From positions 1 through 42,442 of the forward strand of contig JAFXPU010000020.1 of the NCBI GenBank assembly GCA_017527675.1: a stretch of 42,442 nt of DNA, written 5' to 3'. Positions within the stretch are counted from its first letter, which is position 1. Each line of letters starts with the position of its first letter. This stretch comes from Bacilli bacterium (GTDB lineage: Bacteria; Bacillota_I; Bacilli_A; RF39; UBA660). The notes under the pieces are model-generated. The model did not search any database. It saw only the letters and a program-made list of their open reading frames with translations, and had not been told where the DNA came from. The position numbers were made by a program, and so were the translations under genes. Shown in pieces: positions 1 through 42,442 of the stretch.

Positions 1-54
1 TGGTTATAGAAAATTTGATCATTTTATATCTAGAATATTTTTAATTAAAGGCAT

Positions 55-80
55 TATAAAAGAGTGATAAAAATCACTCT
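55..80 (-). terminator. Intrinsic terminator, downstream of the zinc-ribbon membrane protein gene
   Basis: A perfect 7-bp stem (AGAGTGA/TCACTCT, 61-80) with a 6-base A/T loop lies 58 bases past the stop of the minus-strand gene that ends at 139. On the minus strand the stem is followed by a short, interrupted T-rich run (TTTATAAT). A plus-strand gene ending left of the window could use it instead, but its T-tract would be weaker in that direction. Confidence 0.5.
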
Positions 81-138
81 TCAATATCAATTCATTTATC
101 GTATTTGTTGTCTACCAACACTATTTGACAAAGAACCT

Positions 139-1413
139 TTATTTTTTCGTTGCACCACAATTATAGCAGAATTTTTGTCCAGCATTTAATTTAGCTCCAC
201 ACTCTGAGCACACATCATCTTCACTTGAGTTATTTGTTGCAGTTGCGCTTACCTCATTTATCATTTGATTAGAAGTTTCTTCAGCAACTTCTTCTGTTAC
301 AGGTTTAACTTCTTCACCAGGTGCCAAACCAAATACACTTGGAACAACCGTTTCATTTGTTTGAATACTATTTTCACTTGGTTGTTCTACTGGTGTTGAT
401 GGTTCACCAGTAGATATTGGTTGTTCTACTGGCACTGATGATTCACCAGTAAATATTGGTTGTTCTACTGGTGCAGGCTGAGCCATTGGAACAACTGGAG
501 TGCTATTTTGAGCCGGTGTTGCTTCTACATGAGATTTTTTGTTTCTATGTTTTTTGATAATTCTTATAATAATTGTTAAAACTATTAAAGCAATACCTGC
601 AATAAAGAATATTAATGCAGAAGATGCAATTCTATCTAAAGCGAATTGTATTGCATCCTTTAATGCCTTAGAATCTTTTACATCTATTGTAACATTAGCA
701 TTACCTATAATTACAAATGGTAAAGATGCTAAAATAGATATTACACCTAACCAAATACCATATCTGAAATTTTTTAAATTCAATAAAACAATTAATAAGG
801 CCAATATAGCAATAACCACAATAAATACCATTACCATAGCCTTACTAAAAATAATTCTTACAATTTTAACTACTGTTGCAAAATCAGAATCATCTACCTC
901 TTTTTTAATATCTGGTAATTGTTCTTCAATTTCTTTTGATAAATTGTCAATTTCACCTTTTATTTCATTAACACGTTCATCAGTTAATTCTTCATAACCT
1001 TCAACTTTTTTATCTCTTAATTCTTCAACAATATCATCAATATTATCATTAATCATTTTAGAAATATCGTCAGCTTTAATATCGTCCATACTAGCATCAT
1101 ATACAATATATCCAACAATGTCACCAGTATAATCAGAGAAGAAATCAGATACTTGTTCTGAATTAACAAATTCATCAATAGTCTCTGCTGGAATACCAGC
1201 CTCTACAAGTTCATCTTTAATGCTTTTACCAAAAGATGTATATTCACCATTATTGTCAATTAAAACATCACTTAAACGCACTTCTTTAAAGAAATCTTTA
1301 ACTCCCTGCTTAGAAACCATATTTCTAGTTGATAAATAAACTATAAATACCATAATTACGGGAATTAAGATAATTGCAATTAAAGATGATATAATTCCTT
1401 TTAAAATTCTCAT
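139..1413 (-). CDS. Membrane protein with extracytoplasmic domain and C-terminal cytosolic zinc ribbon
   Basis: This 424-residue protein is not recognised as a named family. Four hydrophobic segments are visible at about residues 5-28, 190-212, 217-237 and 262-285. Between the first two lies a charged, helix-rich domain of about 155 residues, predicted to be outside the cell. After the last segment the chain is basic (IIKKHRNKK), then Pro/Glu/Thr-rich with a 13-residue repeat (PVEQPxxTGExSx). It ends in a four-cysteine zinc ribbon (CSECGAKL ... FCYNCGA). The topology puts the ribbon in the cytoplasm, so the protein could pass an envelope state to a cytosolic partner (inference). The start is supported by AGAGGTGA six bases upstream. 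It has its own extended -10 promoter, separated from the neighbouring large gene by a terminator. Confidence 0.85.
   Translation of the reverse strand: MRILKGIISSLIAIILIPVIMVFIVYLSTRNMVSKQGVKDFFKEVRLSDVLIDNNGEYTSFGKSIKDELVEAGIPAETIDEFVNSEQVSDFFSDYTGDIVGYIVYDASMDDIKADDISKMINDNIDDIVEELRDKKVEGYEELTDERVNEIKGEIDNLSKEIEEQLPDIKKEVDDSDFATVVKIVRIIFSKAMVMVFIVVIAILALLIVLLNLKNFRYGIWLGVISILASLPFVIIGNANVTIDVKDSKALKDAIQFALDRIASSALIFFIAGIALIVLTIIIRIIKKHRNKKSHVEATPAQNSTPVVPMAQPAPVEQPIFTGESSVPVEQPISTGEPSTPVEQPSENSIQTNETVVPSVFGLAPGEEVKPVTEEVAEETSNQMINEVSATATNNSSEDDVCSECGAKLNAGQKFCYNCGATKK
380..475 (-). repeat. 39-bp in-frame tandem repeat, about 2.4 copies
   Basis: The 14-mer GGTTGTTCTACTGG recurs at 380, 419 and 458, a strict 39-base (13-codon) period. 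It encodes the PVEQP...TGE repeat in the cytosolic linker before the zinc ribbon. Copy-number variation between strains would be expected. Confidence 0.85.
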
Positions 1414-1437
1414 AATTCACCTCTTATCCTCATATTA

Positions 1438-1446
1438 ATTATATCA
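1438..1446 (-). promoter_or_regulatory. Extended -10 promoter of the zinc-ribbon membrane protein gene
   Basis: TGATATAAT (TGn plus a perfect TATAAT) lies 24 bases upstream of the ATG at 1413, leaving a short leader with the AGAGGTGA ribosome site. No clear -35 was seen, as is usual for TGn promoters. Confidence 0.65.
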
Positions 1447-1454
1447 CACATATC

Positions 1455-1479
1455 AAAAAAACAGAAGAATTATTCTTCT
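1455..1479 (-). terminator. Terminator of the prepilin/InlB-repeat gene
   Basis: A stem AGAAGAA/TTCTTCT with a 3-base loop is followed on the minus strand by seven T's. It lies just after the TAA of the gene ending at 1490. Confidence 0.8.
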
Positions 1480-1489
1480 ATTTTTTATT

Positions 1490-4400
1490 TTAATCTAAGG
1501 TTTTAAGTGTTATCTTGGCTTTACCATTACCTGAGTTTTTACCATTTTCCATTGTTCCATTTTTTACGCCACCGATGTAGCCTGAGCCACCACCGGCACC
1601 ATAACAACGTCCGGCACCATAACCAACAGCATTGCCTTCCCACCAAGAGCTTCCACTACCAGCACTACCACCATAGTAGCCACCGCCAGCATAATCTGCT
1701 CCTTCACCAAATGAATGTCCAGTACTTGCTGAATCACCACCACCAGTGCCAATGTTTTCTTCATATGCTGTTGTACCACCAAAGGTACTCATTGTTCCAT
1801 TACCACCAGTAGCACCACCACCAGTACCAGAAGTACAATAGCAGCCACCACCAGCACCAATTGTATTAACAGAACCACCGCCGCCTCCGGCAACGATTAA
1901 TAAATCATCTGTGTGTGAAGCATAATTTTTCAATTCACCACGATTTGTTGTAGCTATGTGAGTAGCTCCACCACCGGAACCACCACCAGTTAAATATCCA
2001 TCATGTCCATCATTAATATCATCATTTATAGAATTACTATGTCCTCGGCCTCCACCGTTGTAACCACCAGCAAAATATCTCTGATCATCAAGATTATATC
2101 TGTTTGTTGCATTTTTACCTTGTTCACCTATAACAATATAAATTGTAGTTCCTGCACTTAAATATTTTTCACCTTTAGCATAACCACCATATGCACCAGG
2201 TGTATTATTTTCATTTACTGAACCACCTTGAGCACCCCATACTTCTAATGTATATGTTCCACTACATCCAGCTGGGACTGTCCAAGATCTAATCTTATTA
2301 TTAGCATCATAATTATACTCTTCTTCTTTGAAATTACATTGTGCAGCCCATCTTGCATATAATGTTGTATTTGATGTTTTATCCCATTTTCTTGCACTTG
2401 ATCCATCAGAATTATAATATTTTGTTCCACCTGTTGCTTCAGATGTATCATAATATCCTTCAAATGTATATGTTGATCTTGTTGGCATTGTTGCAGATGG
2501 CATTGCTGCATCATATGTTGCTGTTACACTATCTGTTCCACCTAATCCACCATTTTTATTTAATGTTACAGTATATGTTTTAGCAGTCCATCTTGCATAT
2601 AATGTTGTATTTGATGTTTTATTCCATTTTTTTGCACTTGTACCATCAGCATTATAGTATTTTGTACCACCTGTTTTTGCATCATAGTATCCTTCAAATG
2701 TATAACCTGTTCTTGTTGGCATTGTTGCAGATGGCATTGCTGCATCATAAGTTGCCGTTACACTATCTGTACCACCAGTTCCACCATTTTTATCCAATGT
2801 TACAGTATAAGTATTAGCTTTCCATCCAGCATATAGTGTTGTATTTGATGTCTTATCATATCTTCTTGCCCAACTTCCACCAGAATTATAATATTTTGTT
2901 CCAGCAGTATAATTTGCATTATCATACCAGCCTTGGAATGTATATCCTGTTTTTGTTGGGGCTGTTGTACTTATAGTTGGCATCTTTGCACCATAACCAA
3001 CTGTTACATTAGAGCTTTGTCCACCACTACCACCATTTGCATTAAATGATACTGTATATCCTGGTACAACAAAGTTTTCTTCAAATATATTTCCAACATG
3101 ATCTGTTACTTTTATAGTATATGTTCCATATTCAGTTTCTTGATAAACAACTGAATATGATGTACCTGTTACAGCTCCACCTGCTGATAATGTATTATCA
3201 GATCGTAATATATCATATCTTGCTAATGATATATCATCTGAAATATTTATTGTTGTTATATCCTGACTTTGTGATTTTGAATCAACAACTGGTTTTGTCT
3301 TATCTATTTGATATTTATTAGATACTGATGTTTTACAGTTTCCTAAAGAATCACAACCCCTTGCTATTAAATATAATGTTTTAGTTTCATTTGTTAATGT
3401 TACAGTTTTATTTGCAGAACCATTATTTATTGTTACATTTGGTGTTGCTGTTTTACTATCAGATAATATATATGATGCACTTTCTACACTTACATTATCT
3501 GTTACATTGATTGATACATCTACACTTTGTGTCCAATAGTAACTTCCTGAATTATATGTTCCATTTGGATTATATATTACATCTGGAGCTTCATTATCAA
3601 AATAAAATTTCTGACTTTCCTTTTTTGTACATAATCCAGTTACATCACAAGCTTCTGCTATTACATAATACACACCACTTAAACCTGTTATTGTTATATT
3701 TTCATTATTTGTAAAACTCTTATTTGGTGTATCATTTGTATTTTCAGATATTATATATTTTAAACTTCCTTCATCAATAGCTTCTCCATGTGATGTTACT
3801 TTTATTTTTATACTTGCTTCTCTTTCATAACCTGAATTATGATCAGGAGTTATTTCTATTTCTGGTGCACTATTATTCATTTGATATATATTACTTGGTA
3901 CTGTTGCACAATTTCCCGCATAATCACATACATATCCAATTATATAATAGTCTCCTGTTACACCACTTTTACTTACCTTTCCACCATTTGCTATTGCTAC
4001 ATTTGGATTTTCATTTATATCTGTTGTAAAAATATATTTTAAAGTATTTTCATTGACTCCTGTTTCTTCATCTATTGCATACACTTTAACATTTATATCT
4101 CTTACATATCCTACTGTTCCATTTGGTGTATATGTTATTATTGGCAATTGGTTATCATATGTTATTCCTGGTGATATTATTTTTTCATTATTTAGATTTC
4201 CTCTATTATCCTTAATCTTTCCTGTTGGTATTTTTATACTTAATTTTCCACTACCTTCTACATTTGTTAAGGTTAATTCATAATTTACTTTTGTTCCACT
4301 TCCAGAAGTTGTTAAACTTTTACCACAATCCACAGGTACACCGTCTAAATATACTATTATATCTTCTGTTGCTAATTCATTTACTACTTCTCCATTATCT

Positions 4401-5227
4401 TCGGCTTTAAATTTTATTTTAACTGTATCTTCTTTTGTGGCATAGTAAATGCTACTATTGGTATTTTCTTTTCCTGTATATGTTATTTTTGGGCCTGATG
4501 TATCCACCATAGTTGTTGTTTGAATATTTGTTATTCTACTTGGATTTAAATCTTCATCTTTCATTGTATCTTTATCAATTACTAGACTTAATCTTCCATC
4601 ACCATCTAGATTATTTATTTTTAATTCACATGTTAGTGGATTTACACCACTACATGATACTGTTACTACTGCATCATCGATTATTTTTCCCCCTACTTTT
4701 ACTGTAATATCTTCTGGATCTAAACTTTCTTCTGATATTTTTCGATCACTTTTAATGTTTACTGTTACTTCATCTGTATCACTAGCAACTGCTGGTGTAC
4801 TAGAAACAAATACCCATCTTGGATAATCTGTTGTTATAACTGTATCACATGTCTCTTCTCCATTTTCATTATAGGTATATGTTAATTCTGTTCCAACTTT
4901 TCTTATTATTACTGTTGACTCATCAGAAAATTTAGCTTTGGTTTTTGGATTTGTTATATTATAATCTAAAAGTCCTATCTCTTTTAATTTTTCTAAAGTT
5001 ATTTCTACACATTCATTTTCCTTTGTTGGTAATAGTTTTATATTTTCTTCATCTAAAGCCCATTCACGTGCACTTTCTTTTATAGTATTAATTTGTACTT
5101 CATAAGCTGATTTTGAAGCTTTTTTTGAATAATTAATAAATATTGGAGTTACAATTAAAACTAGTAATAAAAGTATTACTATTACTCCTAATAATTCAGC
5201 TAATGTAAATCCTTTTTTATTTTTCAT
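1490..5227 (-). CDS. Large surface protein: prepilin-type N-terminus, Ig-like region, three InlB-type repeats, Gly-rich C-terminal domain
   Basis: This 1245-residue protein is probably a secreted or surface adhesin-like protein. It starts MKNKKGFTLAELLG, a class III (type IV pilin/pseudopilin) signal with the G|F cleavage site and the conserved Glu at +5, followed by a long hydrophobic stretch. About 600 residues of beta-rich, Ig-like modules follow. Next are three InlB/Listeria-Bacteroides repeats of about 80 residues (motifs xNGGxGG, GYTFxGYYD, TTLYARW). The last 250 or so residues are a Gly-rich domain (GAQGG, GGGSGGGATH, AGGGGG) resembling the ALK-type glycine-rich module. There is no LPXTG sorting signal. 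The start was placed at Met 5227, not at an upstream ATG 12 codons earlier, because AGGTGAT lies at the right spacing. No pilus assembly genes are in the window. Confidence 0.85.
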   Translation of the reverse strand: MKNKKGFTLAELLGVIVILLLLVLIVTPIFINYSKKASKSAYEVQINTIKESAREWALDEENIKLLPTKENECVEITLEKLKEIGLLDYNITNPKTKAKFSDESTVIIRKVGTELTYTYNENGEETCDTVITTDYPRWVFVSSTPAVASDTDEVTVNIKSDRKISEESLDPEDITVKVGGKIIDDAVVTVSCSGVNPLTCELKINNLDGDGRLSLVIDKDTMKDEDLNPSRITNIQTTTMVDTSGPKITYTGKENTNSSIYYATKEDTVKIKFKAEDNGEVVNELATEDIIVYLDGVPVDCGKSLTTSGSGTKVNYELTLTNVEGSGKLSIKIPTGKIKDNRGNLNNEKIISPGITYDNQLPIITYTPNGTVGYVRDINVKVYAIDEETGVNENTLKYIFTTDINENPNVAIANGGKVSKSGVTGDYYIIGYVCDYAGNCATVPSNIYQMNNSAPEIEITPDHNSGYEREASIKIKVTSHGEAIDEGSLKYIISENTNDTPNKSFTNNENITITGLSGVYYVIAEACDVTGLCTKKESQKFYFDNEAPDVIYNPNGTYNSGSYYWTQSVDVSINVTDNVSVESASYILSDSKTATPNVTINNGSANKTVTLTNETKTLYLIARGCDSLGNCKTSVSNKYQIDKTKPVVDSKSQSQDITTINISDDISLARYDILRSDNTLSAGGAVTGTSYSVVYQETEYGTYTIKVTDHVGNIFEENFVVPGYTVSFNANGGSGGQSSNVTVGYGAKMPTISTTAPTKTGYTFQGWYDNANYTAGTKYYNSGGSWARRYDKTSNTTLYAGWKANTYTVTLDKNGGTGGTDSVTATYDAAMPSATMPTRTGYTFEGYYDAKTGGTKYYNADGTSAKKWNKTSNTTLYARWTAKTYTVTLNKNGGLGGTDSVTATYDAAMPSATMPTRSTYTFEGYYDTSEATGGTKYYNSDGSSARKWDKTSNTTLYARWAAQCNFKEEEYNYDANNKIRSWTVPAGCSGTYTLEVWGAQGGSVNENNTPGAYGGYAKGEKYLSAGTTIYIVIGEQGKNATNRYNLDDQRYFAGGYNGGGRGHSNSINDDINDGHDGYLTGGGSGGGATHIATTNRGELKNYASHTDDLLIVAGGGGGSVNTIGAGGGCYCTSGTGGGATGGNGTMSTFGGTTAYEENIGTGGGDSASTGHSFGEGADYAGGGYYGGSAGSGSSWWEGNAVGYGAGRCYGAGGGSGYIGGVKNGTMENGKNSGNGKAKITLKTLD
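2344..3062 (-). repeat. Three tandem InlB-type repeats, about 240 bp each
   Basis: The block beginning CATCTTGCATATAATGTTG near 2348 recurs near 2588, a 240-base period, and in more diverged form near 2824. The two downstream-coded copies are nearly identical at DNA level, which suggests recent duplication or gene conversion. Each unit codes for one repeat ending in TTLYARW or TTLYAGW. Confidence 0.8.
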
Positions 5228-5237
5228 ACCATCACCT

Positions 5238-5249
5238 ATTATAATTATA
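5238..5249 (-). promoter_or_regulatory. Possible -10 region of the prepilin/InlB-repeat gene
   Basis: Two overlapping TATAAT hexamers (5249-5244 and 5243-5238) lie between the upstream terminator and the AGGTGAT ribosome site. Either would give a very short leader. No good -35 was seen, so the call is tentative. Confidence 0.35.
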
Positions 5250-5261
5250 ACAAAAACAAAC

Positions 5262-5291
5262 AAAAAAAGATAGAATTTTCTATCTTTTTTT
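5262..5291 (-). terminator. Terminator between the Pro/Cys-rich gene and the prepilin/InlB gene
   Basis: A near-perfect palindrome (AAAAAAAGATAGAA/TTCTATCTTTTTTT) is followed on the minus strand by a T7 run. It abuts the TAA of the gene ending at 5291 and isolates the large surface-protein gene transcriptionally. Confidence 0.85.
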
Positions 5292-6565
5292 TAATGTCTA
5301 AAACAATATCCCTCATGTAAAGATAAACCTGGGGCACATTCATTTGGCCCTGGTACTGGATATTGATCCTTACAATTTGGATCTATTCCATCTTCAGGGT
5401 TTCCATCACATTCAAATGAGAAACAAACACCATTTTGTTCATAATATCCATAATCACAACCACCTGGTGTTACAAGCTGTCCTAAATCATAACAACCATC
5501 ATAAATATATGTCAAATAATCATACTCACATACTGGAGTTGGTTCTGGTTCTGGAGTTGGTGTTGGAGTTGGTTCTGGTTCTGGAGTTGGTGTTGGAGTT
5601 GGTTCTGGTTCTGGATCAGCAGGATCTTCTGGAATTGGATCTTCTCCCCAATCATCACCATATATTTCAATAATTATATAGAAGTAATTATCAATATAAT
5701 TTTCTAATCCATTCTTTTTATCATCAATTAATTTTTTATATTGATCATCCATATTATCATAATATGTTCCCATTGATGCCTCTAGTTCTTTAATATTATT
5801 CGGATTAAATTTAAAATAAATTCCTTTAACATTTTCTGGTTCAAAGAATGTAATATCAATTTTTAAAACAGTTTCACCATCTAATTCAACAGTCTCTCCA
5901 TCTTTAATCACTATTTCATTATAAGTGAAATTCGCATCTGTTAAAAACTTAATATAATCATTTACTTTGATAAAATGTGTTGAATCATCTTCACGATATA
6001 TCAAATAATAATAGTATTCTTTCTCTTCAATATTATATAATAATTCGACACTTAATGAATTTGCTTCAAAAATATATTCTTTTATTTCTCCGTTAACTAA
6101 TACTAAAATAACAATATAATTTTTACTAACCACTGGGGTTGGTTCAACTGGTTCTGGAGTTTGCTCTACTGGTTCTGGTGTTACAACATCAGGATCGCTA
6201 GGATTAACTGGTGTAACATTACCATTATCACCACCATCTGCTGGTGTAGATGCTGGACTAGTTGGTGTAGGTGTATATTCCAAAATCATTGCTGGAGCTT
6301 GCTTTTTATCATATGTATAGAAGGTACCTTGATATTCATCTTGCATAACTACTTTATTTTCAGATAATAATTTTTTTGTTTTTGATGATGTTTTAAATTC
6401 CTTTAAATAATCATAATATTTTTCTCCCCAATCTGGAAGTGGTTTCGTATCTTTAAATTTTTTAATTATTATTAATGTTCCTGCTACTAAAATACCAAGC
6501 AAAATAAGTACAACAGCAACAACAAATCCAACCTTTAAACCCTCTTTTTTATTTTCTTTTTCCAT
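5291..6565 (-). CDS. Membrane-anchored extracellular protein with Pro-rich linker and Cys-rich C-terminus
   Basis: This 424-residue protein is of unknown function. A charged N-terminus (KENKKEGLK) is followed by one membrane segment at about 14-36, placing the rest outside. A Pro/Thr/Glu-rich stretch at about 95-145 leads to a beta-rich domain of about 150 residues. Then comes a PEPEPTPTPT repeat linker and a C-terminal region of about 75 residues with eight cysteines, likely disulfide-bonded. The start has a near-perfect AAGGAGG site, and the gene begins 11 bases after the transglutaminase-like gene stops, so the two form an operon. A strong terminator follows. The architecture suggests a wall-spanning linker presenting a Cys-rich tip (inference). 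Confidence 0.8.
   Translation of the reverse strand: MEKENKKEGLKVGFVVAVVLILLGILVAGTLIIIKKFKDTKPLPDWGEKYYDYLKEFKTSSKTKKLLSENKVVMQDEYQGTFYTYDKKQAPAMILEYTPTPTSPASTPADGGDNGNVTPVNPSDPDVVTPEPVEQTPEPVEPTPVVSKNYIVILVLVNGEIKEYIFEANSLSVELLYNIEEKEYYYYLIYREDDSTHFIKVNDYIKFLTDANFTYNEIVIKDGETVELDGETVLKIDITFFEPENVKGIYFKFNPNNIKELEASMGTYYDNMDDQYKKLIDDKKNGLENYIDNYFYIIIEIYGDDWGEDPIPEDPADPEPEPTPTPTPEPEPTPTPTPEPEPTPVCEYDYLTYIYDGCYDLGQLVTPGGCDYGYYEQNGVCFSFECDGNPEDGIDPNCKDQYPVPGPNECAPGLSLHEGYCFRH
5535..5614 (-). repeat. 30-bp in-frame repeat, about 2.7 copies (PEPEPTPTPT)
   Basis: The 30-base unit starting GGAGTTGGTTCTGGTTCTGG begins at 5535, 5565 and 5595, the last copy partial. It encodes the Pro-rich linker before the Cys-rich domain and is a likely slippage hot spot. 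Confidence 0.9.
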
Positions 6566-6576
6566 ATATCCTCCTT

Positions 6577-7254
6577 TTACTTACATCTGTAATAGTAATA
6601 TGCATTTATTTTTTTTACTTTATTACCTTCTAACTCTACATTATAACCAGCTGCATTATGAAACAATGGATCATTAGGATTACTCTTTTTACCTCCCACT
6701 TTTACATCCTTTTGATAATCATCACAATACTTTATATAACTTTTATTTAATCTCATTATTTTATTTAATTCTTCAAAGTACTTTGTATTATCACCAGGTA
6801 CATATTCATTTACTTGTTTTATTAATTCCTGTTTAACTACTTTAGCTGAAGCTAATCCTTTAATCTTTGGCCTAAATAATTTATTATAATCATCTTTTGT
6901 ACTAACTATATTTAAACAAGGATCAAAAATGTATTCATTTCCTTCAAATTTAAAGCGAATCCATGAATGAAAATATTTAGGATTATCATCATCTAAATAT
7001 AATTCTCCTCTTACAATATAATCATAATCTTGAAAGAAGACAATAGCCGATTCTGTTGTTTGCCAACACCAACCAGCAAGTTTTTCTTTTATCATTAAAT
7101 CCATAATAGTACCATTATCCATACCACCAATATTAATGTATAAATTATTTAAAATGCTATCTAAATAATCATATACTTTCTCATCAATATTACGAGAGTC
7201 AAATAATATTTTTTTTTGATTATAGGTTAATGATAAGCTTAAATCTTCCTTCAC
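6577..7254 (-). CDS. Transglutaminase/papain-like fold protein
   Basis: This 225-residue protein shows the ordered Cys-His-Asp pattern of the transglutaminase-like superfamily: Cys63 in AGWCWQTTE, His96 in YFHSWIRF and Asp111 in YIFDPCLN. The spacing and the HSW...FDP context match known members, where the triad performs cysteine proteolysis, amide transfer or amidase chemistry. No signal peptide or membrane segment is seen, so it is predicted cytosolic, which is odd for a partner of the membrane-anchored gene 11 bases downstream. The GTG at 7254 was chosen over the in-frame GTG at 7263 because the latter lies inside the AGGTGAT ribosome site. Its substrate is unknown. Confidence 0.7.
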   Translation of the reverse strand: MKEDLSLSLTYNQKKILFDSRNIDEKVYDYLDSILNNLYINIGGMDNGTIMDLMIKEKLAGWCWQTTESAIVFFQDYDYIVRGELYLDDDNPKYFHSWIRFKFEGNEYIFDPCLNIVSTKDDYNKLFRPKIKGLASAKVVKQELIKQVNEYVPGDNTKYFEELNKIMRLNKSYIKYCDDYQKDVKVGGKKSNPNDPLFHNAAGYNVELEGNKVKKINAYYYYRCK

Positions 7255-7279
7255 GATTATCACCTAGTTATCTAATTAC

Positions 7280-7288
7280 ATTATAACA
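7280..7288 (-). promoter_or_regulatory. Extended -10 promoter of the transglutaminase-like operon
   Basis: TGTTATAAT lies 26 bases upstream of the GTG start at 7254 and drives the two-gene operon running to 5291. Confidence 0.65.
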
Positions 7289-7343
7289 TATAAATTTTAT
7301 TTTAGATATTTTTTATATTTATTAATGTGAAGAGAATGCTAAC

Positions 7344-7366
7344 AAAAAAGGCTATAAATAAGCCTT
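7344..7366 (-). terminator. Terminator of the tRNA-Arg / EF-Tu-domain transcript
   Basis: A stem AAGGCT/AGCCTT with an 8-7 base loop is followed on the minus strand by six T's. It overlaps the stop codon of the zinc-ribbon/EF-Tu-III gene. Confidence 0.75.
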
Positions 7367-7766
7367 AATATATTTTTGTAATTGTTCCTCTTCCAACAGT
7401 TCTTCCACCTTCGCAGATGGTAAAAGTTTGTCCAATACTAATTGATTCTGCATCTACTAATTCAACTGTCATATTAACATTATCACCTGGATTAGCCATT
7501 TCAACACCATTTAAAGTCACTATACCAGCTAAATCATGATCACCAAAATAAAATTGTGGACGATAGTTATTAAAGAATGGTACACGTCTACCATCTTCAT
7601 CTGCTCTTAAAATATAAACATCAGCATCAAAAACCATTTTACCAAAATTATTAGTTGACACAATCTTAGTCTCTTCTTGTTTAGGAGCATTCCCTATATT
7701 AGCACCACAATGCGGACAAAAATTACTTCCTTCATTCACAATACCATGACAATATATACATTCCAT
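7365..7766 (-). CDS. Zinc ribbon fused to an EF-Tu domain III-like barrel
   Basis: This 133-residue protein starts with a zinc ribbon (CIYC at 3-6, CPHC at 17-20) and a short linker. Residues 45-132 closely follow the C-terminal domain III of elongation factor Tu, with motifs PFFNNYRPQFYF, MANPGDNV, CEGGRTVGRG and a final TKIY. The GTPase domain and domain II are absent, so it cannot act as an elongation factor. In EF-Tu, domain III contacts the tRNA T-stem, EF-Ts and several antibiotics, so a tRNA or ribosome-related adaptor role is plausible (inference). The gene begins 26 bases after the 3' end of tRNA-Arg on the same strand, with no terminator between, and probably shares its transcript. 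An AAGGA site precedes the ATG. Confidence 0.85.
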   Translation of the reverse strand: MECIYCHGIVNEGSNFCPHCGANIGNAPKQEETKIVSTNNFGKMVFDADVYILRADEDGRRVPFFNNYRPQFYFGDHDLAGIVTLNGVEMANPGDNVNMTVELVDAESISIGQTFTICEGGRTVGRGTITKIY

Positions 7767-7792
7767 AAAAACACGTCCTTCTTAATAAAAAA

Positions 7793-7869
7793 TGGCGTCC
7801 CCGATTGGAATCGAACCAACGACCTATCGCTTAGGAGGCGATTGCTCTATCCTACTGAGCTACGAGGAC
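7793..7869 (-). tRNA. tRNA-Arg (anticodon CCT)
   Basis: The 77-base cloverleaf has acceptor GTCCTCG/CGGGGAC (one G-T pair) and an anticodon stem ATCGC/GCGAT. Its 7-base loop CTCCTAA puts CCT at positions 34-36, which reads AGG. The T-loop is TTCGATT, and the 3' CCA is encoded after discriminator G. In this AT-rich genome AGG should be a rare codon. Confidence 0.95.
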
Positions 7870-7877
7870 ACACCTAA

Positions 7878-7886
7878 ATTATATCA
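7878..7886 (-). promoter_or_regulatory. Extended -10 promoter of tRNA-Arg
   Basis: TGATATAAT ends nine bases before the tRNA 5' end, so the primary transcript would carry only a few extra 5' bases. Its -35 region would overlap the upstream gene's terminator. Confidence 0.7.
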
Positions 7887-7887
7887 T

Positions 7888-7914
7888 AAAAAAAGCTAAT
7901 AATAAATTATTAGC
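7888..7914 (-). terminator. Terminator of the GreA-C-like triple-domain gene
   Basis: A perfect 8-bp stem GCTAATAA/TTATTAGC with a 4-base loop is followed on the minus strand by seven T's. It overlaps the TAA at 7910-7912. Confidence 0.85.
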
Positions 7915-8791
7915 CTAATATTTTTGTTGGATTATCATTATAAAATTCTTGATATTCATCTAAACTATCATGAGTCTTATAAATATATCCTGATACTTCC
8001 TTACCAGCAACCATAAATGTAAAATAGTCACCTTCAGTTTTACCAGCAAGTTCTATACCCAATGGAGTATTAATATCAACATTTTCAATTCCAGCTAAAT
8101 CTGGAGTTTCATCATTTGTTGATATCATTCTAAATACAAATGGTATTTTATCTAATTTAACTTCAACAATTGATCCTTCTTTAACAAGATTAATACCTTT
8201 TTTCTTATTAAAATCATTAATACTTTTATAAACACGATTAACTACTACTTCATTTGGTTTTTCAACATCAATATTATATTTAACAACGTCACCTGCTTTT
8301 TTAGACAATAAATTAATAGCAAGTGGAGCATTAGTATCAATTACGTCTAAACCTTTTTGAACTTTAATACCATCATTTGGTTCTACTATATAATAAAATT
8401 TATTATGCCCATTATGTGTAGCATCAACTACTGAACCAATACCAACTTCAATATCTTTTTCAAATCTATTAGCATATTCATTAACATTTTCATATATTTC
8501 ATTTACTGTAATTGCTGCAGAGCCTATTTCTATAGTTTGATCTTTTAAGCAGTCTTTAAAGTATTTATTGTATATATCATATGTAATAAATCCAGCAATA
8601 CCAGCAGGTACATCTGTCTTAGTCTCTCCTTCTTTACATACATATAAAACTTGACCTTTTAAACTATTTTCAGGGCTTGCAAGTTCAATAAAGATATCAA
8701 TAACGCATCCTGGTTCTACTCTTTTTGTTTCATAAGAAGAATCGTATACTTTCATTCCTTCTTCTAATTCTAATAAATCACTTCTATCCAT
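7910..8791 (-). CDS. Protein of three GreA/GreB C-terminal-like domains, lacking the coiled coil
   Basis: This 293-residue soluble protein appears to consist of three tandem modules resembling the FKBP-like C-terminal domain of GreA/GreB. The second (about 115-195) and third (about 200-282) carry the signature 'xAPLAINLLSKKAGD' and 'TPLGIELAGKTEGD', followed by a short strand ending in V/IYK. The first (about 25-105) is more divergent. GreA proper is about 158 residues, with an N-terminal coiled coil carrying the acidic tip that enters the RNA polymerase secondary channel. That part is absent here, so transcript cleavage is unlikely; binding polymerase or another partner is possible. An AGGTG site supports the start, and promoter and terminator bracket it as a single-gene unit. 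Confidence 0.65.
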   Translation of the reverse strand: MDRSDLLELEEGMKVYDSSYETKRVEPGCVIDIFIELASPENSLKGQVLYVCKEGETKTDVPAGIAGFITYDIYNKYFKDCLKDQTIEIGSAAITVNEIYENVNEYANRFEKDIEVGIGSVVDATHNGHNKFYYIVEPNDGIKVQKGLDVIDTNAPLAINLLSKKAGDVVKYNIDVEKPNEVVVNRVYKSINDFNKKKGINLVKEGSIVEVKLDKIPFVFRMISTNDETPDLAGIENVDINTPLGIELAGKTEGDYFTFMVAGKEVSGYIYKTHDSLDEYQEFYNDNPTKILG

Positions 8792-8813
8792 AATACACCT
8801 ACTTCTTGCTTAT

Positions 8814-8822
8814 ATAATACCA
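8814..8822 (-). promoter_or_regulatory. Extended -10 promoter of the GreA-C-like gene
   Basis: TGGTATTAT lies 23 bases upstream of the ATG at 8791, leaving a leader with AGGTG as the ribosome site. Confidence 0.5.
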
Positions 8823-8844
8823 CAAAAAAGCACAAAAATACAAC

Positions 8845-8866
8845 AAAAAAGTAGCATTTTGCTACT
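8845..8866 (-). terminator. Terminator of the sugar transferase gene
   Basis: A 7-bp stem AGTAGCA/TGCTACT with a 3-base loop is followed on the minus strand by T's. It overlaps the TAG stop at 8862. Confidence 0.75.
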
Positions 8867-9509
8867 TCTTTTTCTTATTCTTTTCTTGTTCTTTAAAATA
8901 ATTATCACGGATATCATCTATTTCTTTTTTCATACCCATCTTAGTCATCTCTGCACCATCACGAGAGAATACTGTAGCAATAGTTAAGAAAATAATTTTA
9001 ATATCCATCCATAATGATAATTTTCTTACATACTCTAAATCCAAATTAATTTTATTTAAAATTGATATATTATTACGACCTTTTGTTTGAGCATATCCTG
9101 TAATACCTGGTAAAACATCACTTCTATGTTTTTGTTCCTCAGTCATATATTCATGATATTCAACCATCCAAGGACGTGGTCCAATAAAAGCCATATCACC
9201 TTTTATAATATTTACAAGTTGAGGTAATTCATCAATAGACCATTTTCTGATGAAATGTCCAACTTTAGTTATTTGATTTTCTTCTTTAAAATTTAAAGGG
9301 TTGTTAGAAGCTGACATTGATCTAAATTTATATAAGTTGAATATTTTACCATTTTTACCAACTCTTTTTTGTTTAAAAATAACAGGTCCTTTACTATCTA
9401 ATTTAATAGCTATAGAAACTATTAAGAAAACAGGAGACAATATTATTAAGAATAATAAAGCGGCAATAAAATCAATAATTCTTTTTATTACTATATAAAT
9501 ATATCTCAT
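8862..9509 (-). CDS. Polyprenyl-phosphate sugar-1-phosphate transferase (bacterial sugar transferase family)
   Basis: This 215-residue protein starts surface-glycan assembly by moving a sugar-1-phosphate from a nucleotide sugar to undecaprenyl phosphate at the inner face of the membrane. It has one N-terminal re-entrant membrane segment (about 12-35). The catalytic core follows: KRVGKNGKIFNLYKFRSM, then WSIDELPQLVNIIKGDM, GPRPW and LPGITGYAQ. The length matches the minimal monotopic PglC/WcaJ-core type without the extra membrane helices. The sugar cannot be told from sequence. No other glycosyltransferases are adjacent, but an O-acetylation pair lies at 29.8-32.3 kb. It has a textbook promoter and a GGAGAGG site. 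Confidence 0.92.
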   Translation of the reverse strand: MRYIYIVIKRIIDFIAALLFLIILSPVFLIVSIAIKLDSKGPVIFKQKRVGKNGKIFNLYKFRSMSASNNPLNFKEENQITKVGHFIRKWSIDELPQLVNIIKGDMAFIGPRPWMVEYHEYMTEEQKHRSDVLPGITGYAQTKGRNNISILNKINLDLEYVRKLSLWMDIKIIFLTIATVFSRDGAEMTKMGMKKEIDDIRDNYFKEQEKNKKKK

Positions 9510-9536
9510 ATACCTCTCCTTAAATAATTAGTTAGT

Positions 9537-9565
9537 ATAATACCTTAAATTGGTAAATATGTCAA
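9537..9565 (-). promoter_or_regulatory. Consensus sigma-A promoter of the sugar transferase gene
   Basis: TTGACA (9565-9560), a 17-base spacer, and TATTAT (9542-9537) lie 28 bases before the ATG at 9509. Confidence 0.85.
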
Positions 9566-9582
9566 TATTTCCTAACTACATC

Positions 9583-9591
9583 ATTATAACA
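9583..9591 (-). promoter_or_regulatory. Second, upstream extended -10 (tandem promoter) for the sugar transferase
   Basis: TGTTATAAT lies just after the VanZ-like gene stop. With the TTGACA promoter it would form a tandem pair. No terminator separates the two genes. Confidence 0.4.
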
Positions 9592-9598
9592 TGTTTGT

Positions 9599-10087
9599 TT
9601 AAATATTTGAATGTTTTACTCTTCTTATTTTTAGTTTGTTTACACTATATATAAAGAATAAGGCTACTAGAATTCCGATAGAATCAACTAAAACATCAAT
9701 TATTGAACAAGTTCTACTTGTAAATAATTGATGTATTTCGTCACTTATTGCATATAAGACAGATAATACAAACGTTATTAAATAAATTTTTTTAATTCCA
9801 TATAAAACTAAAACATTATAAATAAGTAAGGCTAAAATAAAGTATTCACTCATATGCATTATTTTGCGAGCTGGATAATTTAAATTATTAGCTATCTTTT
9901 GAACTTTTGCGTCACTTATTGGTTCTTTTATTAGCTTTATTTTATATAAACCATCACTTATATTAGTAACAATATTTTTTAAAATACCAATACTTCTACC
10001 AGATGATTTTTCACCATTTGATTGAGAAAAAGTAAAGATAACAAGCATCCATAATACAAGAATAATTATTCTAAATATCTTAATCAT
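9599..10087 (-). CDS. VanZ-like family membrane protein
   Basis: This 162-residue protein has about four membrane segments and the VanZ-like signature: FTFSQSNGEKS near the N-terminus, the paired HMSEYF, then SDEIHQLF...R followed by DVLVDSIG. VanZ of enterococcal van clusters gives low-level teicoplanin resistance, but most chromosomal homologs have no known role, and resistance should not be assumed. The start overlaps the last eight bases of the PFOR gene, so the two are translationally coupled. Confidence 0.85.
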   Translation of the reverse strand: MIKIFRIIILVLWMLVIFTFSQSNGEKSSGRSIGILKNIVTNISDGLYKIKLIKEPISDAKVQKIANNLNYPARKIMHMSEYFILALLIYNVLVLYGIKKIYLITFVLSVLYAISDEIHQLFTSRTCSIIDVLVDSIGILVALFFIYSVNKLKIRRVKHSNI

Positions 10088-13000
10088 TTTTACTATCCAA
10101 ATCTAGATAAAATTGATAATTGCTCTTAATATTATCCTTTAATTCTTCTCTTAACTTAGCAGCATTTTCTTTATTTACTGCATCTAACATGGCAAAACGA
10201 GTTTGATTTAGGAAGAATTCATCTAATAAATCATAATTAGCATTTTTACTATCTAAATTAAATCCATCAATTGGACTATATCTAAATATTGGAAAATATC
10301 CAGAATCAGTTGCTAGTTTTTCTTGATTAATACTATTTTCCATACCATTTTTAATACCATGAGAAATACAAGGTGCATAACAAATAACAATTGATGGTCC
10401 ATTATAATCATTAGCTTCTTTTAAAGCTTTTACTAGTTGATTTGGGTTAGCACCAAGTGATACTTGAGCAACATAGGCATTTTTATATGCCATAGCTATT
10501 CTAGCTAGGTCTTTGCGGTTAGTTTTTTTACCAGTTGCAGCAAAAGATGCTACGGCTGATTTAGGAGTTGATTTGGATGCTTGACCACCTGTATTAGAAT
10601 ATATTTGAGTATCAAGCACTAATATATTGATATTATCATTACTAGATAATACTTGATCAATACCGGAAAAACCAATATCATAAGCCCAGCCATCGCCACC
10701 AACACACCAAATATTTCGTGATACTATATAATCTTTGATATTCTTTAATTCTTCAGGAATATTGTCAGTTAAAGAATCATAAACCATTTTAGTTGTTTTG
10801 TAATCGTTTTGATTATTAATCCATTTTTGGAATAACATGCCATTTTCATTATCTAGATTATGTTCCATAATACTTTGAATACGACGTTTCATTGTTTTAT
10901 TAGCAATTACCATACCATAACCATATTCAGCATTATCTTCAAATAAAGATGATGCCCATGGAATCATATATGGTGTTGATGGCATTGAACCAGAATAGAT
11001 TGATGAACAACCTGTTGCATTAGCAATAACTAAATCATCACCAAATAATTGAGTTAATAATTTAAGATATGGTGTTTCACCACAACCAGCACAAGCACCA
11101 GAAAAAGCAAATTTTGGTGTTTTATATTGTGTATTTTTTGGTATTAATGGTAAATCTATATTTTTTTCTTTAATATGTTCAACTAAAAAGTCAAAAATTT
11201 CTTGTTCTTGTATATCAATATTTGCCATTGTTAATGCCTTATTGCCCTTTAAACCTGGACATTTAGAAACACATATACCACATCCTGTACAATCTTTAGA
11301 AGATATGGCAATTGTATAATACATATTTTCCATACCAACTGCCTTTTTAGTTCTTCTTTTAACTATTTCAGGTAAATTATTATATTCATCTTCATCAATT
11401 AAAAATGATCTAATAACTCCATGTGGACACATTAAAGAACAATTATTACAACCTATACAATTTTCAAAATTAAATGATGGTGTAATATTAGAAACCATTC
11501 TCTTTTCTTTCTTACTCGTTCCTGCTTCATAAATACCATTAGCAAGATTTAAAACATCTCTAACAGATAAATCATTACCATGACGATTAGAAATACTTTC
11601 AAATATAGTTTCCTCTTTTTTATCATCTACTTCTTCTTTTTTCTCTAAAGTAATTTCTTTTATATAATCTTTAGCTTCTTCAACTAATTTAATATTAGTA
11701 TTAACTATACTTTCTCCCTTTTTAGAAAACTTATTAGTAATACTTTTCTTCATTTCCATTAAAGCCATATCATATGGAATAATATTATACAAATTAAATA
11801 TAGCTGATTCCATAATAGTACTAATTTTATTTTTAAAATTATATTTACTAGCTAACTCATTAGCATCTATTATATAAGCCTTAACATTTTTATTAACTAA
11901 CATATTAATAAATTTAGGTTTCATTAAGTTAATAACATCTTGGCCCTTATTAGTGTTAATTAAAACAGTTGCATTCTCTTCAATATCTGATACAATATCA
12001 TATTTTTCTAAATAATTATCTTTAGTTATTACTAAGAAATTAGGTTTAGAAATATAATATGCTGAATTAATAACAGAATCAGAAAATCTTAAATGAGAAA
12101 TGGTAACTCCACCAGATTTTTTTGAATCATATTGAAAATATCCTTGAACATATTTATCTGTATTTTCACCAACTATTTTTATTAAAGATTTAGATGCTGA
12201 TACTGAACCATCAGAACCATAACCATAGATTAATAATTCTTGATTTTTCTTATCCATTTCTATTTCAATTGGTTCTAAGCTTAAATCAGTTAAATCGTCT
12301 TTAATACTAATAGTAAAATTAGAAACTGGATAAGCAAGCATATTATAAATAGCCATAATATCTTTTAGTGTTGTATCTTTAGAAGATAATCCATATCTTC
12401 CACCTACTACTTCAATATCCATATTAGCAAGTGCTGTTTTAACATCTAAATATAATGGTTCACCAATACTACCTGGTTCTTTAGTTCGATCAAGTACAGC
12501 TATTGAACGAACATTTTCTGGTAATACTTCTTTTAAATATTTAGTTGAAAATGGTCTAAATAAATGTACTTCAATTAAACCATAATCTTCATTTGTATCT
12601 ACAACTTCCTTAATAGTTTGACATACTGAACCCATAGCAACTATTACCTTAGTTGCCGATTCTTTTCCATAATAATTAAATGGTTTATAATTAGTCCCAG
12701 CAATATCATTTATTTTATTCATATAATCAGCAACTATATCAGGAACTATATCATAAAATTTATTTTTAGCCTCAGCTAATTGAAAATAGATATCTTCATT
12801 AAAAGCAAGCCCACGACTATTAGGATTTAAAGGATTAATAGCACGTGATCTAAATCTATTTAAAGCATCTTGATCAAGCATATTTTTATAATCACTATCA
12901 TCTAAAATATTTATTTTAGCTATTTCATGACTTGTTCTAAATCCATCCATAAAATGCATAAATGGTAAAGATGATTTAATAGCAGCTAAATGAGCAACAG

Positions 13001-13451
13001 CAGCTAAATAAGAGGCATCTTGAACAGAAGATGAGGCAAGCATATTAAACCCCGTAGAACGACATGCATAAATATCTTGATGATCACCAAAAATGGATAA
13101 ACCATGCGTTGATAATGAACGGGCAGCCACATGCATAACTCCCGGTAACATTTCTCCAGCAATCTTATACATATTTGGTATCATTAAAAGTAATCCTTGA
13201 GAAGATGTAAAAGTCGTAGTTAATAAACCACTAGCAAGTGAGCCATGAATTAAACCAGCGGCACCTGCTTCTGATTGCATCTCAACAACATTTACTTGAT
13301 CATTAAAAATATTTAATTTGCTTTTGCGCATATTATCCATATTTTCAGCCATCGGACTAGATGGTGTAATTGGATAAATACCAGCTACTTCGGTAAATAA
13401 GTAGGCAGTACGGGCACAAGCTTCATTTCCATCTATAGTTACTGTTTTCAT
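10080..13451 (-). CDS. nifJ: Pyruvate:ferredoxin (flavodoxin) oxidoreductase
   Basis: This 1123-residue single-chain enzyme oxidises pyruvate and CoA to acetyl-CoA and CO2, reducing ferredoxin. In order it shows the pyruvate-binding domain (GIYPITPSSPMAE near residue 25) and the middle domains. Two 4Fe-4S motifs follow (CIGCNNCSLMCP near 662, CTGCGICVSKCP near 720), then the proximal cluster and TPP domain (CAGCGE near 788, GDGWAYDIGF near 920). The homodimeric enzyme is usually 1170-1200 residues, so this one is slightly short, but all cofactor motifs are intact. It has its own TGATATAAT promoter and is flanked by PflA/PflB, giving two anaerobic pyruvate-cleaving routes side by side. Confidence 0.97.
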   Translation of the reverse strand: MKTVTIDGNEACARTAYLFTEVAGIYPITPSSPMAENMDNMRKSKLNIFNDQVNVVEMQSEAGAAGLIHGSLASGLLTTTFTSSQGLLLMIPNMYKIAGEMLPGVMHVAARSLSTHGLSIFGDHQDIYACRSTGFNMLASSSVQDASYLAAVAHLAAIKSSLPFMHFMDGFRTSHEIAKINILDDSDYKNMLDQDALNRFRSRAINPLNPNSRGLAFNEDIYFQLAEAKNKFYDIVPDIVADYMNKINDIAGTNYKPFNYYGKESATKVIVAMGSVCQTIKEVVDTNEDYGLIEVHLFRPFSTKYLKEVLPENVRSIAVLDRTKEPGSIGEPLYLDVKTALANMDIEVVGGRYGLSSKDTTLKDIMAIYNMLAYPVSNFTISIKDDLTDLSLEPIEIEMDKKNQELLIYGYGSDGSVSASKSLIKIVGENTDKYVQGYFQYDSKKSGGVTISHLRFSDSVINSAYYISKPNFLVITKDNYLEKYDIVSDIEENATVLINTNKGQDVINLMKPKFINMLVNKNVKAYIIDANELASKYNFKNKISTIMESAIFNLYNIIPYDMALMEMKKSITNKFSKKGESIVNTNIKLVEEAKDYIKEITLEKKEEVDDKKEETIFESISNRHGNDLSVRDVLNLANGIYEAGTSKKEKRMVSNITPSFNFENCIGCNNCSLMCPHGVIRSFLIDEDEYNNLPEIVKRRTKKAVGMENMYYTIAISSKDCTGCGICVSKCPGLKGNKALTMANIDIQEQEIFDFLVEHIKEKNIDLPLIPKNTQYKTPKFAFSGACAGCGETPYLKLLTQLFGDDLVIANATGCSSIYSGSMPSTPYMIPWASSLFEDNAEYGYGMVIANKTMKRRIQSIMEHNLDNENGMLFQKWINNQNDYKTTKMVYDSLTDNIPEELKNIKDYIVSRNIWCVGGDGWAYDIGFSGIDQVLSSNDNINILVLDTQIYSNTGGQASKSTPKSAVASFAATGKKTNRKDLARIAMAYKNAYVAQVSLGANPNQLVKALKEANDYNGPSIVICYAPCISHGIKNGMENSINQEKLATDSGYFPIFRYSPIDGFNLDSKNANYDLLDEFFLNQTRFAMLDAVNKENAAKLREELKDNIKSNYQFYLDLDSKND

Positions 13452-13468
13452 TATTAATCACCATTTTA

Positions 13469-13477
13469 ATTATATCA
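13469..13477 (-). promoter_or_regulatory. Extended -10 promoter of the PFOR gene
   Basis: TGATATAAT lies 18 bases upstream of the ATG at 13451. A TGGTCA-like -35 lies upstream. The ribosome site GGTGAT follows closely. Confidence 0.65.
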
Positions 13478-13489
13478 AATTTTGACCAT

Positions 13490-13518
13490 AAAAAAAAGAT
13501 TTTAACTATTTAAAATCT
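13490..13518 (-). terminator. Terminator of the pflB-pflA operon
   Basis: A 9-bp stem AGATTTTAA/TTAAAATCT with a 4-base loop is followed on the minus strand by an unbroken T run. It overlaps the pflA stop and separates it from PFOR. Confidence 0.8.
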
Positions 13519-14209
13519 CTTTTAATTCTTCTAATTTCTCATTAGATAAAGGTTCAACCCCTTTTAAAGGATAAGGTATACCTAATTTATCATATTTTGG
13601 TACTCCTAAAGTATGATATGGTAATAACTCTACTTTTTTAACATTATTAAATTCTTTAATATATTCTTTTAGTTTTAAAATATATTCTTTAGTATCATTA
13701 ATACCAGGTATAATAACTTGTCTTAACCAAATATCCTTATTATGTTTATTAACTTCTTCTTTAAAGAAGTTAAATTCATCTTGAGTTTTACCTGTTATTT
13801 TTTGATAGTTATCTGGCTCAATGGCCTTAATATCTAAAATGAATAAATCAGTCCATTTAAATATTTCTTCTAAATATTCTTTATCATAACCAGTACCTGA
13901 TGTATCAACACATGTATTAATACCTGCTTTTTTACATAGTTTTAAGGTATCAGCTAAGTATTCACTTTGATATAGTGGTTCACCACCAGAGAATGTTACA
14001 CCACCACCACTATCTTCAAAATAAGGTCTGAATTTACGAATTCGATCAACTAAATCTTTAGTTGATATTTCTAAATTCTTATTAGGTATCCAAGTATCTG
14101 GATTATGACAAAAGATGCATCTTAATGGGCAACCTTGCATAAAGACAACAACACGAATACCTGGACCATCAACAAGTCCCATTGTTTCAATTGAATGAAT
14201 ATAACCCAT
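13502..14209 (-). CDS. pflA: Pyruvate formate-lyase activating enzyme (radical SAM)
   Basis: This 235-residue protein makes the glycyl radical on PflB using S-adenosylmethionine and a 4Fe-4S cluster. The cluster motif is CPLRCIFC (CX3CX2C) near residue 30, followed by the GGVTFSGGEPL SAM-binding motif. The length is normal for the family. Its ATG shares one base with the pflB stop (TAATG), so the two are translationally coupled and co-regulated. Confidence 0.96.
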   Translation of the reverse strand: MGYIHSIETMGLVDGPGIRVVVFMQGCPLRCIFCHNPDTWIPNKNLEISTKDLVDRIRKFRPYFEDSGGGVTFSGGEPLYQSEYLADTLKLCKKAGINTCVDTSGTGYDKEYLEEIFKWTDLFILDIKAIEPDNYQKITGKTQDEFNFFKEEVNKHNKDIWLRQVIIPGINDTKEYILKLKEYIKEFNNVKKVELLPYHTLGVPKYDKLGIPYPLKGVEPLSNEKLEELKEILNS

Positions 14210-16437
14210 TACATAACCTCATGGAATGTACGAGAAATAACTTCATCTTGTTGTTCACGAGTTAAACTATTAAAGTTAACAGCATATCCAGAAACACGAA
14301 TTGTTAAATTAGGATATTTATCAGGATTTTCACGAGCTTCTTCTAGCATTTCACGTGATAAAACATTAACATTAAGATGTTGTGCTCCTTGTTTAAAATA
14401 TCCATCTAAAACATGCATTAAATTATCAGCACGTTCAGAATCATTAGTACCTAATGATGATGGTGAAATGTTAAATGTATTAGATATACCATCTTGGCAA
14501 ACACCTTTATATGGGATTTTAGCAACACTATTTAAAGATGCTAATGCACCATTTTTATCTGCTCCACCAGTTGGATTAGCGCCTGGAGCAAATGGTATAC
14601 CAGCTTTTCTACCATCTGGAGTAGCACCAGTGTTTTTACCATACATTACATTTGATGTAATAGTTAATAAAGATAATGTTGGTTGTGCATTACGATATAA
14701 CTTATGTTTTTTAAGATATTCCATAAACATCTTAACTACAACAATAACAATTTTATCTACATTATCATTATCATTTCCATAACGTGGAAAATCACCTTCT
14801 ATATCAAATGATTCTGATACTCCAGCTTCATTACGGTTAACATGTACTTTAGCATATTTGATTGCTGATAAAGAATCACCAACAATAGAAATACCGGCAG
14901 CACCAAAAGCCATAAATCTTTCAACATTAGTATCATGTAAAGCCATTTGAAGTGATTCATAAGCATATTTATCATGCATATAATGAATAGTTGTTAAAGC
15001 ATCACAATAAATATCAGATACTTTAGCTAAAACTAATGAATAATTTTTAATTACTTCATTAAAGTCTAAATTATCACTTGATAACTTAGGAATACCAGGA
15101 ATAATTTCTTCTCCTGTTATTTCATCACAACCAGCGTTAATAGCATATAGTAAAGCCTTAGCTAGATTACAACGAGCTCCAAAAAATTGCATTTGTTTTC
15201 CTTCACGCATAGCAGATACGCAGCATGATATTGCATAATCAGATCCATAGATAGGACGCATTAAATCATCATTTTCAAATTGCAAAGCATGCGTTTTAAT
15301 TGATTGACTAACAGCATATCTTCTAAAGAAATCTGGTAATTTAGCTGACCATAAAATAGTTAAGTTTGGTTCAGCTGAAGAACCAATATTATCTAAAGCA
15401 TTTAGGTAACGGAATGCAGTTTTAGTAACAAGTGATTTATTATCATCTAACATACCACCAATTGATTCTGTAACCCAAGTTGGATCACCAGCAAATAATT
15501 CATTATATTCCGGTGTACGCAAATGACGAATTAAACGTAATTTAATAATTAATTGATCAATTAATTCTTGAGCATCTTCTTCTTTTAAAGTACCATTAGC
15601 TAAATCTCTTTCAATGTATATATCGAAGAATGTAGTATTACGTCCAAAAGAAGTAGCAGCACCATTAGATTGTTTAGCACCAGCTAAATATGCTAAATAT
15701 GTCCACTGAATTGCTTCTTTGGCATCACGAGCAGGTTTAGATATATCAAAACCATATTTAGAAGCCATACTCTTTAATTCATTTAAAGCTTTTATTTGTT
15801 CTTTTACTTCTTCACGAGCACGTACAGTAGCAAAATTAATGTTGTTTTCTAATCTAGTTAAATCCATTTCCTTAACTTTGATGATTAAATCAACGCCATA
15901 TAAAGCTACACGACGATAATCACCAATTAAACGTCCACGTCCATAAGCATCAGGTAAACCTGTTAATAACTTAGCTGAACGGCATTTTCTAACTTGTGGT
16001 GTATATGCATCAAAAACACCATCATTATGTGTTTTTCTAAACTCTGTAAATTTTTCTTCAATTTCTTTATCTAAACGATAACCATATGCTTCTAAAGCCT
16101 TATTAACCATACGCATACCACCATATGGATTAACAATTCTTTTTAATGGTTCATCCGTTTGCAAACCAACAATAACTTCATTTGATCTATCTATATAGCC
16201 TGGTTCAAAATTATCAATACCAGATATAATTGTAGTTTCAACATCTAATACTCCAGATATAGCTTCCTTCTTAAGTAATTTTTGACATCTAGACCACACT
16301 TTATTAGTCTTTTTTGAACAACCCTTTAAGAAAGATTCATCACCTAGATATTCATGGTAGTTTAATCTAATGAAATCTTCAACATCAATTGTTTTTTGCC
16401 ATCTACCAGCAATGAAATCATTCCATTCTTCTTTCAT
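14209..16437 (-). CDS. pflB: Pyruvate formate-lyase (formate C-acetyltransferase)
   Basis: This 742-residue glycyl-radical enzyme converts pyruvate and CoA to acetyl-CoA and formate. The adjacent catalytic cysteines are in SCCVSAM (about 404-405). The radical glycine is in the C-terminal RVSGYAV motif (about 717). The length is close to the usual 740-760. It has an extended -10 promoter, and its activase lies directly downstream. The radical form is destroyed by oxygen, which fits an anaerobic lifestyle. Confidence 0.97.
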
Positions 16438-16457
16438 ATTATCTAACCTCGTTTTTA

Positions 16458-16466
16458 ATTATAACA
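16458..16466 (-). promoter_or_regulatory. Extended -10 promoter of pflB-pflA
   Basis: TGTTATAAT lies 20 bases upstream of the pflB ATG, with a GAGGT ribosome site between. The adjoining AATAATTTAT/ATAAATTATT inverted repeat (16471-16492) is all A/T and could be a weak ligA terminator. Confidence 0.65.
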
Positions 16467-16489
16467 TATAATAATTTATAAATAAATTA

Positions 16490-19539
<3,050 letters not shown>

Positions 19540-19547
19540 ATGTCCTC

Positions 19548-20063
19548 CTAGTTTAATGTTTTAAAGCCATAATCATCTAATAAATTATTAACTTTAAATA
19601 CATCATATATTTTATTAATAAAACAAAATCTAATTATTAAATCATATTTATTATTTTTAGGTAGTGAATAAGAAGCACTCTTTAAAAAATCTTCTATTTC
19701 ATCTTCATTTAGTTCTAAGGCTAAACCAAGTAGAATAACCGTTTCTTTAGATGGATGATATTCTAAATTTCTAAGTTTAGAAAATAGACGTCTATCCATA
19801 TTAACTTTATTATAGATATCAGAGTCCTTTTTATTAGTACGATCAATAAAACGATATAAAAGAGTTTGAAATAAATTATCATCCTTATTATCCTTTATAA
19901 ATTCTTCAACAGATGTATTAGCACACGCATCAAAGCAAACATTTTCTTTAAAAAGACCTGTTTTAGCTTTTCTTGGTTCAAATGTAGCACACGATGCAAA
20001 AGCCATTGGTTCTGGGTATAAATAACTATTTATATATAATTCTAACTCTTTTTTGATATCCAT
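19548..20063 (-). CDS. XRE-like helix-turn-helix protein, first gene of the kinase-ligA operon
   Basis: This 171-residue protein is soluble, with no membrane segment. The C-terminal half holds a helix-rich domain with the pattern SDIYNKVNMDRRLFSKLR ... HPSKETVILLGLALELN, resembling the XRE-like domain found in many Bacillota attached to macro domains or beside vWA proteins. The N-terminal 85 residues contain three cysteines (ASCATF, VCFDACA) and are not recognised. It is divergent from the vWA gene across a 97-base shared control region and is translated from an AAAGGGA site. It could autoregulate that region or act as the partner of the kinase (inference). Confidence 0.65.
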   Translation of the reverse strand: MDIKKELELYINSYLYPEPMAFASCATFEPRKAKTGLFKENVCFDACANTSVEEFIKDNKDDNLFQTLLYRFIDRTNKKDSDIYNKVNMDRRLFSKLRNLEYHPSKETVILLGLALELNEDEIEDFLKSASYSLPKNNKYDLIIRFCFINKIYDVFKVNNLLDDYGFKTLN

Positions 20064-20111
20064 GATTTTGTCCCTTTCTAAGCGTCCTTTTTAACTTTTA
20101 TATCTAGTATT

Positions 20112-20120
20112 ATTATACCA
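20112..20120 (-). promoter_or_regulatory. Extended -10 promoter of the XRE-kinase-ligA operon, overlapping the divergent vWA promoter
   Basis: TGGTATAAT on the minus strand gives a leader of about 42 bases. On the plus strand the same bases contain TATTAT/TTATAC, a plausible -10 for the vWA gene, so the two start regions overlap and would compete. Confidence 0.6.
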
Positions 20121-20127
20121 GAAAGGA

Positions 20128-20147
20128 CGAAGTATTGAAATACTTCG
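20128..20147. repeat. 20-bp perfect inverted repeat upstream of the vWA gene
   Basis: CGAAGTATT and AATACTTCG are separated by two bases. The repeat lies between the shared promoter region and the ribosome site of the vWA gene, and is flanked on both sides by GAAAGG. It could be an operator or a leader hairpin next to the ribosome site. With no T-tract following, it is not a terminator. Confidence 0.8.
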
Positions 20148-20160
20148 AAAGGTGATTTTC

Positions 20161-20769
20161 GTGAAAAGAAAAGAAAAAGTTAATGTCGTATTTTTATTAG
20201 ATCGTAGTGGTTCTATGAGTTGTTGTGTTGAGGATACAATTGGTGGTTATAATGAATATTTAGCTAAGCAAAAAGAAAGTGGTAATGAAGTATATGTTTC
20301 AACTATTTTATTTGATAATTTATATGAAGTTATACATGATGCTGTAGATATTAAAAAAGTTAATAACTTAACTAAACAAGAATACTTTGTACGTGGTACT
20401 ACGGCTTTATATGATGCTATAGGTACAACAATTGAAAATTTAGATAAAAAGAAACTTGATAACAAAGTACTATTTATTATTACTACTGATGGCTTAGAAA
20501 ATGCATCTAGAAAATACCATAAGGATCAAATCAAAGAATTAATAGAAGGACACTCTAATTATGAATTTATCTATATTGGTGCTAATATTGATTCTTATGC
20601 TGAGGCAAGTAGTATTGGAATAAAAAGAGAATGTGTAGCTAACTATGAAACGAGTAAAGAAGGGGTTTCAAAACTATTTTCATCTGTTGCTAAAGCAACT
20701 GATTCAATGTGTTTATACTCAGCAGTATGCGATGACTGGAAAGACGATTTAAAAAATTACGATAACTAA
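20161..20769 (+). CDS. von Willebrand factor A (vWA) domain protein
   Basis: This 202-residue protein is a stand-alone vWA fold with a complete metal-ion-dependent adhesion site: DRSGS at 14-18, a threonine in RGTTALYDAI, and the aspartate in TTDGLENAS. There is no signal peptide or membrane segment, so it is cytosolic, like TerY-type vWA proteins and unlike adhesins. GTG at 20161 was chosen because AAAGGTGAT lies five bases upstream; an in-frame GTG at 20152 is within that site. It is divergent from the XRE-like/HipA-like operon. Cytosolic vWA proteins beside kinases occur in TerY-P systems, but the phosphatase of those triads is not present here. Confidence 0.85.
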   Translation: MKRKEKVNVVFLLDRSGSMSCCVEDTIGGYNEYLAKQKESGNEVYVSTILFDNLYEVIHDAVDIKKVNNLTKQEYFVRGTTALYDAIGTTIENLDKKKLDNKVLFIITTDGLENASRKYHKDQIKELIEGHSNYEFIYIGANIDSYAEASSIGIKRECVANYETSKEGVSKLFSSVAKATDSMCLYSAVCDDWKDDLKNYDN

Positions 20770-20794
20770 AAAACAGGTTTAACCTGTTTTTTTA
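20768..20794. terminator. Bidirectional terminator between vWA gene and lipoprotein gene
   Basis: The stem AAACAGGT/ACCTGTTT with a 3-base loop has A's before and T's after on both strands. It serves the converging genes ending at 20769 and 20792. Confidence 0.85.
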
Positions 20795-21175
20795 TTGACA
20801 TGCATACTTAAATTCAGTAAATAATTTAATAAATTCTTCACGACTTAATCCAATAATAGTATTTGGATTATCAACAGCTATATATTTTTCATAATTATTT
20901 ACTTCAATTTCATTACCAATACATTCATATTCAATATTTATATTATTATAAGCAATATACTTTTTTAGGGAATCACAATAAGAAGATGCATTTTCTTCAG
21001 ATTCAAATGTTAAATAAGATTTTAAAGATGATACTTTGTCATTATTCATTTTAACAACGATTTTTTCTTTATAATTTAAACCATCATTATAAAAATTTCT
21101 TTCACATTTTAAATCTTCTTTATCACTACAACCAACTAATAGAATTATTAAAAGTATTAATATATATTTTTTCAT
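20792..21175 (-). CDS. Small lipoprotein of unknown function
   Basis: This 127-residue protein has a short basic N-terminus, a hydrophobic stretch and a lipobox LVGC (Cys16), so it should be lipid-anchored outside the membrane. The mature part has a cysteine pattern (KCER, YCDSL, YECIG, YACQ), suggesting one or two disulfides. It resembles YehR/DUF1307-type lipoproteins only weakly. AGGTGACTT precedes the ATG. Confidence 0.75.
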   Translation of the reverse strand: MKKYILILLIILLVGCSDKEDLKCERNFYNDGLNYKEKIVVKMNNDKVSSLKSYLTFESEENASSYCDSLKKYIAYNNINIEYECIGNEIEVNNYEKYIAVDNPNTIIGLSREEFIKLFTEFKYACQ

Positions 21176-21208
21176 AAGTCACCTACTAATGATATTTTAC
21201 AACTAAAA

Positions 21209-21234
21209 TAAAAAAACTTCAATTGAAGTTTTTT
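21209..21234 (-). terminator. Terminator of mscL
   Basis: The self-complementary AAAACTTCAATTGAAGTTTT is followed on the minus strand by T's just after the mscL stop. Confidence 0.75.
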
Positions 21235-21235
21235 A

Positions 21236-21649
21236 TTATTTATTTTTCTTTAATAAATCTCTGATTTCCATTAATAATTCTTGATCTTTTGTTGGCTTTT
21301 CAGCTTCAGCTTTTTTCTTAGCTTCTTCTTCAGTAATTTTCTTAGCATTAACTTTCTTATTTAATGCATTAATTGTTTTAACAATTAAGAATACACAGAA
21401 AGCAATAATGATAAAATCAACTACATCTTGTAAGAATACACCATAGTTAATAACAGCTCCATGGAATCTAATATTTAAACTATAGAAGCTTTTACCACCA
21501 ATGATAACACCAATAAATGGCATTAAAATATTATCAACTAAAGATGATACTATTTTACCAAATGCAGAACCAATAATAACACCAACAGCTAAATCCATTA
21601 CATTTCCTTTAGAAATGAATTCTTTAAATTCTCTTGCAAATTTCTTCAT
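21236..21649 (-). CDS. mscL: Large-conductance mechanosensitive channel
   Basis: This 137-residue protein opens a wide pore to release solutes on hypo-osmotic shock. TM1 with the pore constriction (GNVMDLAVGVIIGSAFGKIV) and TM2 (about 68-90) are clear. The C-terminal helix is extended and Lys/Glu-rich. The length matches the family (about 136). An AGAGGTG site and a strong promoter precede it. Confidence 0.95.
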   Translation of the reverse strand: MKKFAREFKEFISKGNVMDLAVGVIIGSAFGKIVSSLVDNILMPFIGVIIGGKSFYSLNIRFHGAVINYGVFLQDVVDFIIIAFCVFLIVKTINALNKKVNAKKITEEEAKKKAEAEKPTKDQELLMEIRDLLKKNK

Positions 21650-21671
21650 AAGACACCTCTTTCTTGACTAA

Positions 21672-21700
21672 ATTATAACACGTCTTATAGCAATTTGAAA
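21672..21700 (-). promoter_or_regulatory. Promoter of mscL
   Basis: TTTCAA (21700-21695), a 17-base spacer and an extended -10 TGTTATAAT (21680-21672) begin right after the htpG stop codon. Confidence 0.8.
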
Positions 21701-21701
21701 G

Positions 21702-23528
21702 TTATTTTGCTAAAAAATCACAGATTAAATTAGTTATTTCTGTTGGATTATCAATTTCCAATCCTTCAACTAAACGGGCTTCAGCATATAAAATTTTAGT
21801 CATATCTTCAAATTCTTTTTTATCTTTTTTATATAACTTTTCTAGTTTCTTAGCAATTGGATGATCAACATTTATTTCCATAACTACTTCAGCTTTAACA
21901 CTAGGTGAATTAGGAATAGCATTTAATGTCTTTTCCATTTGAGCAGATAATTCCCCTTTTGTTGTTAAACAAACTGGATGATTTTTTAAGCGATTGGTAT
22001 ATTTAACAGAAGAAACACCTGCTAAAATTTCATTCATTTTAGCAAACATATCTTTATTCTTTTCATTTTCTTTTTCTAAAACTTCTTTTTCTTCTTTAGT
22101 ATCTAAATCTAAATCATCATCACAAACATTAACAAATGTTTTATCATCATAATTCATCATGATTTTTAAAACAAATTCATCAACATTATCAGTTAAATAT
22201 AATATTTCATATCCTTTATCTTTAACGGCTTCAACCTGTGGTAACATATCAATCTTATCAATAGTTTCACCACAAGCATAATAAATTTTATCTTGATTAT
22301 CTTTTAAATTATCTATATATTCTTTAAATGTTACATATTTCTTTTCTTTAGATGATTTAAATAATAATAAATCTTTTAAAACATCTTTTTTCATACCATA
22401 ACTAGTATAAATACCATACTTTAATTGCATACCAAAATTATCATAGAATTTTTCATAAGTTTCTCTTTCATTTTGAAGCATACTTTCTAGTTCTTTTTTA
22501 ATTTTAGATTCAATGTTTTTAGCTATCAATTCTATTTGATAATTTTCTTGTAAAGTCTCACGAGAAATGTTTAAAGAAATATCTTCAGAATCAACAAGTC
22601 CTTTTACAAAACTAAAATAATCCGGAATAATATCAGCACATTTTTCCATAATCATAACGCCTTTAGAATACAAAAATAGACCTTTTTCATATTCTTTAGA
22701 ATAATAATTAAATGGAGCATGAGAAGGAATAAATAGTAAAGCTGTATAACTACATTTACCCTCTACTTCACTTCTAATTACTTTCAAAGGAGCTTCATAA
22801 TCGTAAAATTTATCAGTATAAAAATCATTATATTCTGAATCTTTAACACTACTTTTACTTTTCTTCCAAATAGGAATCATACTATTTAAAGTTTTAACTT
22901 CATCATCCATTTTCATTTTAATTGGATAGTGAACATAATCAGAATATTTTTTAACTAAATTACTTATCTTAGTTTCATCTAATAAATCAGTATAAGTATC
23001 ATTATCATCATCTTTTAAGTATAAAGTAATTTCTGTACCTATACCATCCTTTTTAGTTTCTTTAATGGTATAACCATCAGCTCCATCTGATTCCCAGATA
23101 TAAGCCATGTTATCTAAACTCATACTTTTAACAGTAACTTTTTTAGCAACCATAAAAGCTGAATAAAAACCAACACCAAATTGACCAATTATATCAATAT
23201 TCTTTTTTAAATCATTACTTTCTTTAAATAATTCTGAACCACTTTTAGCAATAGTACCTAAGTTGTCCTCAAGTTCTTCTTTATTCATACCAATACCATT
23301 ATCTTTAATAGTAATTGTTTTATTATCTTTATCAAGATAAATATTTATTTCTAAATCTTTTTTATTTATTTTAATGTCTTTATCAGTTAAAGATAAATAA
23401 TATAATTTATCTAAAGCATCTGAAGCATTAGAAATAAGTTCTCTTAAAAAAATCTCTTTATTGGTATAAATAGAATTTATCATCATATCTAATAATTTTT
23501 TTGATTCTGCCTTGAATTGTTTCTTCAT
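21702..23528 (-). CDS. htpG: HSP90-family chaperone HtpG
   Basis: This 608-residue chaperone has the GHKL ATPase motifs in order: ELISNASDALDK (Glu/Asn), IKDNGIGM, GQFGVGFYSAFMVA and GTEITLYL. The middle and C-terminal dimerisation domains follow. Met 23528 was taken as the start: the preceding AAAGGTGAT is the ribosome site and would otherwise be read as codons 2-4 of a five-codon extension. It is under a CIRCE operator, implying HrcA control. Confidence 0.96.
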   Translation of the reverse strand: MKKQFKAESKKLLDMMINSIYTNKEIFLRELISNASDALDKLYYLSLTDKDIKINKKDLEINIYLDKDNKTITIKDNGIGMNKEELEDNLGTIAKSGSELFKESNDLKKNIDIIGQFGVGFYSAFMVAKKVTVKSMSLDNMAYIWESDGADGYTIKETKKDGIGTEITLYLKDDDNDTYTDLLDETKISNLVKKYSDYVHYPIKMKMDDEVKTLNSMIPIWKKSKSSVKDSEYNDFYTDKFYDYEAPLKVIRSEVEGKCSYTALLFIPSHAPFNYYSKEYEKGLFLYSKGVMIMEKCADIIPDYFSFVKGLVDSEDISLNISRETLQENYQIELIAKNIESKIKKELESMLQNERETYEKFYDNFGMQLKYGIYTSYGMKKDVLKDLLLFKSSKEKKYVTFKEYIDNLKDNQDKIYYACGETIDKIDMLPQVEAVKDKGYEILYLTDNVDEFVLKIMMNYDDKTFVNVCDDDLDLDTKEEKEVLEKENEKNKDMFAKMNEILAGVSSVKYTNRLKNHPVCLTTKGELSAQMEKTLNAIPNSPSVKAEVVMEINVDHPIAKKLEKLYKKDKKEFEDMTKILYAEARLVEGLEIDNPTEITNLICDFLAK

Positions 23529-23547
23529 TTTATCACCTTTCATTCAT

Positions 23548-23576
23548 AAAAAAATTGTTAGATCTTCTAACAATTT
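23548..23576 (-). promoter_or_regulatory. Terminator-like hairpin at the 5' end of the htpG transcript
   Basis: The 11-bp stem AAATTGTTAGA/TCTAACAATTT with a 3-base loop is followed on the minus strand by seven T's. It lies between the htpG -10 box and its ribosome site. It can terminate read-through from the two upstream membrane-protein genes and would also form in the first 30 bases of the htpG mRNA. Confidence 0.75.
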
Positions 23577-23577
23577 A

Positions 23578-23606
23578 ATTATATCACGATAATTAGCAGT
23601 TGTCAA
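23578..23606 (-). promoter_or_regulatory. Full-consensus sigma-A promoter of htpG
   Basis: TTGACA (23606-23601), a 17-base spacer and TATAAT (23583-23578) with an upstream TGA form the strongest promoter in the window. The -35 lies inside the CIRCE spacer. Confidence 0.9.
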
Positions 23607-23619
23607 CAAAGAGTGCTAA
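23593..23619. promoter_or_regulatory. CIRCE operator (HrcA binding site)
   Basis: TTAGCAGTT-N9-GAGTGCTAA matches the CIRCE consensus TTAGCACTC-N9-GAGTGCTAA at 16 of 18 arm positions; both mismatches are in the left arm. It overlaps the htpG -35 box. CIRCE classically controls groESL and dnaK, and its use on htpG is less common. Confidence 0.88.
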
Positions 23620-23622
23620 TTA

Positions 23623-24114
23623 TTATTTTTCCACTAAACCACTATAACTATATACTTTATAAAGTTTATCAAATTTCTTAACTTCTTTAACTAATTTTTC
23701 ATATGTTAAATCCTTATTATAATTTTCTCCTGATGGAATATACATAACATCATCAAGTTTTAAATCATCTGTTTTAACATTATTATTTGTAAGAATTTCA
23801 ATTTGTTCATCGCCTGTTATAAATACTACAGGATTGTTAATACTACTTTGTAAATTATTAACAAGATCATATTTTACATTCAAATCTGTTTTTTCTTTAA
23901 ATGTTACAACATAACCAGGTTCAAAATATCTATTACATAAAGCTTGATCACGTTTTTCCTTACTTTCACCACAAGCAATTGTTAGTTTTTTATCTTCTTT
24001 CTTATTATTATTATTTTTATTTAATAAAGCAGTTATTAATAAAATAGCTACAACAGCAATTAAAATAAGTAAAATTGCTATGATAATTGACACTTTTTTA
24101 TTTTTTCTTTTCAT
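23623..24114 (-). CDS. Single-pass membrane protein, paralog of the upstream gene
   Basis: This 163-residue protein has one N-terminal membrane segment (about 9-31), a Lys/Asn-rich stretch and an external domain of about 120 residues. It shares a core with the preceding gene: ACGESKEK...LCNRYFEPGYVVTFK against VCGDDND...MCSRYHENGYIITFK, including two cysteines that could pair. No known family was recognised. Its start lies 17 bases inside the upstream paralog, with GAGAGG as ribosome site. Confidence 0.75.
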   Translation of the reverse strand: MKRKNKKVSIIIAILLILIAVVAILLITALLNKNNNNKKEDKKLTIACGESKEKRDQALCNRYFEPGYVVTFKEKTDLNVKYDLVNNLQSSINNPVVFITGDEQIEILTNNNVKTDDLKLDDVMYIPSGENYNKDLTYEKLVKEVKKFDKLYKVYSYSGLVEK

Positions 24115-24622
24115 TTTCTTTTTCCTCTCTTACTACAAATGCTATAATTTTATCTAATGATTTATTTTCCTTAACTACTTTTTCTAAATTCTTAGAATCA
24201 ATTCCATGATCTGGTACAAATAAGAAAGCATCAATACCAAAATCTTTTTCATCTTGTAATCCATATACATTTCTTAAAATAGCATTTATTTCTATTTTAC
24301 TAATATACATTACTGGCATACCTGATGATTTAGACATAAGTTCATTAATAATATTGTGTGCTTCATTTTCGTCTATTTCATTTTTAAATGTAATAATATA
24401 TCCATTTTCATGATAACGAGAACACATAAAACGTGATATATCATTATCATCACCACATACTATTTTAGTTTTATTTGTTAAACTATTCTTTTCTTCAACT
24501 GTACATGTTTTATCACTCTTCTTATTTTTACTTATTGATATCATAAGTAAAATAGCTAAAACCATTACCATAACACTTAAGACTAATATTAAAATTCTTT
24601 CTTTATTTAATTTTCTTTGCAT
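24098..24622 (-). CDS. Single-pass membrane protein, first of a tandem paralogous pair
   Basis: This 174-residue protein has a membrane segment at about 10-31 and a small external domain with the CG...CxRYxxxGYxxTFK core shared with its downstream paralog. The C-terminal tail is Glu/Lys-rich. Function is unknown. GAGGTGAT precedes the ATG, and a TGATATAAT promoter lies about 55 bases upstream. Confidence 0.75.
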   Translation of the reverse strand: MQRKLNKERILILVLSVMVMVLAILLMISISKNKKSDKTCTVEEKNSLTNKTKIVCGDDNDISRFMCSRYHENGYIITFKNEIDENEAHNIINELMSKSSGMPVMYISKIEINAILRNVYGLQDEKDFGIDAFLFVPDHGIDSKNLEKVVKENKSLDKIIAFVVREEKENEKKK

Positions 24623-24678
24623 ACTATCACCTCAATTATTTATAATATTAATCAATTTATTATTTTCATACCATAATC

Positions 24679-24687
24679 ATTATATCA
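24679..24687 (-). promoter_or_regulatory. Extended -10 promoter of the paralogous membrane-protein pair
   Basis: TGATATAAT lies 57 bases before the ATG at 24622 and just past the upstream terminator. Confidence 0.6.
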
Positions 24688-24692
24688 TTTTC

Positions 24693-24724
24693 AAAAAAAA
24701 ATAAAAAGTGCTTTTAGCACTTTT
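24693..24724 (-). terminator. Terminator of the XRE/DUF4097 operon
   Basis: A perfect 9-bp stem AAAAGTGCT/AGCACTTTT with a 3-base loop is followed on the minus strand by a T-rich run. Confidence 0.85.
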
Positions 24725-25499
24725 AGTAATTAACTTTTATATCACCCATATCAGTATGAATATTTAAAACATATTTTGCTTTGCGGTTATTTTTCTTTAT
24801 TTTAACATCACCCATATTTGTTTTACCATCAATATAAATATTATGAGCATTTTTAATTTTAATATCACCCATATTGTCTTTAATAGTTGAATCTTTAGTT
24901 AAAGTTAAATTTTTAATTTCAATATCACCCATATTATTTTTTATATTAATATAGTTATAAATATTATCAGCTTCAACATCACCCATTTTTAATTTACCAG
25001 TTAAACTAGCAACGCCTTTTAATTCAACATCACCTAAATTATTTTGTACATTTAAAGTAAGCTTTTTAAAATCGGCTGCTTTTAAATCACCTAAATCTTG
25101 TTTAACTGTTATTTTTTTATCATAATCTTTAGGTAAATATACTGTAATACGTGATGCTTTTTGATTAAAGCATAAGAAATTACATTTAGGTCCTTTAACA
25201 TTGATAGTTAATTCATTATTTTCATTATTTTTAACATCAACATATTTTTCTTTACTTGCAATTTCTACTTTAATTTTATCATCGCTAGAATTTTTAAAAT
25301 AAACATCTCCAATATTTACATCAATATCAATTTTGTTTAAATCATCATAAGTTTCAGTAAAAACTATTTTTTTATATTCACGTTTAAAACCAAAATTTAA
25401 TTTTATATTACTAAACATTCCAAATAATAGTGTTCCAAGTAATAGTAATAATACTACTATTAAACCAACTATCGAAAAAATAATACTTTTTTTACTCAT
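24723..25499 (-). CDS. DUF4097-like beta-strand-repeat membrane protein
   Basis: This 258-residue protein has an N-terminal membrane segment (about 7-31). It is then almost entirely short repeats around 'N-x-GD-[VI]-x-[IVL]-K' (MGDVEAD, MGDIEIKN, MGDIKIKN, MGDVKIKK, MGDIKVNY), typical of DUF4097-type right-handed beta-helix proteins. The repeat part is predicted to lie outside. It overlaps the XRE regulator gene by eight bases, and such pairs are common in Bacillota envelope-stress loci. Its own activity is not known. Confidence 0.8.
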   Translation of the reverse strand: MSKKSIIFSIVGLIVVLLLLLGTLLFGMFSNIKLNFGFKREYKKIVFTETYDDLNKIDIDVNIGDVYFKNSSDDKIKVEIASKEKYVDVKNNENNELTINVKGPKCNFLCFNQKASRITVYLPKDYDKKITVKQDLGDLKAADFKKLTLNVQNNLGDVELKGVASLTGKLKMGDVEADNIYNYINIKNNMGDIEIKNLTLTKDSTIKDNMGDIKIKNAHNIYIDGKTNMGDVKIKKNNRKAKYVLNIHTDMGDIKVNY

Positions 25500-26142
25500 C
25501 TTTTTTATCCACCTCTTTTAATAACATACATAATTTAACAATACGCATAGCAATAGCATACATTGGCCATATAACCCATGTAATATACCAAGCACCTGTT
25601 AAAAAAGAAATAAATAAGTAAATAAACAATACAATAATAGCTACAATACCAGATATTGCATTAAATATTGATTTATTTAAATCATCCTTTATATCATTAG
25701 ATTCTTCTTTTTTCTTTTTTTCTTTAGATGTACCTGCATAATTATAAACTAAAATACATACTCCTAAAGCAACAATAAGTAAAAAAACTGGAACCGAGAT
25801 ACCATCAGGTAAATTTAATGAGTCTTCTGCCATAACCATCCATGAAATAGCTAAGAAGAATAAGAATATACTAATTACAAGTCCTAATCTTTTATTTCTA
25901 TTATCTTTTGGTTCTACATTAACCACTTCATTTACTTTTTCTGTAGTTTTACCAGTTAATAACTCATCAGATGTAATACCATATAATTTACATAATGGCA
26001 TAATTTTATCAAAGTCAGGAGTACTTTGGTCTGTTTCCCATTTAGATATAGTTTGTCTTGTAACATCCAATTTATAAGCTAATTCTTCTTGGGATAAATG
26101 TTTAGATTTACGAAGTTCTAATAATCTTTCACCTAAACTCAT
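25492..26142 (-). CDS. Membrane-bound XRE-family transcriptional regulator
   Basis: This 216-residue protein has an N-terminal Cro/CI helix-turn-helix (LSQEELAYKLDVTRQTISKWE, about 15-37) followed by a charged linker. Membrane segments follow at about 87-104, 114-131, 157-178 and possibly 183-198. The DNA-binding domain is cytosolic and tethered to the membrane. It probably controls its own operon, whose promoter carries an inverted repeat. Confidence 0.88.
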   Translation of the reverse strand: MSLGERLLELRKSKHLSQEELAYKLDVTRQTISKWETDQSTPDFDKIMPLCKLYGITSDELLTGKTTEKVNEVVNVEPKDNRNKRLGLVISIFLFFLAISWMVMAEDSLNLPDGISVPVFLLIVALGVCILVYNYAGTSKEKKKKEESNDIKDDLNKSIFNAISGIVAIIVLFIYLFISFLTGAWYITWVIWPMYAIAMRIVKLCMLLKEVDKKDE

Positions 26143-26188
26143 ATTTCTTTCACCTCACACACAAATTATATTATTTTCTCCTATTAAC

Positions 26189-26219
26189 ATTCTACCAAAT
26201 TTAGTTGGAAATTTGTCAA
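26189..26219 (-). promoter_or_regulatory. Promoter of the XRE/DUF4097 operon
   Basis: TTGACA (26219-26214) and TAGAAT (26194-26189) with a TGG extension are separated by 19 bases. The long spacer makes it a candidate for a regulated promoter. Confidence 0.6.
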
Positions 26220-26223
26220 CTAA
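26201..26223. promoter_or_regulatory. Candidate operator: inverted repeat over the -35 box
   Basis: TTAGTTG-N9-CAACTAA is a perfect 7-bp inverted repeat covering the -35 hexamer of the XRE gene. It is a likely autoregulatory binding site (inference). Confidence 0.5.
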
Positions 26224-26238
26224 GATTAACATTTTATC

Positions 26239-26267
26239 AAAAAAAGTGTTATTTTTAACACTTTTTT
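26239..26267 (-). terminator. Terminator of the YhcG-like nuclease gene
   Basis: An 11-bp stem AAAAAGTGTTA/TAACACTTTTT with a 4-base loop lies just past the stop at 26274. Confidence 0.85.
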
Positions 26268-26273
26268 ATTATT

Positions 26274-27161
26274 TTAACAAATTAATCGATATTCACGACA
26301 CATTATTCTTGGATCAGATGAATATTCTAAAATAAACTTGTTATCTTTTCTAACCAAGATTATACCTATTGTCTTATTCTGATTTATTTTTCTTAAATTC
26401 TTATCTATATAATTCATATATACTTCTATTTGACCAATATGTTCTTTTTTTAATTCAGTTATTTTTAATTCTACAACTACATAACAATTGTATTCTATAT
26501 TAAACAACAATAAATCAATGTAGTTATAGTTATCCCCTATTTTTATTCTATATTCATTTTCTATAAATGTGAATCCTGTTCCAAGACTATGCAAGAAAGA
26601 TGATATATCTTCAAGTATCAGTTGTTGTAAAACTTTTTCAGTTATTTTTTCTTTTAAATTATTATTTTTAATTACAACTGGATTAGGTATTATTTCTTTT
26701 ATGCTAGTTTCTTCATTATTAATTATTCTAGATATTGTCTCTTCATTTAATCTTTCATATTCTTGTAGTTTTATTTTTTCTCTTAATTGTCTAACTGATA
26801 AATTTTGTTGTTCTGTTATTTTTATATAATATCTAATTTCATTAATATCTGCTATAGGCAAAAGTTCAACATAATGACCATATGACAATTGTTGCGACAG
26901 TGTCGCAAGTTTTAAAGAAAGTACATAAAACTTGCGTATTCTTGTAAGAGAAGTAAAAGTATACCCTTTTCCAAGTTCGCTAGTTAATCTCTTTGAATAC
27001 TCCTTGATAATTCCTTCTCCATAATGTTTACCTGCTTCAAATAATAATTTACCAACATTATAATAAGTAGTTAGGTCACTTTTATTAATTGAATAATTCT
27101 TAACTCTTTTAGTTATTTCATTATCAATTAATTTGTTTTTAATTTCTACATAATAATTCAT
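26274..27161 (-). CDS. YhcG/DUF1016-family PD-(D/E)xK nuclease-like protein
   Basis: This 295-residue protein has the DUF1016 N-terminal helical domain (about 1-150, with YYNVGKLL and SLTRIRKFY). A C-terminal PDDEXK fold follows: Asp216 in YIDLLLFN, Glu231-x-Lys233 in VVVELKI, and a downstream glutamine in GQIEVYMNY. The catalytic set looks intact, so nuclease activity is plausible though family function is uncertain; homologs often sit in defence or mobile regions. It is monocistronic with a strong AGGAGG site. It is usually about 330-350 residues, so this is a compact form. Confidence 0.85.
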   Translation of the reverse strand: MNYYVEIKNKLIDNEITKRVKNYSINKSDLTTYYNVGKLLFEAGKHYGEGIIKEYSKRLTSELGKGYTFTSLTRIRKFYVLSLKLATLSQQLSYGHYVELLPIADINEIRYYIKITEQQNLSVRQLREKIKLQEYERLNEETISRIINNEETSIKEIIPNPVVIKNNNLKEKITEKVLQQLILEDISSFLHSLGTGFTFIENEYRIKIGDNYNYIDLLLFNIEYNCYVVVELKITELKKEHIGQIEVYMNYIDKNLRKINQNKTIGIILVRKDNKFILEYSSDPRIMCREYRLIC

Positions 27162-27216
27162 AAGTACCTCCTACTTGTATTATTATTGTTTTTTTACTAA
27201 TTTCCTTTTTTTAGTC

Positions 27217-27248
27217 AAAAAAAAGAAGATTAATTAATCTTCTTTTTT
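27217..27248 (-). terminator. Terminator of the acyl-CoA ligase gene
   Basis: The palindrome AAGAAGATT/AATCTTCTT with a 4-base loop has long A and T flanks and covers the ligase stop codon. Confidence 0.85.
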
Positions 27249-28982
27249 ATCACTTTTCTTTTCTAAATCTCTATAAGATACTTTACCAATAGCTGTAATA
27301 GGCATTGAATCACGATACTCAAATTCTGTTGGTACAGCATATAAAGCCATATTATCTTTACAATATTGACGAATATCTGCGCGCAAATCAAGATTATTTT
27401 CAAAACCATCTTTAAGTACAATTACAGCTTTTGGAGTTTGTCCTTTAGTTTTATGTGGAATACCAACTACTGTTACTGAAGCAACAGCTTTATGTTTAGA
27501 AATAATATTTTCAAGTTCAATTGGATAAATGTTATATCCATTTGAGATAATCATTCTCTTTAAACGTGATGAGAAGAAAATACGTCCTGATTCATCAACA
27601 TAACCTAAATCACCAGTATGTAACCATATTTTACCATCATTATGTATAACCAAGGTTTTTTTTGTTTCCTCATCCTCATTTATATATCCCATCATAACTG
27701 TTGGTCCATTAACACATATTTCACCAATATCACCAAGTGCTTTTTCAATATCTGTATTTGGTTCAAATACTCTAACATCCATATCTGGATTTGGAACTCC
27801 TAAAGTGCCTGGCAATACTTCATCTTCAGGAACTGGTGCTGTAGATGCACAGAAACCTGTTGATTCAGATAAACCATATCCAACCTTAATAACACCATTT
27901 GAACCATGATCACGAGCAAATTTTTCAAAATCACGTTTTAAATCTGGTGGAAGATAATCTCCACCAACTACAAATATTTTAATATCTTTAAAGGCATTAT
28001 AACCCGGATCTTTATCTTTTAAACAAACACGAAGCATAGAAGGTACAGCAGGCATAATATTTGGGCTATACTTCTTTAATTCCTTATTCAACTTTTTAGT
28101 ATTAATACGAGGTACAATAATACATTTTAAACCTGATACCAAGGCAGTATGGCAACATACTGCTAAACCAAAAACATGGAATATTGGCAAACAACTAAGT
28201 ATTGATCGACCTGGTTTAATTTCTTGGCATAAGATTGGAGTTTGTTGAGCCATCGCATTAAAATTTTGATTAGAAATTATAATACCTTTTGGCTTACCAG
28301 TTGTACCACCACTGTAGATGATAGCAGCAGGATCTTTACCAAATCTTTTAACATAAATATCTTCTTCTAAAGTATATTGCATAAACTGCTCAAAACTCAT
28401 AGCTCCATTAACAACTTTTAAACTTTCTTTATTCTTTAAGCCATATAAAAATTTTAAAGTTTTAGGAAAACTATAACTAGTTGGAACTAATATTTTGTTT
28501 TTAACTTTAATTTCATTAACATTTTTACTTGAAACATCAGAGTAAAAAATTATACTACTATTTCCTTCTTTTAAAGCTCTTTCAATTTCAGATTTAGCAG
28601 ATAAAGGATGAACTACATTTGCAATAGCACCAATTTTATTAATTGCATAAATTAAGGCAAAACTTTCTGGAGTATTTGGTAAACAAACAGTTACACATTC
28701 ATTTTCCACGATCTTAAATTGAGTTAAAGCATTGGCTATCTTATCAATTTTTCTAATAAATTCAGGGAATGTTGCTTCCACACCAAAATATTCATAAGCT
28801 GTTAAATTGCTATATTCACATGCAGTTTCATATAATTTATCATAAATACTACCATTGTAATAATTAATATGAATAGGTTGTCCTTCATAATATTTATGCC
28901 ATGGTTTTTCGTATTTAGTATTTTCTTCATCACCTTTAACAAAGTTTAATAATTTTTTAATATAATCATTAACTTTACCCAT
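27234..28982 (-). CDS. AMP-forming acyl-CoA synthetase (long-chain fatty-acid-CoA ligase type)
   Basis: This 582-residue enzyme activates a carboxylic acid as acyl-AMP and then acyl-CoA. It shows the ANL superfamily motifs in order: IIYSGGTTGKPKG (P-loop), GYGLSEST, HTGDLGYVDESGR and the C-terminal GKVSYRDLEKK lysine. The chain length of its substrate cannot be read from sequence. The start was set at Met 28982 because TAGGAAGTGAT is the ribosome site and an upstream GTG six codons earlier lies before it. Confidence 0.93.
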   Translation of the reverse strand: MGKVNDYIKKLLNFVKGDEENTKYEKPWHKYYEGQPIHINYYNGSIYDKLYETACEYSNLTAYEYFGVEATFPEFIRKIDKIANALTQFKIVENECVTVCLPNTPESFALIYAINKIGAIANVVHPLSAKSEIERALKEGNSSIIFYSDVSSKNVNEIKVKNKILVPTSYSFPKTLKFLYGLKNKESLKVVNGAMSFEQFMQYTLEEDIYVKRFGKDPAAIIYSGGTTGKPKGIIISNQNFNAMAQQTPILCQEIKPGRSILSCLPIFHVFGLAVCCHTALVSGLKCIIVPRINTKKLNKELKKYSPNIMPAVPSMLRVCLKDKDPGYNAFKDIKIFVVGGDYLPPDLKRDFEKFARDHGSNGVIKVGYGLSESTGFCASTAPVPEDEVLPGTLGVPNPDMDVRVFEPNTDIEKALGDIGEICVNGPTVMMGYINEDEETKKTLVIHNDGKIWLHTGDLGYVDESGRIFFSSRLKRMIISNGYNIYPIELENIISKHKAVASVTVVGIPHKTKGQTPKAVIVLKDGFENNLDLRADIRQYCKDNMALYAVPTEFEYRDSMPITAIGKVSYRDLEKKSDKKED

Positions 28983-29011
28983 ATAATCACTTCCTAACAC
29001 ACAACTGATTA

Positions 29012-29020
29012 ATTATATCA
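29012..29020 (-). promoter_or_regulatory. Extended -10 promoter of the acyl-CoA ligase
   Basis: TGATATAAT lies 29 bases upstream of the ATG at 28982. Confidence 0.65.
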
Positions 29021-29041
29021 TAAATTCATCTTATTTAAAAA

Positions 29042-29251
29042 TTAACGCACATATCTATCTTTACGGTACTGATTTAAGTCATAATGCATACTTAAAGCTT
29101 TAGCAACAACTTCTTCATCAGTGGCATTATCAAGATCAAATACCTCCATCATCATTGCTGGGTTAACCATAAAAGCACCCGTACCAAATTCATCTTTTAA
29201 ATCATCTTTTAATCTTTCAATATCTAATTCATCATAATCAATATCGTACAT
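29042..29251 (-). CDS. Small acidic protein of unknown function
   Basis: This 69-residue, strongly acidic protein (DIDYDELDIERLKDDLKDEFG at its start) has no membrane segment or cysteine, and its family is not recognised. The ATG at 29251 was chosen over the in-frame GTG/ATG three or two codons earlier because those lie within the AGGTGATG ribosome site. A clean promoter and site make it a real gene. It is divergent from the Nudix gene. Confidence 0.7.
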   Translation of the reverse strand: MYDIDYDELDIERLKDDLKDEFGTGAFMVNPAMMMEVFDLDNATDEEVVAKALSMHYDLNQYRKDRYVR

Positions 29252-29268
29252 TTTCATCACCTAAATTA

Positions 29269-29277
29269 ATTATACCA
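29269..29277 (-). promoter_or_regulatory. Extended -10 promoter of the small acidic protein gene
   Basis: TGGTATAAT lies 17 bases upstream of the ATG at 29251, with AGGTGATG between. Confidence 0.65.
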
Positions 29278-29292
29278 TTTTTTAAAAAATTA

Positions 29293-29301
29293 TGGTAAAA
29301 T
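29293..29301 (+). promoter_or_regulatory. Extended -10 promoter of the Nudix gene
   Basis: TGGTAAAAT lies 18 bases upstream of the ATG at 29320, with GGAG as ribosome site. Confidence 0.5.
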
Positions 29302-29319
29302 TTTAATGGAGTTGGTTTT

Positions 29320-29730
29320 ATGAAATACGAAAAATCATGTGGTGTGATTGTCTTTCATAATGATAAAGTATTAATGGTTAAACAAAACTCTAAGGAATGG
29401 TCCATTCCTAAAGGTCATGTTGAAAAAGATGAAATAGAACAACAAACAGCCTTAAGAGAAGTAAAAGAAGAATCTAATATTGATGCTAAAATAGTTGGTG
29501 ATTTTCGTGAAATAATAACCTATTCACCAAAAGATAAAGTTTTAAAAAATGTTATCTTTTTTACAGGTATTCCTCTAAATGATAATTTAAAACCTCAACA
29601 AGGAGAAATACTAGAAGCTAGATATTTTGATTTTGATGAAGCCCTAAACACTTTAAAATATGAAGATTCAATTAACTTATTAAAAAAAGGTATTAATTAC
29701 TATAAAAAGAATATTAATTTATTCAAATAA
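29320..29730 (+). CDS. Nudix hydrolase (diadenosine-tetraphosphatase-like)
   Basis: This 136-residue protein hydrolyses a nucleoside diphosphate linked to another moiety. The Nudix box is at about 32-54 (GHVEKDEIEQQTAL then REVKEESNI). The catalytic REVKEE core is present, while the usual Gly after EEx is Asn. The preceding WSIPKGH and overall size fit the Ap4A hydrolase group. The exact substrate is unknown. Confidence 0.9.
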   Translation: MKYEKSCGVIVFHNDKVLMVKQNSKEWSIPKGHVEKDEIEQQTALREVKEESNIDAKIVGDFREIITYSPKDKVLKNVIFFTGIPLNDNLKPQQGEILEARYFDFDEALNTLKYEDSINLLKKGINYYKKNINLFK

Positions 29731-29754
29731 AAAACAGCATAAGCTGTTTTTTTT
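29728..29754. terminator. Bidirectional terminator between Nudix gene and MBOAT gene
   Basis: An 8-bp stem AAAACAGC/GCTGTTTT with a 4-base loop has T's on both strands. It ends the Nudix gene and the long minus-strand operon. Confidence 0.88.
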
Positions 29755-31111
29755 AGAATCTAAAATAAATAAATGGATTATAACTATTAACTACAATAAA
29801 GATAATAGATATAATAAAGAGAATTAAAAGTAGACTGTCTTTCAAAGTTCCATCTTTCATTTTAATATTTAATGAGAAAATAATACCGGCTACAAAGGCT
29901 ATTATGTAGCGCATACTAAATATTCCTAAATAGTATAGATGTGATATACTACCAAAGCCATAACCACCAAATAATGCTTTAACTGATGTAATTAAATCAT
30001 TAAAGTTAGTTTGTCTAAATATTAACCAACCTAATGCTACAATTATTAAAGTTTTAATGTGATTATACCAAGTATTTTTATCACTATTTTTGAAAACAAA
30101 TTTTTCTAGTAATAAGATAATACCATAATATAGACCCCAGATAACAAAATTCCATGAATCACCATGCCAAAGACCTGTAAGAGTCCAGACAATTAGGATA
30201 TTACGAACTATTTTAGCTGTAGAACAACGATTTCCACCTAATGGAATATAAACGTAATCTCTAAAGAATGATGATAAAGATATATGCCATCTACGCCAAA
30301 AGTCAGTTACACTATAAGCCATATATGGATTATTGAAGTTCTCATTATAATTAAATCCACACATCTTACCTAAACCAATAGCCATATCTGAGTATCCACT
30401 AAAGTCAAAGTAGATTTGTAAACTATAAGCTATTGTGGCAATTAATATTCCAATAAATCCAGCTTCTTTAATACCACTTGTTAAAATAGCATCACATATA
30501 AAAGCCACATTATTAGCAATAATTAACTTCTTAGCAAGACCAATAATAAATCTACGAACACCAGAAGTAAAACCATCAAATGTTGTTTTACGATCTACTA
30601 ATTCTTTTTCAATATCTACATAACGTACTATAGGTCCAGCTATTAATTGAGGAAATGCTGAAATATAACATGCAAGATTTAAAAAATTTCTTTGTGGTTC
30701 ACATTTACCTTTTTTAACATCAATAACATAAGATAATATTTGGAAAGTATAAAAACTAATTCCTATTGGTAAACTAAGATGAATATTATTAATTGATAAA
30801 TTGAAGATATTATTAATATTATCAATAAAGAAATTTAAATATTTAAATGAGAATAATGATAGTAAATTTATCACAATTAATAAAATAAAGATAAATTTAG
30901 AATCATTTTTAGCCATTTTTAACGTTAAGAAATAATTAATAATAATCATAAATAACATTAAAAAGAAATAATAAGGTTCTCCCCAAGCATAGAACGCTAA
31001 AGAGAATAGTAATAAAACTAAATTTTTTGTTCTTATTTTTTTAGCCATAAAGTAGCATAGCAAGAAAAGTGGTAAGAACATAAACATAAATATTACAGAT
31101 GAAAATACCAT
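29753..31111 (-). CDS. MBOAT-family O-acyltransferase (AlgI/PatA-like)
   Basis: This 452-residue multi-pass membrane enzyme moves acetyl groups across the membrane for O-acetylation of a surface polymer. It has about ten hydrophobic segments and the family signature DFWRRWHISLS followed by YVYIPLGG. The catalytic histidine lies in TGLWHG. It follows directly, with no gap, on the DHHW partner, which fits two-component acetylation as in AlgI with AlgJ/AlgX. The polymer is unknown. It is the last gene of the ten-gene operon. Confidence 0.93.
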   Translation of the reverse strand: MVFSSVIFMFMFLPLFLLCYFMAKKIRTKNLVLLLFSLAFYAWGEPYYFFLMLFMIIINYFLTLKMAKNDSKFIFILLIVINLLSLFSFKYLNFFIDNINNIFNLSINNIHLSLPIGISFYTFQILSYVIDVKKGKCEPQRNFLNLACYISAFPQLIAGPIVRYVDIEKELVDRKTTFDGFTSGVRRFIIGLAKKLIIANNVAFICDAILTSGIKEAGFIGILIATIAYSLQIYFDFSGYSDMAIGLGKMCGFNYNENFNNPYMAYSVTDFWRRWHISLSSFFRDYVYIPLGGNRCSTAKIVRNILIVWTLTGLWHGDSWNFVIWGLYYGIILLLEKFVFKNSDKNTWYNHIKTLIIVALGWLIFRQTNFNDLITSVKALFGGYGFGSISHLYYLGIFSMRYIIAFVAGIIFSLNIKMKDGTLKDSLLLILFIISIIFIVVNSYNPFIYFRF

Positions 31112-32281
31112 TTAGTACACCACCTTACTAGCTAATTTATAATTATCAGCATCAAAGATAATATTCTTTGATTCCATTAAGAACAGAATATGTGTAATAT
31201 GATTTTCATTAATATATTTTTCTAATTCCAATTTGTTATTTTTCCATTTTCCATAACGGATATTAATAACATAAGTATTATCAAAATTAGAAGCAAGTAG
31301 GTAATCTATTTGCCATGACATAGAATCACCAACAATTAATAAATTGCGATTATATTCGTTGCTATTTTCATATATTACTTCATCATATTGACCATTAAAA
31401 TATTTAACATAATAATCATAGAATGGATTAGCTTTATTCTCAACTTCTAATGGTTTAAAGTTAACATCATCAATATTAACAATAATATCATTTTTATAAT
31501 CTAGAACAAATAAACTATCTTTAACTTTAGTTGTTAATAAACTTTTAGCAATAGATCCATAATATGGATTTTTTATTTCTTTAGTTTTCAAAGTTATATT
31601 ATTTTCAATACCCCACATATCTAAAATATCTGTATAAGCTTTATAAGCTCCATTTGCATTATAATGATGATCAGTCTTATAGAAGTTTTTTAAATATTCT
31701 TTAGTATTTTTACTATCTAATACCTTATAAGATATATTCTTATCTAATTTAGATGTAAAATCATAAACTAATTCATTAGTTTTATTAACATTTTTAGCAG
31801 TAGTGTATTCATATCTTAGAGGAATATATAATGATACTTTAACATCTGGATATTTAGCAGCTATACCATTATAAAAATCTAAATATTCTTTACTACGATC
31901 TTTAAGTTCATCTTTTGAATAATGATTAACTAAATAATAGAATTTATTATTCTTGTTATAGAATATTTTATCTTGATCATTATTTTCTTTTAAATAGATA
32001 TCATTTAAATAGATAGAATCTATCTTCATATTAGCATTATAATATAGCGAGTTTATTTTATTATAGAAAGGGAAATAGTTATTATATCTATTTTCAATAA
32101 AACTTTCTAAGCTCATTATTTTATCGTATATTTTATCATTTGTACTCTCAACAGTTTTCCAGTTATCTGTTTTATAAAAATTAACTTTATGGATTCTTAT
32201 TAACATTTCCTTAGCGGGAACAAATAAGAATACACCAAATATAATAACTAAAAAACTAATAGTTAAAAATTTGTTTTTCAT
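31112..32281 (-). CDS. DHHW-family (AlgJ/AlgX-like) acetylation partner protein
   Basis: This 389-residue protein has one N-terminal membrane segment (about 5-23) and an extracytoplasmic SGNH-hydrolase-like domain. The hallmark DHHY is at 204-207, followed by NANGAYKAY, and the serine motif is GDSMSW (318-323). Such proteins take acetyl groups delivered by the MBOAT protein and place them on a polysaccharide. The MBOAT gene starts at the very next base after its stop. AGGAGAT is the ribosome site, 14 bases after the AAA+ gene. Confidence 0.88.
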   Translation of the reverse strand: MKNKFLTISFLVIIFGVFLFVPAKEMLIRIHKVNFYKTDNWKTVESTNDKIYDKIMSLESFIENRYNNYFPFYNKINSLYYNANMKIDSIYLNDIYLKENNDQDKIFYNKNNKFYYLVNHYSKDELKDRSKEYLDFYNGIAAKYPDVKVSLYIPLRYEYTTAKNVNKTNELVYDFTSKLDKNISYKVLDSKNTKEYLKNFYKTDHHYNANGAYKAYTDILDMWGIENNITLKTKEIKNPYYGSIAKSLLTTKVKDSLFVLDYKNDIIVNIDDVNFKPLEVENKANPFYDYYVKYFNGQYDEVIYENSNEYNRNLLIVGDSMSWQIDYLLASNFDNTYVINIRYGKWKNNKLELEKYINENHITHILFLMESKNIIFDADNYKLASKVVY

Positions 32282-32295
32282 ATTATCTCCTACAT

Positions 32296-33870
32296 TTATT
32301 CAAGTATTAAACTATCAATTGAAATATCGTTTTTCGTAATTGTTTTTAAGATTTTCTTTTGTTTTTTATCTTTTACATTAGAAGCATGTTTAACAACCGT
32401 TTTTTCATATATATTACGAACAAAACGAGCATTACCAAAATTCTTCATATTACGGTATTTATTAATTATTTCTTCTAAGTAAGTAATAGCCTCATCTTCA
32501 ACTATAAAACCTGCTTTAGTAGTAAAGCCTTTAAATATTTCAATTAATTCAGCTGTTGTATAATCTTCAAATTCAATAGTATAACCAATTCTTGAAGCTA
32601 TACCTGAATTAGAATTTAAAAATCCTTGCATTTCCTTAGTATAACCAGCAAATATAACAACTAGTTTATCACGATAATTCTCCATTGCTTGAATTAAAGT
32701 AGCAATAGCTTCATCATTATAAGAATTATCTTTAGTACTAGCAAGAGTATAAGCCTCATCTATAAATAATACACCATTCATAGCTTTTTCAATAACTGAC
32801 ATTGTTTTAGGAGCTGTTTGACCAACATATTCAGCTACTAAATCTTTTACTGATACTTCTATTAACTTATCTTCTTTAATATATTTTAAATTATATAGTA
32901 TTTCTTTAATTAAACGAGCAATAGTTGTTTTACCAGTACCTGGATTACCCAAGAAAACCATATGTAAGTTAATATCTTTAATCTTAAGATCATTACCAGC
33001 TTTTTTCTTAAGTTCAATAACATCTACAAGTTCTCTTAAAATTGTTTTAACTTTAGCTAAACCAACTAGTTCATCTAAATCTTTAAATATTTCTTCAATA
33101 GTTTTTTCTTGTTCTATTTCTGGCAAAGTTTTATTAAAAGAAATATACTTAACTAAATCATTTTGATACTTATAATAATCTGTATCCTTATGATATGTAG
33201 CTGTAATATAATCTAATAATTTAACATCATCAACATCAGTTACATTTTCTTTAACATAGGCATAAATATCTTGGCAATCAGGACTAATACCTTTTATTTC
33301 TAAATCAAAATATTTCTTAAAATCTTCACGGCCTAAAAAGAAATTATCAAGTTCATTTTGTGTACCAGATATAACAGTTATAGCTTTATTATTAGCTTCA
33401 ATAAATTCATTAAAATTATGAATAAATATTTTACTATTTTTATCTTCTTCTAAGTTAATTCCATTTAAATTATTAAATAGAATAAAACCAAGATCATTTG
33501 TAAAATTATTATCTAATTTATAAGCAGATATTTCTTTTTTCTTATTATTAATATATTTAAAATATGTTCCTGATTTATAAAGTATATCCGTTATTTTAGT
33601 TTCTAATTCATCATTATCCACACTTAAAATTAAGTTAAAAGGTATATAGTTTTTTTCTATTCCTTCACTATATTTACGCATATATTCTATAATTTTTTTT
33701 AAAGTTTCTTTAGAAGAATCACTAATATATAAATCATTGATACTTACAAAAAGAGAAGTCATTTCTTCCTGACTTTCCTCTTTGCTTTTTTCTTTAACTT
33801 CAATTTTTGGTTGTGATTCTATTCCAAAGAAATCTGTATACATATCTTTAAAATAGTCTCTTGTATTCAT
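32296..33870 (-). CDS. CbxX/SpoVK-type AAA+ ATPase with degenerate N-terminal AAA-like module
   Basis: This 524-residue protein has a C-terminal CbxX/CfqX (SpoVK-like) AAA+ domain with Walker A GNPGTGKTT (308-316), Walker B VLFIDEA (367-373) and an arginine-bearing SRIGY motif. Residues about 75-230 look like a second AAA module without a P-loop, retaining a Walker B-like FILFNNLNG and a sensor-like ITVISGTQNE. It is cytosolic. Lying between TelA and the acetylation pair, it may remodel one of the operon's proteins using ATP (inference). Confidence 0.88.
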   Translation of the reverse strand: MNTRDYFKDMYTDFFGIESQPKIEVKEKSKEESQEEMTSLFVSINDLYISDSSKETLKKIIEYMRKYSEGIEKNYIPFNLILSVDNDELETKITDILYKSGTYFKYINNKKKEISAYKLDNNFTNDLGFILFNNLNGINLEEDKNSKIFIHNFNEFIEANNKAITVISGTQNELDNFFLGREDFKKYFDLEIKGISPDCQDIYAYVKENVTDVDDVKLLDYITATYHKDTDYYKYQNDLVKYISFNKTLPEIEQEKTIEEIFKDLDELVGLAKVKTILRELVDVIELKKKAGNDLKIKDINLHMVFLGNPGTGKTTIARLIKEILYNLKYIKEDKLIEVSVKDLVAEYVGQTAPKTMSVIEKAMNGVLFIDEAYTLASTKDNSYNDEAIATLIQAMENYRDKLVVIFAGYTKEMQGFLNSNSGIASRIGYTIEFEDYTTAELIEIFKGFTTKAGFIVEDEAITYLEEIINKYRNMKNFGNARFVRNIYEKTVVKHASNVKDKKQKKILKTITKNDISIDSLILE

Positions 33871-33877
33871 ATTACTC

Positions 33878-35029
33878 CTACTTTTTATTTACATGAATTT
33901 CTAACATTTTGGCTTTTAATTCTTTTTCGATATCTTCTAAAGTCTTTTCAGCTTCAGCACGTTTAGCACGACCTTCAGCATGAATAGCTATAACAGTATC
34001 TAATGTTTCGATTAAATCTTGATTTGTTTTTTGTAATGTTTCAATATCAACAATGGCTCTTTCACTTTCACGAGCTATATCAATTGAACCTTGTTTTAAA
34101 GTTTCACTATTTTTAACTAACATTTCATTAGTTAATTTAGATACAGCTTGTTGTCCTTTTAAGGCACGTTCAGCATTATTAATACCTAAAGCAAGTACCA
34201 TTTGATTTTTCCAAAGTGGAATAGTATTTGTAATTGAACTTTGAATTTTTTCTACTAATTCAGCCTCATTATTTTGTAATAATCTAATTTGTGGTGCCAT
34301 TTGAATAGAAATAATTCTTGTAGTTTTTAAATCATAAATTTTCTTTTCAAAACGATTAATTAAGTTTTCTAAATCATTAACTTTTTGAACATCTAATTGA
34401 TCTCCTGATTTTTCAGCTTGAGCTTTTAATTCTGGAAGATCTTTTTCTCTTAATTCAGTTAATTTTCTTTCACCAGCAATGATATATAATGATATTTCCT
34501 TAAAGAATTCTAAGTTTTTATCATACATAGTATCAAAGATAGTAATATCTTTTAACATTTGAACTTTATCTTTTTCAAGTCCACCTTCAATAGTATCAAT
34601 ATTCTTTTCAATTTTAGAATATTTAGCACGAATATAATCTACTTCTTTTTTAGCTTTATTGAAGATTCTTTCAAAAACATTTTTCTTTTTACCAGAGTTT
34701 GCTATATCTCTATCAAAAGATTTAATTTGACTAACTAAATCAGCAAGCAAATCTCCTACCTCACCAACATCTTTAGTTTTAACATCCTCTAAAATTTCAT
34801 CTGAGAATTTAGAGATTTTTTCTTGAGCAGCTGCACCAAATTGTAATATTTGAGTTGAATCATTAATATCAATTTGTTTATTAAATTCTTCAATAGCATC
34901 TTTTTCTTCTTGAGATAACTCATCATAGTTTAATGATTTTTCAATTTTTCCATCGTTAACTTCAGCATCATTCATTAAATTTTCAATACTTTTTTCATCA
35001 ATTTTCTTTTCTACTTTTAATTCATTCAT
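33878..35029 (-). CDS. TelA/KlaA-family (toxic anion resistance) protein
   Basis: This 383-residue soluble, mostly helical protein follows the TelA/KlaA pattern: an acidic N-terminus, long coiled-coil helices (about 130-350), and motifs such as QFGAAAQEKISKF, DKNLEFFKEISLYIIAGERKL and QMAPQIRLLQNNEAELVEKIQ. The family is linked to tellurite resistance in some plasmids and to cell-envelope stress in Bacillota, but its chemistry is unknown. It sits three bases after the solute-binding gene and seven before the AAA+ gene. XpaC-TelA pairing is conserved in Bacilli and is kept within this operon. Confidence 0.88.
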   Translation of the reverse strand: MNELKVEKKIDEKSIENLMNDAEVNDGKIEKSLNYDELSQEEKDAIEEFNKQIDINDSTQILQFGAAAQEKISKFSDEILEDVKTKDVGEVGDLLADLVSQIKSFDRDIANSGKKKNVFERIFNKAKKEVDYIRAKYSKIEKNIDTIEGGLEKDKVQMLKDITIFDTMYDKNLEFFKEISLYIIAGERKLTELREKDLPELKAQAEKSGDQLDVQKVNDLENLINRFEKKIYDLKTTRIISIQMAPQIRLLQNNEAELVEKIQSSITNTIPLWKNQMVLALGINNAERALKGQQAVSKLTNEMLVKNSETLKQGSIDIARESERAIVDIETLQKTNQDLIETLDTVIAIHAEGRAKRAEAEKTLEDIEKELKAKMLEIHVNKK

Positions 35030-35032
35030 TTT

Positions 35033-36247
35033 TTAACTCTCCTTTAAATAATCTATTAATTTATTGTATGTATCCATTTTTAAACTTGTAACTGTACTAG
35101 TAATTGCTTGTGGTACGCCAATACCAATACTAGATACATCATATGTACCACCTGTGATACCGGTTCTAAATCCGTATCTTTCCCATGCTATTTGACTTAT
35201 TTCTTTGTCATTTAGAGCTTTATATAATTTGGCTCCATTTTCTGTAAATACAGTAAAGCAATGAGAATTCCAAATAGTTGGTGTAGGATATAATATTCTA
35301 ATTTCATCTTTAACTTGTTCAAAAGCATCTGGAGATGAATTTGCAAAATCAATCATACTCTTTTCATAATCAACAATCATTGGTTCTCCACCCATACCAG
35401 TTTTTAAATATCTTTCAAATAAATCCGCTGGTGTATTATTCATATAACCTGATTTAATATAGAAATCTTTTAACTTAGGTAGATTTGCTTCAATATTTTC
35501 ATTTGTTACTTGGGCTTCACTTAAGATAGATAATAATAATCCATAATAAGTAGCACCAGGTGATGATGATACTGGATCTGTTGAAGCTATATTAATAGTT
35601 CCATATAAATTTGGAAGACCAATATCAGACCATTTTTTACCTTCAAGGATATAACTAATTAATTTATTCATATCCGTAATATAGTAAACACCATCTACTT
35701 CTGTAACTATTTGTTCATTAATTAAAGCATCAACAACTGGTTTCCAACTATAAATAACAATAGGTGTATTTAAAGTTAAGCCACCATCTAATACAGTATA
35801 ACGTAATGATTCGCCTAATTCTTTATTAGGTGCTAATTTATAATAATCATAAAATCTTTGATCAGAAGTAAATAAAGCATCATATTTTGATACACCTTCA
35901 GTTTGAATAGTAATATCTTCACCATTATTTAAACGTTCAACAATATCACTATCACCAAAACCAACACTTTCACGAATTAATGGTTTAGTAATTGTTTTAC
36001 CATTACTCCAAGTATCAAAAACAACATCTAATTTATATTTTTCTTTTAAGATTTTTTGTACATCTGGATCAGCTAAGAAATCTTCCTTACCACCACCAGT
36101 TGCTACATAAATAGTTGTAAGTTTAGAATTTTCTTTTTCTTCTTTTTCTTTTTTATTATTACAAGCTTTAATACCAATAATAAGTAAAATCAAAGCAATG
36201 AAAATACCAATACCAATATATAAATTCTTATTCTTCAACTTTTTCAC
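35033..36247 (-). CDS. Membrane-anchored extracellular solute-binding protein (type 2 fold)
   Basis: This 404-residue protein has an N-terminal hydrophobic segment (about 9-28) ending IKAC. The Cys could be lipidated, but Lys at -2 is unusual, so anchoring by the helix is equally likely. The rest resembles type 2 periplasmic-binding proteins for anions (YVATGGGKEDFL, PIVIYSWKPV, SSSPGATYYGLLLS, GGEPMIVDYE). No ABC permease or ATPase lies nearby, so it probably senses or presents ligands and does not feed a transporter (inference). It overlaps the XpaC-like gene by 20 bases. Confidence 0.75.
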   Translation of the reverse strand: MKKLKNKNLYIGIGIFIALILLIIGIKACNNKKEKEEKENSKLTTIYVATGGGKEDFLADPDVQKILKEKYKLDVVFDTWSNGKTITKPLIRESVGFGDSDIVERLNNGEDITIQTEGVSKYDALFTSDQRFYDYYKLAPNKELGESLRYTVLDGGLTLNTPIVIYSWKPVVDALINEQIVTEVDGVYYITDMNKLISYILEGKKWSDIGLPNLYGTINIASTDPVSSSPGATYYGLLLSILSEAQVTNENIEANLPKLKDFYIKSGYMNNTPADLFERYLKTGMGGEPMIVDYEKSMIDFANSSPDAFEQVKDEIRILYPTPTIWNSHCFTVFTENGAKLYKALNDKEISQIAWERYGFRTGITGGTYDVSSIGIGVPQAITSTVTSLKMDTYNKLIDYLKES

Positions 36248-36860
36248 TTCCTTTCACATCAATTTTATTATCTATAATACCATCTGCTTTAAGCATCATA
36301 TCATATACTTTCATATCAGCATCTGTATCTATTATATCATTTTGATATAAATTAGATAAAATACTTTTAAAAGCATTATTAGTATCATCAATCATCTTAT
36401 CAGCTTTTTTCATAAATTCTTTACCTTCTTTTGAAGCTAATTTTTGATTTTCTACTTCATCATAACGGTCAACAATTTTAATTAAAACTGGTAAGTAATA
36501 ATCAAAGAAATTATTTAAACCTTTAGCTTTCTTTGGATTAGTTTCCACTGTAGTAATTATTTTAGATACAGTTTCATTTATTTCTTTTAAATTCTTTTGA
36601 GTTTGTTTATCTTCTACTTTATTAGATAAATTAATTATCTCTTTATTTTGTTTTTTAGCATTTAATAAAATATAGTATAAGTTGCGGTCTTTTGTTTTTA
36701 ATGTTTCTTTAGGTTTAAAACTAGATAACACTAGTTCACTTGCTCCAAAAGCAGCACAGCCAATAGCTAAAGCTGGGCCAATAGTTACAATTGATGCTAG
36801 ATATGGTACAGCAAAGAAAGCTCCACCAACTACTGCAGAAATTGTATCCTTACCCTTCAT
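36228..36860 (-). CDS. XpaC-like protein (5-bromo-4-chloroindolyl phosphate hydrolysis family)
   Basis: This 210-residue protein has an N-terminal hydrophobic hairpin (about 8-47) and a helical, charged C-terminal part resembling XpaC. In Bacillus, XpaC-like proteins are encoded next to TelA-like proteins, and here TelA lies one gene downstream. The name comes from an early indicator-dye phenotype, and the true function is unknown. Its ATG shares one base with the stop of the vWA fusion gene (TAATG). Confidence 0.7.
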   Translation of the reverse strand: MKGKDTISAVVGGAFFAVPYLASIVTIGPALAIGCAAFGASELVLSSFKPKETLKTKDRNLYYILLNAKKQNKEIINLSNKVEDKQTQKNLKEINETVSKIITTVETNPKKAKGLNNFFDYYLPVLIKIVDRYDEVENQKLASKEGKEFMKKADKMIDDTNNAFKSILSNLYQNDIIDTDADMKVYDMMLKADGIIDNKIDVKGSEKVEE

Positions 36861-38485
36861 TAGTTATAACTCCTTACTTCTGCAAATGCTTTTTTAAGAC
36901 CACTTTTACCATCAAATACTTTAGCATTAGTTAAATTAGCTATATCATTTAATTGATAATCATCAGAATCACCAAAAGTTATACTATAAATTGGTATATC
37001 TAATTTATTTTTCTCATAATAATTTTTTAAACTTGAATAATAACCATTATTTGAATAACCATCAGTTAATAAAATAATGGTCTTAGTATAATCATCTGAT
37101 TCCTTTTTTAGAATTTTTAAACCTTCAATAGATGAATCATAAATATTAGTACCACCATAGGCTTCTAATTCATTAATATATTTAATGACATCCTCAGTTT
37201 CATTACCATATTTAGTATCTGATACTTCATCAACTTCATCTCTAAAAGTAACAATTGTTATTTTATCTTTTTCCGAAAATTGCAAATTATCTTCAGAAGC
37301 TTGTTTGTAATCTAATATATAATTCATAGCTTCTTGTAACTCTTCTAAACCTTCACCATACATACTACCAGATACATCTAGACAGAAAACAACATGTGTA
37401 GGTTTTCTTAATGCTTCAATATATAAATTGATAGCAGATGAAATAACTTTCTTAGATGGATATTTCATATCTTTTAAATATTTAGAAGTATCAATACCCC
37501 ATTCAGGATTAAAGACTTTTTTATTTGCATCAGGATTAGTACCACCATACCAAGAACGGTACCCCTTATCTTCCATCTTTTTAATAGCTTCATCGCTTCT
37601 TAAATAACTCTGAATACTCTCAAATTGTTCTTTTGTTTTTGTATCATTAGAATCATTAACAATATATCCAAATGGCATATCATTTAATGCAACACCATCA
37701 ACAGGATATATCAAATATAATGGTTCTTTTTTCTTTTTAATTAATTCTTTATTTAATGATATTAAAGAACTTTCATAATCAATAATAGCATTATAATCAC
37801 CATTTAAATACATTTGACGTAGATAATCTTCATCACCAGAAACACGTTCTACACCACTAAATAAATCCTTTAAATCAGTAACTAATTGTTCATTATTTAA
37901 CATCTCTTCTGTTAAAACTTCAGGACGTCCAGCTAAACTATTTAAGAAATTTAAATAAGTTGTAGCTCCTGTATTAGTTTTAGTAACAGATGCCATAACA
38001 TATTTTAAATTACCACCACGAATAGCATTTAAAATATCACTATTATAAATATTATCATTATCAACAAAACCTAATTCAGTTGCCTTACTTTTAGTAATAC
38101 CTAAAACAACTGGATCAATAACAATAGATTTACTATTTTGTACTAAATAAGAATTTTCTAATTGATATAACCATAATGAATTAGAAATCCAAACAGCATC
38201 ATATAAACTACTATCATCATTTAATTTATCAACTATCTCTAAATCTCCATAGTGTTCTATTTCAATTTTAATACCATTCTTTTTTCCATAGTCAATTATT
38301 TCATCATCCATAGCCTTAGTTGAGGTCGAAGAAATAATACGGAATACATCTTTATTATTAACAACAATTTTATCTAAATCATTTTCCGTATTTTTTGATA
38401 ACATACTAGCTATAATTAAAAAGAATATAACACCAATAATTATTATAGGAATTGAGTCTTTTTTCTGATTATTATTCGTTGCCAT
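36860..38485 (-). CDS. Solute-binding domain fused to a von Willebrand A domain, membrane-anchored
   Basis: This 541-residue protein has a membrane segment at about 11-29 and then an extracellular type 2 binding-protein domain (about 45-335, with ASVTKTNTGATTYLNFL and AIIDYESS). A complete vWA domain follows (about 360-540): DVSGS at 370-374, GGTN at 444-447 and LLTDGYS at 472-478. The metal site is intact, so ion-dependent binding of a partner is expected. The binding domain resembles that of the separate solute-binding protein two genes downstream. Together they could form a ligand-controlled surface complex (inference). Confidence 0.85.
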   Translation of the reverse strand: MATNNNQKKDSIPIIIIGVIFFLIIASMLSKNTENDLDKIVVNNKDVFRIISSTSTKAMDDEIIDYGKKNGIKIEIEHYGDLEIVDKLNDDSSLYDAVWISNSLWLYQLENSYLVQNSKSIVIDPVVLGITKSKATELGFVDNDNIYNSDILNAIRGGNLKYVMASVTKTNTGATTYLNFLNSLAGRPEVLTEEMLNNEQLVTDLKDLFSGVERVSGDEDYLRQMYLNGDYNAIIDYESSLISLNKELIKKKKEPLYLIYPVDGVALNDMPFGYIVNDSNDTKTKEQFESIQSYLRSDEAIKKMEDKGYRSWYGGTNPDANKKVFNPEWGIDTSKYLKDMKYPSKKVISSAINLYIEALRKPTHVVFCLDVSGSMYGEGLEELQEAMNYILDYKQASEDNLQFSEKDKITIVTFRDEVDEVSDTKYGNETEDVIKYINELEAYGGTNIYDSSIEGLKILKKESDDYTKTIILLTDGYSNNGYYSSLKNYYEKNKLDIPIYSITFGDSDDYQLNDIANLTNAKVFDGKSGLKKAFAEVRSYN

Positions 38486-38490
38486 ATATT

Positions 38491-38967
38491 TTATTCACCT
38501 TCTTGATCTTTATTTTTTTTCTTTTTAAATCTTGAAAAGAAATCAAAATGTTGTTTAGCTGTCATAACTTCACCAATAACTGGCATATCACGAGCTGTAT
38601 CATAAGCTTCTTGTCTTGCTTGACGACGCATAGGCATTGATATATCATCTGCTATGTAGCGGGCATCAGAAGCAATTTCATCAGCTAAATATTCAGAATC
38701 ACTTTTAACATTTACCTCAGCATGTTCAATTGTTTTAGCAGGACAAGTAGTTGCTACTAGAGTAAATATATCAATATATTCTTGATTTAGAGGACTAGCA
38801 GCAAATTTAGCTTCAAAATCAGCATTATCACTACAAGATGCTCCAAACTCTTCTATTCTTTTAAATAAATCTTCTACTTTATTTTTAGTATCTTCATTAT
38901 TAACATCATAAGCTGTATAAATAGCATTACGGCGTCCATCAATACAACTCTTAACTAATTCATTCAT
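38491..38967 (-). CDS. Unknown soluble protein of the TelA/vWA operon
   Basis: This 158-residue protein is not recognised. It is helical and polar with no membrane segment, and has three cysteines (KSCID, ASCSD, TTCPA). A middle segment of acidic residues (SDSEYLADEIASDARYIAD) precedes a basic tail (RFKKKKNKDQ) that could bind membrane phospholipids or nucleic acid. It lies five bases before the vWA fusion gene with an AAGGAG site, so it belongs to the same complex or pathway. Confidence 0.7.
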   Translation of the reverse strand: MNELVKSCIDGRRNAIYTAYDVNNEDTKNKVEDLFKRIEEFGASCSDNADFEAKFAASPLNQEYIDIFTLVATTCPAKTIEHAEVNVKSDSEYLADEIASDARYIADDISMPMRRQARQEAYDTARDMPVIGEVMTAKQHFDFFSRFKKKKNKDQEGE

Positions 38968-38977
38968 ATTTTTCTCC

Positions 38978-39346
38978 TTATTTAATAGTTACGTTTAAAT
39001 TTTTATCAACACTTACACTATAAGTTTTAGTATCACTAATTTTATTAGTTACAACGTTAGTATACTCAAATTTAATAGTTGTTTTTCCTTCTTTTAATCC
39101 TTTGAAATAGAAGTATTGTTTAACTCTTCCACCTTCAGCATCTTTATCAATTTCATCATTTTCCAAAGAATCATAAGCAACAATACTAGAATCCTCAATT
39201 GTATATTCCCAATTTTCAGGAACTCCTCCATATGTTTCTAAAGTTATTTTTCCTTTTTCACCTTTCTTATTATCTGTTTTACCACAACCTACTAAAGTAA
39301 AACATAATAACCCCACTAATAAACTTATAAATAATTTCTTTTTCAT
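38978..39346 (-). CDS. Lipoprotein resembling chagasin-type protease inhibitors
   Basis: This 122-residue lipoprotein has a clear signal and lipobox LVGC (Cys21). The mature domain is all-beta, and its segment GGRVKQYFYFKGLKEGKTTIKFEY matches the L4-strand pattern of the chagasin/I42 family of cysteine-protease inhibitors (xGxGxxQxFxFKALKxGxTTIxFxY). The N-terminal NPTTGYxW loop is replaced by GGVPENWEYTI. Inhibitory activity is therefore uncertain, and a plain Ig-like binding domain is the alternative. Confidence 0.6.
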   Translation of the reverse strand: MKKKLFISLLVGLLCFTLVGCGKTDNKKGEKGKITLETYGGVPENWEYTIEDSSIVAYDSLENDEIDKDAEGGRVKQYFYFKGLKEGKTTIKFEYTNVVTNKISDTKTYSVSVDKNLNVTIK

Positions 39347-39347
39347 A

Positions 39348-40010
39348 CTATTCTCCTTTCACCAAATTATAAGAAATATCTATATACTTAATTATTTCTT
39401 CATCACTTAAAGTATTATCTAAAACCATTGATATCCAATACTTTTTACTCATGTGATAAGCCTTATATATACCCTTCTTTTTAACAGCGTCGCCAGCTAA
39501 GTCATCAACTTTAACATTCATAACTTCAACTAAACCACTAGCACTATCTAATTTAGATTTATCAATTTGCATTATAATACCAAACCATTTTTTACTCTTT
39601 TTATTTCGATAAACTCCACAATCAGGAGTACTAGCAAATAAATATTCTGGTAAGATATCATATTTATCTTTAATATATTTAGCTATACGATTGGTTTGTT
39701 CAAAGATAAATAACTTAGGTATACCACATTTTAAAGCAATATCTTTTAAAATAGATTCATATTCTTCTTTAATTTTTAAAGCATATGAACCAGGATTAAT
39801 TAAACGAATATTGCTATATTCTAAATTATAGTTTAAATCAATTACTTGACCACTAACTACGCCATTTAAATTAATTTTAATAATAGCTTCAAAATCACTA
39901 CCAATATCTTTTTTAAAAACATAAGTATTATCTTTAAACTCAAATCCATAGTTTTCAAGCTTTAATAAATCTATTTGGTATTTTTTAAAAACTTCTTCTT
40001 CAATTGTCAT
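39348..40010 (-). CDS. YjbR/MmcQ-family protein, first gene of the ten-gene operon
   Basis: This 220-residue protein has a C-terminal YjbR/MmcQ (CyaY-like fold) domain at about 108-217, with FASTPDCGVYRN, KKWFGIIMQI, EVMNVKV, AYHMSKKYWISMVLD and the final DISYNLV. The first 100 residues form a separate domain. Homologs are labelled DNA-binding on structural grounds only. No ribosome site is visible, and the promoter's -10 ends eight bases before the ATG, so translation may be leaderless. Confidence 0.82.
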   Translation of the reverse strand: MTIEEEVFKKYQIDLLKLENYGFEFKDNTYVFKKDIGSDFEAIIKINLNGVVSGQVIDLNYNLEYSNIRLINPGSYALKIKEEYESILKDIALKCGIPKLFIFEQTNRIAKYIKDKYDILPEYLFASTPDCGVYRNKKSKKWFGIIMQIDKSKLDSASGLVEVMNVKVDDLAGDAVKKKGIYKAYHMSKKYWISMVLDNTLSDEEIIKYIDISYNLVKGE

Positions 40011-40018
40011 ACATATAT

Positions 40019-40027
40019 ATTATATCA
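40019..40027 (-). promoter_or_regulatory. Extended -10 promoter of the ten-gene operon
   Basis: TGATATAAT ends only eight bases before the ATG at 40010, predicting a transcript that starts at or within two bases of the start codon. A second, plain TATAAT lies at 40036-40041, but its leader also lacks a ribosome site. Confidence 0.6.
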
Positions 40028-40058
40028 TAGAATACATTATAAAATATAGTTTTTTTTG

Positions 40059-40087
40059 TTTACTATTATATTTTTTTGTGATAATAT
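40059..40087 (+). promoter_or_regulatory. Promoter of the first DUF3883-like gene
   Basis: TTTACT, a 17-base spacer ending TGTGA, and TAATAT match the promoter at 41207 in layout and sequence. It is divergent from the ten-gene operon. Confidence 0.7.
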
Positions 40088-40110
40088 ATAGAACAGTTGA
40101 GGTGGTTTTG

Positions 40111-41193
40111 ATGGATAAATCTTTAAATGAAATAGAAATAAGTTTTTTTGAAATATTAAATAGAATTACAAATGATAAAAATAAAACAATAGTTGCTGAA
40201 GATATTAAAAAGTTACAAGAAATAAAAGAATATTTTAAAAACAATCCAACATGTGAATTAAAAAAGACATTATTAACTAAAGTAGCTGAATACTATAAAG
40301 TTAAATTAACTGACTTAGATTTCATTAAGGTATTAAATTCTAATAAAGATTATAGACATTTAAGATATATTAAAATGTATAAAACATTACCTTTAATGGA
40401 TCCTAAAAGTATTACTTTATATCATAGTTTAATATCTCAAAATGAAGATTATAGTAATATAGTTAAATACTTTGAAGATATATTTAATTTAATTGATAAA
40501 TATGGTACAAGAATCTATGGTGAAAATGAAAGAAAAATGATATTAGATTTTGTTGAACTTAATAACGATAAATTAACTCATAAACCTCAAAAGTACTATA
40601 CTTTAGAAGAAGAAATGGATAACTATATTAAAGCATTAACTGGTAACTATACTATTGATTATATGGATTTTAAAGAGAGTGAAAAAGAGCATGCCTTACT
40701 TAAAGGAGAAATGCTTGATAACGTTAATATTCAAAAAAAATATTTAGATCGCAAAATAAACAATATAGCTCAATTATATTTCTTTAATACTTTAGTTAAA
40801 GAAAATAATCCAATCTTAGTATCTAGAGATTGTGGTCGTGGTTTTGGCTATGACATTTATACAACTTCTAATCAAGATGGTATGAAAAAAGAATGTTTAT
40901 TTGAAATTAAAGTTGTAAATAACTTAGATGAATTTGAATTAACTAGTACAGAATATAAAACTATGGTAGGCGCAAATAGTTCTAGTATGGTTGATTATTA
41001 TATTTGTTTATCACAAATAGATATGTCTAAAAACCTTAGTATTAATAACACTATTTTAAAAGCTTGTAGTATAACAGCCTTTAAAGATATTAATAGTGAA
41101 AAAATATATTATTTAGATTTTCAAAAACCAGGTATCTTTTTTAAACCTGAAAACATTAAAGAAAATGATAAACAAAAAAAGATAACATTGTAG
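40111..41193 (+). CDS. DUF3883-like PD-(D/E)xK-core protein, paralog A
   Basis: This 360-residue protein has a helical N-terminal part of unknown type. A C-terminal domain (about 225-320) resembles DUF3883: RDCGRGFGYDIYTTS, then LFEIKV, FELTSTEYKTMV and YYICLSQI. The Asp in GYDI and Glu-x-Lys in FEIK form the core of a PD-(D/E)xK nuclease site. ATG 40111 was chosen for its GAGGTGG site; an in-frame ATA 11 codons earlier was not used. It has its own promoter and terminator. The family often accompanies restriction or defence genes, but no such partner is visible here. Confidence 0.75.
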   Translation: MDKSLNEIEISFFEILNRITNDKNKTIVAEDIKKLQEIKEYFKNNPTCELKKTLLTKVAEYYKVKLTDLDFIKVLNSNKDYRHLRYIKMYKTLPLMDPKSITLYHSLISQNEDYSNIVKYFEDIFNLIDKYGTRIYGENERKMILDFVELNNDKLTHKPQKYYTLEEEMDNYIKALTGNYTIDYMDFKESEKEHALLKGEMLDNVNIQKKYLDRKINNIAQLYFFNTLVKENNPILVSRDCGRGFGYDIYTTSNQDGMKKECLFEIKVVNNLDEFELTSTEYKTMVGANSSSMVDYYICLSQIDMSKNLSINNTILKACSITAFKDINSEKIYYLDFQKPGIFFKPENIKENDKQKKITL

Positions 41194-41205
41194 TTATCTT
41201 TTTTT
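41174..41205 (+). terminator. Terminator of paralog A
   Basis: A 13-bp stem AAAAAAAGATAAC/GTTATCTTTTTTT with a 6-base loop covers the TAG stop. Confidence 0.9.
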
Positions 41206-41206
41206 A

Positions 41207-41235
41207 TTTACTATTAAATTATTTCGTGATAAGAT
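41207..41235 (+). promoter_or_regulatory. Promoter of the second DUF3883-like gene
   Basis: TTTACT, a 17-base spacer ending CGTGA, and TAAGAT are followed by AATTGAGGTG, a close copy of the paralog A control region. It begins two bases after the paralog A terminator. Confidence 0.7.
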
Positions 41236-41258
41236 ATAAAGCAATTGAGGTGTGTTTT

Positions 41259-42287
41259 ATGATTCAAGATATAATTAATGGTTATAACAAGGCTTTAAGT
41301 CAATTACTAGCTACAGGTAAATATGATAAATCTTTAATATATGGAAATACAAAATCATTTTTATATACTAATAAAGACGTTAATGAAGTAAAAAAAGCAA
41401 GAGAAGTATTTGCTACAGCATTATATGAATTATATAATATGAAAGAACTTAGTAATGCTTTAAATAGTAGTGATGAATATCCATATGCTAAAATAATAAA
41501 TATCTATAAAAATAGTCCAGAAAGATTTTATAAAGAATTACCTTTATTTTTTCAATCAACTACTTATATACCAGAAGGACATTATCCAGAAGATAATATG
41601 AATTGGTTTATTGAAGATTGTGGATTACCACATATTGATAATTTAGATAAATTAAAAGAATTTAATAAAACTTATGGACACTTATGGCCAGCTAGTGAAT
41701 ATGGTTCATATGAAGAAGAAAGAAAAAGATTTTTAGATGCTAAAAACAAAAATATATATGGATTAGATTATGAAAAATTTTTAGCTGAACAAAGTGCTAA
41801 AGAAGCAGTACTTGGTTGTTACAATGAAGAAGATTCTAAAATAGCTTATCTAGATCAAAAATTAGGTAATATGGGTGAATTATATTTATATGATTCTCTA
41901 AAGATTGATAAAGAAACTTGTTTTGTTGCTCGTGATTTAGGTAATGGCTTTGGCTATGATATATATACAACAGCAATTCAAAATGGCGTAAAAAAAGAAT
42001 TCTTATTTGAAGTTAAATCAACTACTATTGCTAATAAAGATTACTTTATCTTATCTAGTAATGAGAAAAAAACTATGGTAGATACTTTAACAAAAGATAA
42101 AACTGAATATGTAGTATGTCTTTCTCATATTAATGCTGAAGATAATATTATTCTTAATTCATTTTTTAAAGCTGTTGATGAAAATACATTCATTAATACA
42201 GCTACTGATGAAGAATATAAATTTGAAAAAACAACTGCTGATAATGGTTATGTCTTTGTTGCTAAACAAAAAATATTAACAATATAA
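41259..42287 (+). CDS. DUF3883-like PD-(D/E)xK-core protein, paralog B
   Basis: This 342-residue protein is homologous to paralog A mainly in its C-terminal half: KIAYLDQKLGNMGELYLYD, then RDLGNGFGYDIYTTA, LFEVKST, FILSSNEKKTMV and YVVCLSHI. The Asp and Glu-x-Lys core is kept. The N-terminal half has diverged much more and likely sets specificity. ATG 41259 follows a TTGAGGTG site. It is followed at once by an insertion sequence that seems to have split its terminator. Confidence 0.75.
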   Translation: MIQDIINGYNKALSQLLATGKYDKSLIYGNTKSFLYTNKDVNEVKKAREVFATALYELYNMKELSNALNSSDEYPYAKIINIYKNSPERFYKELPLFFQSTTYIPEGHYPEDNMNWFIEDCGLPHIDNLDKLKEFNKTYGHLWPASEYGSYEEERKRFLDAKNKNIYGLDYEKFLAEQSAKEAVLGCYNEEDSKIAYLDQKLGNMGELYLYDSLKIDKETCFVARDLGNGFGYDIYTTAIQNGVKKEFLFEVKSTTIANKDYFILSSNEKKTMVDTLTKDKTEYVVCLSHINAEDNIILNSFFKAVDENTFINTATDEEYKFEKTTADNGYVFVAKQKILTI

Positions 42288-42364
42288 AAAAGATAGTTTA
42301 ATGAACTGCACCCTTTAGAGTAGACATCATAAAAAAAGACAGTTCAAATAAAAAGTGATAGAAT

Positions 42365-42384
42365 ACACTTCCGAAAGGAGGTGT
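42365..42384 (+). promoter_or_regulatory. Hairpin that buries the transposase ribosome site
   Basis: An 8-bp stem ACACTTCC/GGAGGTGT (one G-T pair) closed by a GAAA tetraloop contains the GGAGG ribosome site in its 3' arm. It would repress translation when the element is transcribed from outside. Confidence 0.65.
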
Positions 42385-42390
42385 TTTTCT

Positions 42391-42442
42391 GTGGCTACAA
42401 AAGGTCAAAAATTTGAGAAGTATAACGATGATATTAAGAAAA
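42391..42442 (+). CDS. IS3-family transposase OrfA, N-terminal fragment
   Basis: The first 17 codons from GTG read MATKGQKFEKYNDDIKK, the usual beginning of IS3-family OrfA helix-turn-helix proteins. The ORF runs off the window. GTG is the chosen start because AAAGGAGGT lies eight bases upstream. Confidence 0.75.
   Translation, partial: MATKGQKFEKYNDDIKK

Follow-up and report, generated by a model that had tools for sequence, protein, structure and literature searches.

Gene content of the locus

The window analyzed here is a 42,442-nucleotide contig (JAFXPU010000020.1) from a Bacilli bacterium of the RF39/UBA660 lineage. Its minus strand carries ten open reading frames where an earlier note, made from the sequence letters, had placed them (Table 1). 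Read from 5' to 3', the gaps between them are 1, 10, 5, -1, -20, 3, 7, 14, and 0 bases (negative values are overlaps), and the description of the genes as overlapping or at most 14 bases apart holds, with two overlaps and a largest gap of 14. A scan of the minus strand within the run found no terminators, with no signal above shuffles, and a promoter scan gave nothing exceeding shuffles, so it is the tight spacing alone that suggests a single transcript for all ten genes.

Table 1. The ten minus-strand genes, in order of transcription, and their place relative to the conserved module
Product	Position	Strand	Family evidence	Place
YjbR-domain protein (opens the run)	39348..40010	-	PF04237, 9e-14	neighbor, outside module
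Chagasin-type inhibitor I42 lipoprotein	38978..39346	-	PF09394, 3e-9	neighbor, outside module
158-aa protein without family	38491..38967	-		neighbor, outside module
SBP-vWA	36860..38485	-	SBP_bac_11, 1e-11; vWA PF00092, 7e-17	core
XpaC	36228..36860	-	PF10112, 4e-19	core
SBP2, membrane-anchored binding protein	35033..36247	-	no clear Pfam family; paralogue of the SBP domain of SBP-vWA	core
TelA	33878..35029	-	PF05816, 4e-121	core; SPFH protein instead in some relatives
CbxX/SpoVK-type AAA+	32296..33870	-	PF00004 and lid PF17866	frequent partner of TelA-type loci
DHHW/AlgX-like protein	31112..32281	-	sub-threshold ALGX match (E 0.04) and motif reading	neighbor, outside module
MBOAT O-acyltransferase	29753..31111	-	PF03062, 6e-27	neighbor, outside module

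Pfam matches bear out the earlier identification of TelA, XpaC, and a CbxX-type ATPase. As had also been noted, Pfam finds neither an ABC permease nor an ABC ATPase among the ten genes, and the locus is thus not an ABC uptake system. Of the two proteins previously called unknown, the 158-residue one is indeed without a family, and the other belongs to the chagasin family. Ter-type tellurium and stress systems (TerB, TerC, TerD, TerY) associate vWA, TelA, and ATPase-type proteins; TerB, TerC, and TerD families are absent among the ten proteins in a Pfam search at E 0.1, and the locus is therefore not assigned to that type. PADLOC recognized no defense family in the core, giving only weak generic AAA matches.

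The SBP-vWA protein, named for its solute-binding (SBP) and vWA parts, has an N-terminal membrane anchor (residues 12 to 31), a class II solute-binding domain (about 44 to 360), and a C-terminal vWA domain. The metal site of the latter is intact (D370, S372, S374, T446, and D475), and its residues are invariant across 82 sequences from four phyla. SBP2 is homologous to the binding domain of SBP-vWA (hhalign 95.5%, E 1.5e-8), so that the proposal of two related binding domains, one fused to an intact vWA domain, is confirmed. Both SBPs show strong residue conservation, including a YE motif present in each, which suggests that they share a small ligand. SBP2 has no significant match among PDB sequences. 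The SBP and vWA folds are predicted; the modeled SBP domain resembles 5um2, a sulfate-binding Sbp (Z 25.4, rmsd 3.9, 288 residues), as well as 6lkg (Z 23.8, rmsd 3.3, 267 residues), and its likeness in structure comparison spans binders of sulfate, phosphate-sugars, iron, and polyamines. Entry 6lkg is titled as the SBP of a two-component signaling system.

XpaC has a short hydrophobic N-terminus and a helical, presumably cytosolic part. It is encoded together with TelA, as in XpaC-TelA units, here with SBP2 between the two. The TelA model is all-helical with a long hairpin and is of low confidence (pLDDT 61). The structure matches listed for it (best VIA, Z 11.9) are helical bundles of various kinds, ClyA-type pore formers among them, and all lie within the noise for long helices, so we claim no fold; no PspA or ESCRT-III entry is among the matches shown, and the TelA sequence profile has no match among PDB chains. 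TelA is found in 612 plasmid records, mostly conjugative, and also on chromosomes. In the Acinetobacter plasmid and RP1 neighborhoods, it occurs without SBPs.

The AAA+ protein has an N-terminal extension, Walker motifs, and a YVG pore-loop motif, and its CbxX-type AAA domain and AAA_lid_6 place it, with the Walker motifs, in the CbxX/SpoVK/EccA group. It was rejected as SpoVK, CbbX, or EccA proper, scoring under every equivalog cutoff.

Conservation of the core

We compared 61 loci with sufficient downstream sequence from gut Bacilli and Clostridia. SBP-vWA was the search query and hence is in every locus; SBP2 accompanies it in all 61, XpaC in 59, TelA in 52, and the AAA+ protein in 31. The order SBP-vWA, XpaC, SBP2, TelA is kept in 52 of the 61 testable loci, often with the AAA+ gene next, and the median gaps are 1, -11, 12, and 15 bases. 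By sequence comparison, then, the vWA fusion, XpaC, SBP2, TelA, and the AAA+ protein form a conserved unit, as the earlier note had supposed. The ATPase stands as a common partner but not a universal one; as it is missing from about half of the loci, it cannot be essential. Ten loci have an ABC ATPase cluster nearby, but its position varies and it can lie on either strand.

The distribution of the core is patchy within the family of the window, and the SBP-vWA fusion was found in only 3 of 392 genomes of the phylum sample, all in that family. Its wide spread therefore comes from searches of genome contigs and the plasmid collection. Variovorax, Sphaerotilus, and Nonomuraea (Betaproteobacteria and an actinomycete) carry distant copies of the full set in the order SBP2, TelA, SBP-vWA, and a small protein with two transmembrane segments, a circular permutation of the gut-bacterial core. 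A rearranged form of the module, as recognized by homology, is present in three other phyla. The small membrane protein resembles XpaC only weakly (hhalign 63% with one profile, 7 to 20% with subsets).

In eight Bacilli loci, the slot of TelA is filled by a YdjI-type SPFH membrane protein matching PF13421 (Band_7_1, 1e-28), and both TelA and the AAA+ protein are absent. This occupation of the slot is seen in two separate clades. As no homology to TelA is detectable (hhalign 0.0%), the swap is a nonhomologous exchange. The AAA+ gene follows TelA, being present in 31 of the 52 loci with TelA but in 0 of the 7 with SPFH (Fisher p 0.003, uncorrected for kinship), and both TelA and the AAA+ protein are missing from the SPFH-type genomes G056 and G062. 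The module of the window contains no SPFH protein; another SPFH gene is found elsewhere in the same genome, on contig C10.

Neighboring genes

The genes flanking the core behave differently. MBOAT, DHHW, the I42 lipoprotein, and the 158-residue gene are near the core in none of the 61 loci, and a YjbR match is near it in one. In G008, a relative, the core, the DHHW-MBOAT pair (61% and 70% identical), and the 158-residue orthologue sit on three different contigs, C7, C21, and C50, respectively. Such orthologues lie away from the core in G008, G024, and G068, and DHHW-MBOAT is a separate bicistron in G008, G033, and G048. By the MBOAT family match and the conserved bicistron, the two genes form an O-acylation pair, as had been noted; the DHHW half is called from the sub-threshold ALGX match and a reading of its motif. 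MBOAT was rejected as DltB of D-alanylation, with 159 bits against the TIGR04091 cutoff of 375.

The pair is thus no fixed member of the system, and the acetylation genes beside the core are, judged by gene content, an unrelated neighbor. The earlier note had all ten genes acting jointly with surface-polymer O-acetylation as the output, and had staked this on a gene order conserved in relatives. All ten genes are indeed tightly spaced in the genome of the window, but with their acetylation members missing from the other loci and encoded apart in relatives, this system is largely refuted, and we consider it very improbable. The sensor and TelA part of the proposed ligand-sensing envelope machine survives and widens, and a change in polymer acetylation falls away as its output.

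Discussion

The conserved unit fits a ligand-sensing envelope module, and the likeliest reading, which we hold to be about as probable as not, is that bases 32296 to 38485 encode a trans-envelope sensing module. In such a module, the two membrane-anchored class II SBPs, one with the vWA fusion, would face outward, and binding or loss of a ligand would close or open their domains. This would alter a metal-dependent contact of the vWA domain, perhaps between both SBPs or with XpaC, which would pass the state of the SBPs and vWA domain inward through the membrane, presumably within a physical complex. On the inner side, TelA, a long helical-hairpin protein in its model, would assemble or reorganize on the membrane and thereby protect it, and the AAA+ protein would take TelA apart and recycle it. 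In sister loci, the SPFH protein would act in place of TelA, then without the AAA+ protein.

The locus could instead be a solute-handling machine: the SBPs would pick up an anion or chelate that is toxic or in short supply, and XpaC with TelA would move, sequester, or expel it, powered by the AAA+ protein. The range of anion, iron, and polyamine binders that the SBP domain resembles would suit this, as would the annotation of TelA/KlaB as a tellurium resistance gene on IncP plasmid RP1. We nevertheless consider it unlikely, given that no protein of the set looks like a membrane transporter (TelA lacks even the short hydrophobic N-terminus of XpaC), that the supposed power source is so often absent, and that the literature on TelA of B. 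subtilis and Listeria implicates membrane-active agents besides anions. Improbable, too, is a device for protein quality or assembly, in which the SBPs bind misassembled envelope proteins or peptides instead of small solutes and AAA+/TelA remodels or extracts membrane proteins. The partners of metal-site vWA domains are usually proteins, and ATPases of the CbxX type act on protein assemblies to remodel them, but the strong conservation of residues in both SBPs, including the YE motif, and the optional AAA+ protein argue against it. The response of Lactococcus lactis to membrane-protein overproduction, with XpaC up 10-fold and TelA 3.4-fold in the transcriptome (PMC3139573), would be in keeping with such a device and equally with the sensing module.

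For the sensing module, the exchange of TelA together with its ATPase for an SPFH protein is a natural experiment, and it makes two questions concrete: whether TelA is a membrane scaffold and whether the AAA+ protein is its recycler. TelA lends tolerance to nisin and tellurite, and a conserved set of partners with a putative outward sensor is now attached to it. More tentatively, SBP-vWA, SBP2, and XpaC, joined by an exchangeable scaffold in the cytosol (either TelA plus AAA+ or SPFH), might constitute a multi-phylum trans-envelope device in which an extracellular ligand sets scaffold assembly; if so, TelA would be the functional equivalent of SPFH proteins. The title of a 2007 paper, cited in PMC7916137, connects TelA with the major vault protein.

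In searches of open-access full texts, no account of the SBP-vWA/SBP2/XpaC/TelA set came up. A close annotated likeness is in Variovorax and Sphaerotilus, where a "substrate-binding and VWA domain-containing protein" adjoins a "toxic anion resistance protein"; these clusters hold distant SBP-vWA, TelA, and SBP2 homologues but differ in being permuted and without AAA+, and their SBP2 and small membrane protein are annotated merely as "hypothetical." The IncP kilA operon (klaA, klaB/telA, klaC) likewise has a TelA homologue with companion genes, but no SBP, vWA, or XpaC is recognized in its stretch with klaC left out. PspA-YdjGHI, a membrane-repair complex of B. subtilis, contains the SPFH family that occupies the TelA slot in the eight sister loci, and PspA depends on its SPFH protein YdjI for reaching the membrane (PMC8581546); that complex is without SBP or vWA, and no PspA is recognized in the loci studied. 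The B. subtilis operons xpaC-yaaN and pspA-ydjGHI are both controlled by sigma-W (PMC3498285), and a Listeria telA mutant is reportedly 4-fold more nisin sensitive, as cited in PMC12791056. In Bacillus, Listeria, and Lactococcus, XpaC and TelA (YaaN) likewise form pairs, with the genes side by side or almost so, and these are linked to envelope stress (PMC3498285, PMC3139573, PMC12791056). Those pairs are known as two-gene units, whereas here two putatively external SBPs, one with a vWA domain, are fixed members and an AAA+ protein is often added.

A four-gene core conserved across Bacillota

The source genome consists of 24 contigs (1.13 Mb, 88.6% complete), one of which, in its entirety, is the window. 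As the earlier note had described, all ten genes of the tight run lie on the minus strand, overlapping or spaced by at most 14 bases. The 122-amino-acid protein taken there as unknown turned out to be a chagasin-family (I42) lipoprotein. The solute-binding domain of the fusion with a vWA domain (SBP-vWA) and the second binding protein (SBP2) are homologues of each other, and the closest named relatives of the fusion are mostly Bacilli/Tenericutes assemblies from rumen and gut.

We searched for relatives with SBP-vWA and with TelA, extracted the neighbourhoods, and built profiles. A single scan of the fusion alignment against 84,980 species genomes gave 161 relatives, and in the loci of the best 80 of these 161, which were analysed, the order SBP-vWA, XpaC, SBP2, TelA is nearly invariable. 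The loci come for the most part from metagenome assemblies, some being truncated by contig ends, and the census was restricted to the 61 with at least 4.5 kb of downstream sequence. Ignoring kinship, the fusion is accompanied by SBP2 in 61/61 loci, XpaC in 59, TelA in 52, and the AAA+ protein in 31; the genes are separated by a median of 1, -11, 12, and 15 bases. The grouping proposed from sequence thus recurs among relatives for these four genes, with the AAA+ gene present in 31 of the 61 loci. Core holders extend from the window's family, where the distribution is patchy, to Clostridia at 45 to 50% identity; therefore, the core is not a block of recent inheritance. An AAA+ gene also ends the core in relatives within the window's own family (L025, L027, and L032).

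Unrelated genes intervene between SBP2 and TelA in some loci (L062, L075, L076, and L103), with the rest of the order retained. One genome (G081) has the core divided between two places (L028 and L050), SBP-vWA with SBP2 at one and XpaC, SBP2, TelA, and AAA at the other; that each half has its own SBP2 suggests that both require it. TelA clusters that have no binding proteins were also seen (see the table).

Genes beside the core

The earlier note had made the MBOAT/DHHW acetylation pair a candidate fixed member. This did not hold: MBOAT, DHHW, the I42 lipoprotein, and the 158-amino-acid protein were found near the core in 0 of 61 loci, and a YjbR match in 1. DHHW-MBOAT forms its own bicistron at other sites in three genomes (G008, G033, and G048); in G008, the core and the 158-amino-acid orthologue lie apart from it on two further contigs. 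All-against-all clustering of neighbours gave the SPFH gene as the sole frequent noncore gene at a fixed position. The window's neighbour genes adjoin the core and may share its transcript. Judged from gene neighbourhoods, the MBOAT, DHHW, I42, and 158-amino-acid genes are no conserved part of the mechanism.

The DUF1016-like gene of the window has a 51% identical copy near the 158-amino-acid orthologue in G068 (L170) and further copies near two core loci (L065 and L133). The second gene of the divergent pair beside the operon matches NOV_C (PF13020, 3e-6) and, weakly, the candidate defence family PDC-S36 (4e-5); the two are possibly a nuclease-like or defence pair.

Coordinates of features in the window and in compared loci
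Record	Positions	Strand	Feature
Window	26274-27161	-	295-aa gene, DUF1016-type look judged by eye
Window	40078-41193	+	371-aa gene, divergent from operon; adjacent look-alike of next
Window	41226-42287	+	353-aa gene, second of divergent pair
L051, another Bacilli family	8172-13049		XpaC-like, 176 aa, 682-aa AAA+, TelA; no SBPs
L148, Subdoligranulum	6988-9020		XpaC-TelA pair, then one more gene; no binding proteins
L142, Variovorax	12496-17449		Module adjoining Wadjet (JetA family) anti-phage genes; flotillin-domain gene upstream

Copies beyond Bacillota

When the fusion was run by tblastn against plasmid-collection records, distant full-length copies turned up. The annotated neighbours in Variovorax and Sphaerotilus are, in order, a hypothetical protein, TelA, the fusion, and another hypothetical protein, the first of which is SBP2 (profile E values of 9e-21 and 6e-32). 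The actinomycete Nonomuraea has the same four genes in identical order, its TelA confirmed by Pfam, and Deinococcus has SBP2, the fusion, and the small protein, with TelA not adjoining. Relative to Bacillota, the order SBP2, TelA, SBP-vWA, small protein is circularly permuted. The small protein (206 to 226 amino acids) was without a Pfam match; like XpaC, it has a hydrophobic N terminus and a helical-looking remainder. It scored 63% (P 7e-5) against the XpaC profile, compared with P 0.3 to 0.8 for unrelated profiles and weaker values for subsets, which is no more than suggestive of XpaC homology.

Exchange of TelA for an SPFH protein

In eight loci (L077, L081, L084, L091, L095, L098, L100, and L111), SBP2 is directly followed not by TelA but by an SPFH protein of 319 to 330 amino acids. 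The two proteins tested match Band_7_1 (1e-28 and 4e-24), the family of Bacillus subtilis YdjI; comparison of the SPFH and TelA profiles gave no relationship. These loci sit in separate clades nested within TelA-type loci, and a quick tree (LG+G4) gives two changes, counting TelA and SPFH loci only. Whole-genome searches of two SPFH-type genomes (G056 and G062) did not find TelA, nor was an AAA+ orthologue found in them. Of the 52 TelA-type loci, 31 have AAA+, against none of the 7 of SPFH type (Fisher P 0.003, which overstates independence, as the loci are related). Most simply read, TelA and the SPFH protein would perform the same job, and AAA+ would serve TelA.

Structure and proposed mechanism

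The predicted model of SBP-vWA is good (pLDDT 89). Its SBP part resembles class II binding proteins, best Xanthomonas Sbp (Z 25.4, rmsd 3.9, 288 residues), and the match for the vWA part is 4fx5 (Z 23.0, rmsd 1.9, 168 residues). Across 82 sequences representing four phyla, the vWA metal-site residues D370, S372, S374, T446, and D475 never vary. The YE-motif glutamate common to both binding proteins (E238 in the fusion, E295 in SBP2) is likewise invariant in the conservation sets examined. Read from the sequences, the SBPs of Bacillota carry a membrane anchor at the N terminus, and a lipobox-like cysteine is seen in the fusions of Variovorax, Deinococcus, Sphaerotilus, and Nonomuraea, so that either way the SBP domain is placed outside. 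The low-confidence prediction for TelA is entirely helical and includes a hairpin of 85 and 72 residues. The AAA+ Walker motifs and YVG pore-loop motif are kept in 6/6 aligned copies.

Binding proteins carrying a metal-dependent adhesion domain would thus stand outside, an exchangeable cytosolic membrane scaffold inside, and the small membrane protein between them. The sigma-W operons of B. subtilis include both xpaC-yaaN and pspA-ydjGHI (PMC3498285), and PspA depends on YdjI to reach the membrane (PMC8581546). XpaC and TelA of Lactococcus lactis are induced by membrane-protein load (PMC3139573), and TelA confers nisin tolerance on Listeria according to work cited in PMC12791056. Because gene set, structure, and this known biology agree, we favour a ligand sensor controlling a protective membrane scaffold, with AAA+ recycling TelA, and give it an even chance; the acetylation link is unnecessary for it. 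The module might instead handle solutes or remodel proteins, and both are live rivals to the sensor-controlled scaffold.

Searches of the open-access literature gave no description of the four-gene unit, the permuted form, or the TelA/SPFH exchange, subscription papers, including the 2012 Ter survey, lying mostly outside the scope. The pairing of XpaC with TelA is already known, as are the domains taken singly, and the name "substrate-binding and VWA domain-containing protein" is already in database use.
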